From Flavobacterium johnsoniae UW101 (GTDB taxonomy: Bacteria; Bacteroidota; Bacteroidia; Flavobacteriales; Flavobacteriaceae), in assembly GCF_000016645.1 (NCBI RefSeq), contig NC_009441.1, positions 3,534,001 through 3,598,000 of the forward strand: a stretch of 64,000 nt of DNA. The letters run 5' to 3'. The translations under genes and the position numbers were made by a program. This document shows positions 1 to 64,000 of this stretch, piece by piece; position 1 is the stretch's first letter, and every line of letters starts with the position of its first letter. The notes under the pieces are model-generated. The model was not told the DNA's origin and searched no databases. It saw only the letters and a program-made list of their open reading frames with translations.

Positions 1-828
1 CTGTCGCTGTGGGATGCGGAGCGGATGCTGAAAAAACAGTACGCGGACTGCCCCGAAATCAGTCTGATACAGGACGGTGCTGAAACCTATCTTGAAAGCG
101 AGGAAACCTGCGATACAGGGACGACCCTGTATTACATACCCGTCGAACCGCTGTATTGGATGAGCCACGATGCGTGGTACAAAAGAAATGCCAAACTGCT
201 TTTAAGCCTCTTTTCCTATCTGTACCATATTGCGGAAGTCCCCTACTACAGACAGCAGGACAGCTACCTGTACTGGATGTATGAAATGCACAGGGAATGG
301 ACGGAGCAGGACGACGAAGGCGAACAGAGAGAACGCTTTTTGCATGAGTTCGACAGGGCGGAGATTATAGGGGACTTTATCGAAAAAAAAATATACAATC
401 CAATCAGCCTGAGGCTATTTGGACAGCGCCTGCGCAGCTTCAAATGCCGTGATGCATTCGACTGGGAATGCCTGTCGGTTGCCCAAAAAGCGCATAGGCT
501 TTACAGCGACTATCCCAACGAGGGAATCTTTAGAAATGCCCCCGCCTGCAACGGGGACGTGAATGACGAAGAGGACACCGAAAGCATCCCAATGCACAAA
601 TACATTTCCTTTATTTCGCATACCAAAGGATGGCTCTATGAAACCCTTGAGCAGAGCATCAACAATGAATTCAACGAATACAGCCAGATGCACGAGCCGA
701 CCATCTCGAAAAGATTCGACATTGGCACGCGGAAGCACCAAAGCCTGGATTTCGAGCGCAGGTTCTTTTCCCTCTTGGATGACCTGTGCGGACTGCTGTA
801 CAACTACAAATCAAACGACGATGAATAA
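1..828 (+). CDS. PRTRC-cluster protein, possibly PRTRC protein F (5' end outside window)
   Basis: The reading frame is open from base 1, so the true start lies to the left of the window; the first internal ATG is at 25. About 275 residues are visible. They are rich in charged and aromatic residues, with no signal peptide, membrane segment or motif I can name. The stop overlaps the start of the next gene by 8 bases (ATGAATAA at 821), which indicates translational coupling. The two following genes are PRTRC proteins B and ThiF, so this is probably the PRTRC protein that precedes B, perhaps protein F. That is inferred from position more than from sequence. PRTRC clusters occur on plasmids and integrative elements and their biochemical role is not established. 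Confidence 0.5.
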   Translation: MSLWDAERMLKKQYADCPEISLIQDGAETYLESEETCDTGTTLYYIPVEPLYWMSHDAWYKRNAKLLLSLFSYLYHIAEVPYYRQQDSYLYWMYEMHREWTEQDDEGEQRERFLHEFDRAEIIGDFIEKKIYNPISLRLFGQRLRSFKCRDAFDWECLSVAQKAHRLYSDYPNEGIFRNAPACNGDVNDEEDTESIPMHKYISFISHTKGWLYETLEQSINNEFNEYSQMHEPTISKRFDIGTRKHQSLDFERRFFSLLDDLCGLLYNYKSNDDE

Positions 829-1549
829 TAGAAACTATATTTCCGAACAGCTGGGCGTCCTTTACCATCCCACCTCCGCACTTGTGTTCTATCAGAGCCA
901 GTCTGCGGACAGGTCGGTGTATGTCGAGCATTTCGATATGGACGGGGACGGAATGCCTGTCAACGCACACCCGCTTACCGAGCGTGAGGCGCAGGCGCTT
1001 GCAAAGGCTTTAATGACCGAAAAGCAGAAGCAGACCGCCTTTCTGAAATCCGAAGGCATCCTGCCCGCAAACATACTGCATATCATGCCAAGCCCTGACA
1101 GGGGCGCTGTGCTTTGGTATACCAAACCCCAAGAGAGAACCCTGCATTTCATAGAAAGCCTTGAAATTGCGGACGGCAAGGCGCACATGCCTGCCATGAT
1201 ATGGCAGGCGACAAGAAACAGCCTCAGGGTATTTGCCATTGCCGGCAATAGAAGACCTACCGAAAAGACAGCCCTCTGCCATGCACCTCTTTTGAACATC
1301 TACGAGGACGGCAGGGTATGCATGGGGTCGGTCAGCATCAGCATCAAAAACTCCGCCTCGCTTGAAGAATTTACAGGGGCGTGGGAGGATTATTTCTTCA
1401 ACAGCTACTTCAGCCACCTCATAGGCAAAAATAGTCCCGTAAAAGGATGCTGCATAAGCCTGTGGAAAGACCTGATTGCATCAGGAAGACCTTTCCCTGC
1501 CGAAGTATTGAAAAAAAACAGCAGAACACTTAAAAGCCTACTGCCATGA
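821..1549 (+). CDS. PRTRC system protein B
   Basis: A 242-residue soluble protein. The start is taken at the ATG at 821, which overlaps the previous stop; a longer in-frame reading from 563 would lie inside the upstream gene. The N-terminal part (LGVLYHPTSALVFYQ) and the later stretch around PLLNIYEDGRVCMGSV are typical of PRTRC protein B of plasmids and Bacteroidota integrative elements. No catalytic motif is evident. It overlaps the following ThiF-like gene by 4 bases (ATGA at 1546), so the three genes form one coupled operon. The cluster is presumably a maintenance or transfer accessory of the element; function is unknown. Confidence 0.75.
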   Translation: MNNRNYISEQLGVLYHPTSALVFYQSQSADRSVYVEHFDMDGDGMPVNAHPLTEREAQALAKALMTEKQKQTAFLKSEGILPANILHIMPSPDRGAVLWYTKPQERTLHFIESLEIADGKAHMPAMIWQATRNSLRVFAIAGNRRPTEKTALCHAPLLNIYEDGRVCMGSVSISIKNSASLEEFTGAWEDYFFNSYFSHLIGKNSPVKGCCISLWKDLIASGRPFPAEVLKKNSRTLKSLLP

Positions 1550-2352
1550 AAACAGAAAAGACCAAAATGCATTTTGCCGACACCTATCTCATCAGCCCCA
1601 CAAACCCGCTTACAGTAAACCTTATAGGCGCTGGCGGTACAGGCTCGAAAGTGCTGACCGCCCTCATGGAAATGAACTTCAGCCTGATAGCGCTCGGTCA
1701 TGCAGGGCTTTGTGTCCGCCTTTGGGATGACGACCTGATAAGCGACGCCAATCTCGGAAGACAGCGTTTTGCGCCCTGCGAAACAGGACTGCACAAATCC
1801 GTTGCCCTTATCAACCGTGCCAACCGCTTCATGGGTACGGACTGGAAAGCCGAAAGCGTAAAATTTGAAAAGGATGCACTCGGCAGACTGCCCAAAAATG
1901 CGCAGGCAAATTTGTACATCACCTGCACCGACAGCGTGCAGTCCCGCTTCAAGGTTGCGGAAATCCTCGCCTCGCTTCAACGAAACATTCCGCAGAGGGA
2001 CACTCCAAAATATTGGATGGATTTCGGCAACAGCCAGCATGCGGGGCAGGTCTTACTGTCCACCATTTCTGAAATCAGACAGCCCGATTCCCAAATCTAT
2101 CAGACTGTCCCTGTCCTGCCCTTTGTCACCGACGAATTCGGGGAACTGCTCCAAGAGTCCGAAACTCTTGACGGCACACCGAGCTGTTCGCTTGCCGAAA
2201 GCCTTGAGAAGCAGGATCTGTTCATCAACTCGGCTCTTGCGCAGTTGGGATGCTCCCTCCTTTGGAATCTGTTCCGTTTCGGGATGACTGAAAACAGGGG
2301 ATTCTTCCTAAACCTCAAAAACTTCCAGTCCAATCGCCTCAAAGTGGGATGA
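1546..2352 (+). CDS. PRTRC system ThiF family protein
   Basis: A 268-residue member of the ThiF/MoeB/E1 fold. The nucleotide-binding loop GAGGTGSK starts at residue 28. The acidic patch WDDD (60-63) and the motif NLGRQ (69-73) match the ATP-Mg site of E1-like enzymes, which adenylate a protein or peptide C-terminus. The length and the early GxGGTGS loop fit the PRTRC ThiF subfamily. The substrate is not known; another small PRTRC protein outside the window is a possible partner. It is the last gene of the coupled PRTRC operon. A hairpin without a clear U-run follows the stop (2353-2366). Confidence 0.85.
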   Translation: MKTEKTKMHFADTYLISPTNPLTVNLIGAGGTGSKVLTALMEMNFSLIALGHAGLCVRLWDDDLISDANLGRQRFAPCETGLHKSVALINRANRFMGTDWKAESVKFEKDALGRLPKNAQANLYITCTDSVQSRFKVAEILASLQRNIPQRDTPKYWMDFGNSQHAGQVLLSTISEIRQPDSQIYQTVPVLPFVTDEFGELLQESETLDGTPSCSLAESLEKQDLFINSALAQLGCSLLWNLFRFGMTENRGFFLNLKNFQSNRLKVG

Positions 2353-2636
2353 CCCGCAGATGCGGGCGGCAAAAATGGCTCCCTTCCTCCGGTCGGGTGC
2401 CTTTTTGCGTTTTGGCGGTGCATCCCTAATGCCAAAAGGCACAGAGCGCCGTTTTACCATAAGCGATGCGGGAAGCTTTCATAAGGGATTCCATATCCCT
2501 TGAGCTTTCCTGCGGGCTTCTTTTCTTTCCGCTCCGGCGTCCAAAGAAAAGATTCTGTGTTATAATTCAAGTTTTTTATCAGTTTTATTTGAAATTGAAA
2601 AGGTCTTTTCTAAATCTCTTAAATAAAAAAAGGAAA

Positions 2637-2644
2637 TATTTTTG
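2637..2644 (+). promoter_or_regulatory. Possible -7 box of arsR
   Basis: TATTTTTG matches the Bacteroidota -7 consensus TAnnTTTG and ends about 15 bases before the ArsR operator. I do not see a well-placed -33 TTG, so support is partial. Confidence 0.35.
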
Positions 2645-2658
2645 TTTTTAAATACATT

Positions 2659-2674
2659 ATCGTAATATTGCGAT
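2659..2674. promoter_or_regulatory. ArsR operator 1
   Basis: The sequence ATCGTAATATTGCGAT is an imperfect palindrome (ATCG...CGAT, core AATATT) lying between the likely -7 box and the arsR ATG at 2692. A wider inverted repeat, AATACAT/ATGTATT, spans 2651-2679. A closely related copy lies in front of the next gene at 3042. Position, symmetry and repetition fit an autorepression site for the adjacent ArsR; binding is inferred. Confidence 0.65.
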
Positions 2675-2691
2675 GTATTATTACAGACAAG

Positions 2692-3021
2692 ATGGGCGTA
2701 ACAAAAACAGAAATATTTACAGAACAGCAAAATAGTTTAGCAACCACTTTAAAGGCACTGGCTCATCCTGCCCGAATTGCTATCCTGCAGTACATCATTA
2801 AACAGAACGCTTGCATTTGTAATGACTTAGTGGAAGAATTGGGATTGGCACAGGCTACGATTTCACAACATTTAAAAGAACTTAAAAATATTGGTATCAT
2901 CAAAGGAAGCATCGAGGGAACCAGTGTATGTTACTGCATTGATGAAAATGTTTGGCAGCAGATAAAAAATGAACTCAATATGTTCTTTGTAGATAATGTA
3001 GGGGTTTATAAATGCTGTTAA
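2692..3021 (+). CDS. arsR: ArsR/SmtB-family metalloregulator
   Basis: A 109-residue winged-helix repressor. The start is placed at the ATG at 2692, because the longer TTG reading from 2668 would run through the operator palindrome. Family hallmarks are LKALAHPARIAIL (about 20-32), a Cys-x-Cys pair (C41, C43) at the position of the ELCVCDL metal site, and a recognition helix in LAQATISQHLKEL. The protein ends in two cysteines (KCC). ArsR proteins leave DNA on binding arsenite or a related metalloid. It heads an arsenic-resistance operon and probably represses both itself and the downstream genes through two matching operators (2659 and 3042). The stop codon lies inside a terminator hairpin. 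Confidence 0.9.
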   Translation: MGVTKTEIFTEQQNSLATTLKALAHPARIAILQYIIKQNACICNDLVEELGLAQATISQHLKELKNIGIIKGSIEGTSVCYCIDENVWQQIKNELNMFFVDNVGVYKCC

Positions 3022-3032
3022 GCATTTTTTTT
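3010..3032 (+). terminator. Intrinsic terminator at the arsR stop
   Basis: The arms AAATGCT (3010-3016) and AGCATTT (3021-3027) close a GTTA loop and run into a U-tract. The stop codon is in the loop and right arm. This would separate arsR transcription from the downstream operon, which has its own operator. Confidence 0.7.
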
Positions 3033-3041
3033 AATATATTA

Positions 3042-3057
3042 ATCGTAATAAAGCAAT
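3042..3057. promoter_or_regulatory. ArsR operator 2
   Basis: ATCGTAATAAAGCAAT shares the first nine bases and the GCrAT end of operator 1 (2659-2674) with identical spacing. It lies between the arsR terminator and the DUF6428 gene. This suggests that the downstream arsenic genes are repressed separately by the same ArsR. Confidence 0.6.
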
Positions 3058-3078
3058 ATAACAATTAAATAAAAAACA

Positions 3079-3546
3079 ATGAAAATATCAAAAATCAAAG
3101 AAATCTTACCAGCATTAGATAATGTTGAATTCCAATTAGAGAACGGAATATTTGTACCGGAACATTTCCACGTTACGGAAGTTGGGCAAATCACTAAAAA
3201 TTTTATTGACTGCGGTGGCGTAGTTCGCACCGAAAAAGTTGTCAATTTTCAATTATGGAATGCCAACGATTTTGAACACAGGTTAAAGCCAACCAAATTA
3301 TTAAGCATCATCAAACTTTCGGAAGAAAAACTGGGTATCGAAGATGCCGAGATAGAAGTGGAATACCAAAGCGAAACAATTGGTAAATATGATTTGGATT
3401 TTAACGGAAACCATTTTGTATTAAAGAACAAACAGACCGCTTGTTTAGCGCAAGATACTTGCGGTATTCCTACTGAAAAGCAAAAGAAAAATTTGGCAGC
3501 ATTACCAGCGAATAATGCTTGTACACCCGGTGGCGGATGCTGTTAA
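3079..3546 (+). CDS. DUF6428 family protein
   Basis: A 155-residue small soluble protein. The first 110 residues match the DUF6428 family, which in Bacteroidota is commonly found beside arsR and arsenic genes; its function is unknown. The C-terminal tail is Cys-rich, with two cysteines in the segment CLAQDTCG and a final CTPGGGCC. This could bind arsenite or another thiophilic ion, but that is inference. It is the first gene behind the second ArsR operator and is followed after 21 bases by a methyltransferase. Confidence 0.75.
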   Translation: MKISKIKEILPALDNVEFQLENGIFVPEHFHVTEVGQITKNFIDCGGVVRTEKVVNFQLWNANDFEHRLKPTKLLSIIKLSEEKLGIEDAEIEVEYQSETIGKYDLDFNGNHFVLKNKQTACLAQDTCGIPTEKQKKNLAALPANNACTPGGGCC

Positions 3547-3567
3547 TCATAAAATCAAAAGAGAAAT

Positions 3568-4188
3568 ATGGAACATTTCAATCGAAAATCCCACTGGGAA
3601 AATATTTACGAGAGCAAACCTTTAGAAACCGTGAGCTGGTATCAGCCTAATCCTGAAACTTCTCTCCATTTTGTTCATCAATTCAACTTGCCAAAGACGG
3701 CTAAAATTATTGATATAGGTGGTGGAGATAGTTTTTTTGTTGACCATTTACTTGAGCTGGATTACGAAGATATTACTGTTATGGATATTTCAAATGCCGC
3801 TATCCAACGGGCAAAGGAAAGATTAGGCAGTAAAAGCGATAGAATAAAATGGATCGTATCAGATGTTTCAGATTTTATACCTACGGAGCAATATGACTTT
3901 TGGCACGACAGGGCAGCATTTCATTTCCTGACGGATAAAAACGAGATAGAAAATTATGTAGAAACTACAACCAAAGCTATTCCCCAAAATGGCATTTTGG
4001 TAATTGGCACTTTTTCCAAACAAGGTCCTACAAAATGCAGCGGTATTGAAATTAAGCAATATTCAGAACAGACAATGACAGATTTGTTTCAAAATCATTT
4101 TCAAAAAATAGGCTGTATTACCATTGACCATACGACACCATCTGAAACCAATCAGAATTTTGTATTCTGCAGTTTTCGTAAAAATTAA
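3568..4188 (+). CDS. Class I SAM-dependent methyltransferase
   Basis: A 206-residue protein with a single Rossmann methyltransferase domain. Motif I (IIDIGGGDSFF) is at 47-57 and the acidic residue of motif II is in VMDIS at about 72-76. WHDRAAFHFL near 112-121 is characteristic of a subgroup often annotated next to arsenic or thiopurine-type methyltransferases. It lacks the three conserved cysteines expected of ArsM arsenite methyltransferase, so I do not call it arsM. It sits between DUF6428 and the arsenate-reductase-like gene in one operon, so a role in metalloid handling is likely but unproven. Confidence 0.75.
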   Translation: MEHFNRKSHWENIYESKPLETVSWYQPNPETSLHFVHQFNLPKTAKIIDIGGGDSFFVDHLLELDYEDITVMDISNAAIQRAKERLGSKSDRIKWIVSDVSDFIPTEQYDFWHDRAAFHFLTDKNEIENYVETTTKAIPQNGILVIGTFSKQGPTKCSGIEIKQYSEQTMTDLFQNHFQKIGCITIDHTTPSETNQNFVFCSFRKN

Positions 4189-4198
4189 AGATCAAATT

Positions 4199-4810
4199 AT
4201 GTATTCAGTATTAATAAAAACAATCGAGCAGTTACAACTGCAAAATATCAGCGAGGAGCGCAAAGTAATATTACAACCGCTGATCGATTTTGTACAGCAA
4301 AAGATAAACGACAAACAAGATATAAATATCAACTTCATTTGTACGCATAATTCCCGCAGAAGCCATTTGTCGCAGGTTTGGGCACAGGCAGCAGCAGCAC
4401 GTTTTAACATACCAAATTTAAACTGTTATTCGGGCGGTACAGAAGAAACGGCACTATTCCCTAAAGTAGCAGAAACATTAACTAATCAAGGATTTAACAT
4501 TTTCAAAATTACAGACACTCATAATCCTGTATATGCTATAAAGTACAGCGATAATACTTTACCTGTAATTGGCTTTTCTAAAAAGTATGATAGTCCTTTC
4601 AATCCTGTATCAGCGTTTGCAGCTATTATGACCTGTTCACAGGCTGACGGCGGATGCCCCTTTATTGCAGGAGCGGAAAGGAGAATCCCCATCACATTTG
4701 AAGACCCCAAAATTTCAGATCATACACCAGAACAATCAAAGGTGTATGCTGAAAGAAGTTTGCAGATAGCAGCGGAAATGTTTTATGTCTTCTCAAAAAT
4801 CAGCCGATAA
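4199..4810 (+). CDS. Arsenate-reductase-like low-molecular-weight phosphatase
   Basis: A 203-residue protein. The start at 4199 follows the methyltransferase stop; an upstream in-frame ATG at 4124 would overlap that gene by 65 bases. The phosphatase/ArsC signature C-x5-R-S is seen as CTHNSRRS (C48-S55), following a hydrophobic strand. A distal motif TFEDP near the C-terminus resembles the catalytic-Asp loop of the LMW-PTP fold, and further cysteines (MTCSQADGGCPF) may supply the redox relay. The protein is longer than classical ArsC (about 130 residues), with an N-terminal helical extension. The probable reaction is arsenate to arsenite for export by the ACR3 pump encoded 3 bases downstream. 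Confidence 0.8.
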   Translation: MYSVLIKTIEQLQLQNISEERKVILQPLIDFVQQKINDKQDININFICTHNSRRSHLSQVWAQAAAARFNIPNLNCYSGGTEETALFPKVAETLTNQGFNIFKITDTHNPVYAIKYSDNTLPVIGFSKKYDSPFNPVSAFAAIMTCSQADGGCPFIAGAERRIPITFEDPKISDHTPEQSKVYAERSLQIAAEMFYVFSKISR

Positions 4811-4813
4811 GTC

Positions 4814-5845
4814 ATGCAAGTAAAATTAAAATTTCTTGACCGTTACCTGACCTTATGGATATTCCTTGCCATGGCATTAGGTGTAGCATTGGGTTATTTC
4901 TTTCCAGAGATTTCAAAAATTACAAATGCTCTATCCGTTGGCACTACAAATATTCCATTGGCAACAGGTTTAATACTGATGATGTACCCGCCATTGGCAA
5001 AAGTGGATTATTCATTGTTGCCACAAGTCTTTAAGGACAAAAAAGTAATTGGCATATCGTTAATGCTGAATTGGGTTATTGGTACTGGGTTGATGTTCGG
5101 CTTAGCCGTTCTGTTTTTACACAACGAACCTGATTATATGACAGGCTTGATATTGATAGGCTTGGCAAGATGTATTGCAATGGTAATCGTATGGAGCGAC
5201 TTGGCTAAAGCAAATAGAGAATATACAGCGATGTTAGTAGCCTTAAACAGTATCTTTCAGATACTTTCTTACAGCTTCTTAGTTTGGCTGTTCATCAACG
5301 TATTGCCAAGCAAATTAGGTTTAGCCAACTACAACGTAAGCGTATCGATGAAAGATGTAACAGAAAGTGTAATCATATACTTGGGTGTTCCATTTTTAGC
5401 AGGTTTTATAAGCCGTTACGCATTGGTAAAATCAAAAGGCATAGAGTGGTATAACAGAATATTCGTACCCAAAATATCACCCATTACATTATATGCTTTA
5501 CTGTTTACAATCGCATTAATGTTCAGTCTAAAAGGCGATAAAATAGTAGAGTTGCCATTGGATGTGGTAAAAGTAGCCATACCGTTAATCATCTATTTTG
5601 TACTGATGTTTTTCGTGAGCTTCTTTATCAATAAAACCTTAAAAATTCCCTACGATAAAAACGCATCCATCGCCTTTACTGCCACTGGAAACAATTTTGA
5701 ATTGGCAATAGCTGTAGCCATAGCGGTTTTCGGTATCCATTCGCCGCAGGCATTTGTGGGCGTTATTGGGCCATTGGTTGAAGTGCCCGTATTGATACTT
5801 TTAGTCAAGGCAAGTTTATGGTTGAACAAGAAATATTATAGTTAA
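4814..5845 (+). CDS. acr3: ACR3 family arsenite efflux transporter
   Basis: A 343-residue integral inner-membrane protein with about ten hydrophobic segments. The strictly conserved cysteine of ACR3 transporters is in [12 protein letters not shown] (C120). The second family motif lies around [18 protein letters not shown] in the C-terminal half. It exports arsenite using the proton gradient. It starts 3 bases after the arsenate-reductase-like gene, so reduction and export are coupled in one operon under the second ArsR operator. Confidence 0.93.
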
Positions 5846-5879
5846 TTTTATAAACATCAAATATAGAAGTTATAACGGA

Positions 5880-6680
5880 TTGAAAAAGACCATATCCATA
5901 AAAACCAAAATTGAAGCGGCAGCATTATTAAAAGTTGCACCGTTCAGAAAAGAAATTCGCAAGACTGAACCGCACAAACACAACAGCTATTTTGAAATTA
6001 TTTATTTAAGAGAAGGAAGCGGCTTTCACACCATAGACCATACTTCATTTTCAATAAAGCCGCCAACTGTATTTTTTGTCCGTAAAGAGCAGGTGCATCA
6101 TTGGGATATGACCGATACACCAGACGGTTTTGTACTGCTCTTAAAGAAGAGGTTTGTCGACCAGTCGATGGACAGTGAGCTTAAAAGTCTTTTATCTAAA
6201 CTAAGCGGCTTAAGCTGCATTCATCTGAAAGAAACAGAAAATATAGATACTTTATTCCAACTGCTCACTAGAGAAAAAGATTTTACCGTTACCGAAGGAT
6301 TACTAAAAGCACTATTTGCTAAAATATTGATTGCGGCAAAACCTTTGATAATTAAAACCAGTAAAACGGATAATATAATTGCAGTATTCAGGGAACTACT
6401 CAACCAAACAAATGATCTGCGAAATAATGTTGCCTACTATGCAGAAAAACTTTACACTACACCACAAAATCTCAATGCAATTTGCCGTAAAACATTAGAC
6501 CAGTCGGCAGCAGAAGTAATTGCAGTGCATATCATTAGCGAAGCAAAAAGACAATTGATTTATACAGAAAGTAGTGTTTCTGAAATTGCCTATAGTTTGA
6601 ATTTTAATGACACTTCCCATTTTGTTAAGTATTTTAAACGCCACACAGGTGTTACGCCACAAACCTTCCGAAATACCTAA
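5880..6680 (+). CDS. AraC family transcriptional regulator (cupin + HTH)
   Basis: A 266-residue protein. The N-terminal part has cupin features (EPHKHNSYFEIIYLREGSG, about 30-50). The last 100 residues form the paired helix-turn-helix of AraC proteins, ending in VSEIAYSLNFNDTSHFVKYFKRHTGVTPQTFR. The best start is TTG at 5880, since no suitable ATG precedes the cupin domain. It sits 34 bases after acr3 in the same direction and is followed by a redox/chromate gene group at 6761, which it may regulate. The ligand is unknown. Confidence 0.85.
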   Translation: MKKTISIKTKIEAAALLKVAPFRKEIRKTEPHKHNSYFEIIYLREGSGFHTIDHTSFSIKPPTVFFVRKEQVHHWDMTDTPDGFVLLLKKRFVDQSMDSELKSLLSKLSGLSCIHLKETENIDTLFQLLTREKDFTVTEGLLKALFAKILIAAKPLIIKTSKTDNIIAVFRELLNQTNDLRNNVAYYAEKLYTTPQNLNAICRKTLDQSAAEVIAVHIISEAKRQLIYTESSVSEIAYSLNFNDTSHFVKYFKRHTGVTPQTFRNT

Positions 6681-6760
6681 AATACACTACGTTATTTTCA
6701 AATATACCGTTCTAAATGATTTGTATTGTACGAAATTTGTGTAATGTAAAGTTGTAAACA

Positions 6761-7234
6761 ATGAGATATTTAACATCTATATTAATATTTCTTTTTCTTT
6801 TGGCTTGTAATCAAAAACAAGAAGCTGTTCAGGGACAGTGGATAAAAGGAAACGAGCAGAAGAAACTTGAAACGATAGAAAATCAATTTCGTGGTTTTGA
6901 CATGGCAATGGTGGAAACGGGCTATCGCTACCAGGAATTGTATTGGGCGGGACAGGACGAAAACTGGGAGTATGCCGATTATCAACTCGAAAAAATCCAA
7001 AAGGCGATAGAAAATGGATTGGAAAGAAGACCTAAACGGGCACCTTCCGCACATCATTTTTTAACTGTTACACTCCCTCAAATGAGTGAGGCACTAAAAA
7101 AAAGGGATACAGTTGTTTTTAATAAGAACTTCCAAATGCTTACCAATAGCTGCGTTAGCTGTCATGCAATGGAAAAAGTACCTTTCTTCACTGTAAAAAC
7201 GCCGACAGAAAGACAATCACCCATCAGAAAATAA
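6761..7234 (+). CDS. Cytochrome c-like lipoprotein
   Basis: A 157-residue protein with a lipoprotein signal peptide; the lipobox cysteine is C16 in FLFLLAC. A single c-type heme motif C-V-S-C-H is near the C-terminus (C131, C134, H135). The helical middle part carries conserved-looking tryptophans and tyrosines. It is expected to be attached to the membrane on the periplasmic side and to bind one covalent heme. The stop overlaps the PAP2 start by one base (TAATG), so it is the first gene of a coupled four-gene unit ending in the chromate transporter. Electron transfer in metal resistance is a guess. Confidence 0.75.
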   Translation: MRYLTSILIFLFLLACNQKQEAVQGQWIKGNEQKKLETIENQFRGFDMAMVETGYRYQELYWAGQDENWEYADYQLEKIQKAIENGLERRPKRAPSAHHFLTVTLPQMSEALKKRDTVVFNKNFQMLTNSCVSCHAMEKVPFFTVKTPTERQSPIRK

Positions 7235-7833
7235 TGCTTGAACACATTAAACAGATAGATACAAATATTCTATTATGGCTAAATGGAAGCCATAATGAAT
7301 TTTGGGACAATATAATGTGGTTTGCCAGCGGTAAATACACATGGCTGCCTTTTTATGTTGCATTGATAATTTTGCTAGCCTTGAAATATAAAAAGGATGC
7401 TATCCTGATGATTTTACTAATTGCCTTGCTCATCACAATGAGTGACCAGCTGGCTTCCGGCATATTTAAGCCATTATTTGAAAGGCTTCGTCCAAGTCAT
7501 AATCCAGAATTAGAAGACCAGCTGCATATAGTAAACAATTATCGTGGCGGCAAGTTCGGTTTTATTTCTTCACACGCTGCAAATGTCTTTGCCTTAGCAT
7601 TTTATTTGACCATAGTAGCTAAGCATAGTCTAAAATGGCTGCCATTTATTCTTATCCCTTGGGCAATTTTTGTTAGTGTAAGCAGGGTTTATTTAGGCGT
7701 ACATTATCCCACTGATATTCTAGTTCCTGCTATTTTAAGTATACCAATTGCATTCATGGCAGCTCATTTATATAAAAAATACAATCCAAAATTCATAAAA
7801 CTATTTAATCATGATGTTTCAAAAAATAACTAA
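7234..7833 (+). CDS. PAP2 family membrane phosphatase
   Basis: A 199-residue protein with about five membrane segments. All three motifs of the type-2 phosphatidic acid phosphatase family are present: K-x6-RP (K79 to R85-P86), SSHAAN (112-117, equivalent of PSGH) and SR-x5-H-x3-D (S150, R151, H157, D161). It probably hydrolyses a lipid phosphate or pyrophosphate such as undecaprenyl pyrophosphate. It is coupled with the upstream cytochrome gene and overlaps the DoxX gene by 23 bases. Confidence 0.88.
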   Translation: MLEHIKQIDTNILLWLNGSHNEFWDNIMWFASGKYTWLPFYVALIILLALKYKKDAILMILLIALLITMSDQLASGIFKPLFERLRPSHNPELEDQLHIVNNYRGGKFGFISSHAANVFALAFYLTIVAKHSLKWLPFILIPWAIFVSVSRVYLGVHYPTDILVPAILSIPIAFMAAHLYKKYNPKFIKLFNHDVSKNN

Positions 7834-8245
7834 GACAGACCTATCAAAAACTGCCATACTTATTCGACTGATGGTAGGTGCCGTATTTCTTTCTGAAGGA
7901 ATACAGAAGTTTTTATTTGCTGATACATTGGGGGCAGGTCGCTTCGCTAAAATCGGTTTACCAAATCCTGAGTTTTTAGGTCCGTTCGTTGGCAGTTTTG
8001 AAATTAGTTGCGGACTTTTTATTCTTGTTGGGCTTTTGACAAGATTGGCAAGTATTCCATTGATTATAATAATGATAGTTGCTATTGCAACAACCAAATC
8101 GGAAGTATTGGCAGAAAAAGGATTTTGGGAAATGATGCACGGAAGCCGGACAGACTGGGCGATGCTGTTGGGGAGTATCTTTCTATTTATAAAAGGTGGC
8201 GGTCTTTGGTCTATTGATAATAAGATAATGAATAATGGGAAATAA
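7811..8245 (+). CDS. DoxX family membrane protein
   Basis: A 144-residue protein with four hydrophobic segments and the DoxX-type N-terminus (LIRLMVGAVFLSEGIQKF). DoxX-like proteins are quinone-linked or redox-associated membrane proteins whose precise role varies. It overlaps the genes on both sides (23 bases with PAP2, 11 with chrA), so it is translated as part of the same unit. Its role in metal or oxidative stress is inferred from context. Confidence 0.8.
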   Translation: MMFQKITKTDLSKTAILIRLMVGAVFLSEGIQKFLFADTLGAGRFAKIGLPNPEFLGPFVGSFEISCGLFILVGLLTRLASIPLIIIMIVAIATTKSEVLAEKGFWEMMHGSRTDWAMLLGSIFLFIKGGGLWSIDNKIMNNGK

Positions 8246-9365
8246 GGCTAGCCAGAAAGAAATTGCTAAACTATTTCTCAAATTAGGCTTTATAGGTTTT
8301 GGAGGTCCGGCAGCTCATATTGCTATGATGCGGGATGAAGTGGTAATAAAACGAAAATGGATGAGCGAACAGCATTTTTTAGACTTGCTTGGAGCAACCA
8401 ATCTTATTCCCGGTCCAAATAGTACGGAGATGGCCATTCATATCGGTTATGACAAAGGAGGTTGGAAAGGATTGATAATAGCAGGTTTATGCTTTATTCT
8501 ACCTGCCGTATTTATCACTGGAATTTTCGCATATTTATATAATCTTTACGGACAGCTACCCGAAGTACAACCTTTTATCTATGGTATCAAACCTGCTATA
8601 ATAGCCATCATTCTGGCAGCAATTTATCCATTGGCAAAACAATCTGTCAAGTCCATAAATTTAGGTCTTATCGGCATTACTGTTTTGTTAGCGGCAGTGT
8701 TTGGAGTTAATGAAATTTATTTGATGTTTGGTGCAGGTTTGTTAGCATTTGGATTGCATACGGTTCAGAACAGACAAAATGATACTTTGCAAAGTATTGT
8801 TCCGCTTACCTTTCTTCAAATTGTGCAAACAACTTTTTGGACAACCACAAACTCAAAACTATTTTGGACGTTCCTTAAAATCGGTTCCATACTTTATGGT
8901 AGCGGATATGTACTTTTTGCCTTTTTAGATACGGAACTGGTAGCGACAGGTTTACTCACAAGACAACAACTAATGGATGCAATAGCGGTAGGTCAGTTCA
9001 CGCCTGGACCAGTCTTTTCTTCGGTAACGTTCATTGGATTTCAGATAAACGGACTTTATGGAGCAATTATCTCAACCATTGCCATTTTTCTTCCCTCATT
9101 TGTTTTTGTGGCACTGCTTAACCCGTTAATCAGAAAATTACGAAATTCTAAAGGGCTGTCCGATTTTTTAGATGCCGTAAATGTCGCATCTGTATCTATT
9201 ATAGCAGCAGTATGTTTTACAATGGGCAAAGAAACCATTACCGATTGGCGAAGCATTACCATCGCTCTCATCAGTGGCATTATCGTTTTCCAATTAAAAA
9301 AAATCAACAGTGCATTCGTTGTTTTAGGTGGTTCTTTATTGGGATACTTATTATTTCAATTTTAA
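8235..9365 (+). CDS. chrA: Chromate transporter, CHR family (two-domain)
   Basis: A 376-residue membrane protein with two homologous CHR domains. The first carries FLKLGFIGFGGPAAHIAMMRDE near the N-terminus and the second LKIGSILYGSGYVLFAFLD near 215-235. Each is followed by a conserved N/Q-x-x-PGP element (NLIPGPNSTEMA; QFTPGPVFSS). ChrA exports chromate, conferring resistance by efflux. It is the last gene of the cytochrome-PAP2-DoxX-ChrA unit and closes the metal-resistance cargo; an IS110 element follows. Confidence 0.9.
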   Translation: MGNKASQKEIAKLFLKLGFIGFGGPAAHIAMMRDEVVIKRKWMSEQHFLDLLGATNLIPGPNSTEMAIHIGYDKGGWKGLIIAGLCFILPAVFITGIFAYLYNLYGQLPEVQPFIYGIKPAIIAIILAAIYPLAKQSVKSINLGLIGITVLLAAVFGVNEIYLMFGAGLLAFGLHTVQNRQNDTLQSIVPLTFLQIVQTTFWTTTNSKLFWTFLKIGSILYGSGYVLFAFLDTELVATGLLTRQQLMDAIAVGQFTPGPVFSSVTFIGFQINGLYGAIISTIAIFLPSFVFVALLNPLIRKLRNSKGLSDFLDAVNVASVSIIAAVCFTMGKETITDWRSITIALISGIIVFQLKKINSAFVVLGGSLLGYLLFQF

Positions 9366-9565
9366 AATACATAATGGGTAATAATACACCCATACTAATA
9401 ACTTGAGTGCTATAAATTATCAAATCAACTTGATTCCGGAGATACATATAATGTTTTTGAAAAGCAGGATTGCTTTAAATTCAACAAGTAGAATCCTAAG
9501 ATAATAGCAAACAAGCTAATACCCTTTTTAATTGTACGATTTAGTTTCAACTTATTTTATAGTTT

Positions 9566-10606
9566 TTATGCTTTTATTAATGCTGATGGAACTTGGTCGT
9601 GATTAAAACCTGAATCGTAAAATGCATTGTTTTTCCATAAGATAAAAGTCAATTCTAGTAGTTTTCGTTGGATGGCCACTATAGCCTTCATTTTAATACC
9701 ATGCCTTGAAACTATTCTTAAGAAAATATCTCTGAACCTTTCATCAGTCCTGATTGCAGCCAGTGCCGGAAAGTGCATTACTTTCCTTAAATTCCGATTA
9801 CCCCGCTTGGATATTCGGGGTTTGGATTTCACTGAGGTTCCAGATGTCTTTTCCCTTACATCTAATCCTGCATAACTCACCAACTGCCTTTTATTCTTTA
9901 TTAACTCAAATCCATTGGTTTCTGCGATAATGGTTACAGCGGTTAAATTTCCAATTCCTGGAATAGAAGATACTATTTTTATCTTCTCTACTAGAGCTTG
10001 ATCTCCTTTGATAAGTACAGCAATTTCTTCTCTTATCTCCTTCTCCTGCAAATCAATAAGAGCTATTCTTTTTTTAGTTCGTTTCACTGAGCTTTCACTT
10101 GATGTTGCAGAAGTGTGTTCTGCATGCAGTTGATTTTTTAACATTGTACGCTCATGTACCAGCTGCTCTCGTTCTCGACAAAGCTGTCTCAAATTATTGA
10201 ATATTTTTAAAGGAGGTTGCCAAATTTCCAATTGCCTTTCCAAACCAAATCTCGAAATGGCTTGTGAAGCGCTCTTGTCAGTTATGGTTTTTATATCTAG
10301 TGTTCTAGCATAATTACTGATCTTGTTTGGTAAAACGATACTGACTTGTTTTTTTATACTGAATAAGTAATAAGCTAAGGATTCATGATAGACCCCTGTA
10401 GCTTCCATAATGTAGCGTACTTCTGTTGTAATTGATGTCTGCTTATTTACCCACGATACAAGACTTGAAAAACCTTTTTTAGTATTGGGAAATACTTTGT
10501 AGGCATAGACTTCTATGTTTATCTGTTCATCCATTCTACCAAGTGATACAACTAATTCTTTTTGTGCAACATCAATTCCTACTGTCTGCTTTAATAATAC
10601 CTTCAT
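9566..10606 (-). CDS. IS110 family transposase (DEDD)
   Basis: A 346-residue protein of full IS110 length. The N-terminal RuvC-like DEDD domain begins with VGIDVAQKELVVSLG (first Asp D12), and IMEATGVYHESLAYYL supplies the next acidic residue. A central coiled-coil-like segment is followed by the C-terminal transposase_20 domain (SIPGIGNLTAVTIIAE; LVSYAGLDVREKTSG; ISKRGNRNLRKVM). The gene appears intact, so the element may be active. IS110 recombinases are guided by an RNA made from their own non-coding end. Confidence 0.93.
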   Translation of the reverse strand: MKVLLKQTVGIDVAQKELVVSLGRMDEQINIEVYAYKVFPNTKKGFSSLVSWVNKQTSITTEVRYIMEATGVYHESLAYYLFSIKKQVSIVLPNKISNYARTLDIKTITDKSASQAISRFGLERQLEIWQPPLKIFNNLRQLCREREQLVHERTMLKNQLHAEHTSATSSESSVKRTKKRIALIDLQEKEIREEIAVLIKGDQALVEKIKIVSSIPGIGNLTAVTIIAETNGFELIKNKRQLVSYAGLDVREKTSGTSVKSKPRISKRGNRNLRKVMHFPALAAIRTDERFRDIFLRIVSRHGIKMKAIVAIQRKLLELTFILWKNNAFYDSGFNHDQVPSALIKA

Positions 10607-10916
10607 CTTATATGGTTTAGGTAAGTGATAACCTTTCTTAATCTTTTCTCCTGACTGGATATACTGGCTATAAGACTCATTATAATGAGCAAATTCCTTA
10701 CATTCTGTTCAGATTCTAAAAAGGTTAAAGAAGAGGAGGCAGTCTCTTTTCTTGAATATACCATAAGGCTATTTAAAGCAAAATCTGCTCTCGCCCTTCT
10801 TCACTTAGATTATATTATACAAACATAGGAGAAGCAAAAGAAACCCCTTTAAACACGCCTATTATTATTTCAATCCAATTCCATCATTTTGTATATTTGA
10901 AATTATTCCATGGAAA
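10607..10916 (-). other. IS110 upstream non-coding end, candidate bridge-RNA region
   Basis: These 310 bases lie upstream of the transposase start on its strand and hold no gene. They contain a 14-base palindrome at 10676-10689 and a longer imperfect stem near 10730-10760. In IS110 elements of the IS621 type the bridge RNA is encoded in this non-coding end. The assignment follows from that rule and the length; I cannot fold the sequence or define the guide loops. Confidence 0.35.
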
Positions 10917-11492
10917 ATGAAAATAGACACTAAAGACCTCGTCGGAAAATCGGAGCGGTTTGCCCTTGATGTGGCGCAGCAGATATCACAAATTACGTTA
11001 GAACCGTTTCTGGAAACCTCATTCCACTGCTCGGAGTTCAGAAACAGTAAAGTGCTTGGGAAACATCTGCACAGGATTGCCAAAAGCGATTATCCGCTGA
11101 TCTATGTCTTTGAAATCAAGTCCGCATCAAAGGTAAAGGCAATGCTGAAGGCATTTGAAGCTTATCATGCGCTGAACCTTCTCAAAACAAAAAACAGGGA
11201 CAGGGTGAATCTTTCCAAGTATAATAAAAAAACCTCCACAATCCTTTATGTCGGCAGCTCGACAACCGATTTCCGCAAAAGGGTCAAGGACCATCTCGGA
11301 ACCCAAAGCTCCCGCACCTATGCCATGCACCTCTGCAGATGGGACGGGGATGCGGATTACGAGGTGTCCATATCAGCCTATCAGGTAATTTCGCAAAGCA
11401 ACCAGGCCATCGGGCGCTTCATTGTCGAGATCCTCGAACAGCAGCTCTGGGATGCTCTCCAGCCCGTATTCGGCAAACGCAGCGGTCTATAG
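10917..11492 (+). CDS. GIY-YIG-like nuclease-fold protein
   Basis: A 191-residue protein. The central part has two strands resembling a split GIY-YIG core: PLIYVFEI (about 61-68) and TILYVGSSTTDFRKRVKDHL (about 98-117), the latter very like the YIG-x-S-x-LxxRxxxH element. The segment EILEQQLWDALQPVFGKRSG near the C-terminus could supply the catalytic glutamate and asparagine-like end. An insertion lies between the two strands. The gene stands alone between the IS110 element and the convergent traN, with a terminator behind it. Its role in the element is unknown; the fold assignment is moderate. Confidence 0.5.
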   Translation: MKIDTKDLVGKSERFALDVAQQISQITLEPFLETSFHCSEFRNSKVLGKHLHRIAKSDYPLIYVFEIKSASKVKAMLKAFEAYHALNLLKTKNRDRVNLSKYNKKTSTILYVGSSTTDFRKRVKDHLGTQSSRTYAMHLCRWDGDADYEVSISAYQVISQSNQAIGRFIVEILEQQLWDALQPVFGKRSGL

Positions 11493-11570
11493 ATGCAGAA
11501 AAAATCATTAAAGCAAAACTTAATAATAAGACGCTTAAAATATTACAAAACAAACTATTGAAGTTTTACA

Positions 11571-11606
11571 AAACAAAAAACCGACCTATATGGCCGGTTT
11601 TATTTT
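11571..11606. terminator. Bidirectional terminator between the GIY-YIG-like gene and traN
   Basis: The stem AAAACCG (11577-11583)/CGGTTTT (11595-11601), with further inner pairs, is flanked by an A-run on the left and T-rich bases on the right. It can stop the GIY-YIG-like transcript and also the tra operon coming from the other side. Confidence 0.65.
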
Positions 11607-11663
11607 GTCCGTCTGTTAAGGAATTTACGTCGGACCTGCACTTCTATCCTGCACGGATTTCCT

Positions 11664-12524
11664 CTATGGAGTATCCGGAAGACACGCCTTCAGAAGATCC
11701 GAATTTTTAATCTTCAGGGTCTGCTGCCTTCCTCCGTTCTTCTCGTATATCTCGATAAGCAGCAGCTTGCCGTCCGTAAGGGTGAAAAGGTCCAGTACGT
11801 ATACGCAGCGCTCTGAGCCTCCGGCCTTGATCTCGCCAGCCGGCCTGTAGACGCGCAGAGGCGATATGGCTTTCTGCTGCACCGCAGTGCGTCTGGCCTT
11901 GTTCCTGTCGGCTATTTTGAAGTTCAGAAAATCGATCCTGTACGGCACATTGGTGCTGTTGTACAGGGCGATATGGAAATAGTATTTTCCATCATGGACA
12001 TAGATCCCGTTCAGCCTGAATTCTGCTCCGGCATTCCTAGTCCTGATATGCCTTATCACCCGCTTATCATTGTCATAGATGCGCTTCATCACAGATTCCG
12101 CCGTGCTTGGGGAGCTTTCACCAAGCTCTTCAAAAAGGGTGCTTTGCGATCCTGCATTCCCATTCGCACCTATATTATAGCCCAGAATCTTCGGATTTGG
12201 ATCATAGTGCACATCAAAACTGTAGAACCGGCCGTCGGTCGTAATGACCGAAAGATTGGTCTGCTGTTCAAAATCCCTTACAGCCGCCTTGACCCGGAGC
12301 ACATTATTCGCATCCTCGGCCTTTGCAGCCATGAGCAGCCCGCTTCCAAGGTCGGCATAACGGATTTCCGACGGGAAAATCAGGTGCGAGGTCTTGTCAT
12401 AGGTTATGCCTAACCGGCAGGCTTTGATCTCGTCCATAACCGGCAGGCTGCTCTGCGGAAAGCACAGCTGGACGCAGAGAACTGCAAGCACCGCCGTCCA
12501 GTATTTTTCATAATATCTTTTCAT
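11664..12524 (-). CDS. traN: Conjugative transposon protein TraN
   Basis: A 286-residue protein with an N-terminal signal peptide (VLAVLCVQLCFPQ). The remainder is the beta-rich DUF4138/TraN domain with motifs such as TYDKTSHLIFPSEIRYADLG and DFEQQTNLSVITTDGRFYSF. TraN is the probable VirB9-like outer component of the Bacteroidota mating apparatus, located in the periplasm and outer membrane. It is the last gene of the traE-N operon in this window; traO, traP and traQ are not seen downstream. Confidence 0.9.
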   Translation of the reverse strand: MKRYYEKYWTAVLAVLCVQLCFPQSSLPVMDEIKACRLGITYDKTSHLIFPSEIRYADLGSGLLMAAKAEDANNVLRVKAAVRDFEQQTNLSVITTDGRFYSFDVHYDPNPKILGYNIGANGNAGSQSTLFEELGESSPSTAESVMKRIYDNDKRVIRHIRTRNAGAEFRLNGIYVHDGKYYFHIALYNSTNVPYRIDFLNFKIADRNKARRTAVQQKAISPLRVYRPAGEIKAGGSERCVYVLDLFTLTDGKLLLIEIYEKNGGRQQTLKIKNSDLLKACLPDTP

Positions 12525-12543
12525 CTTTATATTCTTTTGATTG

Positions 12544-13866
12544 CTATTGTTTTTTGGAGACCAGAAAAAGCTGGTGCCCAGCCTTGAGCATTACCTTTGG
12601 CGTCTTTACCTTTTTGGAGAAATATCCTGATATCCCCTGCAGGACTCCCCTGCTGAGATCTGCGGCCACCTGCTGTCCTGCCGACTGGGTCAGCATCAGG
12701 CTCGTTGCGGACTGCTGTCCCATATTGCCCGCCATCTGCCCCGCAGCCGTCCTTTCCGCCGAATAAGGCACCAAAAGGCCCAGCTGGCCGTCCAGGTCAA
12801 AAGCGCTGATATCAACAGGCAGGATGGTTCCATTGAAGGCAATGGAGCTGATCTTCAGCTGCAGGCGCCCGCCCTGTATTTTCGCTGTGGCGGTGAGCAC
12901 GCTCCCTTTCTCAAGGGTGCCGCCGGGTATGGCCGCCGGCTCCAGCAGGCGGAGCTTTACAGCGCTCTCTCCTGCCACGGACTGCGTCTGGTCCACGCAG
13001 GCCTTGATGCTGTTCCTGACAGGAACCTCCCGCTCTTTGGCATCCGCCGTGTAAAAAGACCGGGCATTCGGCCGCACGCCGCGTTCAGCATCCGCACCAG
13101 CATTCGCCATAGGGCGAAGAACCGATACGGCAGTTTTCCTCTCAGGTGCAGCTCCCGCAAAATAAGGCGCATCTGCAATTGAAGGCCTCTTGGCACGTGA
13201 AGACGAGTCAGCTCTCTGCAGCGGCTGGGCGGCAGGTGCAGAAGGCAGGTACTTCGCGGCCATCTGATACGACTTTTCCATAAGCGCCAGCTGTCCGTCT
13301 ACCGTCACCGAAGGCGCAGCATCCCTCTGGGCAAGCTCCGATTTGAGCTCGGCAACCTCCCTGCGCAGCATATCAGCCTCACCACCGCTGTCCTGATAGA
13401 AGCTGCCAAGTGCGTTCTGTGCCTTTCGGTACGTGCCGAGCGCAGAATTTGTCTCCCTGGGTTCCTGTCCTGCCGTCTGCACCGCATTTGCAGATGAGGG
13501 GGACTCATCTGCCGTTACGCTGTCCTGTTTCCAATAATCCGCCAGCGTGGTAAGCGCTCTGCGCTTATCCTCCTGCTTCTGCTCGAGCATCTCCTGCTCA
13601 TAGGCCTTTGCCTTGTCCGCCTGCATTTCATTGTCTGCGGCCTGCGGAACGATGTTATTGAGCCCGATGGCCTGCCCGCTCTCCTTCTCGGGCGAGGGCC
13701 TGAATATCAGATAAAGGCAACCTGCGCATACGATTCCCATCAGCCCAAATATGAGCGATTTCTTAAGCTTCTCCATTTTGCCGCTTTTTTCGTCCACACT
13801 GTCTGATTTTTCTTCAGCGCCATGCTCCCAAAGCATAACGCCTTCTTTTTTCTTATTTTCTTTCAT
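12544..13866 (-). CDS. traM: Conjugative transposon protein TraM
   Basis: A 440-residue protein. It has a short cytoplasmic N-terminus, one membrane segment (SLIFGLMGIVCAGCLYLIF, about 37-55) and a long Ala/Gln/Glu-rich coiled-coil-like middle. The C-terminal beta domain contains IPGGTLEKGSVLTATAKIQGG, which resembles VirB10/TrbI-type proteins. It is thought to span the envelope and link inner and outer parts of the transfer channel. It lies 3 bases after traL and 19 before traN. Confidence 0.88.
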   Translation of the reverse strand: MKENKKKEGVMLWEHGAEEKSDSVDEKSGKMEKLKKSLIFGLMGIVCAGCLYLIFRPSPEKESGQAIGLNNIVPQAADNEMQADKAKAYEQEMLEQKQEDKRRALTTLADYWKQDSVTADESPSSANAVQTAGQEPRETNSALGTYRKAQNALGSFYQDSGGEADMLRREVAELKSELAQRDAAPSVTVDGQLALMEKSYQMAAKYLPSAPAAQPLQRADSSSRAKRPSIADAPYFAGAAPERKTAVSVLRPMANAGADAERGVRPNARSFYTADAKEREVPVRNSIKACVDQTQSVAGESAVKLRLLEPAAIPGGTLEKGSVLTATAKIQGGRLQLKISSIAFNGTILPVDISAFDLDGQLGLLVPYSAERTAAGQMAGNMGQQSATSLMLTQSAGQQVAADLSRGVLQGISGYFSKKVKTPKVMLKAGHQLFLVSKKQ

Positions 13867-13869
13867 ATC

Positions 13870-14136
13870 TTAATCTTTTAATTTATTCATGCAGCCCTTT
13901 ATTACCGCAGGACTTTCCTTTCCTGCTGGCGAAGGATCCTGAATATGTTCCAGTCTCAGGCAGCTTCTCGCCGCCTTGACATCACGGCATATATTCAAAA
14001 GGGCAATCGCCGTCAGAAGGACGTACGCGGCAAATAGATGAATGATCATCCTCCGCCGGCTCTTGGCCGGCATAGCGGTCCATTTTCGGTCTAGCTGCCC
14101 AAGCCAGCGGTCAATGCGTTCCTTTAAGTTTTCCAT
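13870..14136 (-). CDS. traL: Conjugative transposon protein TraL (DUF3989)
   Basis: An 88-residue protein with one membrane segment (IIHLFAAYVLLTAIALLNI, about 31-49) preceded by a basic stretch (PAKSRRRM). Size, topology and position before traM match TraL/DUF3989 of CTnDOT-like elements. Its role in the mating channel is not known in detail. Confidence 0.75.
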   Translation of the reverse strand: MENLKERIDRWLGQLDRKWTAMPAKSRRRMIIHLFAAYVLLTAIALLNICRDVKAARSCLRLEHIQDPSPAGKESPAVIKGCMNKLKD

Positions 14137-14156
14137 TTCCTGATATTATTAGCCGG

Positions 14157-14609
14157 TCACATTCTAAATCCCCTATTTGCCCGAGCCGTCTCCTGAGTAT
14201 TCTTAACTGCCGCCCCGGCAATCAATTCCCTTCTGGTTGGAAAAGAATCTGAATTAAGATTGCAGAGCTTAAAACTCTTCAATATCTGGCCATACCGGTC
14301 AGTTTTTGTGATGTTCAGTTCGGCCGCGTCCAAATCAAATTTGCCATCCGCATATCCCACCCGGATATCGCACCTGATCTTATCCCTGTCCTGGCCATTC
14401 CATTCGAGATAGGTCGATAAATGAAGGGAATCTGCCGACCGCGGGGCATCCATTCCGTTTTTCCATTTCTCCAGAAATTCGCTGATGCTCTCCTTCATCC
14501 GGCCCGCACAGCAGCCCTCCGTGTGGAAATAGCCGTCATATCCTTTATCTGCAAGGATTTTTGCCATTTCATCAAGGTCAATCAAAACTTTCATATCTTC
14601 CTTTTTCAC
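14157..14609 (-). CDS. Unrecognised protein inside the tra operon
   Basis: A 150-residue soluble protein without a signal peptide or membrane segment. It overlaps traK by 4 bases (ATGA) and ends 20 bases before traL, so it is surely co-expressed with the tra genes. I do not recognise it, and CTnDOT has no gene at this position. The N-terminus (DEMAKILADKGYDGYFHTEGCCAGRMKES) contains a Cys-Cys pair; the rest is mixed alpha/beta. It could be an accessory factor of this ICE lineage. Confidence 0.7.
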   Translation of the reverse strand: MKKEDMKVLIDLDEMAKILADKGYDGYFHTEGCCAGRMKESISEFLEKWKNGMDAPRSADSLHLSTYLEWNGQDRDKIRCDIRVGYADGKFDLDAAELNITKTDRYGQILKSFKLCNLNSDSFPTRRELIAGAAVKNTQETARANRGFRM

Positions 14610-15229
14610 CGTTCAATGATCTGCATATCCTTATTTTCCAGCACTGCGAATTTTTCAATATTGAAGCCCTGCGGATTGCTGTCCGAGCGCACGGAATTAA
14701 CCAGCAGACACGAGGTAACAAGGCTCCGCTGTGTCACATTGCTCGAACGTATGATGAATTCCCTGGCGTACGACCTAACCGAATACGGATAGGATTCGAA
14801 GCTGCACACCACGCTGTCAATCTCGATGCGCTGCTGCACATTGCCCGATATGATGCGGTTGTAATAGCCCTTCTCGGACAGGTCCTTGTAGTAGTCGAAG
14901 GCGCTTTTGTCGGCAAGGCTGAAGGCGCGCTTCATATTGCTTTCAATGGCGTCCTTGTCCGGAGCCAGCGTAAAGAAAAGCTCGTGGAAACGCCTCACAT
15001 GCTCCCTTGCCTCGACGGGCCTGTTGACCGCCGCATCCTGCGACAGTGCCAGCATCAGGGATTTCCCGTTGTCCAGCACATAAATCTTCTCGCGCTGCCG
15101 ATCGGCAAAACGGTAGGAATACCACAGGGCGGATCCCGTGATTCCCGTACAGAGCAGTGCAAAAACGATGGCGTAGAGCCTGATCTGCCGGAAACTGTTT
15201 TCTATGTTTCGTAATGTCTTGAATTCCAT
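14606..15229 (-). CDS. traK: Conjugative transposon protein TraK
   Basis: A 207-residue protein with an N-terminal membrane anchor (LYAIVFALLCTGITGSALWY, about 18-37) and a periplasmic domain. The stretch GNVQQRIEIDSV and the following YPYSVRSYAREFIIRSS are typical of TraK of Bacteroidota elements, a VirB8-like component that helps assemble the inner-membrane complex. It follows traJ after 21 bases and overlaps the unknown downstream ORF by 4 bases. Confidence 0.92.
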   Translation of the reverse strand: MEFKTLRNIENSFRQIRLYAIVFALLCTGITGSALWYSYRFADRQREKIYVLDNGKSLMLALSQDAAVNRPVEAREHVRRFHELFFTLAPDKDAIESNMKRAFSLADKSAFDYYKDLSEKGYYNRIISGNVQQRIEIDSVVCSFESYPYSVRSYAREFIIRSSNVTQRSLVTSCLLVNSVRSDSNPQGFNIEKFAVLENKDMQIIER

Positions 15230-15250
15230 TTTCTTTGTTTTTATCGGTTG

Positions 15251-16249
15251 TCAGGATCTGCTGACCAGCCTTCCTGCTATATTTCCTGCGGCGGAACCCG
15301 CGCCCGCTCCGGCGATGTTCCCGGCTTTCATGGCCGTCTGGCTCACATTGCGCATGAAATTGCCTCCGCCTCCGGCCTGGATGATCCAGCCCGTCACGGT
15401 CGGCACCGTGAAATAGCCCACAATGCCTATGATCATGAAAATCACGTAGACGGTATTGGAGGTGTCGGGTATGAAAGCCGGGTCCGAAAGCATCTCGATG
15501 TCCCTTTCGATGATCAGCGACTGGATGCGCGCCAGCATGGAACTGAAAAGGTCCGCTACGGGAAGCCACAGATACACGCTGACATATCTGGTGATCCACT
15601 GGGTGAGCGTCGACTGGAAACCGTCCCAGACCGATATGGCAAAAGCAATCGGCCCAAGGATGGAAAGCACTATGAGGAAAAACGTCCTTATGGTGTCGAT
15701 CACCAGCGCCGCGGCCTGGAAAAGCACCTCCAGAAAGTTCCGGAACCACTGCTTTATCATCTTTTCCATCTGATAGGCCTGCCGGTCCATATACATCCCC
15801 GCCATGGTCCCGATATCCGAGGGCGACCATCCCAGCTCGTCGAGCTTCTTCTCGAATTCCTCATCTGAAGCCATATAAGAGGTTTCGGGATTGCGGACCA
15901 TCGCCTCATATTCCAGCTGGTCCTTCTGCTGCTGCAGCCTGTTAAGGTCAAGAACCTGTCCCTGCAGTATGCCGTGGGTTCCGCTGACTATCGGACTCAG
16001 CACCGCATTGATGCTTCCCAGAACGATGCTCGGGAAGAACATGATGCACAGGCCAAGCGCGAAGGGACGCAGCATCGGATAGACGTCAATGGGTTCCGCC
16101 CTTGCCAGCGCCTGCCAGACATGCAGTGCCACGTAGAACAGCGCTCCAAGCCCTGCCAGCCCCTTCGCAACCGCCGCCATATCCCCCGCAAGGGGCATCA
16201 TGTCATCGTAAAGCGAGCGGAGCACCTCATGGAGATTATTGAACTCCAT
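15251..16249 (-). CDS. traJ: Conjugative transposon protein TraJ
   Basis: A 332-residue multi-spanning inner-membrane protein with about six hydrophobic segments, e.g. LGALFYVALHVWQALA, FALGLCIMFFPSIVL and TVYVIFMIIGIVGYF. The Gly/Ala-rich C-terminal tail (NIAGAGAGSAAGNIAGRL) is common in TraJ. It is the VirB6-like channel component. Two bases separate its start from the traI stop. Confidence 0.9.
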   Translation of the reverse strand: MEFNNLHEVLRSLYDDMMPLAGDMAAVAKGLAGLGALFYVALHVWQALARAEPIDVYPMLRPFALGLCIMFFPSIVLGSINAVLSPIVSGTHGILQGQVLDLNRLQQQKDQLEYEAMVRNPETSYMASDEEFEKKLDELGWSPSDIGTMAGMYMDRQAYQMEKMIKQWFRNFLEVLFQAAALVIDTIRTFFLIVLSILGPIAFAISVWDGFQSTLTQWITRYVSVYLWLPVADLFSSMLARIQSLIIERDIEMLSDPAFIPDTSNTVYVIFMIIGIVGYFTVPTVTGWIIQAGGGGNFMRNVSQTAMKAGNIAGAGAGSAAGNIAGRLVSRS

Positions 16250-16251
16250 GC

Positions 16252-16884
16252 CTACCAGTATTTCTGGTTGGAGGTCCCGTACAGGTCAAGCACGCTTTTG
16301 GCGTCGTTCTTCTTTTTCGCCCTGAGATAGCTCACCGATATGTTCTTGTTGGTGTAGTATCGCACCAGGCTGTGGTATTCCTTGACTTCCTTGTAGATTC
16401 TGTTGATCAGGTCCATGCGCTCCTTGTCATTCAGCGACAGGCTCGATGTGCTCACGATCTGTTTGAGCTCCTTCAAAAGCTCGGTGCTTTCTCCCAGAAG
16501 CGCCGTATACCCATTCCCGATGGCGATGAGCTCCTGCGGCGTAAAATTGGGGTCATTGATCATCCTGCCGAAATTCTGCACGTAGATCTGCGATACATCT
16601 CCCACCAGAAGCACGGTCTGCTGCACCTTTCGCGCATCCTTCACCAGGTTGTTCACCGCCTGCAGCTTGTCGTAATACTCCTTTCCCTGATTGTAGACCT
16701 TCTGCACCTCCTTGAAGTTCTTCACTACATTGGAGACCGTCGAGGACGTCTGTATGATTTCATTGGCACTGTTGAGTATGCCCGAGGCCAGATTGGCCGG
16801 GTCTGTAACCACAAACTGCGCTTTTGCGCACGGCGCAGCGGCAAGCATGACTGCCGCAAACGCCATTGATAGCATTTTTTTCAT
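16252..16884 (-). CDS. traI: Conjugal transfer protein TraI (DUF4141)
   Basis: A 210-residue secreted protein. The signal peptide (MKKMLSMAFAAVMLAAAPCAKA) is followed by a helical domain with FVVTDPANLASGILNSANEI, typical of DUF4141, the family called TraI in Bacteroides elements. It probably acts like VirB5, in the periplasm or at the pilus tip. It lies directly after traG; traH is not present as a separate gene. Confidence 0.88.
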   Translation of the reverse strand: MKKMLSMAFAAVMLAAAPCAKAQFVVTDPANLASGILNSANEIIQTSSTVSNVVKNFKEVQKVYNQGKEYYDKLQAVNNLVKDARKVQQTVLLVGDVSQIYVQNFGRMINDPNFTPQELIAIGNGYTALLGESTELLKELKQIVSTSSLSLNDKERMDLINRIYKEVKEYHSLVRYYTNKNISVSYLRAKKKNDAKSVLDLYGTSNQKYW

Positions 16885-16901
16885 TTTCTATAGATTTTGG
16901 A

Positions 16902-19469
16902 TTATTGATTATTCTCGTTTTCCCTCTCCCATCTCAGCTTCGCAATATGCCTGATGGCTAGCTCGACGTTACCGTCCAGCTCTGCAGCCGCCTGCATGAC
17001 CTCCATCTTTTCGGTTTCCTCGGTCGTGTAGGCCAGGTATTCCTCCAGGCTCACCTCGGTGGCATACACCGCGGACTGGGTTCCTCCCAGACCTATCCAG
17101 ACTTCCTTGTAGAGACGAGAGGGACTGTTGTTCATATTGATCGAAAGCACCTGCGCCTTTTCCTTGTCGGTAAGTCCGAGCATCGCCTGTATGTCATCGA
17201 ATTTGTTCATGTACTTGCGCTGGTCCAGAAGGATCTTGCAGTCGGAATTGTTGATGATGCTCTCCTTCACAATGGGAGATTTGATGATATCGTCCACTTC
17301 CTGGGTCACCACTATGGCCTCGCCGAAGAACTTGCGCACGGTCTTGAAAAGGTACTTTATGTACTCGGCCATTCCTTCCTTGGCGATCGCCTTCCAAGCC
17401 TCCTCGATAAGGATCAGCTTGCGCACCCCCTTCAGCCTTCTCATCTTGTTGATGAAGACCTCCATGATGATGATCGTCACTATGGGAAACAGGATCTTGT
17501 GGTCCTTTATCGCATCGATTTCAAAGACTATAAACCGTTTAGCCAGCAGGTCCAGCTGCCTGTCCGAATTCAGCAGGTAATCGTACTCGCCTCCCCTGTA
17601 ATACGGCTCCAGCACATTCAGAAAATTGGCGATGTCAAAGTCCTTCTCGCGCACCTGCTTCTCTTTCAGGATTTCGTGGTAATCCCCCTTTACGTACTCG
17701 TAGAATCCGTTGAAGGATGGAGCCAGCCCATTGTCCCTGATCAGCTCGATGTAGCCGTTCACGGCATTGGAAAGCGCCACTTCCTCCGAACGCGTCGGAG
17801 GCTCGTCATCCCGCTTCCACAGGGTCATTATCAGGGTTTTGATGCTTTCCCTTTTCTCTATATCGAATACCTTGTCATCGGTATAGAAGGGGTTGAAGGC
17901 AATGGGATTGTCCTCCGTGTAGGTGAAGTAGACACCGTCCTCCCCTCGGGTCCTGCTGTTGATCAGCCCGCACAGTCCCTGATAGGAATTCCCTGTATCC
18001 ACCAGAAGCACATGCGCACCCTGCTCGTAGTACTGCCTGACCATATGGTTGGTAAAGAAGGACTTCCCGCTTCCCGAAGGCCCGAGGATGAACTTGTTGC
18101 GGTTGGTGATGATCCCGCGCTTCATGGGCAGGTCCGAAATATCCAGATGGATCGGTCTGCCGGTGAGCCTGTCGGCCATCTTGATGCCGAACGGCGATGG
18201 GGAGCTGCGGTAGTTCGTTTCCTGTGTGAACAGGCACAGCGCAGGCTCAATGAAGGTGTAGAAGCTTTCCTCGCATGGGAAATCGCCCGCATTGCCCGGC
18301 ATTCCCGCCCAATACAGCGTCGCGGCGTCAGCCGTGTTGTGCCTCGGTTTGCATTCCATCAGCGCCAGAGCGCTGCCGCAGTCATTCTTGAGCTGTTTGA
18401 GCTCTGCAGGATCATCCGACCATGCCATAATGTTGAAATGCGCCCTGATGGAACTGAGCCCCAACGAATGCGCCTCGTTCAGGTATTTCTCTATCCATTC
18501 CCTATTGATCTGGTTCGCCCTGCTGTAGCGTGCAAGGGAATGCATGTTTCGCGCCGACTTCTCGAACTTCTGCAGGTTCTCCTCGCTGCTGTCCAGAAAC
18601 AGGTACTGGTTGTAGATATGGTTGCAGCCCAGAAGAAGGCCGACTGGAGCGGCAAAAGACAGGCGGCAGTCGCTGCGGTCGGTCGAGAGCTTCTCGTAGC
18701 GGGTATCGGATGCAACAGCCGCAGGGAGGTCGTCCGTATCGGAAAGCGTATGCAGCGAAAGCCTTTTGGAACCCACCCTAACCTGCTCAGCTCCCAAGGC
18801 GATATCTTCCAATGATGCGCCCTCCTCTTTGGAAAGGGTAAGGTACTGCTCCAGTATCCCCTGCCTGTGATCGGCTCCCGTCAGGTCTTCTTCCGTCAGC
18901 CTATTGAGCCTGATAAGCCCGCTGTCGTTGAGGATGCGCTCAAACTGCGCCACAGTCTCCATAAATCTCCTGATAGCCTCTGGATCCCTGACTTCTTTCG
19001 GAATCAGCGTTCCCCTGCAGAGCGATGAGAAATTGCTCTGCATCCTCATCCTTTCCCGTGTGGTCTTGGTGAGGAACAGATAGCAGCAGTGGTTCAGGAA
19101 CGGGCGTTCGTTGAAATGCCTCTCGAAGGTTCTTGCAAGGAAACTCTGTTCCTCCCCCTCCATATTCGGATTGTAGTTTTCCTTGACATACCAGTCCTGC
19201 TTGTGCACGACCGTAAAATCAGGCAGGGTCTTCACCGCCTTGTGCCAGGCGGAATGGATGGCCTCATAATCTGCCGATCCCGCAGTAAAAAGCTCCGGAA
19301 GCGATACGGCAAAGCAGGCCGTAACATCCCCATCCTTGGAGATGATGCAGTTCTGCTCCACCGCCAGCAGGGGTAATCTGCTCTCCAGCGTTGCTGTCTT
19401 TGACGAATTCCTCATAAGGCGGCGGATTTGGCTGAACATTTCAAACATCTTCGTACCGACCTGCGGCAC
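16902..19469 (-). CDS. traG: Conjugation system ATPase TraG (VirB4-like)
   Basis: Up to 855 residues; the first ATG at 19469 overlaps traF by 58 bases, and ATGs at 19448 or 19439 are also possible. Walker A is GPSGSGKSF at about residue 460. Walker B and its flank are KLILIEEAWKAIAKEG near 690, and an N-terminal CagE/VirB4 domain precedes them. A later motif (VVTQEVDDIIKS) fits the VirB4 family. It powers substrate transport and channel assembly at the inner membrane, and is the most conserved gene of the transfer apparatus. Confidence 0.95.
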   Translation of the reverse strand: MPQVGTKMFEMFSQIRRLMRNSSKTATLESRLPLLAVEQNCIISKDGDVTACFAVSLPELFTAGSADYEAIHSAWHKAVKTLPDFTVVHKQDWYVKENYNPNMEGEEQSFLARTFERHFNERPFLNHCCYLFLTKTTRERMRMQSNFSSLCRGTLIPKEVRDPEAIRRFMETVAQFERILNDSGLIRLNRLTEEDLTGADHRQGILEQYLTLSKEEGASLEDIALGAEQVRVGSKRLSLHTLSDTDDLPAAVASDTRYEKLSTDRSDCRLSFAAPVGLLLGCNHIYNQYLFLDSSEENLQKFEKSARNMHSLARYSRANQINREWIEKYLNEAHSLGLSSIRAHFNIMAWSDDPAELKQLKNDCGSALALMECKPRHNTADAATLYWAGMPGNAGDFPCEESFYTFIEPALCLFTQETNYRSSPSPFGIKMADRLTGRPIHLDISDLPMKRGIITNRNKFILGPSGSGKSFFTNHMVRQYYEQGAHVLLVDTGNSYQGLCGLINSRTRGEDGVYFTYTEDNPIAFNPFYTDDKVFDIEKRESIKTLIMTLWKRDDEPPTRSEEVALSNAVNGYIELIRDNGLAPSFNGFYEYVKGDYHEILKEKQVREKDFDIANFLNVLEPYYRGGEYDYLLNSDRQLDLLAKRFIVFEIDAIKDHKILFPIVTIIIMEVFINKMRRLKGVRKLILIEEAWKAIAKEGMAEYIKYLFKTVRKFFGEAIVVTQEVDDIIKSPIVKESIINNSDCKILLDQRKYMNKFDDIQAMLGLTDKEKAQVLSINMNNSPSRLYKEVWIGLGGTQSAVYATEVSLEEYLAYTTEETEKMEVMQAAAELDGNVELAIRHIAKLRWERENENNQ

Positions 19470-19756
19470 ACGATGTAGCGCGGATGTCTTTTCCCTGCCG
19501 CGATCTTCATCAGCCCATGCTCTCCGTACTTTCTGTTCAGCGCAAAAGTCTGCCAGACAACCAGCGTAGATCCCCCGCCGCCCAAAAAAAGGCAGATGTA
19601 AGAACTGGCGCCTGCCATGTAAAGGATCATGGTCAAGATGAGCATCCCAAGCAGCCCTCCCGCAAAAATGAAGAGATACTGCGCCTTGAGCCCCCTGAAT
19701 TCGACGGTCCTGCCGATGCCCTTATTGATGCTGTAAGCAGTCATAGCGCAGCGCAT
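19412..19756 (-). CDS. traF: Conjugative transposon protein TraF (DUF4133)
   Basis: A 110-114-residue protein. The first ATG (19756) forms TAATG with the traE stop; the ATG at 19744 (MTAYSINKGIG) fits family N-termini better. Two membrane segments (QYLFIFAGGLLGMLILTMIL; SYICLFLGGGGSTLVVW) and NRKYGEHGLMK match DUF4133, a VirB3-like partner of the TraG ATPase. Its last residues overlap the traG start, so translation of the two is coupled. Confidence 0.9.
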   Translation of the reverse strand: MRCAMTAYSINKGIGRTVEFRGLKAQYLFIFAGGLLGMLILTMILYMAGASSYICLFLGGGGSTLVVWQTFALNRKYGEHGLMKIAAGKRHPRYIVCRRSVRRCLKCSAKSAAL

Positions 19757-20064
19757 TAAAGGAAAAAGGATCTTAGGATCGTGGCCGCAACGATCAGAAA
19801 GATGCAGGCCCCAAACCAGCTGGCGGCGGTTTTGCTGGTGTCGGGGTCACCGCTGCTGAATTTGTTGTACACCTTAACACCTCCAATCAGCCCAACCACC
19901 GCCCCTATGGCGTAGATCAGCTGGGTTGCGGGATCAAAATAAGAGGTCACCATCTGGGTGGCCTCCGTAATGCCGGCAGTTCCGTTTCCCTGCGCGGCTG
20001 CGCCAATGCCTGCCAGCACCATCATGGATGCCGAAAGCAGGCTTTCTTTTCTCTTTTTTTCCAT
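19756..20064 (-). CDS. traE: Conjugative transposon protein TraE (DUF4134)
   Basis: A 102-residue protein. The start is at 20064, since a longer reading to 20289 would cross the divergent promoter region and the start of sspA. It has a signal-like hydrophobic N-terminus (LSASMMVLAGIGAAAQG), then LIYAIGAVVGLIGGVKVYNKFSSGD and a C-terminal membrane segment, as in DUF4134. This resembles the VirB2 pilin-like component. In related elements traD precedes traE directly; here the ssp defence island separates them by 12 kb. Confidence 0.9.
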   Translation of the reverse strand: MEKKRKESLLSASMMVLAGIGAAAQGNGTAGITEATQMVTSYFDPATQLIYAIGAVVGLIGGVKVYNKFSSGDPDTSKTAASWFGACIFLIVAATILRSFFL

Positions 20065-20236
20065 AACCAAACACTTTAAAGTTTTGTCTTTTCCCGCCGA
20101 GTGCGGGCTTTGGAGCAAAGGTGTTGTGGAAAGATGCATAACATAGAGCACTGGCAGTCGTAGGAATAATTTGGCATTGTGAAGCGCCCCACAACTAAAA
20201 TTTATTATATTAGCACACTTAACAAAATTTACTTTT
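20065..20236. promoter_or_regulatory. Divergent intergenic region traE / sspA
   Basis: 172 bases between the divergent starts of traE and sspA must hold the promoters of both, or of the displaced tra operon at least. I find no perfect TAnnTTTG box. This is also the right-hand junction between tra DNA and the inserted defence island; base composition becomes clearly more AT-rich from about 20190. Confidence 0.45.
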
Positions 20237-21373
20237 TTGAGAGATACTTTAATATATTTAGACAACAATGCCACTACTGCCGTTGACAATCGAGTTGTTG
20301 AGGTAATTAATATTTACTTCAATCAACTTTATGGCAATGCAAGCAGTCTTTATAATTTCGGATCTAAATCCAAATTAATTTTAGAACAAGCAAGAACCAG
20401 CATTTCTGATTTGATTGATGCTGAGCCAGAAAGCATCTATTTTACCTCGGGCGCGACTGAAAGCGTCAACCTGGCATTGAAGGGTCTTGCATTAAGCCCT
20501 AAAAATTCAAAAAAACACATCATAACATGCAGTACCGAGCATAAAGCCGTATTGGAAACATGTGAGTATTTGCAAAGCATCGGATATGAAATCGATTACC
20601 TGCCTGTTAATAATGGGGGAGCCATAGACCTTGAAGTCCTTAAATCCCTAATTAAAGAGGATACTCTTTTGGTTTGTCTAATGTGGGTCAATAATGAAAC
20701 TGGTGTCATTCACCCCATTAATGAAATTGGGAAAATAACTAAAGCCGCGGGGGTGTATTTCGTCTGCGACGGCTCTCAGGGAGTCGGAAAACTGCCTATC
20801 AGCGTAACAAGCTCTAATATTGACATTTTCTGCTTTTCTGGCCATAAATTGTACGCCAGTAAAGGTGTTGGAGGAATCTATATCGGTTCCGAAATAACCC
20901 GTAATGATAAAATACAGCCACTAATACACGGCGGTGGTCAGGAAGACAATTTGAGAAGCGGCACGCATAATGTCCCTTTAATTGCCGGATTAGGAAAAGC
21001 ATTCGAAATTGCTAGGGAAGAAATGCAGAAAAATGAAGATCATATAGTGCGGCTCAAAACCTTACTTGAATCTGAATTGTCAAAAATGAGCCAGACTTCT
21101 ATTAATGGCGTACAGGAACCAAGAATCTTCAATACCGTAAATGTGTGCATACTCGGCCTTGACAGCGAAGTTTTTATCGGAATTAACAGTGACATTGCCG
21201 TGAGCAACGGCTCTGCCTGCACCTCTGCATTAGTACAACCTTCTCACGTCCTTTTAGCAATGGGATTAAGCACTAATGATGCCATGGACAGCATACGCAT
21301 TTCGATAGGTAAATATAACACCGAGAGTGAGATTCACCAACTCATCGAGCGGATCAATAACTTTATCAATTAA
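20237..21373 (+). CDS. sspA: Cysteine desulfurase, SspA/DndA type
   Basis: A 378-residue NifS/IscS-family enzyme that uses pyridoxal phosphate to pass cysteine sulfur onto its own active-site cysteine. Start is TTG at 20237, giving the usual YLDNNATT N-terminus. Visible features are SGATES (71-76), PLP lysine K204 in FSGHKLYASKG, and catalytic cysteine C328 in SNGSACTSALV. It opens a + strand gene group and faces an sspBCD operon at the far end of the same island. This indicates that it supplies sulfur for DNA phosphorothioation rather than for general Fe-S assembly. No Fe-S cluster scaffold genes are nearby, which supports that. Confidence 0.85.
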   Translation: MRDTLIYLDNNATTAVDNRVVEVINIYFNQLYGNASSLYNFGSKSKLILEQARTSISDLIDAEPESIYFTSGATESVNLALKGLALSPKNSKKHIITCSTEHKAVLETCEYLQSIGYEIDYLPVNNGGAIDLEVLKSLIKEDTLLVCLMWVNNETGVIHPINEIGKITKAAGVYFVCDGSQGVGKLPISVTSSNIDIFCFSGHKLYASKGVGGIYIGSEITRNDKIQPLIHGGGQEDNLRSGTHNVPLIAGLGKAFEIAREEMQKNEDHIVRLKTLLESELSKMSQTSINGVQEPRIFNTVNVCILGLDSEVFIGINSDIAVSNGSACTSALVQPSHVLLAMGLSTNDAMDSIRISIGKYNTESEIHQLIERINNFIN

Positions 21374-21441
21374 CTAAACCGCTTTTTTGCACTTTTTAAC
21401 CTAAAAATATTATTATATAACACTACTAACCAATAACTATA

Positions 21442-23190
21442 ATGGAACTACTCTACGTATGGATTGAGAATTTCAGAAATATCAATAATAAAGGCTTAAA
21501 TTTTTCCAACCAATATGAAATCAATTACGATAGATTATCAAATAATTTGACAATTAACCTGTTGGATGGCAGTAATGCCTTAAAAAAACGTGGCCGCATC
21601 TTGAAATTTAAAGGCGATGAAATTAATTATCTTGAGAATTTCTTCAGTTCTGAACCTTTAGAAAGGATATCTAATATTTCTCAGGTCACGGCTATTATTG
21701 GAAAAAACTCATCAGGTAAAAGTAATATTATAGATTTTATACTTACAGCAATAAGTAAAGGGCGAAGGGATAGATTAAGCCCTAATTATGTTTTGATTTT
21801 TAAAAAGAATGACAAACCTTATTTTTTTGGCAGAACTGAGGGCAAGAGTATTACGACTTCGAAAGTTGAATGTTTGGAAGTTGAATTAGAAAAAGCTGAT
21901 ATTAACAGCGAATGGGAGACCATGTTCTACTCCAATGTTGCAGATAATAAGGAATATCTTTTTGAAGGAAGCAGTATCAATAATTGTTCATTCGAAGCAA
22001 TGAACAAATTGCAGTCAAATAAGATCAGATTTGTCGATTCTCCAATTTTTAGTGACACTTGGCAAAAATTAAATCCCAATAACAATCCAGAAAGAAAGAT
22101 CAGGTTCATTTTTAATCCAATTGCTTTTACGGAACTTGAAAGTGCTTTTATTGCTGAAGATAAAATTGAAGGTATCATCAAACGTTACAGAAAGGCAATT
22201 TACCAGGAATCAACATCTAACTACAATAGATTTAAATACGGACTGGCAGTTAATCTGCTTAGTTTTCTAATTTCTAAAAACGTCCCGATGGATGATTTTT
22301 TGGACGGTGTTCAATTAGTTGGACAGGAAGGAATGGCAGAAGCTATCGCGACCTTAAATCCAAAAGTTGTTGCCTTTCTAAACAGTTTTCATCACAGTGA
22401 AATTGAAGACCTGAGCGAATCAGATTACAGTTTGTACAATGATCTGCTGCAGGAATTGGAATCCCAAAATTTTAACTTTGGACAGATAGAAAAATACAGC
22501 AATTCAATTCTTGTGGATTTTAGTAATGAGTTCAAAGATCTTATAGACAATAAACAAGATCTTTTTAATAATCCATCACTCATATCGCATGATTGGTCTA
22601 AATTGAGTTCAGGCATGAGAGCCTACCTAAATTTATTTTCGCAACTATACTCGGTGAGTGAAAAAGTTAGAGGAAACTCCAAAAGCCTATTGATATGTAT
22701 AGACGAAGGTGACCTATATCTGCATCCGGAATGGCAAAAGAATTTTCTAAATGATCTCATCTGGTTTATCTCACATGTGTTTCAATCCTCAAAAGTTCAA
22801 TTGATTCTCACTTCGCATTCCCCATTTCTAATCTCTGATCTTCCAAAAGAAAATGTCATTCTTTTAGATGATAATTGCAACCCAAGTAGACAGCTAAATG
22901 AAGAATCTTCTTTTGGGGCAAATATCCATCAGTTGTATACAAAACAATTTTTTCTGAAGAACGGCTCGATTGGGGAATTCGCAAAGAGGAAGATTACAAC
23001 TCTTTTGAATGACATAAAGGAAATGACCGAGGATAATGTTGAATTATACCAAAAAAGGGTTGATATGATTGGAGAACCGGTTTTACGCTTTAGGCTGCAA
23101 GATGAATTAAAAAAGAGATTGAGCCAATTATCAAAAGAAACGCAGATCAAATGGCATAAATCAGAAATTTCTAAACTGACTGCATCATGA
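21442..23190 (+). CDS. RecF/OLD-like AAA ATPase (effector-cassette gene 1)
   Basis: A 582-residue P-loop ATPase of the SMC/RecF/AAA_15-21 class. Walker A is GKNSSGKS (87-94), an ABC-type signature is LSSGMRAYLNL (about 388), Walker B is CIDEGDLYLHP (about 418), and a switch motif is LILTSHSPFLISDLP (about 453). It overlaps the following HNH nuclease gene by 4 bases (ATGA), so the two are translated together. An ATPase plus HNH pair is also the layout of Septu (PtuAB). Placed after sspA in a phosphorothioation island, it more likely belongs to the restriction part. It may correspond to one of SspF/G/H; I cannot confirm this without comparison. Confidence 0.85.
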   Translation: MELLYVWIENFRNINNKGLNFSNQYEINYDRLSNNLTINLLDGSNALKKRGRILKFKGDEINYLENFFSSEPLERISNISQVTAIIGKNSSGKSNIIDFILTAISKGRRDRLSPNYVLIFKKNDKPYFFGRTEGKSITTSKVECLEVELEKADINSEWETMFYSNVADNKEYLFEGSSINNCSFEAMNKLQSNKIRFVDSPIFSDTWQKLNPNNNPERKIRFIFNPIAFTELESAFIAEDKIEGIIKRYRKAIYQESTSNYNRFKYGLAVNLLSFLISKNVPMDDFLDGVQLVGQEGMAEAIATLNPKVVAFLNSFHHSEIEDLSESDYSLYNDLLQELESQNFNFGQIEKYSNSILVDFSNEFKDLIDNKQDLFNNPSLISHDWSKLSSGMRAYLNLFSQLYSVSEKVRGNSKSLLICIDEGDLYLHPEWQKNFLNDLIWFISHVFQSSKVQLILTSHSPFLISDLPKENVILLDDNCNPSRQLNEESSFGANIHQLYTKQFFLKNGSIGEFAKRKITTLLNDIKEMTEDNVELYQKRVDMIGEPVLRFRLQDELKKRLSQLSKETQIKWHKSEISKLTAS

Positions 23191-24416
23191 TTTTTATAGG
23201 AAGTATACCCGATTCCATACTCGATTCTCATTGGACCTATTTCACAGCATCTGACGGTTATGCAAAAATAAACTCATTTGCCGAAGATGAAGGAATTGAA
23301 GAATCCCAACGCAATTATTTTATCAGACTGCGGGACAATCCTGATATTTTGAAATCCATTGTTGTCGGCAGACCGCATGAATTAAAAATAGAAATTGAAC
23401 ATTATCAAACAAATATAATAAATGAAATAGCTTTACTTTCACAGTATCAAAGTTTTTTAGCTCTCGGTACATTTGATCAAATATGTGAGCGCATCAACAG
23501 AAAGGCAGAGAGTTTTGTTGGAAAAGTTGAGGTACTTCGCAGGAAAAATGAATATCGTGACACTTTGGTGGGCTTAAAAACGGAACTGAATCCCGCCTTA
23601 TTTCCAAACCCAAATGCAGGAGCAAAAATTCCCATTAATCTTTTAAAATCAATGTTTTCAGCGCTTAAAGGACAATTTACTGAAAGCGTAAAGGACTTTT
23701 ATTCCAAGATTTACACCATTTTCAATTATGATGCCCTAATTGAGGCAAAAGAACCTTGGGGAGCCTATAAATTGACAAATGAACTCAATGTTAATGTATG
23801 CCCCTATTGCAACAGGAACTATATCAACACCAGCTATAACGACCATGGAAAAACGAGGCCCGAACTTGACCACTTTTTTCCTAAATCAAAATATCCGTTC
23901 CTATCAATATCAATTTACAATTTGATACCTAGTTGCCATATCTGTAACTCAAGTTTAAAAGGTGCTAAGGATTTTTATCTCGAACCGCATCTCCACCCAT
24001 TTATGGAGTTTAAGAACGACGATTTCCAATTTGAAATCAAATATCGCGAGGACGTTATTGAAGAAATAGTCGCCGATGTGGATAGCTTTGAAATCGTTGT
24101 GACAACTTTGACCGAAGATGCGGACTTAAAAACCAGCATCAACAATTCTTGCAAGACATTTCTAATAAAAGAACTATACAATCTGCATAAGGACGTTGCG
24201 CAGGAACTACTCTTCAAATCCGTTTATTACAATGAAACAAAAATACATGAATTGAAAAGCATATTGGGCGACCAGGCAGGTATTGACGACAATTTTCTAA
24301 AAAGAGTAATAATCGGTACATATGCTGACAGCAGAAGTATCGGCAAAAGATCACTTTCAAAGTACTCTTATGATATCATATCGAAAACGGACTTGAAGAG
24401 GACTTTAGATTTATAA
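23187..24416 (+). CDS. HNH endonuclease (effector-cassette gene 2)
   Basis: A 409-residue protein with a helical N-terminal half and a zinc-bound HNH nuclease core. The core has CPYC (205-208), the acidic-His motif ELDHFFPKSKYP (about 229-240), an Asn in YNLIPSCHICNSSLKG, and the second zinc pair CHIC (about 250-253). It is coupled to the upstream ATPase by a 4-base overlap. It is the likely DNA-cutting subunit of the cassette; in phosphorothioation systems such a nuclease would spare host DNA carrying the sulfur mark. Whether the mark blocks or triggers cutting is not visible from sequence. Confidence 0.85.
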   Translation: MIFIGSIPDSILDSHWTYFTASDGYAKINSFAEDEGIEESQRNYFIRLRDNPDILKSIVVGRPHELKIEIEHYQTNIINEIALLSQYQSFLALGTFDQICERINRKAESFVGKVEVLRRKNEYRDTLVGLKTELNPALFPNPNAGAKIPINLLKSMFSALKGQFTESVKDFYSKIYTIFNYDALIEAKEPWGAYKLTNELNVNVCPYCNRNYINTSYNDHGKTRPELDHFFPKSKYPFLSISIYNLIPSCHICNSSLKGAKDFYLEPHLHPFMEFKNDDFQFEIKYREDVIEEIVADVDSFEIVVTTLTEDADLKTSINNSCKTFLIKELYNLHKDVAQELLFKSVYYNETKIHELKSILGDQAGIDDNFLKRVIIGTYADSRSIGKRSLSKYSYDIISKTDLKRTLDL

Positions 24417-24520
24417 TAGAAATACCGATTCCATTTTTTACCTGCAGCATTTTATCTGTATTATTAAGAAATAGCTTAAAAATTAATATATTTATTTTAA
24501 AATAATCAATTAAACTCCTT

Positions 24521-26902
24521 ATGTTGAAAGCTTTATTTGAATCCATATATAATTGCAAGACTGAATTAGATGTAGACAAACTAATTTCTGTTGATTTCCA
24601 TCTATCGAAGGCGGAGAACTGGTTTCCCATTGGGCAAAACGAATCAAATTTCAGTATAATCGAAAATCAGCAGTCTAACCCGATTGCAGCGCTCGTCGAA
24701 AAGGTAACCAATTCCATAGATGCCATCCTGATGAAAAAATGTATTGAGGCAGGTTTGGACCCTAAAGCTAAAAATGCTCCAAAATCAATGGACGAAGCTG
24801 TTGAATTGTTTTTCGTTGACAATAAAAATTGGGATCTGAACAGTACCAGAAGGAAACAGGCTGAAGACATACAAATTATTGCTGACGGTCCCACCAGACA
24901 AAGTTCAGTAATCATTTACGATAATGGAGAGGGGCAGCATCCCGAAAATTTCGAAAGTACTTTTCTCTCCCTGATGCGTGGAAACAAAAATGAAATTCAT
25001 TTTGTACAGGGGAAATACAATATGGGAGGAAGTGGCGCCATTGTCTTTTGCGGCAAAGGATATCAACTGATAGCTTCTAAAAGGTTTGACGGTTTAGGAA
25101 AATTTGGTTTTACACTAGTGAGGGAACATCCGTTGTCCAAAGATGAATTGGAAATTAAAAAAAACACTTGGTATGAGTATTTAAAGATCGACAACAATAT
25201 TCCGTCCTTTGATACAACTAAGTTGGATTTAAAGCTGCTCAACCGCGAGTTTACCACCGGCACGGTGATTAAGATGTATTCGTACCAGATGAAAGGAGTT
25301 TCCGGTTTTGCCCAGGATTTAAATCAAAATCTGAATGAATTTTTGTTCAAACCTGTTCTGCCGGTCTTTACAATCGATACCAAAGAGCGTTATCCTAATA
25401 ACAAAGTTTTAGAAACTACAGTTTATGGACTGCAAAGACGTTTGGAAGAGGAAAAGGATTATGTCGAAGACTGGTTTTCTGAAGAATACGAAGACGTTCT
25501 ATTCGGTAAGATGAAAGTAACGTGCTATCTCTTCAAGGCAAAACAGGACGGCAAAACCGTAAAAGAAACCAAAGCAGATATACAGCGCAGATTCTTTAAA
25601 AACAATATGTCAACTTTGTTTTCGATGAATGGTCAGGTACATGGACACTATACGTCCGAATTTATCACCAGAGGTCTGAAATACAACTTATTGAAGGATT
25701 ACCTCCTGATCAATGTAGATTGTACAAAAATGAAATATGAGTTTAGAAAAGACCTTTTTATGGCTTCGCGTGATCGTTTAAAAAATGGAGCTAAAGCCGA
25801 AGAATTAAGGGACTATCTGCGCAAGAAATTAACTAAATCAAAACTTGACGAAATTAACAAACGCAGGAAGGATTCTATTGGTCTAGAAAGTGAAGACACA
25901 TCCGAGCTTATAAAAAGTTTTGCAAAAAACCTGTCAAAAGACAGTGATCTATTCAAGTTATTGCAAAATACACTTAAACTTGAGGAACGAGCAAAAGAAA
26001 AACCCGAAAAAAAGCAGACACTAAATAGGCCTGCTAAGGAACAGGTGCCATTCAAACCCGAGCGCTTTCCAAGTTTTTTTAAGTTGCAACATAAAGCAAA
26101 CAGTCCTATTCCTGTTCCAGTTGGAGGTGAAAAGACCTTACGCTTTGAAACAGATGTGGAGGACCACTATTTTGACAGGACTGATAATCCAGGAGATTTG
26201 CAGGTTAGTATCCTAAGGGTTAAACGAACAGATAGTAACGGTGGAAATGAAAAGGGAAATACAAAAGAACCTGGAGAGTTGCTGAATATCATCAAATCTA
26301 GCCCTGACAAAGGTACAATCAAAATCACATTGAATCCTGACACTGACTTACGTCAAGGAGACGAAATAGAAATACAGGCAAGCCTGAAAGGTGCAGGTGA
26401 AGACTTTTTTCAGGAAATTGTTTTCCTTAAAATCGTCGACCCCGAGCAGAAGAAAGAACCTGCTCCCGAGGAAACGGAAAGTTTTGATAACATAGGACTG
26501 CCGGAACTGGTTAAAGTTTCCAAAGAACAATGGGATGAAGTCGAAATAAAGAGCGGTATTTCCATGAACTATGATACAGTTTTGGCTCCTGTAGCTTCTG
26601 GAGATATCTTGGAGAAAATCTACATTAACATAGACAGTAATGTCTTTCTCAATTATCGAAAAAAGCTAAAAAATGAAGATCAGATAATAGTTGCGCAAAA
26701 GAGATATATTGCAGCGGTTTACTTTCATTCATTGTTTTTGTATATGATAACCAAAAAGAAGAATTACAGACTTTCCCCTTCGGATAATATCGAAGAAGAA
26801 ATAACTGTCGACACCTATATCAGCGACGTATTCGACAGTTATTACTCTGATTTTCTCCTTAATTTCGGTATGGAGCAACTGATGGGTAGTCTGGAAGACT
26901 AG
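24521..26902 (+). CDS. GHKL (HSP90-like) ATPase protein (effector-cassette gene 3)
   Basis: A 793-residue protein. The Bergerat ATP-binding fold is seen in order: N-box EKVTNSIDA (E60-A68), G1 box DNGEG (D134-G138), and G2 box GKYNMGGSGAIVF (about 164-176). A long middle region, a charged linker (about 500-530) and a C-terminal part follow. Related proteins with a GHKL domain occur in several defence loci. A 104-base AT-rich gap separates it from the HNH gene, still in the same direction. It is convergent with sspD. Together the three genes fit the place of the SspFGH module that pairs with sspBCD. Confidence 0.8.
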   Translation: MLKALFESIYNCKTELDVDKLISVDFHLSKAENWFPIGQNESNFSIIENQQSNPIAALVEKVTNSIDAILMKKCIEAGLDPKAKNAPKSMDEAVELFFVDNKNWDLNSTRRKQAEDIQIIADGPTRQSSVIIYDNGEGQHPENFESTFLSLMRGNKNEIHFVQGKYNMGGSGAIVFCGKGYQLIASKRFDGLGKFGFTLVREHPLSKDELEIKKNTWYEYLKIDNNIPSFDTTKLDLKLLNREFTTGTVIKMYSYQMKGVSGFAQDLNQNLNEFLFKPVLPVFTIDTKERYPNNKVLETTVYGLQRRLEEEKDYVEDWFSEEYEDVLFGKMKVTCYLFKAKQDGKTVKETKADIQRRFFKNNMSTLFSMNGQVHGHYTSEFITRGLKYNLLKDYLLINVDCTKMKYEFRKDLFMASRDRLKNGAKAEELRDYLRKKLTKSKLDEINKRRKDSIGLESEDTSELIKSFAKNLSKDSDLFKLLQNTLKLEERAKEKPEKKQTLNRPAKEQVPFKPERFPSFFKLQHKANSPIPVPVGGEKTLRFETDVEDHYFDRTDNPGDLQVSILRVKRTDSNGGNEKGNTKEPGELLNIIKSSPDKGTIKITLNPDTDLRQGDEIEIQASLKGAGEDFFQEIVFLKIVDPEQKKEPAPEETESFDNIGLPELVKVSKEQWDEVEIKSGISMNYDTVLAPVASGDILEKIYINIDSNVFLNYRKKLKNEDQIIVAQKRYIAAVYFHSLFLYMITKKKNYRLSPSDNIEEEITVDTYISDVFDSYYSDFLLNFGMEQLMGSLED

Positions 26903-27018
26903 TAATTTATGTTTAGGTGACCAGACTTTCGCTTATTGTTAAGCCGTTGCTTAAATTAAATAATACCATATTAAACGGATAGCAATTCTCCCCAGGTATT
27001 TTGGAAGTTCAATTTCGT

Positions 27019-28125
27019 CTAAATAAAGCAGCTTGCACAGCCTTCACCTTCAGCATCTTCCAAGATATCCAACAGGTAAGGTGACTGTGCTTTAGATTGT
27101 TTACGTTCTTTGCGTTTAATATATTCTTCTTTTATTTTCTCAATTCTTTCCGACTTTACCAGTTCTGCGAGCGATTCATCCTGTATCCATGTGTAACCGT
27201 CTTTTTCATATTCCATCGCTTTGAAGAATAAATCCGGATGCTGCTCATACAGCCAGACCCATTCTATTTTTTGTTGATAGAAGCAGAAAAAACAACCAGA
27301 ACGGCTTCTTGCATAGGTCGATTTTTTACCATTCACTTCAAATTCAATGGCTTTATAGTACTCCGGAACTCCAACACCTGAATCCTCCAGTATTCTAAAA
27401 ATATCATCCCGAACCAATAGATCTTCATTATCAACCAAAGGAAACTCAACTTCTTGAGACAAGGGATAATCGGTTGTCTTCAGGAAATGGAAAACCGCAT
27501 GATTATACTCCTTCACCCCCAGATCTAAAAGAATGTTCAATTTTTGGCTTTGGCTGAAATTAATTGAAATTTCTTCATTTATAACTTCAAAAATTCTTTC
27601 CTTCTTTTCCCCTAAATCCAAAGTCGCATAAAAATTGAAAACATTTGGAATGTTATTATTGCCAAGAAATTTAGTTGTAACATCCTCGCTGAACATATTT
27701 TTTCGAAATGGAAAAATCGACTGTATATTTGATTTCCTCGAAATATATCCCTCTCTGTCCTCATCACCACGTATACCTACATATGAGATAACCAAATCAT
27801 CTCCCACATATTTCTCGAAAGGTTCTAACTTCAATTTTTTCGTGCACCACCTTGAAATATTTCCAGGAAGATAGCCATTATACATCTTAATGAAATGATC
27901 AAAAGGATTAAGGCTCTCATCAGAAAGTACTGGTAGCTTGTAAATTTCCTTGCCTAGGTAATTCTCCAGATTTTCAATCAGATTATAAGTAGCTTCAAGT
28001 TCCTTTCCCGTATCTGAAGTGTAATATTCGATATCCAATTCCGGATAATTCTCTCGCATATAGATTGCTAAGGCGGCACTGTCCTTCCCTCCTGATATCC
28101 CTAGCACATGTCTGACTCTTCTCAT
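27019..28125 (-). CDS. sspD: SspD/DndC-like phosphoadenosine-phosphosulfate-reductase-family protein
   Basis: A 368-residue ATP pyrophosphatase of the PAPS reductase fold. The PP-loop is SGGKDS (11-16). Cysteines C94 (SRWCTKKLKLEPF) and C278/C281 (SGCFFC) are placed as in Fe-S-binding DndC/SspD proteins, and a further C363-x2-C366 pair ends the chain. These enzymes activate the DNA backbone by adenylation before sulfur insertion. The start overlaps the sspC stop by one base, and the gene order sspB-sspC-sspD matches the known sspBCD operon. Confidence 0.85.
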   Translation of the reverse strand: MRRVRHVLGISGGKDSAALAIYMRENYPELDIEYYTSDTGKELEATYNLIENLENYLGKEIYKLPVLSDESLNPFDHFIKMYNGYLPGNISRWCTKKLKLEPFEKYVGDDLVISYVGIRGDEDREGYISRKSNIQSIFPFRKNMFSEDVTTKFLGNNNIPNVFNFYATLDLGEKKERIFEVINEEISINFSQSQKLNILLDLGVKEYNHAVFHFLKTTDYPLSQEVEFPLVDNEDLLVRDDIFRILEDSGVGVPEYYKAIEFEVNGKKSTYARSRSGCFFCFYQQKIEWVWLYEQHPDLFFKAMEYEKDGYTWIQDESLAELVKSERIEKIKEEYIKRKERKQSKAQSPYLLDILEDAEGEGCASCFI

Positions 28126-31100
28126 TATAATAGGCTTTTTAAAACGGCAGTTACAGCGGCCAAATCAATACTTTTATCTTTCGACAACATCTCTTTTATT
28201 TTTTCTTCCAAGACATTCACATCTTTGGTCTTGCCCTTAGGCAGTCGGATGATCTTATTGGTCATGCCTTCTCCAAATGAATTTATCTGCAAATCGATGG
28301 CAATTTCTTTTTCTTCATTGAACTTGACCATTGAAATACGATTCAGACTGTCCAGGCTTAAAATCATATCTGAAAATTTGTCATAAAGCAAAAGTTCGTC
28401 CTCGTCTTTAAATTTCTCAAGCGATTTGCCCATCAGAGATTGGGCTAAAGAATTGAGCCACGCCTTTTTATCTTCAATTTGAGAATCTAAACGCTGAACA
28501 AAGGATTTCTGTGAATTTAAAAGCAAATGACGATGTAGATTCTTATATCTTTTTTGAAATTTTGCTTGATAATCCTCAAAAGCTAGCGGTTGGTCAAAAT
28601 ATTTGTCTTGAAGAAATGATTCAAATCGGTTTACCAATTCATCAAAACAATTTCGAATTTCTTTGATTGAGTCCTGAAGCTGAATGATAAAGTGCTGCAA
28701 TTCTGACCTGTCCTTCTGTATTTTGGAAACCGAATAGCCTAATGCAGTAGGAAAATCTTCAAAGAAAGACTGCTCGGGATCCTTCGAGTTCGCTATTGCT
28801 TCTCTGATTGCCAGACTTTCTTTGGACAAACGCTTGGTTTCCTTTGAATAGTCCGGCAGTGCCCTATAAAATACTAGAAAAGGCTTGATCGTTTCAATAA
28901 AGGTCTGCGCGCTGCCATTATTATTTGAATCAATATTTAAAAATTTACGATAGCTGTTAAAGATATCCAGTTTAACACCTTCTAGCGCAAATGATTTCAC
29001 TTCAAAATCTTTTGGAACCTTTGCAATCAGTTCCAAAATATCCTCATTAATTGTCGGCGTATATATCTTCTCGTTGAACAAGGCATATTCATCTCTCTTT
29101 ATAAATAGAAAAGATGGAACCCAAAAATCAATAAAACCTTGCTTCAACTTGAAGGGCTTATTACTTAGGACTTCGATGAAATCCGAAATTCTTCTTTTGC
29201 TGGCTTTGGCACTATCCAAAAATTCAACAGAAGCTTGCCATAAACTGTGAAATCCATTTTCGTCGTGCGGCTGCACCAAATTTGAAGAGTTATCATTACA
29301 CAGCTGAATCCCGTTATTTTCCAATAAAGAAAGATATATGGTTTTCTCTGGCGGAAATTTATCAGCAGAAAAGCCAAGCTGAGGAATATCCCAGTCATTG
29401 GCCAAAGCTCTATAATAATTCCTTTTAGCTGTATGTATAGATGTTGATATTCTATGTTTGTTTACAAGTTCATTATTAAAATAAGGCGTTTTGGAGTAAA
29501 CTGTTTTACAGATTTGTGAAAGGAAAGAATTAAATTCCTTTTGTGATTTTATTTCTTTCTTCTGTCCAGAAAAGATCCATATAACAGAAGCTTTCTCGCC
29601 GAAAAGACTATTTTGTATCTTATGGTTTAGCAAATTTCGCTGATGCAGGACAATATTTTTAAGTTCGGTTACAGCGACCTTGTCATCAGGATTTTCCTCT
29701 ATAACTTTTCTGGTCTTCTCAATCTCGAATAGCAGATCTTTAATCTCTTTTGAGTTTAAATAGTAACAGTACAAAATCGCTTCCTGATTCTCAAACGATA
29801 CCTTTTCGATATCTGTAAGGATATCCGACTCATTAAAGATCAAGTTGATAAAGCCGTCCACTTCTCCTTCCGGTTTTAATGAAATTGGATGTGAGGATAT
29901 TTTATATTCAAACAGACGAGGTGTTCCTGTCTCAAACATTGCCCTTTTTGCTAATACGGGTGGCAGCGAATAATTTTTATTAAGCAGTGTCACTACATCG
30001 GTAATATCATCAATCTTGTTTCCTGCCTCATACAGTGCTGTAGGGATGTCAAGATCGGTGCCTTCGAAAAGAATATAACGGTTATTGTAATTTCGGTAAA
30101 GAACAATTTTCTTTAATTCTAAATTTTCGATTATTTTCAGCGCATTTGAAATATTCAGACTTCTTTCAGCGTAAGCCACCAAAAAATCGCGGTTAATAAA
30201 TGAGCCTGACTGAGCATTAATGGACAGCAAGCCTATTGTTTTAATTATTTTTTCATAATCTGACAGATTATGATCGAATAACGTTCCCGCTTTTTCCAAA
30301 GATGTTCTAATAGATTTCCATGCTCCGAAATCAGGATTGTATCTTGAATTCAGAAAGGAAAAATAATTGTGCATCAAAAAATCATACACCTCTGATACGG
30401 AATAAAAACTGTCACTCAGTATACTGTGCTGGTATAAGCCTGTATGATCCGTTGATTCCAAAAATGAAAACAAAGAACGCTCGTTCTGTCCATACTTCTG
30501 TAATGATAGGGTCAACACGTAAGCAGAAATGGCATCAAGGGGATATAATTTTTTTGCTATTTCCTTCACATAATCCTCATTGATGTTGAAGGCCTTAGAT
30601 TGAGTCAGCAGATTTACTATATCATTTACATTCTTTTCCTTCTTAACTGCAGATTGTTTCTCCTCGATATGTTCAGAGGCAAGATACAGCAGCTGTTCGA
30701 CCGGTTCATTAAAAGTAATCTCCTTGAACCGCCCTTTCACTTTGGTCCACTCTTGTCTTTGTGCTGAATCGAGATTAATGGCATAGGCATCAAAATTTTG
30801 GTGCACAGTTGTCAATAGAACGATGTTATGATCTGAATTATTAGTAAATTCTGCTAGTTGCTGAATAAAATACAGCTCTTTTTCAGGATCATTTTGGGAC
30901 GCATATTCCAAAAATTTCCCAAACTCATCTATAACCACAAAAAGAAGCGGGCTTTTATTACCTAATTGGTAATAGCGATTAAAAATTTCAGAGAATATAT
31001 TCTCTACTGCATCCTTATCATTCTTGATCTGCAAAAAATCACAGAAAGATTGTTTTAGAGACTGATATTCTCCAATAATTTTTATGAAATCAATTTTTGG

Positions 31101-31340
31101 ATCTGCAAGCAAGTTCAAACCAAAATATGCTTTGTTTTTTTTGAGGGTCTGCTCCACCGCCCAAAGAAAAGAACTTTTTCCTGTCCCGTATGATCCGATT
31201 ATGTTAAATGACCTTGTTCCTTGTTTAAAATCATTACTTATCTGGTTACTTATCCTAATAGCATTAGGAGTAGGAATATAAGTCAATTCCCTATCCGTAT
31301 CACGAATGATATTAGTGGATGTACTGAATTTAATTGCCAT
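28125..31340 (-). CDS. sspC: SspC-like large ATPase
   Basis: A 1071-residue P-loop protein. Walker A is GSYGTGKS (49-56) and Walker B is VVIDEFGKF (about 135-143), followed by a sensor-like LLTTVHQNFD. The rest is mostly helical and contains long charged coiled-coil-like parts (about 850-1000). It also resembles BREX BrxC-type ATPases in its N-terminal part. Lying between a DUF4007 gene and a DndC-like gene, it fits SspC, the ATPase of single-strand phosphorothioation. Its start overlaps the sspB stop by 11 bases, so the operon is translationally coupled. Confidence 0.82.
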   Translation of the reverse strand: MAIKFSTSTNIIRDTDRELTYIPTPNAIRISNQISNDFKQGTRSFNIIGSYGTGKSSFLWAVEQTLKKNKAYFGLNLLADPKIDFIKIIGEYQSLKQSFCDFLQIKNDKDAVENIFSEIFNRYYQLGNKSPLLFVVIDEFGKFLEYASQNDPEKELYFIQQLAEFTNNSDHNIVLLTTVHQNFDAYAINLDSAQRQEWTKVKGRFKEITFNEPVEQLLYLASEHIEEKQSAVKKEKNVNDIVNLLTQSKAFNINEDYVKEIAKKLYPLDAISAYVLTLSLQKYGQNERSLFSFLESTDHTGLYQHSILSDSFYSVSEVYDFLMHNYFSFLNSRYNPDFGAWKSIRTSLEKAGTLFDHNLSDYEKIIKTIGLLSINAQSGSFINRDFLVAYAERSLNISNALKIIENLELKKIVLYRNYNNRYILFEGTDLDIPTALYEAGNKIDDITDVVTLLNKNYSLPPVLAKRAMFETGTPRLFEYKISSHPISLKPEGEVDGFINLIFNESDILTDIEKVSFENQEAILYCYYLNSKEIKDLLFEIEKTRKVIEENPDDKVAVTELKNIVLHQRNLLNHKIQNSLFGEKASVIWIFSGQKKEIKSQKEFNSFLSQICKTVYSKTPYFNNELVNKHRISTSIHTAKRNYYRALANDWDIPQLGFSADKFPPEKTIYLSLLENNGIQLCNDNSSNLVQPHDENGFHSLWQASVEFLDSAKASKRRISDFIEVLSNKPFKLKQGFIDFWVPSFLFIKRDEYALFNEKIYTPTINEDILELIAKVPKDFEVKSFALEGVKLDIFNSYRKFLNIDSNNNGSAQTFIETIKPFLVFYRALPDYSKETKRLSKESLAIREAIANSKDPEQSFFEDFPTALGYSVSKIQKDRSELQHFIIQLQDSIKEIRNCFDELVNRFESFLQDKYFDQPLAFEDYQAKFQKRYKNLHRHLLLNSQKSFVQRLDSQIEDKKAWLNSLAQSLMGKSLEKFKDEDELLLYDKFSDMILSLDSLNRISMVKFNEEKEIAIDLQINSFGEGMTNKIIRLPKGKTKDVNVLEEKIKEMLSKDKSIDLAAVTAVLKSLL

Positions 31341-32226
31341 AATAATGATTTAGTATTTCAAATTTATCAGGTTTTGAAACAAACTGTAGTTCCTTAATGC
31401 CGGCATGATCACTTAACGTCACACCGTATTTTTTATATTTTGGATTATTAGCTAAAGATTCCAATTTTTCCATCAATGCATTTTTGGTTATGCCAAAAAC
31501 AGATCCAGCCTGATTCCTGTCCTGAAAAAGCATATTTAAACTTACCGAGTTTTGAAAATCCTGTTTATCCAAAATTGTATATAGGATAATTTCCTCAGGC
31601 AGATTGTTTCTACTCTCATTCGGGATGGAATATAATGATGTTTGTTTTTTTTCTTCCTGTATTAGATTTAGGTCTGCCAATAATCCTGAAAAAGTGTCTT
31701 CCTTATCCTTCACTTGATCGGTTGTTCTGATATACATTTTCGTTAATACATCAAAATCTGTCCCAGCAGTCTTCTTATTAAATTGAGTAAAACCTATTTC
31801 ATTTGCCTTTCTTTGTACAAATAATAAAAAGTTTTCTTTTGTAAACTCTATTTTCTCTCTTCGCAGATAATTAAAAATCAAATCATAGATCGAGGAAAAA
31901 CCCTGATTCACCAAATGATAATGAAGAAGCCACAAGGTCGCTTCATCTTCTAGAAAAGGATCTTTGCCTTCTGAAGAAAAAATATAATGTGCCAAACTTG
32001 TAAGTTTACCTTCTCCATCAATCAACGAAAATGCCTTCATCCAAAAATATATTGAAGCAACCATATTCTTACCTACACCAAGTAAAACTACTGCTTCAAC
32101 GTCGGTAAATTTGTTCCCGTTATTTACAAAATCATAACCTTTCTTTAACCACAATTGCCTGCAGTGAAAAGTTTCATGACCAGATAAGGTAAGTTTATTG
32201 TATGGACTAGTCAATAATTCTGACAT
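31330..32226 (-). CDS. sspB: SspB-like DUF4007 protein
   Basis: A 298-residue protein of the DUF4007 family. It is recognised by the N-terminal LSGHETFHCRQLWLKKGYDF and by LGVGKNMVASIYFWMKAF. In the Ssp system the DUF4007 protein SspB is the nicking endonuclease that opens one strand at the site to be sulfur-modified. It is the first gene of the minus-strand operon sspB-sspC-sspD. The 102 bases upstream, before the end of traD, should carry its promoter; I see only a near-match to the -7 box there. Confidence 0.83.
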   Translation of the reverse strand: MSELLTSPYNKLTLSGHETFHCRQLWLKKGYDFVNNGNKFTDVEAVVLLGVGKNMVASIYFWMKAFSLIDGEGKLTSLAHYIFSSEGKDPFLEDEATLWLLHYHLVNQGFSSIYDLIFNYLRREKIEFTKENFLLFVQRKANEIGFTQFNKKTAGTDFDVLTKMYIRTTDQVKDKEDTFSGLLADLNLIQEEKKQTSLYSIPNESRNNLPEEIILYTILDKQDFQNSVSLNMLFQDRNQAGSVFGITKNALMEKLESLANNPKYKKYGVTLSDHAGIKELQFVSKPDKFEILNHYYGN

Positions 32227-32328
32227 CGCTTAATTTTAATATTGTTTGCTACAAAGTAACAAAATATAACAAGAACAGTACTTATTTGTAAACAATAAAT
32301 AATAGATTTTTACTGAATCATATCTCTT

Positions 32329-32961
32329 TTACATAAAGTCGAGGATATCAAAATCGCTGTCATCATTTTTCCCTCCAGTTGTCGAGGGATTTACATTTAA
32401 AGAAGAGAGCCTCCCTTCCAACAGCTCTGCCATTTTCCGGGACGCTCCTTCCATGGAATTCTCCAGTAGGTCGAATAATTCGGTTCCTTGTATTTTCTGA
32501 ATCAACGCTGCTGCTGTTTCCTTTTGGGATGGCTCCAGGTCTTCCACCTGCAGCATCATCCCCACTGAGCTTAATTCTTCGAAGGTAACCCCTTGGGCAA
32601 AACCGCTATTCCCATTGGAAATTCCAAAATTGTTCCACTCTTCCTCCTCCTGCTCAAAATCAGGCAAATATTCATTTGCATCATCGCGTTCATCCTGCCA
32701 ATCTGTTGTGCGTTGTTCGCTACTGATTTCTTCATCAAAATTATGCACTTCATCTCCAGCTGCCTTGAGATGGCAGTCATTGGCTTCCTGTGGCGCTAGG
32801 AGGCTTTTGAAACCCTTGGGCAGTCCGATTATATTAGGCACTTTTCCACTGCGTTTTACATTTCCCGTTTTTTTTTCTGGATTCGATACTCTTGCTGGAA
32901 ATTTATCATGCGCAAGCAGCACTATGATTATCAGCAGGCATATAACGATTAATGTTTCCAT
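32329..32961 (-). CDS. traD: Conjugal transfer protein TraD
   Basis: A 210-residue protein with one N-terminal membrane segment (METLIVICLLIIIVLLAHD). It continues with a long acidic, low-complexity region and a conserved C-terminal block (TFEELSSVG; IQKIQGTELFDLLENSMEGASRKMAELL) that is characteristic of proteins annotated TraD in Bacteroidota elements. Its role is unknown. It is the last gene of traA-B-D and has been cut off from traE by the defence island. Confidence 0.85.
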   Translation of the reverse strand: METLIVICLLIIIVLLAHDKFPARVSNPEKKTGNVKRSGKVPNIIGLPKGFKSLLAPQEANDCHLKAAGDEVHNFDEEISSEQRTTDWQDERDDANEYLPDFEQEEEEWNNFGISNGNSGFAQGVTFEELSSVGMMLQVEDLEPSQKETAAALIQKIQGTELFDLLENSMEGASRKMAELLEGRLSSLNVNPSTTGGKNDDSDFDILDFM

Positions 32962-32962
32962 A

Positions 32963-33373
32963 CTACATTATTGGTTTATACTTCTCATTAAAACTAGCGA
33001 TGATCTGATCGCCGAATTCCTGAAAATGATACTCAAGCAGATTGTCCAAGTACCCGTATATAGTTATTTTGTCCTCACCTATTACCTGTACAATGCGTGT
33101 CAGCTTCTCATGAAAATCAGGTCGTATGTATACCGTTTTTCCATTTCGGGCATTGGTCTCGGGTCTCTTGAAAAAGATAGCCTCATAATCTTCATGGTAC
33201 TTTCTTTTCTTGCTGCGCTCGATTATGCTTGGCTTTTCAATTGGGGTGCTTGCCTCTTCAATCTTATGATTTTCTAGTCGTATTCCATCTTTTTTGACCC
33301 CATCGGCAATAAGGTTCATCATCAATTCTTCATTGATTTCATCACTGCTACCGATGATATTTTCCTTTCCCAT
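32963..33373 (-). CDS. traB: DUF3408 protein (TraB)
   Basis: A 136-residue basic protein. The C-terminal part (KTVYIRPDFHEKLTRIVQVIGEDKITIYGYLDNLLEYHF) is a ribbon-helix-helix-like DUF3408 domain, the family called TraB in CTnDOT-type elements. It probably binds DNA and works with the ParA-like TraA. It starts 4 bases after traA and ends 1 base before traD. Confidence 0.85.
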   Translation of the reverse strand: MGKENIIGSSDEINEELMMNLIADGVKKDGIRLENHKIEEASTPIEKPSIIERSKKRKYHEDYEAIFFKRPETNARNGKTVYIRPDFHEKLTRIVQVIGEDKITIYGYLDNLLEYHFQEFGDQIIASFNEKYKPIM

Positions 33374-33377
33374 GGCT

Positions 33378-34145
33378 TCAAGAATTGATTATTTCAAAAA
33401 ATTCTGCAATAAACTGATCCATTCGGCAGGCTTTCATTAGGCGCTCGTCCGCAGGCAGCAAAGTGGAGCGGAAAACCGTCTTGGCGGCAGCTTCGCTTTC
33501 CTTGCGGAACCTGGTGCTGTTCATGACCTGCGTACGCATAATGGTTAATCCGAGCTCACCGATAAGCTTGCTGTACAGCTCATAGAGAGGAGAACGTTCG
33601 CGACCGTCTACCTGATTCCAAAATAGATTTATGCTTTTAATCGAAGTACTTCCCTTTTTCATTATAACATCGTTCATGAGCTGCGTAAATACCAGCGAGC
33701 TCTCCATTACCACTCGATCTGCGGTTATAGGGGTGAAAATATGATGCATGCCTGCAAGTGCCTTCAAAATTCCCGGAGTGTTTACTGTACCGGGAAGGTC
33801 AAAAAAAATAAAATCAAACCGAAGGTCTGAGGATTCCAAAAACTCGATCGCAGCCTGAACGACACCTTCCGCCTTATGTTCAATAATGGGATACGCTTTT
33901 CTGTTAATCGACGTAAACTGCCTGAATGCGGCCTTTTTGAGAAACTCGTTTTCCATCACCATTCCCAGATCCCGATTCTTCATTTTCACAAGGCTGTATT
34001 GTGGGAAATCCGCATCAAAAACTGCCACATTATAACCCTGTCGATAATGCAGTTCACTTGCTACAAGGACAGTAAAAGTAGATTTTCCTACACCTCCTTT
34101 CTGGGAGGAAAAAGCGATAAATTTTGTTTTGTTTTCCGATTCCAT
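33378..34145 (-). CDS. traA: ParA family ATPase (TraA)
   Basis: A 255-residue deviant-Walker ATPase; the P-loop is KGGVGKST (16-23), followed by a conserved Asp in VAVFDADFPQYSLVK and a Walker B-like FIFFDLPGT. It is the TraA of Bacteroidota elements, first gene of traA-B-D. It is likely involved in partition or in control of transfer. It is divergent from mobA across a 700-base region that probably contains oriT. Confidence 0.9.
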   Translation of the reverse strand: MESENKTKFIAFSSQKGGVGKSTFTVLVASELHYRQGYNVAVFDADFPQYSLVKMKNRDLGMVMENEFLKKAAFRQFTSINRKAYPIIEHKAEGVVQAAIEFLESSDLRFDFIFFDLPGTVNTPGILKALAGMHHIFTPITADRVVMESSLVFTQLMNDVIMKKGSTSIKSINLFWNQVDGRERSPLYELYSKLIGELGLTIMRTQVMNSTRFRKESEAAAKTVFRSTLLPADERLMKACRMDQFIAEFFEIINS

Positions 34146-34688
34146 ATTATTCTGCGTTTAAATGATTAAAAAAAAAGATGTGCAGTAATGCAATATTTCC
34201 GAATGTATGTGTGCACATGGGTATGTGCATATCTACTGCAATTCGTACCGATGCGAGCATTCATCTACGATAATAATTATCTGCGTACGGAGCTCCTGTC
34301 ATAAATAATTTTATACCTAATTTCCTATATCTGTATATAATCGCCTGCAAACAGAGAGTTATATATACTTACAGCCACTGAACCCTACACAGAGTAAAGT
34401 CTGTCTGTACACGTACCGATAAAACCTTTTGTCTAAGCACATAACAACATACCTACATCTGTACACTGCTATGTAAGGGCAAAGAAACAAGGAAATCAAC
34501 CTTTATATGTGATTGGGGAATGCATTGGCTTTCATTGTCGCAGTTTGGTGTAAGCATTGAATGCATGGATGCGCTAAAGAGTCTCTTACTTTGCATTATA
34601 GTGAACAGCAGACAAGAACCCAAAACAAATCTAACGCTGGGAGATAGGAACGAACAGTCAAAACCTGTTCCTCCCTTCTACATGAAAG

Positions 34689-34710
34689 CCGTCCCGAAGG
34701 GCGGATTTTT
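34689..34710 (+). terminator. Terminator-like hairpin upstream of mobA
   Basis: The arms CCGTCC/GGGCGG (34689-34694, 34699-34704) with a CGAA loop are followed by ATTTTT. No gene ends here on the + strand, so it may attenuate a leader transcript or be part of oriT. Confidence 0.45.
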
Positions 34711-34712
34711 CT

Positions 34713-34798
34713 GTGTTCACCAGAACACGGCAAGTTGTGTTTTGAGGCACTCGAAATTCGAATGGTGCCTCAAAACAACTTGCCCTGCCGGGGGGCCG
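34713..34798. other. Candidate oriT inverted repeats
   Basis: A 6-base hairpin (GTGTTC/GAACAC, 34713-34728) is followed by a long inverted repeat. Its left arm is 34730-34750 (21 bases, GCAAGTTGT...GAGGCAC) and its right arm 34765-34783 (19 bases, matching except for a 2-base difference). The loop itself contains TCGAA/TTCGA. A G/C tract (34784-34798) follows. Inverted repeats immediately upstream of the MobA-relaxase genes are the expected form of a MOBP-type origin of transfer. The nick site is not identifiable by eye. Confidence 0.6.
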
Positions 34799-34848
34799 GA
34801 AAACCCTTCCGAAGTCAGGGTTTTAAATTATGCTAAAAATGAAATATT

Positions 34849-35280
34849 ATGCATGGGGAAAAATATGAAGGACGCAAAAAAATGGGGCGGACACCGAAAG
34901 AGGAACCGAGTATACATCGGCATGTTTTTCGGCTGACAGACAGGGAGAACGCAAAACTTCTTTCACTTTTTGAAGCCTCTGGAATTGACAATAAGGCAAA
35001 ATTTATTGTTGCTCGACTCTTCGAAAAGGAGCTCAGGACGATAAGGATCGACAAGGGAACCATTGACTTTTACATGCGTCTGACCACTTTTTACGGACAG
35101 TTCCGTTCCATCGGAGTGAACTACAACCAGCTTGTAAAACTGCTGTACAGACATTTTTCGGAGAAAAAAGCAGCCGCCTATCTCTATAAATTGGAAAAAC
35201 AGACTGCTGAAATGGCATCCTTGTGCCAAAAAATCATCCAGCTGACACAAGACTTTGAAGAAAAATTCCAAAAAAAATGA
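34849..35280 (+). CDS. mobA: Mobilisation protein MobA (relaxosome accessory)
   Basis: A 143-residue protein (or 132 if translation starts at the ATG at 34882, MGRTPKEEP). An N-terminal basic ribbon-helix-helix-like part (HRHVFRLTDRENAKLLSLFEASG) is followed by a helical part with IGVNYNQLVKLLYRHF, typical of MobC/MobA-type relaxosome proteins. It should bind oriT and help the relaxase. It overlaps mobB by 4 bases (ATGA). Confidence 0.85.
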   Translation: MHGEKYEGRKKMGRTPKEEPSIHRHVFRLTDRENAKLLSLFEASGIDNKAKFIVARLFEKELRTIRIDKGTIDFYMRLTTFYGQFRSIGVNYNQLVKLLYRHFSEKKAAAYLYKLEKQTAEMASLCQKIIQLTQDFEEKFQKK

Positions 35281-36557
35281 TAGCAAAAATCGGCAGGAGC
35301 AGCAACTTATATGGCGCACTGGCATACAATCAGCAGAAGGTTGATAAGCAGAAAGGCAGGATTCTATTTTCAAACAAGATGATCGAGACCGCTGACGCAA
35401 AGTATTCCGTTGCGCAATTGGCGCAGTCATTCGCTCCCTATCTGGCAGTAAACCGCAGAACGGAAAAGCACACGCTTCACATATCGCTGAACCCGGACCC
35501 TAAGGATGATGTTTCTGATGAAAAATTCAGGAAGATGGCAGAGCGGTACATGCGCGAAATGGGTTTTGCAGAACAGCCCTATGTCGTCTTCAAACATACC
35601 GATATAGCGCGGCGGCACATTCATATCGTCACGGTCTGCGTGGATGGGCAGGGGAAAAAAATCTCCGACAAGTTTGAGAAGATGCGTTCCATGAAAATCT
35701 GCCGTGATTTGGAATCAGACTTCGGACTTAGAAAAGCAACAGATGGCAGGCAGAATGAGAAGGAGAAAATATTGCTTCCGGTACATTACGCAGCAGACGA
35801 GCTGAAAAGCCAGATCACTGCGGTACTTCGACATCTGCCTGATTTGTACAGTTTCCAGTCCTTGGGGGAATACAATGCATTGCTTTCCCTTTTCAATATT
35901 ACATGTGATAAGATCGAGGGAGAATTACAGGGAAGAATGCGTAGCGGCCTTCTGTATTTCCCATTGAACGAAATTGGCCAAAAAGCAGGCCGACCTCTAA
36001 AAGCATCCAGGCTGGGAACAAAAGCTGGTCTGGAATCCTTGAATCGGCATTTTTCTAAAAGCAGGTTGGAAATGAAAGACAGCCCTGTCAGAAGGCATTT
36101 GCAGACTGCCGTCTCAAAGGCCTTCCTTTCCTCCCACGACGAGCAGTCCTTTAAAAAACTGCTTGCCGAAATTGGCGTCACTGCAGTATTACGGAGAAAT
36201 GACAATGGGCGTATGTACGGAGCAACTTTTGTCGACCATCACTCAAAAAGTGTGTGGAATGGCTCACGCCTTGCAAAGGAATTGTCGGCCAACAGCTTAA
36301 ACGAACATTGGAAAGATGGTAATAAAAAGCAAATCGAAAATTCAACACTGCAACAATCAAAATTTTCTGATCTACAAAATATGGACTCATCTCCCCAAGA
36401 CCAGCATCATTTCTTTGAATTCCTAAATACAAACTTGGTGCACAATGAGAAATTGGTAATGGAACTGGTGACTCTTCTGCCCACAATGCAAGACGAAAAT
36501 TTTGAAGAGCTGCAGTTTGCAAGGAAAATCAGGAAAAGAACCAAACGCCGTAATTAG
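35277..36557 (+). CDS. mobB: Relaxase MobB (MOBP family)
   Basis: A 426-residue relaxase/mobilisation nuclease. The metal-binding histidines are in HTDIARRHIHIVTV (H107, H114, H116). The N-terminal region has tyrosines Y12 and Y17 as candidates for the DNA-linking residue, and THTLHISLNP-like strand (about 64-73) is typical of the family. It nicks oriT and leads the strand into the recipient. The C-terminal third is less conserved and hydrophilic. It is coupled to mobA and followed by the coupling protein. Confidence 0.92.
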   Translation: MIAKIGRSSNLYGALAYNQQKVDKQKGRILFSNKMIETADAKYSVAQLAQSFAPYLAVNRRTEKHTLHISLNPDPKDDVSDEKFRKMAERYMREMGFAEQPYVVFKHTDIARRHIHIVTVCVDGQGKKISDKFEKMRSMKICRDLESDFGLRKATDGRQNEKEKILLPVHYAADELKSQITAVLRHLPDLYSFQSLGEYNALLSLFNITCDKIEGELQGRMRSGLLYFPLNEIGQKAGRPLKASRLGTKAGLESLNRHFSKSRLEMKDSPVRRHLQTAVSKAFLSSHDEQSFKKLLAEIGVTAVLRRNDNGRMYGATFVDHHSKSVWNGSRLAKELSANSLNEHWKDGNKKQIENSTLQQSKFSDLQNMDSSPQDQHHFFEFLNTNLVHNEKLVMELVTLLPTMQDENFEELQFARKIRKRTKRRN

Positions 36558-36665
36558 ACATGATATCCGTGCCAGACAAAGTCTTTTATGGCCACACATT
36601 ACATTGTGATAGTCCACAGGATTAAAAACATATATCTTAAAAGCAACAGTTTAATAATTACAATT

Positions 36666-38672
36666 ATGCAGGGAGAAGATGATTTAAGGGGACTTGCCAA
36701 AATTATGGCATTCATGCGCGCGGTTAGCATACTTGTTCTACTGATGCACTTTTACTGGTATTGTTACGGTTTTTTTAATGCAAGAGGATGGACACTGGAA
36801 ACCATAGATACTATATTGCGCGGTTTTGACCGTACTGCCGGACTGTTCTCGAATGTCCTGTACAGCAAATTGTTTGCCCAGCTACTTCTTATACTCAGCT
36901 GCCTGGGAACCAAGGGTGTCAAGAACGAAAAGATTACCTGGACTAAAATCTATCCCGTTTTGGCTCTTGGCTTCATATTTTTTTTCTTGAACGGGTTCCT
37001 GCGGGAGGTTTCATATCTCTTGTATATGTTTTCTTCGGGAATCGGCTACACTGCTTTGATGGTGGCTGGCATCTGGATCAGCCGCATTCTCCGCACCAGC
37101 CTTATGGAAGACGTTTTCAACAATGAAAACGAGAGCTTTCAGCAGGAAACCAGGCTGCTTGAAAACGAATATTCCGTTAACCTCCCCACAAGCTTCTATT
37201 ATAAAAACAAATGGAACAGCGGCTGGATAAACATCGTAAACCCTTTCCGAGCAACAATAGTGCTGGGTACTCCAGGATCAGGGAAATCCTACGCCATAAT
37301 AAACAACTATATCAAGCAGCAGATAGAGAAAGGCTTTGCTATGTATATCTACGATTTCAAGTTCGACGACCTTTCCACTATTGCCTACAACCATTTGCTG
37401 CAGCATCACCATAAGTATCCCGTCAGTCCGAAATTCTACATCATCAACTTTGACGACCCCAGAAAAAGCCACCGCTGCAACCCTCTGAACCCTGCATTTA
37501 TGACGGACATCTCCGACGCCTATGAGGCTGCCTATACCATTATGCTCAACCTGAACCGCAGCTGGATACAGAAGCAGGGAGACTTCTTTGTCGAGAGTCC
37601 CATAATACTTCTGGCCGCTATAATCTGGTTTCTTAAGATCTATCAAAACGGAAGATACTGCACATTTCCGCATGCCATAGAGCTCTTAAACAAAAAATAC
37701 GCCGATGTCTTTACCATTCTTACCTCCTATCCGGAATTGGAGAACTACCTTTCCCCATTTATGGATGCTTGGAAAGGGGGCGCGCAGGATCAGCTTCAGG
37801 GACAGATAGCCTCGGCAAAAATTCCCTTGTCAAGAATGATATCCCCTAGCCTGTATTGGGTGATGACCGGTGATGACTTCTCGCTCGACATCAACAATCC
37901 CGAAGAACCCAAGATATTATGCGTGGGCAATAATCCCGACCGGCAGAATATCTATTCCGCAGCCCTTGGATTATACAACTCCCGCATCGTAAAGCTGATC
38001 AACAAAAAAGGGCAGCTGAAAAGTTCCGTAATAATAGACGAGCTTCCAACCATCTATTTCAGGGGACTTGACAATCTTATTGCGACAGCCCGAAGCAACA
38101 AGGTAGCTGTATGTCTGGGCTTTCAAGATTTCTCGCAGCTGAACCGTGATTATGGGGACAAGGAAAGCAAGGTGATCCAAAATACCGTCGGCAATATCTT
38201 CAGCGGCCAGGTTGTGGGGGAAACCGCAAAGAGCCTTTCGGAGCGGTTCGGCAAGGTGCTGCAGAAAAGACAGAGCATATCAATCAACCGCACGGATACC
38301 TCCACATCCATTTCCACACAGCTCGACAGCCTTATTCCGGCATCCAAAATCTCAACACTTACCCAGGGCATTTTCGTTGGTGCGGTATCGGATAATTTCG
38401 ACCAGCGTATCGAGCAGAAAATCTTTCATGCCGAAATCGTGGTGGACACACAGCAGGTTGCGCGTGAAGAGAAGGACTACCAGCCCATACCTGAAATCAT
38501 GCCTTTTACCGACGCGGAGGGACGGGATAATATGAAACTTGAAATTCAGGCCAACTACAGGCAGATCAAAAAGAATGTTGTCCGGATTATTGAGGACGAA
38601 CTGGACCGTATTGCCCATGACCCTGACCTGCAGCATCTGGTGGTTAAGGAAAATAAAAAAGAGGATAATTGA
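36666..38672 (+). CDS. mobC: Type IV coupling protein MobC (TraG/VirD4 family)
   Basis: A 668-residue protein starting at the ATG at 36666; an earlier in-frame ATG at 36588 gives an unlikely extension. Several N-terminal membrane segments (VSILVLLMHFYWYCYGF onward) precede a VirD4-type ATPase domain with Walker A GTPGSGKS (201-208) and Walker B SVIIDELPTIYF. It links the relaxosome to the mating channel. The stop codon lies in the loop of a strong terminator. Confidence 0.92.
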   Translation: MQGEDDLRGLAKIMAFMRAVSILVLLMHFYWYCYGFFNARGWTLETIDTILRGFDRTAGLFSNVLYSKLFAQLLLILSCLGTKGVKNEKITWTKIYPVLALGFIFFFLNGFLREVSYLLYMFSSGIGYTALMVAGIWISRILRTSLMEDVFNNENESFQQETRLLENEYSVNLPTSFYYKNKWNSGWINIVNPFRATIVLGTPGSGKSYAIINNYIKQQIEKGFAMYIYDFKFDDLSTIAYNHLLQHHHKYPVSPKFYIINFDDPRKSHRCNPLNPAFMTDISDAYEAAYTIMLNLNRSWIQKQGDFFVESPIILLAAIIWFLKIYQNGRYCTFPHAIELLNKKYADVFTILTSYPELENYLSPFMDAWKGGAQDQLQGQIASAKIPLSRMISPSLYWVMTGDDFSLDINNPEEPKILCVGNNPDRQNIYSAALGLYNSRIVKLINKKGQLKSSVIIDELPTIYFRGLDNLIATARSNKVAVCLGFQDFSQLNRDYGDKESKVIQNTVGNIFSGQVVGETAKSLSERFGKVLQKRQSISINRTDTSTSISTQLDSLIPASKISTLTQGIFVGAVSDNFDQRIEQKIFHAEIVVDTQQVAREEKDYQPIPEIMPFTDAEGRDNMKLEIQANYRQIKKNVVRIIEDELDRIAHDPDLQHLVVKENKKEDN

Positions 38673-38696
38673 AACATTATCCTCTTTCTTTTTTAT
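38658..38696 (+). terminator. Strong intrinsic terminator of the mob operon
   Basis: A perfect 12-base stem AAAGAGGATAAT/ATTATCCTCTTT (38658-38669, 38676-38687) is followed by CTTTTTT. The mobC stop TGA is in the 6-base loop, so the left arm also encodes the last residues (KEDN) of MobC. Confidence 0.9.
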
Positions 38697-38759
38697 AGCT
38701 TATAAATTTAACAGTGAAATTTTCTAAAAATCATACGATGGGCTTATTGCCAGCTTTAC

Positions 38760-39896
38760 TTACTTTGCCTTCCTCAATTCGTTCTCGATAAATTCCCTTA
38801 ATTCTGCCTTATCGGGAAGCTGCAGCTGGTATTGGCTTACAAATATTTCCAGATCGCTCTCCGCAATCGCATATTCAATCAGGGTCCTGTTCTGGTTCGT
38901 GGCAAGCAGGATTCCTACAGGGGGATTGTCTCCGGCTTCCTGAATATTCTTCTTGTAGAAGCTCAGATAGGCTTTAAGCTGGCCGATATGTTCATGTTTT
39001 GCATTTTCAGTTTTCAATTCCACAAGGACATGACACTTTAGTATTCGATGATAAAAAACCAGATCGACGAAATAATACTCGTCACCTATGAGCAGCCTCT
39101 TCTGCCGCGCCTCGTAGCAGAACCCGTTTCCCAATTCCAGCATAAACTGCTGCAAATGCTCAATAAGGGCAGACTCAAGCTCGTTTTCCTCAATCAGTTT
39201 GGGCTGAACCAGATTTAGGAATTCAAAAAAATAATGTGACTTGACCATGTCATGAGAATCCTCTGGCGCGATACTCCTCATCGCCTCGGCAAAGGAATGC
39301 TGTCTATTCTGCGAAAGCCCTATCCTTTCATAGGTAAGGCTGTCGATCTGCCTCTTGAGTTCTTTTACCGTGGGCTGCGTTTTTAGGATAAGAAGCTCGT
39401 AGAAACGTCGTTTCGAAATGTCCTCAATCTTGATAAGCTCGGTAAAATGGCTGTAGGAAACTGACTGGAACAACATAAAAAAGTGGGTTGTCCATTCCCC
39501 TTGATGGATCCCTTCAAATTCTTGGGTTGCCGACCCAAGAATTGCAGGACTATAATTTTCAGCAGAAAAATCACCAAAAAATTCTTCAGGGATAAGGCTT
39601 TTAAGATCTTTTTCCAAAAGTAGATGGATCTGCGGATATCTGTGATAGAACTGCCTGCATCGGGACAGCTCGGGCGCAGTCAATCCTTTTACCGTGATTT
39701 TCCTCGCAAGGTTTTCAAGCAGTTTCACACCGTATTCAGCCCTGTCGCTTCCATGCTGCTCGAATTCCACAATATAAAAGCCGGTAAGCCAGTTTCTGAG
39801 TGTGATGTGCATATTCACCGCCTTTACGGCATTTAGCCGCAAATAATTACTGGTCTGCTGTATCCTTAGGCTTAGTTTTTCAAAATTCATAGTCAT
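38760..39896 (-). CDS. PDDEXK nuclease domain protein, YhcG/DUF1016 family
   Basis: A 378-residue protein. The N-terminal DUF1016 helical domain is followed by a C-terminal nuclease domain with the PDDEXK pattern seen as YFVDLVFYHRILKCHVLVELKTEN (Asp at about 274, ELK at about 290-292) and later ILLATNQNRTLIEYA. Homologues are scattered next to restriction systems and on mobile elements; their natural role is not settled. It stands alone between the mob operon and topB, on the opposite strand from mob. Confidence 0.88.
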   Translation of the reverse strand: MTMNFEKLSLRIQQTSNYLRLNAVKAVNMHITLRNWLTGFYIVEFEQHGSDRAEYGVKLLENLARKITVKGLTAPELSRCRQFYHRYPQIHLLLEKDLKSLIPEEFFGDFSAENYSPAILGSATQEFEGIHQGEWTTHFFMLFQSVSYSHFTELIKIEDISKRRFYELLILKTQPTVKELKRQIDSLTYERIGLSQNRQHSFAEAMRSIAPEDSHDMVKSHYFFEFLNLVQPKLIEENELESALIEHLQQFMLELGNGFCYEARQKRLLIGDEYYFVDLVFYHRILKCHVLVELKTENAKHEHIGQLKAYLSFYKKNIQEAGDNPPVGILLATNQNRTLIEYAIAESDLEIFVSQYQLQLPDKAELREFIENELRKAK

Positions 39897-39958
39897 GCTG
39901 GATTGGTTTCTTTATAAAGTCAAAAGATGTTGTTAGGAAAAGATTCTCATTTCAGCCT

Positions 39959-42028
39959 TTACTTTTTTGCAAATTCAAAAGAAGTCTCAGCCTTGTAATT
40001 CATCACGATATAGGCATCAAATGATTTTCCAGCCCTGCTTTTCATTCCCTTGAGCAGCGGGGTTCTCCCAGTACGGAGCAGTATTTCGATATCAGCCAGA
40101 CTGATCTGTACGCCGCATACATTTCGGAACTGAACCCACCTGCATTCCTTTTCAGGGCATTTGACCATATTTTCTGTAATAAGCAGCCTATTTATGTTGC
40201 ATCTGGGGCAGCAGAGATCGGGCACCATATCATGCGGACGTGGGGTTTCCAGCAGCTCTTTTGTTATGGATGTGGCATAGGATTCCATCTGCTTTTGGAA
40301 TGTCGCCGCATCAGCCTCTTTGTTTTCAATCTTCCACAATTCTGTTTCCCATTGGGCCGTCATCGCCACATCGGCAATCCTTTTATCCTTCACCAGCTCA
40401 TACACCATAAGCCCCTTTTCCGTTGGGATTAATGATTTGCCCTGTCTTTGGATATACTTGCGGTCAAACAATGTTTCGATAATCGCCGCCCTGGTTGCAG
40501 GCGTTCCAATGCCAATGGCCTGAAGGATCTTCCGTTCTTGCAGGTCCTGGGACTTTTTTCCGGCATTTTCCATTACACTCAAAAGCCCTGCCTCGGTATA
40601 AAGGGCAGGCGGACTTGTTGCCTTCTCCAATACCGCGGACTCTTTGATTTTAAGCTCATCGCCCCTTTTGATTTCAGGGAGTTCCTGTCCCGGCTCACCA
40701 CTTTCCAAAAAGCGGGCTTTTACACCCCGCCAACCAGATTCGATTATCCTGCTCCCTGAGAGGATGAAATCAAAATGCAGCACCTGCAGGTTTACCTTGG
40801 TAATCTCCTTGATGCACGGTTCGGACACTGCTTCAAGAAGCCTTCCGGCAATAAGGTTGTAGATCGCCGTCTCCTTCCCGGACAGCGCCGATGGGATTCG
40901 TTCCGTCGGCAGCAGGCCGTGGTGGTCGGTAACTCCCGCTTCGCTGACAATCCTTTTGTTCAGGCGCCCCAGTTTCAATGTGGATATAGCCTCCCTGAAA
41001 TTTTCACGGGTGCCCAATGCTTTTATAAGGCTGGGAATCTCATCCCATACATCCGCGGAAATACTCCTGCTGCCGGTTCGCGGATAGCTGATGAATTGCT
41101 TTTCATAAAGGCTCTGCGCAATGCTTAGCGTTTCACCGGCCGAAAGGCTGAGGTCCGTACTGGCCTGTTTCTGCAGTCCAGTCAGGTCAAAAAGCAGAGG
41201 CGGCTGTTCTGTTGAGTTTTTGATCTCTACAGATGATACCCACGCCGTCGCGGCATTTCTTTCGATCGCCCTCAGTGCGTCCATTGCCTGCCTTTTATTG
41301 TCCCATCTCTTCTCGCTGATGCTTGTGAAGAGCATAAAATTCCTGCTGTGCGTCAGCTGGAGCTGCCAGTAGGGCTCGATGTTGAAGGATTTGTTTTCCA
41401 GGTAGCGTGAACATACGAGCGCCAGCGTCGGTGTCTGTACCCTTCCGAGGGAAAAGACTCCGTCTCCCTGGGCAAGACTCAGGGCCTGCGAGGCATTGAT
41501 CCCTACCAGCCAGTCCGCCCTGCTCCTTGCCTGCGCCGCGAGGTACAGTCCGTCAAGTTCAGAGGCTGGCTTCAGATTCTCCAATCCTTTCCTGATGGCT
41601 TTCTCGGTGAGGTTGCTGATCCACAAGCGGACAAAAGGCTTCCTGAACTCAAGATATTCATAGATGTAGCGGAAAATCAGCTCCCCCTCGCGACCTGCAT
41701 CGGTGGCCACTATGATCAGGTCGCTCAGACCTACAACATATTTGATGGTTTTGAGCTGTTTCTGCGCACCTGCATCAGCAGTGTAACCGGCATCTATTTT
41801 TTGTTTTCGTACCGTAAGCAAAAAGGGATCCGGAAGTATCGGCAGGGAGCTTTTCTCAAAGCCCTTTATGCCGTAATCCTCCGGCAGGCCCAAACCCACC
41901 AGATGTCCTAAAGCCCAAGTAACAAAATAGCCGTTTCCTGCCAGGTACCCATCCTTTTTTTCGTTGGCTCCCAGCAGTACGGCTATCTCCCTTGCAGCAC
42001 TTGGTTTCTCTGCAATAACTACTTTCAT
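39959..42028 (-). CDS. topB: DNA topoisomerase III (Exc-like)
   Basis: A 689-residue type IA topoisomerase. The TOPRIM domain starts at MKVVIAEKPSAAREIA with DAGREGELIFRYIYEY. The active-site tyrosine is in QFISYPRTGSRSIS (about Y315). A C-terminal zinc-ribbon-like part (CCPRCNINRLL... VKCPEKEC) follows. In CTnDOT the exc gene of the excision operon encodes a topoisomerase III. Position here, after an HTH gene and DUF3945 and next to rteC, matches that operon. Confidence 0.93.
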   Translation of the reverse strand: MKVVIAEKPSAAREIAVLLGANEKKDGYLAGNGYFVTWALGHLVGLGLPEDYGIKGFEKSSLPILPDPFLLTVRKQKIDAGYTADAGAQKQLKTIKYVVGLSDLIIVATDAGREGELIFRYIYEYLEFRKPFVRLWISNLTEKAIRKGLENLKPASELDGLYLAAQARSRADWLVGINASQALSLAQGDGVFSLGRVQTPTLALVCSRYLENKSFNIEPYWQLQLTHSRNFMLFTSISEKRWDNKRQAMDALRAIERNAATAWVSSVEIKNSTEQPPLLFDLTGLQKQASTDLSLSAGETLSIAQSLYEKQFISYPRTGSRSISADVWDEIPSLIKALGTRENFREAISTLKLGRLNKRIVSEAGVTDHHGLLPTERIPSALSGKETAIYNLIAGRLLEAVSEPCIKEITKVNLQVLHFDFILSGSRIIESGWRGVKARFLESGEPGQELPEIKRGDELKIKESAVLEKATSPPALYTEAGLLSVMENAGKKSQDLQERKILQAIGIGTPATRAAIIETLFDRKYIQRQGKSLIPTEKGLMVYELVKDKRIADVAMTAQWETELWKIENKEADAATFQKQMESYATSITKELLETPRPHDMVPDLCCPRCNINRLLITENMVKCPEKECRWVQFRNVCGVQISLADIEILLRTGRTPLLKGMKSRAGKSFDAYIVMNYKAETSFEFAKK

Positions 42029-42034
42029 GACATG

Positions 42035-43489
42035 CTACATTTTGCGTCCCTTCGACTTGGTTTCAGGCTGCTGCTCTTCTTTCTGTTTCTGGGTGTCAGG
42101 ACCCAACTGGCCGGATTTTAAGGGTTCCTGCAGGTTTTTGGTCGCCTCATTGGTTTTTCCCTCCGAGTTCACCGCCGTCTGTACCCTGTTCTCTTCAGCA
42201 GGCTTCGCCTGTTCCTTCAGTTTTGACGGGTTGTCAAACGAAAACTCTGTCCTGCCGCTATCCTTGCTGAAAGTGATGTATCCGTTGTACTCCCTGCCTT
42301 TCTTGTCTACAAGACCGCTGATGTATACGGTCTGGCCGTTCTGCAGCTTCTCATGCTGCTGATCATCCAGTTCTTTTCCCCTGAAGTTTTTCGGTGCTTC
42401 CCCAGTCTGGTTCTGTTCATTGCCCTGCACCTGTTTGCTGCCAATGCTCCTGTCGAAGAGAAATTCCACAAAACGCTTGTCGGCATTGAACTGCACAGTC
42501 GCGTCGAACGGTTCTCCTTTTTTGGAAATCATCCCTTCCAATGGCAGCGGTTTTCCTTCCGAAAGGGTCTGCTTTTGATCTTCGCTCAGTTTTACACCTT
42601 TTATTTCATCGGGTATTTTGATGTAATCGGCCCTGAAAGCCACTACTTCATTGGTCAGCCTGTCCACGCTGATCACAGACGGCAGCACCTCATCGGTTTT
42701 CGGATTGGTCAGATTCACCACGCGTCCCATGTTTCCCGTTTTCAGCAGGTTGTCCTTGTCCTCTCTGCTGAACTCATGGCCGAAGAAGGGATAGTTCAGG
42801 TTGGGCCCTTTTCGGATTCCGTGTATGGCGACCACAACCTCTCCCTCCTCGTTCATTTTAAGGGACAGTCTGGCATCCAGTCTTGTAACGGCAGTCCCAA
42901 GATTTAGGCTTATGGGCACGAGCTCGTTTGTTTTGTAGCCTTTGAGCATGGGCTCAAGAAGGTTCAGTTTCTCAAGTTTTTCCTTGCTGAGCCCAAGATG
43001 GTTCATGGTCTCCCAGTCGATCTGTTCCGGCTTGTAGCGGTATTCGCTCGTCTCGGCATTTGTCTGTGTTGCTTCCATATGATTTTTATTTATTGGATTA
43101 TTCTCTTTTTTGTCCTGTTCAGGTTCACTCGCTTTAATTTCGTGCTGCTGCATGAGCAGTTCGCCCTGCGGCGTCGGATTGTCTGCGTGCAGCTGCATTT
43201 CCTTTGCCGTATTAACACCAATGGCAAAAGGCACCTTGAAAAATGAAAAGCTGGTGGGATTTTTCAGCTGGCTCAGAAAATTGGAAAAAAAATTGGAGAA
43301 GAAATCGCCATTCCTGTCCACTCTCATAAATTGGTTCCGGTTTTTATCTGTCGGATCCACCGTCTGCATTTTTCCATTCTCATCAATACTTTTCACTGCC
43401 TGGATTTTCTTTTTTTCTTTATCAAACACAAGCAGGATGTCCGAGAGTTCCTCCGGCCATTTCGCTTTTTCAGCGGATTGTTTACTCAT
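42035..43489 (-). CDS. DUF3945 domain protein
   Basis: A 484-residue hydrophilic protein. The start is set at 43489 (MSKQSAEKAKWPEELSDILLVFDKEK), as the longer reading to 43555 has an atypical N-terminus. Two or more repeated DUF3945-type units are seen (GVKLSEDQKQTLSEGKPLPLEG... and KELDDQQHEKLQNGQTVYISG...). The C-terminal tail is Gln/Lys-rich and disordered. In CTnDOT-like elements such a protein lies between xis-like genes and topB; its function is unknown. Confidence 0.85.
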   Translation of the reverse strand: MSKQSAEKAKWPEELSDILLVFDKEKKKIQAVKSIDENGKMQTVDPTDKNRNQFMRVDRNGDFFSNFFSNFLSQLKNPTSFSFFKVPFAIGVNTAKEMQLHADNPTPQGELLMQQHEIKASEPEQDKKENNPINKNHMEATQTNAETSEYRYKPEQIDWETMNHLGLSKEKLEKLNLLEPMLKGYKTNELVPISLNLGTAVTRLDARLSLKMNEEGEVVVAIHGIRKGPNLNYPFFGHEFSREDKDNLLKTGNMGRVVNLTNPKTDEVLPSVISVDRLTNEVVAFRADYIKIPDEIKGVKLSEDQKQTLSEGKPLPLEGMISKKGEPFDATVQFNADKRFVEFLFDRSIGSKQVQGNEQNQTGEAPKNFRGKELDDQQHEKLQNGQTVYISGLVDKKGREYNGYITFSKDSGRTEFSFDNPSKLKEQAKPAEENRVQTAVNSEGKTNEATKNLQEPLKSGQLGPDTQKQKEEQQPETKSKGRKM

Positions 43490-43567
43490 GACTTTGTTTT
43501 TTTGGTTAATAATCGAAAGTAGTGCCCGCGCCCGCGCCGGCAATAGTGCTGGCACCGGATGTCCGCG

Positions 43568-43879
43568 TTAGTCTCCAATCGGCTTTCTCCTGGCGGTATG
43601 TGCGGAAAAGCTCTCCCGTATGAATTGCTGCACGTCCGAAAGCTTGTAATAGATCTTTCCGCTGATCGTATAATAGCAGAGCCTTCCCGAGGACCTGTAG
43701 CGCTGTAGCGAACGCGAACTTATTTTAAGCATCTGCAGGACATCCTGGTTGTCAAGAAGCTCCTCCCCGTCTATGGCTATATTTTTCCTCTTGCTTTCGC
43801 CTACCATCTCGCTAAGGATGTCGAACCGCTCCATAATGCGTTCCATCCAGGCCATAAATTCCAATCGCTCCACGTTCAT
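43568..43879 (-). CDS. Helix-turn-helix protein, excisionase-like
   Basis: A 103-residue protein; MNVERLEFMAW at 43879 is the likeliest start. After an N-terminal helix comes an HTH_17/MerR-like domain (LLDNQDVLQMLKISSRSLQRYRSSGRLCYYTISGKIYY), the form of small excisionases and AlpA-like proteins. It leads the DUF3945-topB operon, the place taken by xis2c/xis2d in CTnDOT, so a role as recombination directionality factor or regulator is likely. Confidence 0.8.
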   Translation of the reverse strand: MNVERLEFMAWMERIMERFDILSEMVGESKRKNIAIDGEELLDNQDVLQMLKISSRSLQRYRSSGRLCYYTISGKIYYKLSDVQQFIRESFSAHTARRKPIGD

Positions 43880-43932
43880 AATCCAGTATTTTTGAGTTGC
43901 ACACTGCAAAATTGCATACTACGCAGATCAAT

Positions 43933-43970
43933 ATCTGCCAAGCTCTGCCCATTGGCAGATTCATTTTTTC
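43933..43970. promoter_or_regulatory. Inverted repeat upstream of the excision operon
   Basis: A perfect 9-base inverted repeat ATCTGCCAA/TTGGCAGAT (43933-43941, 43952-43960) is followed by TCATTTTTTC. On + it resembles a terminator, but no + strand gene ends here. Lying about 55 bases in front of the HTH gene it may be a protein-binding site. Confidence 0.45.
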
Positions 43971-43990
43971 GTTTCGCGGCAGCATAAATC

Positions 43991-44024
43991 AGCCCCATTT
44001 GACCGCTAGCGGACAAATGGGGCT
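43991..44024. promoter_or_regulatory. 34-base palindrome between rteC and the excision operon
   Basis: The outer arms AGCCCCATTTG (43991-44001) and CAAATGGGGCT (44014-44024) surround the perfect palindrome CCGCTAGCGG (44003-44012), with one mismatched A on each side. No U-run follows on either strand, so it is unlikely to be a simple terminator. RteC of CTnDOT binds an inverted repeat upstream of the excision operon promoter, and this site has the right position. Confidence 0.55.
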
Positions 44025-44108
44025 TTCAAAAAATTGGGCCGGCAATCCGTGCCAATTGGCCATTATGGGTAAAAAAGAAATGCTTTTGGACCGTTTATCT
44101 CCAGTCCA

Positions 44109-44951
44109 CTAAAGCTCTTTGTCCATATACTGCTCCAAGGACGTCTTGAGGTGGTCCAAAAAGGAAGTCCTCGTTCCGGCCCTGTCCTTCATCCTGTGGA
44201 AGGAATGATGAACGTCTCCCAGAGGAATACGGAAAAGCAGCTGAAAAACAAGGCTTATCCTGCGTATGCCGATCTTACCGTGCGAAACCACTCCTGATGC
44301 GTAAAGTGCATAGATAAGTTCGATAAGCGCGTTTTTGGAATCCGTCCAGAAAATTTCTTTGGAGGATTCCGTCCCTGCGGGGAAAGAATGCGAAGATTCT
44401 TCTGGATTTATCTTCGTTGTAAGATAATTATAGATCAGCTCATTGGCGATTATTCTTGCAATCTTATTGTCATAATAGGTCGAAAACCTGTGGTCTATCT
44501 CGAAAACATAGCTGTTCAGCCCATCGCTGTAATTGATCTTTCCCCGTAAAAAGTATTCATCATCCCGGTCATTTCTCCCTGATTTGTAATAACGGTAAAA
44601 GTTTGTGCTGAAGATGCATTCTTTGAACTGGGCTTTGAGCTGTTGGAGATGGCTCATGAAAAATTTCTGATGGACCTGCCCTTCCCTTACCGGACAGATG
44701 GTCTCTATGCGGAAAACTTTATTGTAGAAGATCAATTTCCCTAGAATCAGGGGCTTGATATTCCTGAAAAAATCGATCTCCTCAGCCTCATCCTCGAATC
44801 CCTTTTCCAGCACATGCTGGCGGACCGTCTGGAGCACCTCCCTCAGATAGAGTGTCATCTGATGGGCTTCATCAATGAGATGGGCGGTCTGGCAGGATAA
44901 CTTGTCTTCTTTAATAGTGATTTGGGAAATAATGGAATGCAGTGAATTCAT
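44109..44951 (-). CDS. rteC: RteC family regulator of excision
   Basis: About 280 residues from the ATG at 44951 (MNSLHSIISQ); a longer frame to 45026 is less likely. The sequence matches RteC: a helical N-terminal half (LILGKLIFYNKVFRIETICP) and a C-terminal part (YYDNKIARIIANELIYNYL; WTDSKNALIELIYALYASGV). In CTnDOT, RteC activates the excision operon. Here that operon lies directly downstream on the same strand with a 34-base palindrome between. No rteA/rteB pair and no tetQ are visible. Confidence 0.88.
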   Translation of the reverse strand: MNSLHSIISQITIKEDKLSCQTAHLIDEAHQMTLYLREVLQTVRQHVLEKGFEDEAEEIDFFRNIKPLILGKLIFYNKVFRIETICPVREGQVHQKFFMSHLQQLKAQFKECIFSTNFYRYYKSGRNDRDDEYFLRGKINYSDGLNSYVFEIDHRFSTYYDNKIARIIANELIYNYLTTKINPEESSHSFPAGTESSKEIFWTDSKNALIELIYALYASGVVSHGKIGIRRISLVFQLLFRIPLGDVHHSFHRMKDRAGTRTSFLDHLKTSLEQYMDKEL

Positions 44952-45128
44952 ACTCGAAGGATTTAATGTAACATCTTTTACAAAAATTCCGGGCGCCGCA
45001 AAAGGTGCACTGCCTGCCTTTGTCATTTGGCAGCAGAAACAGTCATTACGCCGTTCTCAAAAGCAAACCTGCTGGTAAAAGATAATACGGTTAGTTGAAT
45101 TTATTAGCATAATCGAATAGGTGCTGTA

Positions 45129-45977
45129 TTAAAACTTGAGGCTCAGACGGTACTGGGTGGGTGAAAGTCTGGTATTCTTTTTGAAAAAGCCGCTGAACGC
45201 CGCAGGGCTGTCAAAGTTGAGATGTTCGGCAAGCTCGGAAACGGAAAGCTGCGTATCGGCCAGAAGCAGATAGGCCTCCGACAGTACGGCCATTTCTATA
45301 AAACGTTTGGCGGAGATTCCCAAAACTGCTTTTACGGCTTTGCCCAGATGGCCGCTGCTGACAAACAGGCACTCAGCATAAAATTTCACATCATGGTGCC
45401 TCGACGAATTCTGCTGCACCAGGCTGATAAAATCCATTACGATCTTATCGTTCCGGTAGTGGAGAATTGCCTTATTTTTGCCGTATTTGTAGCGCAGATC
45501 GATGTACTCGTAGACAATCATATTGAAATACAGCAGCACCATTTCGTCCTTGAACACTGCATGCCTGCTGCCGATCTTTTTCTTCAGCAGCCGCAGAAGC
45601 AATATGACATGCCGCAGTTCTTTTCCGTTAACTGCAAGAACAGGAGATTCCTGTCGGGCAAAAATTTCCATATAGCCGGCACCGAACCTTACTATCCTGC
45701 TGGAAACGGCAAATTCTGCAGTGCAGGATACCAGCCATATGCGGAGAACTCCCGAGAAGGAATCGACCTCGGCACGGCCTGGAACTGCATAAATATCACC
45801 AGCAGAAATTTCCGCACCGCATAAAGATTCTGAGAACCTGATGGAACCCGACACCACTGCCACAAGGGTAATCCAGCCTGGAACCATAAATTTGGAAAGC
45901 GCTTTGGCCGATCCGATATCATAAAGGTAGACCACCTTAAGGTTATCCCGCCAAAGACTGTCTGTTAGTGTATTCAA
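45129..45977 (-). CDS. AraC family transcriptional regulator
   Basis: A 282-residue protein. The N-terminal sensing half has beta-rich cupin-like character. The C-terminal HTH pair ends in LSVSELAEHLNFDSPAAFSGFFKKNTRLSPTQYR. It lies upstream of rteC on the same strand with 100-odd bases between. The ligand is unknown; it could control the excision genes, as AraC regulators are common at this place in flavobacterial elements. Confidence 0.85.
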   Translation of the reverse strand: MNTLTDSLWRDNLKVVYLYDIGSAKALSKFMVPGWITLVAVVSGSIRFSESLCGAEISAGDIYAVPGRAEVDSFSGVLRIWLVSCTAEFAVSSRIVRFGAGYMEIFARQESPVLAVNGKELRHVILLLRLLKKKIGSRHAVFKDEMVLLYFNMIVYEYIDLRYKYGKNKAILHYRNDKIVMDFISLVQQNSSRHHDVKFYAECLFVSSGHLGKAVKAVLGISAKRFIEMAVLSEAYLLLADTQLSVSELAEHLNFDSPAAFSGFFKKNTRLSPTQYRLSLKF

Positions 45978-46025
45978 AATATTGATTGTATTTGTATATC
46001 ATTTTACTTGAAGAGCCTGTATCTT

Positions 46026-46316
46026 TCAAGGACCGGCTTTTTTTCCTGCAAGCCAGCCGCATGTCACAAAGAAGATAAATAGTATATTGACCAGTATGGC
46101 AAGCAGCACATAAATAAAGTGCCGTATTCCTGAATACTTGATCTCGCCGCCGCTTAGATAGCCCACCATCTCATCGTAGCTCATAAGATCTACGACAAGA
46201 TAGAGGCTTGCCAGATTCAGCGCTATAAGGAAAAGGCATGTGAAGATTCCCGCTGCTCTCTTATAACGCTCCAAAATGGTACGCAGGTCTAATCCCCGAT
46301 GCTGTGCTTTTGACAT
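46026..46316 (-). CDS. Small two-span membrane protein, unknown
   Basis: A 96-residue protein with two strong hydrophobic segments (about 23-44 and 66-88) and a basic end (WLAGKKAGP). Its start overlaps the end of the upstream lipoprotein gene by 28 bases, so the two are surely co-expressed. I do not recognise a family. Confidence 0.65.
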   Translation of the reverse strand: MSKAQHRGLDLRTILERYKRAAGIFTCLFLIALNLASLYLVVDLMSYDEMVGYLSGGEIKYSGIRHFIYVLLAILVNILFIFFVTCGWLAGKKAGP

Positions 46317-46996
46317 ATGCCGACGGCTGCAGCCATTTTAAGCCCTAAGACAACATTATCCTCGGATGCGAAAACTGTCTGGGCAATCCTTGTCACGGAC
46401 GTTTCCCAGTCCTTGTCCTTTCTTTTTCTTTCAGTCGAATAGCGGACAACCGAGGATGTTATCAGAAGGATTTGTTTATCGCCGGTGCTGAGCGAAGAAT
46501 TGCCCAGTACATCCTGTTCGTAGGAAACAATCTGGGCATACAGCGCCTCATATGGATCATCGGCATGCATCGTGAGCAGGCCTTCCAGCTGCATCAGGCT
46601 GGTTCTGGCTTCTTGACCGAGTATGGAGGATGGAAGAATGTCATCCATCGTTGACTCACTGGCAATAATGGCGGTCAGCTGATGAAGCCTTCGGTGCAGG
46701 ACCGCATCATTCGCCGTTCCGTCCAGCTCGGGATATGTATCGGCTATAGAGTCTATCATTACTGCTGCATGTTCCACTGAATTCAGTTCCAGACTGTCGG
46801 TATCCATAATGTCAAGTATTTTGCTGTAGAAGCTGCCCGCGGCATCATACGGGTTGTCCAGATTTTCCGCATCCGAATGGTTTTCTTCTAAGTTCTTTGC
46901 AGCCTGCGCATACTCTGCATTTCCGCTTGAAGGCTCTGGGGAACAGGCTATTGTGAAAAATGGCAGAATTGCAAGCAATAGATTAAAGTTTTTCAT
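46289..46996 (-). CDS. Putative lipoprotein, unknown
   Basis: A 235-residue protein with a lipoprotein signal peptide (LLAILPFFTIACSPEPSSG, lipobox cysteine C18), then a largely helical, acidic mature part. It is coupled with the small membrane protein that follows. The pair is divergent from the TPR-HTH regulator at 47338, which might control it. No family recognised. Confidence 0.65.
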   Translation of the reverse strand: MKNFNLLLAILPFFTIACSPEPSSGNAEYAQAAKNLEENHSDAENLDNPYDAAGSFYSKILDIMDTDSLELNSVEHAAVMIDSIADTYPELDGTANDAVLHRRLHQLTAIIASESTMDDILPSSILGQEARTSLMQLEGLLTMHADDPYEALYAQIVSYEQDVLGNSSLSTGDKQILLITSSVVRYSTERKRKDKDWETSVTRIAQTVFASEDNVVLGLKMAAAVGICQKHSIGD

Positions 46997-47337
46997 GTTT
47001 GAAGTGTTAAATGTTACTGATTTATTTTCAGTTCATTTTTCACCCGGGAGAAGCAGAACTATCCTCTGGAGTCTTTCCAGAAATTCGCTTTGAATTCAAA
47101 AGCAAATCTATCGGCTAAAATCATCACATACAAACACTTATATTGCACTTTACTGCAATACTACTGTCTTTTTTCTGAAAATCGACATAGCTTTTTTAAC
47201 CCTAAATTTCATCGCATTTAGCTTTTTTATAGCTATATTTGAGCCATTTGCATTTCCTATTTCAAACAGGATTGCCTGACAGAAAAATTTTTGGCCCGAA
47301 CGATTTGCTTTCATTACAAACCGCTTAAATGTAATCT
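46997..47337. other. Divergent intergenic region
   Basis: 341 bases between a lipoprotein gene (minus) and the TPR-HTH regulator (plus). It is AT-rich in the middle and contains two near-identical TAGCTTTTTTA words about 30 bases apart (47190-47235). Promoters of both genes should be here, but I see no perfect box and no RNA gene. Confidence 0.5.
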
Positions 47338-49014
47338 ATGGTAAAATATCTACTGGTTATCTCTTTGTGCTTTGCTTGTTATGTTAATGCACAAAAAACC
47401 ATTTCCAGAATTCCTGACACCTTGAAAAGCGCGGATTTTGACTATCTGTTTGACCGTATTGAAATTCAGGGCCAGAATGACTCTCAAAGAGAAATCTACC
47501 TTAAGGCTTTTTTGGATAAGGCCAAATTGGAGAAAAATTGGGAGGAGCTTTCAAATGCCTACAAGAATTATGTCCATTATGCTCCTGCAGCCCTAAAGCT
47601 CATCTATGCAGACAGCATGGTCATGGCTGCCAAAAAATCGAATGACAATTCAATCATCGGTTCGGCCTACCTGTCAAGAGGCGTGGCCTACTATGGGCAG
47701 AAGCGTCTTAGAAAAGCAATGGACAGCTATCTGATTGCTGATAAGTACATATCCAAAACAGATGATGGCTACCTCATCCATAAGACCAAATACCAGATTG
47801 CCCAGATTAAATTCTATCTCGGATATTACCATGAAGCCATCTCGCTATTTAACCAGTGCATAGCGTATTTTAAGGATAATGATGCCAGGGCTTACCTGAA
47901 TTCCCTGCATTCGCTTGGAGCCTGCTACAAAATGGTGGGAAACCACGGTATGAGCACCGAAATCAACAGGCTTGGAATTGCAGAGGGAAAACGAACCGGA
48001 AACCTGGACATGCAGCATTACTTTGTGCAGTCGGAGGGAATAAACCAGTGCATGATCCACAATTACCAGTCTGCTCTTCATAAATTGCAGTCCTCCCTGG
48101 CCGCTATCCGCTCCAACGGCGACTTTTCAAATGAAATGGTAAGCAGTTTTTATATCGGCAGATGCTATTGGGGCCTTAATGAAAAGGAAAAAGCACTGCC
48201 TTACTTCAAAAAAGTGGATCTGGGGTTTTCGCAGCATGCATATATGAGGCCTGATTTGAGGCAGGCTTATGAATATATGATCTCCTACTACAGGGACAGG
48301 AAGATGATTGAGGCGCAGCTGCACTACGTGGAACGCCTCCTGGCAGTGGATAAGAAGCTTCACGTGACCTATGCCTATCTTCAGGGAAAAATCAGAAAGG
48401 AATATGAAACCCAGGATCTTTTGAGGGAACAGCAGATCCTAAGACATTCCGTTGAGAGCCAGAAAAATAACGACCGCATATCCATATCGGTTATCAGCAT
48501 ACTTTTTCTGCTTATCTTGTTAGGGATAATATGGTTCTTCAAAAGCAGAAGCGAATCGCGAAAAAAATATGAGGAGCTGCTGCAGAAAATTGAGAATGAA
48601 ACCAGAGCCAAGTCCGAGAAAACCGACGAGCTCGATTTTGCGATAAGCACCGATGTCGAGCAGGCGGTGCTGCAGTCCCTGAAAAAATTTGAGGCGGGAA
48701 GGAAATTTCTGGAAAAAGACCTTGATCTCACCAAACTGGCGGGCCATTTCAATACCAATACCAGATATCTGTCAATTATAATTATGCGCCACAGAAGCCA
48801 AAAGTTCAACCAGTACATCAATTCCCTTAAGATAGACTACATCGCCAAGAGGATACGCAATGAGAAGATCCTCCAGAACTATACGCATGAATCCCTGGCT
48901 CTGGAAGCCGGATTCTCCACTACCCGGCGGTTCGTAAAGGCTTTTGTAAGCTTTACCGGGATAACACCAAAATATTTTATAGAAGAATTAAGAAAGGAAG
49001 AGAACATTCCATAA
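47338..49014 (+). CDS. TPR-containing membrane regulator with AraC-type HTH
   Basis: A 558-residue protein. It has a signal peptide (YLLVISLCFACYVNAQ), a periplasmic run of TPR-like helices (about 90-370), one membrane segment (ISISVISILFLLILLGIIWFF, about 381-401), and a cytoplasmic coiled-coil. It ends with an AraC-type HTH (about 460-550, with HESLALEAGFSTTRRFVKAFVSFTGITPKYF). This architecture is common in Bacteroidota and couples an envelope signal to transcription. It is divergent from the lipoprotein pair, a plausible target. Confidence 0.85.
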   Translation: MVKYLLVISLCFACYVNAQKTISRIPDTLKSADFDYLFDRIEIQGQNDSQREIYLKAFLDKAKLEKNWEELSNAYKNYVHYAPAALKLIYADSMVMAAKKSNDNSIIGSAYLSRGVAYYGQKRLRKAMDSYLIADKYISKTDDGYLIHKTKYQIAQIKFYLGYYHEAISLFNQCIAYFKDNDARAYLNSLHSLGACYKMVGNHGMSTEINRLGIAEGKRTGNLDMQHYFVQSEGINQCMIHNYQSALHKLQSSLAAIRSNGDFSNEMVSSFYIGRCYWGLNEKEKALPYFKKVDLGFSQHAYMRPDLRQAYEYMISYYRDRKMIEAQLHYVERLLAVDKKLHVTYAYLQGKIRKEYETQDLLREQQILRHSVESQKNNDRISISVISILFLLILLGIIWFFKSRSESRKKYEELLQKIENETRAKSEKTDELDFAISTDVEQAVLQSLKKFEAGRKFLEKDLDLTKLAGHFNTNTRYLSIIIMRHRSQKFNQYINSLKIDYIAKRIRNEKILQNYTHESLALEAGFSTTRRFVKAFVSFTGITPKYFIEELRKEENIP

Positions 49015-49099
49015 TAGTAAAGCAAAATAATCACAGTCCAACTTTGCTTTTCTGTAAAAGTTTTTAAAACGAGGTTTCAATGGTTAATGATCAAATTTT

Positions 49100-50158
49100 C
49101 TATAACTTTTCTAAATCCGAATCTATTTTTAGTATTTTATCCAGTAAAAAATTTCCGAATTCTTTAGTCAGTTTAAGTTTGTCCGCCCCTCTCATTAAAC
49201 TGCCGAAACTGTTTTTCCCACTTGGAGTTATGTCTAATGCAGTATTCTGTAAAAAGAAATTTTTCTGATTGGTAACAGTTATATGCTGTTGTGCCCATTC
49301 TCTCCCATAATTCGGCGTTAAATTCTCACCGACAAAATAATACGGCCATCTGTCGTTTTCATTTCCTGTATTTTCAAGTCCAGAATTAACCCTATATATT
49401 GAAAGAATATTTAAATGTCCTACCGCATAACAGATAAGGATATCCCCTCTCCTTACTCCCCTTGGTTTTAACTTTGAAAAATGCAGATTGCTATCCACCT
49501 CATCAAATTTTTCAGATAGGGGAATTGTATCATGTGACACGCCAATAGGTTTTAGCCAAAATGTTGCACTGGTCTCTATTTGAAGATAATTTTCCCTGCT
49601 TTCAAATAGTAAGGACAAATTTAGCTTGATCGGATTGATGTCTCCTTTCGGTTCTGGAGTGTCATTAATCTTTTCCAGACAGGCATCAATTTTCTGTTCG
49701 TTAAAACTCTTGAATTTTATCTTGTCTATTATTCCATTTTTAACTTTGCGTATTTCCACCGCATCTTCAATTAATATACCCCACTCGTTGTTGATCCTAA
49801 GACCTCTGTCTGTGAAGTTTGCTGAAGTTATGATTGCTTTTGCTGAACCATCAGTATTCTCACCTATGAATATCTTGCCATGCAGGAAATTATCAATTAG
49901 GATTTCAAACTCTATATTTCTTGAATTAAAAATGTTATAAAGCTCTTTGAAATAATTTATTTTGGAGTATTGATCTTTATCAAAAGGCTTTAATGTAGTC
50001 ACGACAGTGACCTTCTCAAGACTATTAAACTCAGCAAAGTCTAAAAGGGCAATGTTTTTTGTAATATACGGGCTAATGATAAAGACATTTTTAGCACCTT
50101 GAAAAATTTGCTTTACATGATGCAAATGATTTTGCCTTGTGAGGTTATTAATAATCAT
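49100..50158 (-). CDS. PLD-type nuclease with PUA/EVE-like C-terminal domain
   Basis: A 352-residue protein. The N-terminal domain is phospholipase-D-like, with FIISPYITKN and one H-x-K motif (H93-G-K95) followed by TSANFTDRGL (111-120), as in single-HKD nucleases that dimerise. The C-terminal domain (about 198-300) has the order of a PUA/EVE-like fold: FWLKPIG, then GDILICYAVGHLNILSIYRVNSG and WPYYFVGENLTP. EVE/PUA-like domains read modified bases, so the fusion looks like a modification-sensing nuclease. The domain call is by eye. It is the last gene of a tight four-gene minus-strand operon. Confidence 0.7.
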   Translation of the reverse strand: MIINNLTRQNHLHHVKQIFQGAKNVFIISPYITKNIALLDFAEFNSLEKVTVVTTLKPFDKDQYSKINYFKELYNIFNSRNIEFEILIDNFLHGKIFIGENTDGSAKAIITSANFTDRGLRINNEWGILIEDAVEIRKVKNGIIDKIKFKSFNEQKIDACLEKINDTPEPKGDINPIKLNLSLLFESRENYLQIETSATFWLKPIGVSHDTIPLSEKFDEVDSNLHFSKLKPRGVRRGDILICYAVGHLNILSIYRVNSGLENTGNENDRWPYYFVGENLTPNYGREWAQQHITVTNQKNFFLQNTALDITPSGKNSFGSLMRGADKLKLTKEFGNFLLDKILKIDSDLEKL

Positions 50159-50196
50159 TGTTGGTCTTATTCTTCTATGGTTATAAAATCTGTTTA

Positions 50197-51180
50197 TTAT
50201 CTTATCCTTTCCAGATTGGTTATATATTTTTTGCAGTATCTTCCTGTCTCGTTATCACGCAGTCCTTTATTTAGTGTGTACCCTCCGCCAAGTGCAATAC
50301 CTAATGCTCCCAATATTTCCTTCACATATTCCGGAGCGGTTGCCGCTGGGTTTTTAATAAGCATATAAGCGGCAAACGGTATTGAAGCCAATCCTATCCC
50401 TGTCAAGACCACCTGCCTGCTGAACTCGGAATAAATATTGTTGTAGCTGTTTATAAAGTCCTGCTCGCTATAGCCCTCACCTATTTTCTCTTGGATATTT
50501 TGAAGTTCTGAGTTGAATGCCCTTAAATAATCCCTATTATTTTCACGAAACTCAATCAGCCTTTCAAAGGGTATATCTGCCAAATTTTTAGGAATAAGAA
50601 GATTGATGATTCCTTTGGCAAATTTGGTCGTCCTGTTCAAGCTCGGAGTTGTAGAACGGGAGTAATTGGTAAAATTGTCGTATTTGTTATTGTCGGTTAT
50701 TATCGCTGCAGATTCCTCAAATGCAATTTCCTTTGCCAGATAGGTCATAAATAGAAACGCCAGCTCCTCAGGCAGCATTATGCCGTTCTCGGTTCTGCGT
50801 CCAATATTGTTTCGCTCACAATAATCCGCCCATATGTCTGAGAATTTTTCATGGTAAACATTAAAATTCCAATTAGCACTATTTTCCCACTTTCTGATCA
50901 AGTTTGCACTATTGAATAAAAGACTTCTATCGTGCGTGCGGTCAAAGATTTTATCTACTTCTTCGATGGCTTTCAGCGAGGCTCTGTATCCCACATCCGC
51001 TCCAGGGCTGTACGGTCTTATTAAATCCGTATTCTCTATTATCCTTGTATAATTGTCACTAACCAGTCTGCGGCGGCTGTAAGGAATAATAGGCCTGAAA
51101 TTTTCGAAATATAATAATGAAAATTTAAGCCAAGCATCAGTTGGCGGCTCAAAAGTCGGATAATAAATAAGTGGCTCCAT
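50197..51180 (-). CDS. DUF6236-like protein with C-terminal hydrophobic segments
   Basis: A 327-residue protein. The N-terminus (LIYYPTFEPPTDAWLKFSLLYFENFRPIIP) resembles DUF6236 proteins, whose function is unknown and which often occur in accessory regions. A hydrophobic stretch near the C-terminus (about 277-310, VVLTGIGLASIPFAAYML and EILGALGIALGGGYTL) could insert in a membrane. It lies 25 bases after the previous gene and 38 before the PLD nuclease gene. Confidence 0.6.
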   Translation of the reverse strand: MEPLIYYPTFEPPTDAWLKFSLLYFENFRPIIPYSRRRLVSDNYTRIIENTDLIRPYSPGADVGYRASLKAIEEVDKIFDRTHDRSLLFNSANLIRKWENSANWNFNVYHEKFSDIWADYCERNNIGRRTENGIMLPEELAFLFMTYLAKEIAFEESAAIITDNNKYDNFTNYSRSTTPSLNRTTKFAKGIINLLIPKNLADIPFERLIEFRENNRDYLRAFNSELQNIQEKIGEGYSEQDFINSYNNIYSEFSRQVVLTGIGLASIPFAAYMLIKNPAATAPEYVKEILGALGIALGGGYTLNKGLRDNETGRYCKKYITNLERIR

Positions 51181-51205
51181 TATTTAACAGTTTTATAATT
51201 TAATT

Positions 51206-51952
51206 TTACAATTCCTTTCTTCCGTATTTATACAAAGCACTATTAATTTGTAAAGCGGTTGTTCCGCTGATTTTCGCAATTTTCACAATATGCGAATGAA
51301 CCATAATGCACGTGGCGTAATTATCAGAAAGTGTCCCCTTATTTTCTTCCAGCCAATGCAGGTCGAAATCCTTCATGAAGGAAAAGCCCTCGTTTTTTAA
51401 ACGCACAATGCCTCTATCTACCTCCAATCCAGTCGGCATGACAATAGCATCGATTCCATCATTTTGCCAAAACCGCTTCTGATCTTCCAAAATAATTTTA
51501 AAAGCACCTAAAAAAAGCCATGGGCCTATCCCAATAACTTCTCCATTATCTCTAAACACAGTTAATTTATTTAGAAGCCTTTGCTGCAGAACATTGATAT
51601 CTTGGATTGAACAAACATTGAAATCCGGCATTAGGTTCTTTACCCTGTTTAGATAAATTCTAAAATTTGTAAGCGCAGTATCCAATCCTTCTTCTCCAAA
51701 CCTTAGACTGTATAATTTTGCAATTTTTGGATCTTTTGCTATTGCAGCATCAATATATGCTGACGCATAAAAAATAAAATCATCATCATATTTTGCATGT
51801 CCGGTCCAGCTTAATGAAATTGCACAGGCAATTGCAAAATAGCTATGGGGAAGAGTCCGAAAAAAATGATGGCTGCGGTCATGTAACTCCTCGCAGAAAA
51901 TTTGGCCGTTTTTACCGAGGTAATCTGCAATCTCTTTATCTGATTTCGTCAT
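51206..51952 (-). CDS. Unrecognised protein in the four-gene operon
   Basis: A 248-residue soluble protein, largely helical, with no signal peptide. Notable stretches are LHDRSHHFFRTLPHSYFAIA near the N-terminus and GEVIGIGPWLFLGAFKIIL in the middle, which has a helix-hairpin-helix look (GIGP). That might mean DNA contact, but I cannot name a family. The gene follows the metallopeptidase gene by 27 bases and precedes the DUF6236-like gene by 25. Confidence 0.6.
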   Translation of the reverse strand: MTKSDKEIADYLGKNGQIFCEELHDRSHHFFRTLPHSYFAIACAISLSWTGHAKYDDDFIFYASAYIDAAIAKDPKIAKLYSLRFGEEGLDTALTNFRIYLNRVKNLMPDFNVCSIQDINVLQQRLLNKLTVFRDNGEVIGIGPWLFLGAFKIILEDQKRFWQNDGIDAIVMPTGLEVDRGIVRLKNEGFSFMKDFDLHWLEENKGTLSDNYATCIMVHSHIVKIAKISGTTALQINSALYKYGRKEL

Positions 51953-51979
51953 TTTTCTAATTCACTTAATTACGAAAAT

Positions 51980-52918
51980 TTATCCTATTTTTTTGGCCTG
52001 TTCTAGTAAATCATAGAAAACATCCTTAATGGTAGTACAGATTCTATTTTCAATTAATCCTAAGCCATATTGTCTATCCCAAGTCTTAATAAACAAGCAC
52101 AATGTTGTCCATATTTCACTATCTTCTGATGGCTGCAGAATTTCAATAGCATTTTCTATCCGCTGGTCTACATCAGGATGGGTGCTTCCTCCCTTTAAGG
52201 AATTCTTTATAAACAGTATAGAGGCTAGACCCATAGCAATCGCGATTTCGGCTTTCTGCCTGTTTTTGGAATTCTGTATTAATAATTCAATTGCACGTGA
52301 ATCAGCTTCAATTTCCAAATCCTTAATTTCTTCATTAGAGAGCTTTCCTTCTTTGATTTTTTTTATATGCTGAAATTCAGCATGAGCAGTTTCATGATAA
52401 AGAATAAAATTCAATACTTCAACAAATAAATCATTGACATGCAGAATATAATTGCCCTGCGGACTTTCCTCATCAAAATATTCAGGGTTAGGCAATGTTT
52501 CCTTATCCCAATCTGTGAACCCCGTAACCAAAGTGAGTGCATAACTGAACAGGTCCTCTGCTTCACTTAAAAGCTCATCGCTATATGGCCTGCTTTCCAT
52601 CTCTCCCTTATCAATCAGATTTGGAAGCGCATATTTTTCTTCATGCAGTACAACAAAATAATAACAGTTAATCCAAATGTAGGATAAGAATGTTTCGTGG
52701 ATGTTTATTAAACCATTTTCATAGATAAAAGGACCTTGCCTATTATTTAACGGTAAATTTTGATCATGGTATTGTATCTTTTCGTCCAGAATTGAACTAG
52801 ACTGAAGTGATTCTATATACTCTTTGTTTCTATTAACAAGTCTTGTCGTTAAATTATGCTTTAGGACTCTAATCGGCTGTTTTCCGCTATGTGAATTCTG
52901 CCATACGCTTTTTTTCAT
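51980..52918 (-). CDS. HEXXH metallopeptidase, Lit/M48-like
   Basis: A 312-residue soluble protein. The zinc motif is H175-ETA-H179 in ILYHETAHAEFQH; a downstream E-x-E-A-D (202-206, LEIEADSRAIELL) supplies the third ligand as in gluzincins, and STHPDVDQRIENA (245-257) resembles the end motif of M48-type enzymes. The layout also resembles the Lit phage-exclusion peptidases, which cleave elongation factor Tu on infection. No membrane segment is present, unlike most M48 enzymes. It is the first gene of the four-gene operon; the substrate is unknown. Confidence 0.7.
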   Translation of the reverse strand: MKKSVWQNSHSGKQPIRVLKHNLTTRLVNRNKEYIESLQSSSILDEKIQYHDQNLPLNNRQGPFIYENGLINIHETFLSYIWINCYYFVVLHEEKYALPNLIDKGEMESRPYSDELLSEAEDLFSYALTLVTGFTDWDKETLPNPEYFDEESPQGNYILHVNDLFVEVLNFILYHETAHAEFQHIKKIKEGKLSNEEIKDLEIEADSRAIELLIQNSKNRQKAEIAIAMGLASILFIKNSLKGGSTHPDVDQRIENAIEILQPSEDSEIWTTLCLFIKTWDRQYGLGLIENRICTTIKDVFYDLLEQAKKIG

Positions 52919-53141
52919 CTAATATATTAATGTATTATGAAGTTATTTTTTCTCCCCTTTCTAAGTAAGTATTAGTAATGTTCATTAATCAAACAAATAA
53001 GTACGAATCGCAAAGTATATTTAAACATTGGATTGATTCAAATCAAAAAATGAATGCTTACCGTTCTGATCTCATTTGAAATATAAATTAATCATCTACC
53101 AATTTATAATTTCCGTACGCAATATGTTAGTTTAATCTTAT
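52919..53141. other. AT-rich intergenic region before the metallopeptidase operon
   Basis: 223 bases between the papain-like gene and the four-gene operon, very AT-rich. Its length suggests that the operon has its own promoter. No perfect TAnnTTTG on the minus strand was found by eye. Confidence 0.4.
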
Positions 53142-54260
53142 TTAAACATACTTTAGTAATTCTTCATATTGAACAAGAGCACCGACTAATAGATCTGTGT
53201 ATGAGCGATACATGTTAAATAAAATATGATACGTCTTGCTGGGACAGCCAAGAAAATTTTTCAATGTATTTTCTTCATCTTCTTTTATCCTTTTATATGT
53301 TTCTGATATTGAATCAGTATAAAATTTAATATCATCCTTACTTGGGCCAAAAGAATTAAACTTCCAATAATATAAGGGGAAGAATTGTTCTGGATATTTA
53401 TGTATTTCCTCAAACCAGAGCATATTATACTTACTGGAAAGGATTAATTCAGACAATTCTTCGTCAATTTTTTTTCCGGTTTCCGAAAGGAACCATCGAG
53501 TTAGGTTTGGTAAAATATCCTCCCAGCTGCTGAAACCTAAATTTTCTTCTGCAATACGAATATCTTCGTACTTTTCAGGATGCTGAGTAATATCTCGATA
53601 TTTATGCTGGACATACGTATTTAATTCCACAACTATAGCCGCCTGCTTCTCAAGTATAGAACCTGTTTCATAAGTAGTGAAGTAATTATATGCATCTTTT
53701 CTTAAATCTTTTTCCTTGATTTGTTGAAATGTTGATGCTGTTACATCTATAAAATCTTTATGCTTTTCAATATCACCAAAATGGGCATAAAAAGGTTCGT
53801 TTTTTGATGAAAAATCTACACCCCCAGCATAATATGGAAGTGTGATTAAAGAAGTGCAAACGATGCCGTTCCTCCAGATTTTCTTTTCAAGAAAGTCGGT
53901 TATAACATCTTCGTCGATGTTTTTTTTATTAATATGATACAAAAGCCTTTTTGAGTAATTGCAGGAAGCCAGGCTTCTTAATGCTCTTTCAGCAGCTGCT
54001 CCATTAAAACTTTTTCCGGCTGCATCACTTAGCCTTAAGATCTTGACATCCTCAAGATCTGGGAAATAATATCGATGATAGGAAAACAGAGTAACTACTG
54101 GTTCAATTCCTTCTACAAATGCCCCGCCTCCTAAATAAATTATGGCATGACTGTACTCTGAATTACAGTTCTCTCTAATCTGTTGACTACTTTCACTTTC
54201 TGGAAACCTGACTAGCAGAATGTCAAACTGCTGCAGGCTGTGGATATCTATTTGGTACAT
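53142..54260 (-). CDS. Permuted papain-like (YiiX/NlpC-P60-type) hydrolase
   Basis: A 372-residue protein. The N-terminal 140 residues carry the circularly permuted papain pattern: QFDILLVRF, then His38 in YSHAIIYLG, Glu50 in AFVEG, and the nucleophile Cys135 in GIVCTSLIT. The C-terminal 230 residues are helical and unrecognised. There is no signal peptide, so it should act in the cytoplasm, which argues against a simple cell-wall role. It lies 223 bases upstream of the metallopeptidase operon on the same strand. Confidence 0.65.
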   Translation of the reverse strand: MYQIDIHSLQQFDILLVRFPESESSQQIRENCNSEYSHAIIYLGGGAFVEGIEPVVTLFSYHRYYFPDLEDVKILRLSDAAGKSFNGAAAERALRSLASCNYSKRLLYHINKKNIDEDVITDFLEKKIWRNGIVCTSLITLPYYAGGVDFSSKNEPFYAHFGDIEKHKDFIDVTASTFQQIKEKDLRKDAYNYFTTYETGSILEKQAAIVVELNTYVQHKYRDITQHPEKYEDIRIAEENLGFSSWEDILPNLTRWFLSETGKKIDEELSELILSSKYNMLWFEEIHKYPEQFFPLYYWKFNSFGPSKDDIKFYTDSISETYKRIKEDEENTLKNFLGCPSKTYHILFNMYRSYTDLLVGALVQYEELLKYV

Positions 54261-54456
54261 AAATTTTAAAAAGATTTCTTGTTTTTACGGTTCAGGTTAA
54301 CTGCTTGGTCCCATTTTTTATTTTTTAAAACAAACCTATATTGACATATTGGCATTAACGTACGGTTTTCCGTAATTTGTTTTAAAAAGTTGCAAAATAA
54401 TCTTTTAATGATGGAATGTTTACAGTACTAATACCTGTTTTATTAAAAAAATGGCA

Positions 54457-54483
54457 TAAAAAAAGATGCTCACAGGCATCTTT
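54457..54483 (-). terminator. Terminator of the XRE gene
   Basis: The stem AAAGATGC/GCATCTTT (54462-54469, 54476-54483) with a 6-base loop is followed, read on the minus strand, by a run of U from the A-tract at 54457-54464. It lies 45 bases after the XRE stop. Confidence 0.7.
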
Positions 54484-54527
54484 CTCTATTTCATAGTAAT
54501 ATATTAAATTAGACATTCTTGAACTTT

Positions 54528-54776
54528 TTAATCAAAATTAAATAATTCTCTTATATCTACATTCAACTCCATAGCTATTGAAAATAAGGTTTCAATTTTC
54601 GGATTAGTTTGACCTCTTTCTATTTTTCCAATGTGATTTTTAGCATATCCTGTTCTCAACCCTAATTCTTCTTGTGAAATTGGCTTGCCATTATCTTTAT
54701 TAATACACTGATTTCTCAGATGCATAATTCTTTTTCCTAATTTGATTCTCTCTTTTTTAAAACCATCTTCTTCCAT
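54528..54776 (-). CDS. XRE-type helix-turn-helix regulator
   Basis: An 82-residue protein made almost wholly of one HTH_XRE domain: KRIMHLRNQCINKDNGKPISQEELGLRTGYAKNHIGKIERGQTNPKIETLFSIAMEL. Such small repressors often control defence or mobile-element genes. It heads the minus-strand accessory block (hydrolase, metallopeptidase operon), and its upstream region is also next to the structured RNA locus. It has its own terminator. Confidence 0.88.
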   Translation of the reverse strand: MEEDGFKKERIKLGKRIMHLRNQCINKDNGKPISQEELGLRTGYAKNHIGKIERGQTNPKIETLFSIAMELNVDIRELFNFD

Positions 54777-54794
54777 AATATAAAAATCGCTTTT

Positions 54795-54826
54795 AAAAAA
54801 AAGAAAAAAGGCAATCTACAGATTGC
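54795..54826 (-). terminator. Minus-strand terminator upstream of the XRE gene
   Basis: The inverted repeat GCAATC/GATTGC (54811-54816, 54821-54826) is followed, on the minus strand, by a C and a run of T (A-tract 54797-54809). It would stop a transcript arriving from the right before it reaches the XRE gene. Confidence 0.55.
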
Positions 54827-54872
54827 TTTGTAAAAAAATTTTACTATATTTGTTTTTTAATATATAAATTTG
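54823..54872 (+). promoter_or_regulatory. Bacteroidetes-type promoter reading into the structured region
   Basis: TTG (54823-54825), 19 bases, then TATATTTG (54845-54852) fits the -33/-7 consensus TTG...TAnnTTTG. A second perfect -7 box, TAAATTTG, is at 54865-54872. Both point toward the structured region at 54905; no open reading frame follows for about 580 bases. Confidence 0.6.
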
Positions 54873-54904
54873 CGATAACTTCATAGAAAATATTTGAAGC
54901 ATTC

Positions 54905-55093
54905 GCTTTGAACCTTGCACTAGAAAAAACTGGACACTTTTTCAACCGCGCGCAAGAAGATAAGTGTAAATGCTCACGCCATAAACGGCGTGGGCTCACT
55001 TATGCGCGCAAGGTAGTCCAGTAAATCCTTCTAGTGTGTAAGTTGAGACTAACCCACGCCTACTTTTTTAGGCGAAATCCAACTTCTCAAAGC
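54905..55093 (+). ncRNA. Candidate structured non-coding RNA
   Basis: About 190 bases form nested stems: GCTTTGA/TCAAAGC (54905/55087), CACTAGAA/TTCTAGTG (54918/55029), ACTGGAC/GTCCAGT (54929/55016), GCGCGC (54948/55004), ATAAGTG/CACTTAT (54960/54997), CACGCC/GGCGTG (54975/54987), AAGTTG/CAACTT (55040/55080) and CGCCTA/TAGGCG (55057/55069). The segment GGCGTGGG (54987-54994) can instead pair with CCCACGCC (55053-55060), giving two alternative folds. A promoter precedes it. It lies 358 bases before the susC-like gene. No match to a known RNA class is apparent to me; strand is inferred from the promoter. Confidence 0.5.
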
Positions 55094-55450
55094 AAATTCC
55101 TTAAATTCTAAAGAAACGCATTCATTTGTTTAACCTTTAAGAAGGTCAGATATGATGTAATAATTGTTCTGTTTTTGTAATGCCTGGCCCGAAACGGTAT
55201 TGCCATTGAATTAGTTTTAGGGCCGGGTCATTGCCCAGCAGGTTCAGCATATGTTTAGCAACAGGCTGAAAAATCACAATCTAATTTTTGAAATCTTAAT
55301 AAATGCGCCAATGAAATAACTTTTTTACCACAAAATTTGAAGCTCGGCATCAAATGCCGCTTCAAAAAAGCAGTCCCCTACCGCAGCGACTAAACTAGTG
55401 TAGAGGACCTTAGCTAATCAAAACCAAGTTCAACTAACCAATCCAATATT
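55094..55450 (+). other. Leader region of the SusC-like gene, further hairpins
   Basis: No gene is seen. Hairpins include GGCCC/GGGCC (55186/55220), a 13-pair stem at 55336-55366 (TTTGAAGC..GGCAT/ATGCC GCTTCAAA) and GTCCCCTAC/GTAGAGGAC at 55373-55381/55400-55408 with one mismatch. The SusC start is at 55451. Long leaders with regulatory structure are usual for SusC/D genes, but their function here is inferred. Confidence 0.45.
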
Positions 55451-58400
55451 ATGAATTATTTTTCATTTTTCAAGGGTGGGAAAGCTATTTATTGCCTAAT
55501 TTTTACAGGCTTTCTTCTGTCTTTCTCACCTTCAGCCGCAAAAAGCAGTCTGCGGCGTAGCACATCATCATTCCAACAGCATCAGGTAAAAGGAACCGTC
55601 TCCGACGGCAGCGGTCCCCTGCCTGGTGTTACTATCTCAATAAAAGGTAATTCTAAAACTACGGTGATTTCTGACTACAATGGCCATTTTAGTATTCAGA
55701 CGCCAGCCCAAGATACTTTGGTCGTTTCCTATTTAGGTTTCAAGACCGCCTACGTCCCCGTCAAAAGCCGAACAAAAATCGACATTGTGCTTCAGTATGA
55801 CACCACTACTCTGCAGGAAGTAAAAGTAAATGCAGGATATTACTCAGTAAAGGAAAGCGAACGGACTGGAAGCATTGCCAGAATTACGTCTAAAGATATT
55901 GAAAGCCAGCCCGTGACAAATGTATTGGCCACGATGCAGGGCCGGATGGCTGGAGTAAATGTGACCCAGACCACAGGGATACCAGGCGGGGGATTTGACA
56001 TACAGATCCGGGGGCAGAACAGTATCCGTACAGAAGGCAATGCTCCACTGTACATAATTGACGGTGTACCCTACGCCTCTGATGCCATTGGTTACAGCCA
56101 GACATCCACGGTTACTCCTTCCGTCACGAGTCCCTTGAATAATATCAATCCCGATACAATTGAAAGTATCGAGGTGCTGAAAGATGCAGATGCCACGGCC
56201 ATCTACGGGTCCCGCGGTGCAAACGGCGTAGTGCTGATAACAACCAAAAAGGGCAAAGAAGGTAAAACCAGATTTACAATCAATGCTTCAACCGGTGCTG
56301 GAAAAGTTGCGCGCTTTATAAAAATGATGGACACACAGCAGTATCTTTCCATGCGCCGGCAGGCATTCATAAATGATAAAATAAATGCATACCCCGCTAA
56401 TGCCTATGATCTCAATGGAGTATGGGACCAGAACCGTTCCACAGACTGGCAAAAAGAATTGATTGGAGGTACATCTACTATTACGGACATGCAGGGCACC
56501 ATAAGTGGCGGATCAAAAAGTACCCCGTTTCTTATCAGTTCCAGCTATCATACGGAATCTTCCGTACTTCCCGGCAGCTTTATTTATAAAAAGGGAGGAA
56601 CACATCTCAGTCTTAACCATACCTCTGAAGACGACAGTTTCAACTTTACCTTCTCTGGGGGCTACAATGTACAGAACAGCAACCAGCCTGCCACTGACCT
56701 GACCAGTGACTCGCGCAGCCTTCCTCCCAATGCACCATCCTTATACGACGCGAATGGAGACCTCAACTGGGAAAAAGGAACATGGAGCAATCCATTGGCC
56801 AAACTTTTGGCCGAAAACAAATTTAAAACCAAAGATTTCACAGCAAACACCGTACTAACCTATCAGATAATCCCTGATTTGGTGCTGAAAAGCAGTTTCG
56901 GCTACACCGATCTCCAGCATTATGAGCACCGCACTTCGCCGTCCACGATGTATAATCCTTGCTCGGGATTAAACAGTTCCAATTCCAGTATATTGATGAC
57001 TAACACTAAACGATCATCATGGATCATCGAACCTCAGCTTGCCTGGGACAGCAGTTTAGGAAATGGAAAAATAAATATTCTTATTGGCGGAACTTTCCAA
57101 CAGCAGAACAGCCAGCAGCTGTCCCAGCTAGGAACAGGCTTTACTTCCAACAGCCTTATTTACGATCTTGCATCGGCTACTTTTAAAGAAGTCATTTTTA
57201 GCAACGAGACCATTTACAAATATCAAGCTTTCTTTGCAAGGGCAAATTACAACTGGCAGAACCGCTATATTGTAAATTTGACCATGCGTCGTGATGGTTC
57301 AAGCAGGTTCGGTCCTGGAAAACAATTTGCCATGTTTGGAGCGGTCGGTGCAGCCTGGCTGTTCTCGAAGGAGAACTGGTTTCGGGACAGTTCCTGGCTT
57401 AGTTTTGGGAAACTCCGCGCCAGCTACGGAACGACAGGAAGTGACCAGATTGGTGATTATCAGTTTTTTGACACCTACAACTCTACTGGTATATCTTATG
57501 AAAACATCATTGGATTACAGCCTTCCCGACTGTTTAATCCTGATTTTGCGTGGGAAATCAATAAAAAACTGGAGGCCGCACTAGAGGTCGGATTTTTTAA
57601 AGACCGTATTTTCTTTACATCGGCATGGTTCCGCAACCGGTCATCAAATCAACTCGTAGGAATTCCTCTTCCAGCCACCACAGGATTTACACAGCTTCAG
57701 GCCAACCTTGGAGCGGAAGTTCAGAATGCTGGATGGGAATTTACGCTCCGCACCGAAAACTTCAATAGTAGGCATTTCAATTGGAACAGTAGCGTGAATG
57801 TAAGCTTTATGAGTAACGAACTGTTAAGCTTTCCCGATTTAGGCAGCTCTACCTACAAAAACAGGTATCGAATAGGAGAATCCCTGAACATCCTACTGCG
57901 ATACCAGTACACGGGAGTTGATCCCGTAAAGGGCGTCTATACATTTGCCGATCAAAACAGTGATGGCAGAATCACCTCCCCTGACGACAGGCAAACGATT
58001 GTCAATCTTAATCCCGACTATTTCGGAGGATTTCAGAATCAGCTACGTTTTAAAAATTGGAAACTTGATTTTCTTTTTCAGTTTGTTAAGCAGCGTAATC
58101 TGAATTACGGCAGCGGACTTGCTGGACTGATGATCAACCAGCCAGTAAAGATGAATAATAGCTGGAATAGTGCGACACAAGATGCTCAGTACCAATTATA
58201 TTCTGCCGGATACAGTTCGGCCGCTGTAGCATCCCAGTCGTTTTACACGAACAGCGATGCCACCGTAGCTGATGCCTCCTACGTACGCCTGAAAACGCTG
58301 GCACTTAGTTACGACGTGCCACTGGCTTCCAAAACTGTTCTGTGCACACTTATGATTCAAGGGCAAAACCTTCTGACTTTTACGCCATATATGGATGGTG

Positions 58401-58474
58401 ATCCTGAATTTAAAAGCAGGGGCTATCTGCCTCCCCTAAAAATAGTGACAGCAGGCCTGCAATTAACTTTTTAA
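55451..58474 (+). CDS. SusC/RagA family TonB-linked outer-membrane protein
   Basis: A 1007-residue protein with a signal peptide (about 1-30), a CarboxypepD_reg-like domain (VKGTVSDGSGPLPGVTISIKG, about 47-70 onward), and a TonB plug with PLYIIDGVPY and ATAIYGSRGANGVVLITTKKG. A long C-terminal beta-barrel ends in an aromatic residue (GLQLTF). It imports a glycan or peptide with the SusD partner, whose start follows the stop directly. The neighbouring S9 peptidase suggests a peptide substrate. Confidence 0.95.
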   Translation: MNYFSFFKGGKAIYCLIFTGFLLSFSPSAAKSSLRRSTSSFQQHQVKGTVSDGSGPLPGVTISIKGNSKTTVISDYNGHFSIQTPAQDTLVVSYLGFKTAYVPVKSRTKIDIVLQYDTTTLQEVKVNAGYYSVKESERTGSIARITSKDIESQPVTNVLATMQGRMAGVNVTQTTGIPGGGFDIQIRGQNSIRTEGNAPLYIIDGVPYASDAIGYSQTSTVTPSVTSPLNNINPDTIESIEVLKDADATAIYGSRGANGVVLITTKKGKEGKTRFTINASTGAGKVARFIKMMDTQQYLSMRRQAFINDKINAYPANAYDLNGVWDQNRSTDWQKELIGGTSTITDMQGTISGGSKSTPFLISSSYHTESSVLPGSFIYKKGGTHLSLNHTSEDDSFNFTFSGGYNVQNSNQPATDLTSDSRSLPPNAPSLYDANGDLNWEKGTWSNPLAKLLAENKFKTKDFTANTVLTYQIIPDLVLKSSFGYTDLQHYEHRTSPSTMYNPCSGLNSSNSSILMTNTKRSSWIIEPQLAWDSSLGNGKINILIGGTFQQQNSQQLSQLGTGFTSNSLIYDLASATFKEVIFSNETIYKYQAFFARANYNWQNRYIVNLTMRRDGSSRFGPGKQFAMFGAVGAAWLFSKENWFRDSSWLSFGKLRASYGTTGSDQIGDYQFFDTYNSTGISYENIIGLQPSRLFNPDFAWEINKKLEAALEVGFFKDRIFFTSAWFRNRSSNQLVGIPLPATTGFTQLQANLGAEVQNAGWEFTLRTENFNSRHFNWNSSVNVSFMSNELLSFPDLGSSTYKNRYRIGESLNILLRYQYTGVDPVKGVYTFADQNSDGRITSPDDRQTIVNLNPDYFGGFQNQLRFKNWKLDFLFQFVKQRNLNYGSGLAGLMINQPVKMNNSWNSATQDAQYQLYSAGYSSAAVASQSFYTNSDATVADASYVRLKTLALSYDVPLASKTVLCTLMIQGQNLLTFTPYMDGDPEFKSRGYLPPLKIVTAGLQLTF

Positions 58475-59890
58475 ATGAAAATAATTATGAGAACACTTTA
58501 TAGAACTGAAAAAAACATTTCCAGCCTCATATTCAAAAGAGCCTTCTTTTTCGGCACTTTGCTTATGCTGCTTTCCTGTGATTCCTTTGTTGAAGTTGAT
58601 CTGCCTAAATCCCAGCTGACCAGTACGGCTGTATTCAGGGACTATGCTTCTGCCAATGCAGCTATGGCCGATGTATATTCGAAAATGCGTGACGTCGGTA
58701 TGCTTACAGGAGGACTATATGGTCTATCAGTGCAACTAGGAAATTATACTGATGAATTAACTTTTTATGGATCACCAACAAGCCCAACCGCATCGTTTTT
58801 TGCCAACACCATTCTGCCAAGTAACAGTACAATTTCACTTTTATGGAATAATACCTACAATCAGATCTATGAAACTAATGCAATTTTAAACGGTGTAGAA
58901 GGTACTTATTTAAATATACAACAAAGAACGCAACTGGGAGGCGAAGCCTATTTTGTGCGCGGATTACTACACTTTTATCTTCTGCAGTTATATGGTCCAA
59001 TTCCTTATATTAAATCTACGGACTATAAGCAAAATTCTGAAACATCGAGACTACCAGTAGAAAAGGTTTACCAATATATTATCGAAGATTTAAAGAAAGC
59101 AGAACAAATGCTTTCACAACAATATTCTTCCACCGAAAGGACTCGTCCGAATTCTTTAACTGCAAAAGCTTTGTTGGCAAAAATTTATCTATATCAAGGA
59201 GCTTGGGATGAAGCCGATCGTATGAGCAGTTCAATTATAGAAAATTCATTGTACAAAATTGAAGTAAACCTAAATAAAGTTTTTCTAAAAAATTCAACCG
59301 AAACAATCTGGCAGTTTATGCCAGCTTCAGCAAGCAAAAACACTGATGATGCAGTGAATTATATTTTTGTATCCGGTCCGCCGCCGCTAATGTCGTTAAG
59401 CGAATCATTAGTTAACAGTTTCAGTGCGGAAGATCAAAGAAAGAGCATGTGGATCGCTTCTTTGACCAGTCAAAGTGGAAAATGGTATTATGCAAATAAA
59501 TATAAAGAGTCAAAACCTACTACACCTTCAAGAGAATATACCATTATAATGAGGCTCTCTGAACAATACTTAATTCGAGCAGAAGCAAGAGTCTATTTGC
59601 AAAATTTAACTGGTGCAGTTGACGATTTAAACAAAATCAGAAATCGCGCAGGAATTCGAAACGTTACAGAAGGCACAGCTGAAGAAATTCTAGAATACAT
59701 TCTCTCAGAAAGAAGAAAAGAACTTTTCACTGAAAATGGGCACAGATTTTTTGATCTAAAACGAACTGGAAAACTTGATACAGAATTAGGAAATAAACCT
59801 GGTTGGAAATCAAGCTATGAGCTTTTACCAATACCTGAAACTGAAATAACTTTAAATCCTAATCTTAAGCCTCAAAATACTGGCTATTAG
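58475..59890 (+). CDS. SusD/RagB family lipoprotein
   Basis: A 471-residue surface lipoprotein; signal peptide with lipobox cysteine C35 (LLMLLSCDSF). The typical SusD pattern follows: an N-terminal TPR-like part (GEAYFVRGLLHFYLLQLYGPIPY), ARLPV-like SRLPVEKVYQYIIEDLKKAE, and the C-terminal RAEARVYLQNLTGAVDDLNKIRNRAGI and ILSERRKELFTENGHRFFDLKR. It captures the substrate over the SusC barrel. It begins one base after the susC-like stop. Base composition becomes more AT-rich from about 58750 onward. Confidence 0.95.
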   Translation: MKIIMRTLYRTEKNISSLIFKRAFFFGTLLMLLSCDSFVEVDLPKSQLTSTAVFRDYASANAAMADVYSKMRDVGMLTGGLYGLSVQLGNYTDELTFYGSPTSPTASFFANTILPSNSTISLLWNNTYNQIYETNAILNGVEGTYLNIQQRTQLGGEAYFVRGLLHFYLLQLYGPIPYIKSTDYKQNSETSRLPVEKVYQYIIEDLKKAEQMLSQQYSSTERTRPNSLTAKALLAKIYLYQGAWDEADRMSSSIIENSLYKIEVNLNKVFLKNSTETIWQFMPASASKNTDDAVNYIFVSGPPPLMSLSESLVNSFSAEDQRKSMWIASLTSQSGKWYYANKYKESKPTTPSREYTIIMRLSEQYLIRAEARVYLQNLTGAVDDLNKIRNRAGIRNVTEGTAEEILEYILSERRKELFTENGHRFFDLKRTGKLDTELGNKPGWKSSYELLPIPETEITLNPNLKPQNTGY

Positions 59891-59913
59891 ATTTTTAAAA
59901 ACTTTAAAAAATT

Positions 59914-62571
59914 ATGAACATCCTAAATAGTGTATTTAAGATACATAGAAGAAACTTAAATATAATATTACTTCTAATTTTAAATTTAGTTATGCAATTG
60001 GCTACCTGCTCTCTATGGGGGCAGGCAATGCAAAAGAGGGCACTGACTGTCGAGGACTATTTAAAATGGGGAGAGCTAACCCTTGATAATGTTGGTACGA
60101 AGGGATTGTGGGCAAGTTACACCATCAAATATGAAAGTGATAAAGATACGCTTTATGTAAAAAATACAAAATCAGAAAAAACATATAGTTTTCCTTATGG
60201 ATACAAGGGTAATTTTCTTGAAAATAACTGGTTTATTTGTAAGACCCCTAGTGCAGTAAAACTTCTCAATCTTAAAACTGGACAACAAGAAGAGCTACCT
60301 GAAGTCGTGAAATATACCTACAATTCCAATACAAAACAACTTGTACTCCTAGTCAATCGAAAAAACAAAGATAGTGAAATGATCGTGCGAACTCTCGAAG
60401 GTGCAGTTCAGATGCAGATACGCGGAGTAACCGAATTTCTACCATCCCCATCAAACGAACTGATCGCATTTGTAGTTAGAACTAAGAAAGGAAGTACTGT
60501 AAACATTTTAACATTGTCAAACCAAAATAAAATAAAAATAATTGCAAGTGATCCGTATATTTTTACAGATCTTGTATGGCAAGGAAAAGAAAAAAAAGCA
60601 TTGGCTTTTTATAAAAAAACTAATAAAGAAAAGAGGTTTGAAAATAGCATATACTATTATAATTTCCAAAATAATAGACTTTATAGTACTCAACAAATTC
60701 AAGACCCTTTTTTAAGCGATACAGTATTCATTACTGTAGCAAGTCATAAAATAAAAATTTCAGATGATTTAAAACGTGTCTTTTTTATAGTACAGAAAAA
60801 GAAATCAAAGCTCAACGCAAATGATATTAGCCCACAAGTATGGTACGGAAATACCTATAATATTTATCCTCAGGAAGAAAAAGTAAGTTCTTTTAAAGAT
60901 ACATACCTGGCTCAGTGGTTACCAGAACATGAAAACTTCAAAATGATTTCTAATGACAGTCTACCTCAATTTATGCTCACCGGGACACAGAATCATGCTA
61001 TACTTTTCAACACTGTAAAATATGGCCCACAGTATGGTAAAGATGATATAAGTGATTTCTATATTTATAATCTTGACAATGATAAAACTACCCTGTTTTT
61101 GAGAAAAAACATTGCACATCCCTCGTTATTAATACCATCTCCGAGTGGAAAATTTATTTCGTATTTCCGTGACAAAAACTGGTGGATTTACAATATTGAA
61201 AAAAACACACACAAAAATATTACCCAAAACTCAGGCACTGACTTTTTTCAAAATAAAAAGCAGCATCCACGAAACGCGGATGCCTTTCAACAATATGGCT
61301 GGAGCATTGGCGATAAGGAAGTACTATTATATGACACTTGGGATCTATGGGCTTTTAAAACTGATGGGACCTCTTCACGCCGGCTAACAAAGGGCAGAGA
61401 AACAAATACGAAATTCAGACATCCTGCTTATTCAAGAATTATTCGCGGCTCCTCAAACTATAATGGTTGGATGTTGGATGGTGTAGATCTTACAAAAAGA
61501 ATTTTACTTGAACGGTTGACCGACTATGGATCGCAAGGATGTATTGAATTGGGTGCCAAAGAAAATAAAAATTTGTTAACACTTGATAATTCTCATTTTG
61601 ATCAGCTAACCCAATCTCCTGATTCTACTACATTATTTTACAGGGAGGAAGGGCATTATTTGCCACCAAGAATTGTTTTTGTAAGCACTGAAGGAGTAAA
61701 AAAAACACTAGTTCAAAGTAATCCGCAACAGAAGTCATTTTATTGGGGTAGAAACGAACTGATTTCATATAGTACTAGAGATGGAAAAGTGCATAAAGGG
61801 TTACTATATTATCCTGCGCAATATGATCCTCAAAAAAAGTATCCTATGATTGTTTATATTTATGAAAAATTTTCTAATCGACTTCACAACTATATACCTC
61901 CGACTTTGTATTCTGGGATTGGGTTTAATATTACAAATTTTACAACACAAGGTTATTTTGTACTTACTCCTGATATTTCTTATGAAATAGGAAATCCAGG
62001 AATTTCTGCAACTGAATGTATAATTTCGGCTACAAAGGAAATCATAAATAAAGGATATGTAATTCCAAACAAAATCGGGATTATTGGACATTCATTTGGA
62101 GGATATGAAACTGATTATATTATTACACAAACAGATCTTTTTGCCACAGCTGTTTCAGGTTCGGCTGTAACAGATCTATCCACCTTTTATCTATCAATTG
62201 GACCGGCAGTGGGGAAACCAGATATCTGGCGTTTTGAAAGTCAACAATTTCGAATGGGGAAATCACTTTTTGATGATCGTGATGGGTATAGGAAGAACTC
62301 GCCTATTGAACATGTTGAAAAGATTAGAACGCCATTACTCTCATGGACAGGAGACAGCGACCTTGAAGTAAAGTTAGATCAAAGCGTTGAATTTTTTCTG
62401 GCTTTGCGCCGCCTTGAAAAAAAACACATCATGTTAGTGTATCCTAAAGAAGGACACACTTTAAGAGACCATAGAAATCAAAAAGATCTTTCGGTTAGGT
62501 TAACTCAGTGGTTTGCCTATTTTTTAAAAAATGAACCACCAGCTCCATGGATCAATGAAGGATTAAAATAA
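59914..62571 (+). CDS. S9 family (prolyl oligopeptidase) peptidase
   Basis: An 885-residue protein with an N-terminal signal-anchor or signal peptide (IILLLILNLVMQLATCSLWGQ), a beta-propeller-like part (about 60-640), and a C-terminal alpha/beta-hydrolase domain. The nucleophile is Ser727 in GHSFGGYE, with Asp816 (GDSDLEV) and His848 (EGHTLRD) as the rest of the triad. It probably cleaves peptides in the periplasm that the SusC/D pair imports. It is the third gene of that operon. Confidence 0.92.
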   Translation: MNILNSVFKIHRRNLNIILLLILNLVMQLATCSLWGQAMQKRALTVEDYLKWGELTLDNVGTKGLWASYTIKYESDKDTLYVKNTKSEKTYSFPYGYKGNFLENNWFICKTPSAVKLLNLKTGQQEELPEVVKYTYNSNTKQLVLLVNRKNKDSEMIVRTLEGAVQMQIRGVTEFLPSPSNELIAFVVRTKKGSTVNILTLSNQNKIKIIASDPYIFTDLVWQGKEKKALAFYKKTNKEKRFENSIYYYNFQNNRLYSTQQIQDPFLSDTVFITVASHKIKISDDLKRVFFIVQKKKSKLNANDISPQVWYGNTYNIYPQEEKVSSFKDTYLAQWLPEHENFKMISNDSLPQFMLTGTQNHAILFNTVKYGPQYGKDDISDFYIYNLDNDKTTLFLRKNIAHPSLLIPSPSGKFISYFRDKNWWIYNIEKNTHKNITQNSGTDFFQNKKQHPRNADAFQQYGWSIGDKEVLLYDTWDLWAFKTDGTSSRRLTKGRETNTKFRHPAYSRIIRGSSNYNGWMLDGVDLTKRILLERLTDYGSQGCIELGAKENKNLLTLDNSHFDQLTQSPDSTTLFYREEGHYLPPRIVFVSTEGVKKTLVQSNPQQKSFYWGRNELISYSTRDGKVHKGLLYYPAQYDPQKKYPMIVYIYEKFSNRLHNYIPPTLYSGIGFNITNFTTQGYFVLTPDISYEIGNPGISATECIISATKEIINKGYVIPNKIGIIGHSFGGYETDYIITQTDLFATAVSGSAVTDLSTFYLSIGPAVGKPDIWRFESQQFRMGKSLFDDRDGYRKNSPIEHVEKIRTPLLSWTGDSDLEVKLDQSVEFFLALRRLEKKHIMLVYPKEGHTLRDHRNQKDLSVRLTQWFAYFLKNEPPAPWINEGLK

Positions 62572-62587
62572 CAATAGTTAAATTAAC

Positions 62588-62611
62588 AATGCAGTTCTTT
62601 CGAACTGCATT
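62588..62611. terminator. Bidirectional hairpin between convergent genes
   Basis: A perfect 10-base stem AATGCAGTTC/GAACTGCATT (62588-62597, 62602-62611) with a TTTC loop lies between the S9 peptidase and the DUF6520 gene. It lacks a long U-run but has the position and symmetry of a shared terminator. Confidence 0.6.
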
Positions 62612-62636
62612 GCATTATTAAATATTAGAACCTGGC

Positions 62637-62930
62637 TTATTCAGGATCAACACGAAAAACTGTGCGACTACAAGATGTCTCATTTGGAAACATTGCCTTC
62701 GCTTCTGGACCAGAATCATCAAATTGGCGACAGATTTCATCTGTGGACTCTATTTGACAGGTTACTGCTAAGTCACATGGGCTGCCTCCATCATTGTTAT
62801 CAACATATCCTGTAATATCGGTAGCCTCTAATTTATCGCTACTCTGCATTGAAACAGTTGAAAAAGCACCTGCGATACCCAAAACAAAAACAGCAAAGGG
62901 CATCATTCTTCTTGAAATTGTGGTTTTCAT
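62637..62930 (-). CDS. DUF6520 family protein
   Basis: A 97-residue exported protein. The signal-like N-terminus (MMPFAVFVLGIAGAFSTVSM) is followed by a short Cys-containing mature part (CDLAVTCQIES..ICRQF..SCSRTVF) as in DUF6520 of Flavobacteriia. These occur beside MauE/DoxX-like redox proteins, outside this window if present. Function unknown. It is downstream of the gene that runs off the right edge. Confidence 0.8.
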   Translation of the reverse strand: MKTTISRRMMPFAVFVLGIAGAFSTVSMQSSDKLEATDITGYVDNNDGGSPCDLAVTCQIESTDEICRQFDDSGPEAKAMFPNETSCSRTVFRVDPE

Positions 62931-63019
62931 AACGTATTATTTTTTAAAAAGTTAAATGATCTACTTTTTTTTACAGGTTTTCGATCTAATTCCTGATACA
63001 TGCGCAAGTATATTTTTAA

Positions 63020-64000
63020 TTAAGCTTCAGGAGCTTTTAAATATTTTTTGTTTACTTCATTACTAAATTTATAGATAGCTAGTTTTGTACCTATTAAAAC
63101 AAAGATTTTACCATGAACAACATAAAAGTTGCGAAGCTTTTTACCATTCAAGCGATCAATTGTAAAACTAAATACGTAAGACCTTTTTTTTAAATCGTAG
63201 ACGTCAATAACAGACTGCAATTCCCATTTTTGTCTTCCTTCAAATCTGCCTGGGACATTTGAGTTTACATATAGAAAAGTTTCATTTACACTGCTTGATC
63301 TGTTTACTGTAATTGCTGGAGCAGACATTACTCGTTCTGATTTTCCTTTTAAATAAGCAACTTTTATTTTGGCATGCGAATTGGTGTCGATAGTATGACT
63401 TCTAAAGTTTAATTTTCCTTCCCTATCTGCTACTAAATATTCATTTCTATATGAGTACAAGTATATAATGCTATTCAACTCTTGACTGAAATGCAGCATG
63501 CCGTCCGTATCAAAAATTCCGTCGATTTGCTTCTGGAGCAAATGAGGACTTATTATTGTTCTACTGTTTTTTCCCCATCGGTAAGTTCCTATGACATTAT
63601 TCCGCGTTTTTGAACTCATTCCCCTAAAAACAACCAAAGTACTGTCGGCAGGATATGCAATGTTAAAATACGGAGGGGTGGTGGCCAATTGCAGGGCTTT
63701 CCACTCAGATGTTTTACCCTGGAATATGACAGGGACAACCCCGTCCAAAACATAAAAGAATGGAGGGCGGACTGCTATTCTGACCGATTTGAAGTCAAAA
63801 CGTTCCCTGTCTAGCCTTATTCTTATTTTCTTCTGTTCCATCTGGCTACTAATGGAAAGAAGGCTGAAAGGTGCCGTTGAATTTCCGAGATACAGATTTC
63901 CCTCTCCGTAGCCTGCGAAATAATAGGAGTTGTATTTTAAATCTATGGTTTTTTCTATTGAAACAGGATGATGCGGGTAGCGTCTTATAAACGGGTTCTG
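63020..64000 (-). CDS. Unknown exported-type protein of the DUF6520 neighbourhood (5' end outside window)
   Basis: The minus-strand frame stays open to the right edge of the window; the internal ATG at 63841 is not the real start. About 326 residues are visible, beginning QNPFIRRYPHHPVSIEK. The pattern (FAGYGEGNLYLGNSTAPFSLLSI, then repeated strands with FYVLDG, YLVADREGKL, FYVVHGKIFVLIGTKLAIYKF) suggests a beta-propeller. Homologues accompany DUF6520 genes in flavobacteria; function unknown. Confidence 0.7.
   Translation of the reverse strand, partial: QNPFIRRYPHHPVSIEKTIDLKYNSYYFAGYGEGNLYLGNSTAPFSLLSISSQMEQKKIRIRLDRERFDFKSVRIAVRPPFFYVLDGVVPVIFQGKTSEWKALQLATTPPYFNIAYPADSTLVVFRGMSSKTRNNVIGTYRWGKNSRTIISPHLLQKQIDGIFDTDGMLHFSQELNSIIYLYSYRNEYLVADREGKLNFRSHTIDTNSHAKIKVAYLKGKSERVMSAPAITVNRSSSVNETFLYVNSNVPGRFEGRQKWELQSVIDVYDLKKRSYVFSFTIDRLNGKKLRNFYVVHGKIFVLIGTKLAIYKFSNEVNKKYLKAPEA

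Follow-up and report, generated by a model that had tools for sequence, protein, structure and literature searches.

The window analysed here is a 64,000-nt stretch of Flavobacterium johnsoniae UW101 (GCF_000016645.1, NC_009441.1, positions 3,534,001–3,598,000), and all positions given below are window positions. Four minus-strand genes lie within it between a gene for a TPR-AraC regulator and a gene for a SusC-type TonB receptor (Table 1).

Gene content of the locus

Table 1. Features of the slot and its borders (window positions)
Feature	Position	Strand	Length	Remarks
TPR-AraC regulator ('n558')	47338–49014	+		left border of slot; PF13424 and PF12833 above cut-off
PLD-family nuclease, NgoFVII type	49100–50158	-	352 aa	last gene of the run
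Gene 3, DUF6236-like	50197–51180	-	327 aa	hydrophobic C-terminal stretch
Gene 2, Lit partner	51206–51952	-	248 aa	no known family; model resembles HhH-GPD DNA glycosylases
lit, Lit-family HEXXH zinc peptidase	51980–52918	-	312 aa	first gene of the run
Cargo gene	53142–54260	-	372 aa	223 bp upstream of lit; no family match above threshold
XRE-type regulator	54528–54776	-		PF01381 45.1 bits; PADLOC Control_protein 31.3 bits
SusC-type TonB receptor	55451–58474	+	1007 aa	right border of slot; named by eye
SusD-type protein and 885-aa protein	58475–62571	+	471 aa; 885 aa	constant frame after SusC; named by eye

The ORF list bears out the four minus-strand reading frames of the first-pass annotation, with their coordinates and the intergenic gaps of 27, 25 and 38 bases. 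Gaps this short suggest that the four genes are co-expressed, and to read the run as one operon is reasonable on this spacing. The product of the cargo gene upstream of lit, which by eye, from a motif, may be a papain-like/YiiX protein, is 97% identical to its counterpart in F. defluvii and has no match in the corresponding stretch of Flavobacterium L027.

The annotation had also given the third gene a DUF6236 label and a hydrophobic tail. The tail is present, with a stretch at residues 257–275 averaging 2.01 on the Kyte-Doolittle scale, and 31 of 33 aligned rows exceed 1.6 somewhere. The label fares less well: PF19749 is assigned to the protein in a precomputed table (PF19749.5), but our own match (PF19749.4) covers only residues 193–230 and scores 24.9 bits against a curated cut-off of 26.2. 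Gene 3 matches 129 proteins at E ≤ 0.001, its own product included. On plasmids there is one distant match (Aeromonas, 24%), in a fetched stretch that carries no annotation; a scan of the viral collection with gene 3 gave 89 stretches with pattern matches and no relatives, and a literature search found no paper naming DUF6236.

The last gene of the run encodes the expected PLD nuclease. PF09565 (42.3 bits, cut-off 23.8) and PF13091 (31 bits, cut-off 27) are both above threshold, H93 and K95 are invariant in 30/30 rows, and there are at least 188 relatives at E ≤ 0.001. The PF09565 match and the H93-x-K95 motif are shared with the NgoFVII-type restriction nucleases, but no methyltransferase is encoded by any of the six minus-strand genes of cargo and frame here. 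The proposal that this nuclease is fused to a PUA-type reader of modified bases was not confirmed: none of the tools found such a domain, PUA or EVE, and the C-terminal half has no Pfam match. A profile search of the PDB returned two matches, neither of them PUA or EVE by name: a weak one to restriction endonuclease 2c1l (E = 0.18) and a second at E = 0.88. By eye only, the C-terminal half of the protein has some resemblance to EVE.

Lit and a neighbor modelled as glycosylase-like

The first gene was predicted to encode an HEXXH peptidase of Lit-like layout, and its profile scores make it a member of the known family Lit. It scores 343 bits against NCBIfam NF007238, 'phage exclusion protein Lit' (cut-off 274; the seed of this profile possibly makes the match circular), 46.5 bits against PF10463 (Pfam, cut-off 23.9) and 66.4 bits against the PADLOC Lit profile. 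Residues H175, E176, H179, E202 and D206 are invariant in the 12 aligned Lit proteins.

Lit of E. coli, the phage exclusion or cell death peptidase of the K-12 prophage e14, belongs to the same HEXXH family and is of similar size, but shares only 20% identity with the window's protein. E. coli Lit cuts EF-Tu between Gly59 and Ile60 (PMC3014915), and the F. johnsoniae UW101 EF-Tu has RGITI at ORF positions 59–63; the target site is therefore present in this host. The genetic settings differ: E. coli lit stands alone on its strand in the ymfE–intE interval of e14, whereas here lit heads a run of four genes and adjoins one for a glycosylase-like protein. A PF10463 search of 395 Bacteroidota genomes gave matches in F. 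johnsoniae UW101 and one other; in the 16.5-kb stretch examined in the latter, BLAST finds no counterpart of either Lit or gene 2 from the window. Plasmids carry two distant Lits (Spirosoma, 28%; Acinetobacter, 26%), with gene 2 named beside neither. Phage records gave no Lit match, and a viral collection scan gave 13 stretches with pattern matches and no relatives.

Gene 2 had been described as a helical unknown with a GIGP element. The element is there, at residues 141–144, and for the 'unknown' we now have a lead. The structure model (pLDDT 95.1) is predicted to be all-helical, and a structure search with it lists Ogg/AGOG glycosylases in its first nine rows and then the queuosine enzyme DUF2419. 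The predicted all-helical fold and a GIG hairpin are common to the model, the DUF2419 enzyme and the HhH-GPD glycosylases AGOG, OGG2/MjOgg and EndoIII. The modelled fold points to the HhH-GPD DNA glycosylases as a lead. W145 (29/30 rows) and E177 (30/30 rows) are conserved at a distance of 32 residues, the same spacing as that of K140 and D172 in AGOG (PMC9638937).

This likeness of the modelled fold is not matched by the sequence. The catalytic Lys of HhH-GPD glycosylases is replaced by Trp and the Asp by Glu or Thr, the segment T174-G-x-E177 standing where, judged from sequence, the catalytic Asp that follows the Gly/Pro-rich loop would be. Because that Asp is absent and E177 is found instead, we do not file gene 2 as an HhH-GPD DNA glycosylase. 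No sequence similarity to these enzymes was found: there is no Pfam match at E ≤ 1, and hhalign gave no match to small Nth and MutY sets, a comparison of low power. Gene 2 has only 47 relatives in the protein table. No match was found on plasmids, and a viral collection scan gave 59 stretches with pattern matches and no relatives. A match to a 1007-aa SusC-type ORF in L041 (27% over 81 residues, E = 2e-4) we take as chance.

Uracil DNA glycosylases belong to a fold class other than HhH-GPD. They are the best structural matches of the anti-phage protein Brig1 (PMC11078745), which, like Brig3, gene 2 would resemble in being a glycosylase-like protein within a defence locus. The operon partner of Brig3 is a sugar hydrolase, BapA (PMC13160076), rather than a protease as beside gene 2. 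A figure legend of DefensePredictor (PMC13092281) names aGPT-Pplase and UDG, and a literature search on HhH-GPD and anti-phage activity gave none with HhH-GPD among the matches listed.

A variable slot beside a SusC gene

The TPR-AraC gene is found in 39 of 121 Flavobacterium genomes (E ≤ 1e-60, F. johnsoniae UW101 counted), and in 16 of 20 fetched regions it is followed by SusC across a slot of 0.9–10.8 kb. In all 16 regions with SusC, the SusD-type and 885-aa genes come next with their order unchanged, the match to the latter being partial in one (L083). By eye, a short HTH-type ORF adjoins SusC in 15 of 16 slots, nearly empty ones included, and the XRE regulator is thus probably part of the constant frame rather than cargo. 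What lies between varies, with restriction and Septu-type genes among the contents; slot proteins match 307 PADLOC families and flanking proteins one. The four genes appear to be cargo, one of several interchangeable anti-virus cassettes in this slot. No paper describing the slot was found, judged by titles and the starts of abstracts, and none was found that joins Flavobacterium, phage defense systems, hotspot and Lit.

The family of the first gene and the richness of the slot in catalogued defence genes support the defence role proposed in the first-pass annotation; its single four-gene system is not well supported, and its modified-base reader was confirmed by none of the tools. The constant HTH regulator and receptor genes could also suggest that the genes serve not defence but a toxin–antitoxin or regulatory function linked to the SusC/SusD locus, but the variable contents, restriction and Septu-type genes included, make this very improbable.

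Proposed mode of action and alternatives

Our preferred reading, held with slightly less than even confidence, is a defence cassette in a recurrent SusC-side slot, with a core of Lit and an HhH-GPD-like, DNA-binding gene 2 product, separable DUF6236-like and PLD genes, and abortive infection via EF-Tu. Lit and gene 2 are adjacent in three Flavobacterium genomes. In L027 the pair persists with a different upstream gene and with the two downstream genes absent from the stretch, although this is one locus. We infer a functional pairing of the two, along with its trigger and target. Lit would be latent in the uninfected cell; the gene 2 product would bind phage DNA and flip out, perhaps excise, a modified or damaged base; and this recognition would activate Lit or bring it to its target. 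By cleaving the conserved RG|ITI site of EF-Tu, Lit would then halt translation ahead of phage release. The PLD nuclease may form a second line by cutting invading DNA. An adjacent glycosylase-like partner would make the trigger of Lit-type proteases outside E. coli directly testable.

The main alternative, which we regard as unlikely though it deserves serious weight, is that independent genes share the slot: Lit would act alone on a capsid-peptide trigger as in E. coli, gene 2 would be a base-stripping glycosylase like Brig1 or Brig3, and the DUF6236-like and PLD genes would be separate. Lit occurs with no gene 2 nearby in six of the eight Lit-bearing Flavobacterium genomes, as it does in E. 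coli e14; a DNA glycosylase by itself is reported to give protection against T4 or its 5hmC mutant (PMC11078745; PMC13160076); and the slot carries many different defence genes. Against independence are the co-expression suggested by the short gaps, the pairing of Lit and gene 2 where other cargo differs (at the one locus) and the lack of canonical glycosylase catalytic residues in gene 2.

A single system in which protease, DNA-binding protein, membrane protein and nuclease act jointly is less probable again. F. defluvii carries all four genes in unchanged order, and one relative each of gene 2 (92%) and gene 3 (98%), both with a longest contig of 41427 bases, hint at a further shared locus. 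Beyond the window and F. defluvii, however, the quartet was not seen. In L027 the stretch carries Lit and gene 2 but neither of the other two, and the genome lacks gene 3; gene 3 occurs at 19 further loci that lack its three companions, some on short contigs and a few with other defence genes alongside; and the relatives of the PLD protein far outnumber those of gene 2. The four genes form a mosaic, not a single conserved system.

A bolder version of the paired Lit–gene 2 reading, which we consider a long shot, is that a glycosylase-like, base-flipping sensor directly controls the Lit EF-Tu protease, and that this unit is swapped as one recombining block together with the XRE regulator and the initial portion of the TonB receptor gene. 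If so, recognition of phage bases would be coupled to translation arrest, and a possible point of entry for the phage would move along with the defence that backs it up. The recurrent SusC slot is a simple place to look for more Flavobacterium defence genes, possibly uncatalogued ones.

As for transcription signals, the Bacteroidota promoter pattern occurs at 3 sites in the window (3.65 expected), none inside the cassette; repeats across 48900–55500 we take as chance. By eye only, a near match to the promoter pattern is visible in the 223 bp that precede lit. Sigma-70-type sites number 45, above the 26.1 found in shuffles.

Genes of the cassette and their families

The first-pass annotation described four closely spaced genes on the minus strand, and the ORF listing bears out both their coordinates and the gaps of 27, 25 and 38 bases between them.

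Genes of the cassette and its borders, in window positions
Feature	Position	Strand	Basis or remark
TPR-AraC gene	47338-49014		one border of the cassette
PLD	49100-50158	minus	ORF listing; PF09565
Gene 3	50197-51180	minus	ORF listing; DUF6236 match just under cut-off
Gene 2	51206-51952	minus	ORF listing
Lit	51980-52918	minus	ORF listing; family profiles
Upstream gene, 372 aa	53142-54260	minus	no family over cut-off (Pfam, PADLOC, NCBIfam)
XRE-type regulator, upstream	54528-54776	minus	PF01381
SusC, SusD and 885-aa genes	55451-62571		other border of the cassette

The Lit protein scores 343 bits with the NCBIfam model for phage exclusion protein Lit (equivalog cut-off 274), 46.5 with Pfam Peptidase_U49 (cut-off 23.9) and 66.4 with the PADLOC Lit profile. 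The NCBIfam score needs caution, since only this protein and E. coli Lit (349.8) score high and both may be seed members of the model; five of six other Flavobacterium Lits (L040 left out) score 113.9–148.8 and a Spirosoma Lit 80.4. Compared directly, the protein is 20% identical to E. coli Lit, and the HEXXH motif, E202 and D206 are invariant in all 12 aligned proteins. The PLD protein is of NgoFVII type (42.3 against a cut-off of 23.8), and all 30 aligned rows keep H93 and K95. Gene 3 scores 24.9 bits with DUF6236 (cut-off 26.2). No Pfam, PADLOC or NCBIfam family matches gene 2, whose sole PHROG match is at chance level (E 0.012).

Conservation of the cassette and its parts

The cassette had been proposed to be one undescribed four-gene defence system; a defence role is likely, but a single four-part system is unlikely. 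The close relatives found are Flavobacterium. Flavobacterium defluvii retains all six genes, including the two upstream of the cassette, in unchanged order (Lit 94%, gene 2 99%, gene 3 92% and PLD 89% identical). In an 18-kb stretch of Flavobacterium genome G651 (L027), only Lit (80%) and gene 2 (90%) are left of the four, and a different 382-aa protein lies upstream of Lit. This stretch has no match to gene 3 or PLD; for gene 3 the absence is genome-wide, and for PLD it covers the stretch only. An ORF at 7563–9838 of L027, serine recombinase-like by eye, begins inside the gene 2 copy near residue 214–224, so a mobile element may have inserted within this gene.

Copies of gene 2 turned up in 1 of 395 Bacteroidota genomes, in 3 of 398 from Flavobacterium and in 1 of 249 from the family sample; each figure counts the window's own genome. 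The third Flavobacterium match, in G441, covers only part of gene 2 and is weak (E 9e-4); it lies on a 9.6-kb contig with an HTH match and no Lit match. Lit is present in 8 of the 398 Flavobacterium genomes, again with the window's included; six Flavobacterium carry distant Lits (26–40% identity), and none of the 16-kb stretches around these contains gene 2. One distant Lit (40%; L037 7687–12307) lies in a run with a 148-aa protein, a 381-aa protein that is trypsin-like by eye, and a 696-aa SMC-like AAA ATPase (AAA_15, 30.6 bits, just below cut-off), an arrangement that we take to resemble ABC three-component systems.

Relatives of gene 3 occur at 20 loci, that of F. defluvii among them. At the other 19, several of them short (the shortest 3.8 and 5 kb; L020 and L021 truncated or split), tblastn at 1e-4 found no Lit, gene 2 or PLD. 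Defence genes adjoin gene 3 in some loci. In L015 (284–9787) and L006 (161–8984), the relative lies 3 bases past a DUF5131 gene, and GmrSD, methyltransferase and GMT-wHTH genes belong to the same run; in L015 a PLD protein other than the window's comes next. A Shedu C-terminal protein (L016), an AAA_13 ATPase (L003) and a neighbor that is GmrSD-like by eye (L044, genome G499) accompany others; neighbors in other loci are ordinary-looking or of no recognized kind.

A variable slot beside the SusC receptor gene

The cassette occupies a slot (47338–58474) that recurs in Flavobacterium with variable, defence-rich cargo. Relatives of the TPR-AraC gene occur at 58 places in 39 of 121 Flavobacterium genomes, window included (E<=1e-60), and 20 of these places were surveyed (19 of the 25 best-scoring rows plus one lower row, two other copies from the window's own genome among them). 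The SusC–SusD–885 order follows the TPR-AraC gene in 16 of the 20 regions; the others are L084, L085, L086 and L095, with L084 and L086 cut by contig ends. The distance from TPR-AraC to SusC ranges from 914 to 10,784 bases. Because a short HTH-type ORF adjoins SusC in 15 of the 16 slots by eye (the exception is L088), even where there is no other cargo, the XRE-type regulator is probably part of the constant frame. Further loci of this kind hold relatives of Lit or gene 3: a distant Lit in L039 and gene 3 in L044 each lie between SusC and TPR-AraC matches, and SusC adjoins a distant Lit in L041. The two further frame copies in the window's genome comprise one whose gap holds genes over 7.3 kb (L094) and one that is nearly empty (L100).

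At 1e-5, the 50 ORFs of 100 aa or longer in the slots, which include a few HTH ORFs, matched 307 PADLOC families, a figure that counts families, many redundant, rather than slot proteins with a match. The matches include a type I methyltransferase (7.6e-194) and Septu PtuA (1.5e-189). The control set, 55 ORFs taken at 15 of the 16 loci from the region downstream of the 885-aa gene, matched one PADLOC family, two members; as these ORFs are in part homologs of one another, they amount to fewer than 55 independent cases.

Proposed roles and identity to F. defluvii

As described in PMC3014915, E. coli Lit cuts EF-Tu at Gly59–Ile60 when the cell produces the Gol region of the T4 head protein; PMC9712102 points out that the two were overproduced. 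EF-Tu of the window's genome has RGITI at ORF positions 59–63. We propose, from a gene anatomy that alone is observed, that Lit would be the killer protein of the cassette and gene 2 its DNA-directed partner, with gene 3 and PLD as further modules. Among the relatives seen, Lit more often lacks a nearby gene 2 than has one, which makes independent action a serious rival. What deserves follow-up is the Lit/gene 2 pair, together with the slot on the receptor side.

In 500-base bins, identity to F. defluvii is mostly 87–99% across 42–55.5 kb, with low values at 46.5–47.5 kb (78 and 81%). Cassette bins lie at 91.6–99.4%, bar one at 76% at the gene 3/PLD junction (50.0–50.5 kb). From ~56 kb, within SusC, identity drops to ~60% (about 55900–58600), which suggests a recombination end within the receptor gene; the pattern is also consistent with divergence confined to the receptor.

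G+C is raised at window positions 1–2000, 12001–20000 and 40001–44000 (0.48–0.55, against 0.33–0.39 in much of the window), and these segments are possibly foreign DNA. A gene for an RteC-family regulator (PF09357, 242.9 bits), a type typical of conjugative transposons, lies at 44109–45026, 4 kb from the cassette.
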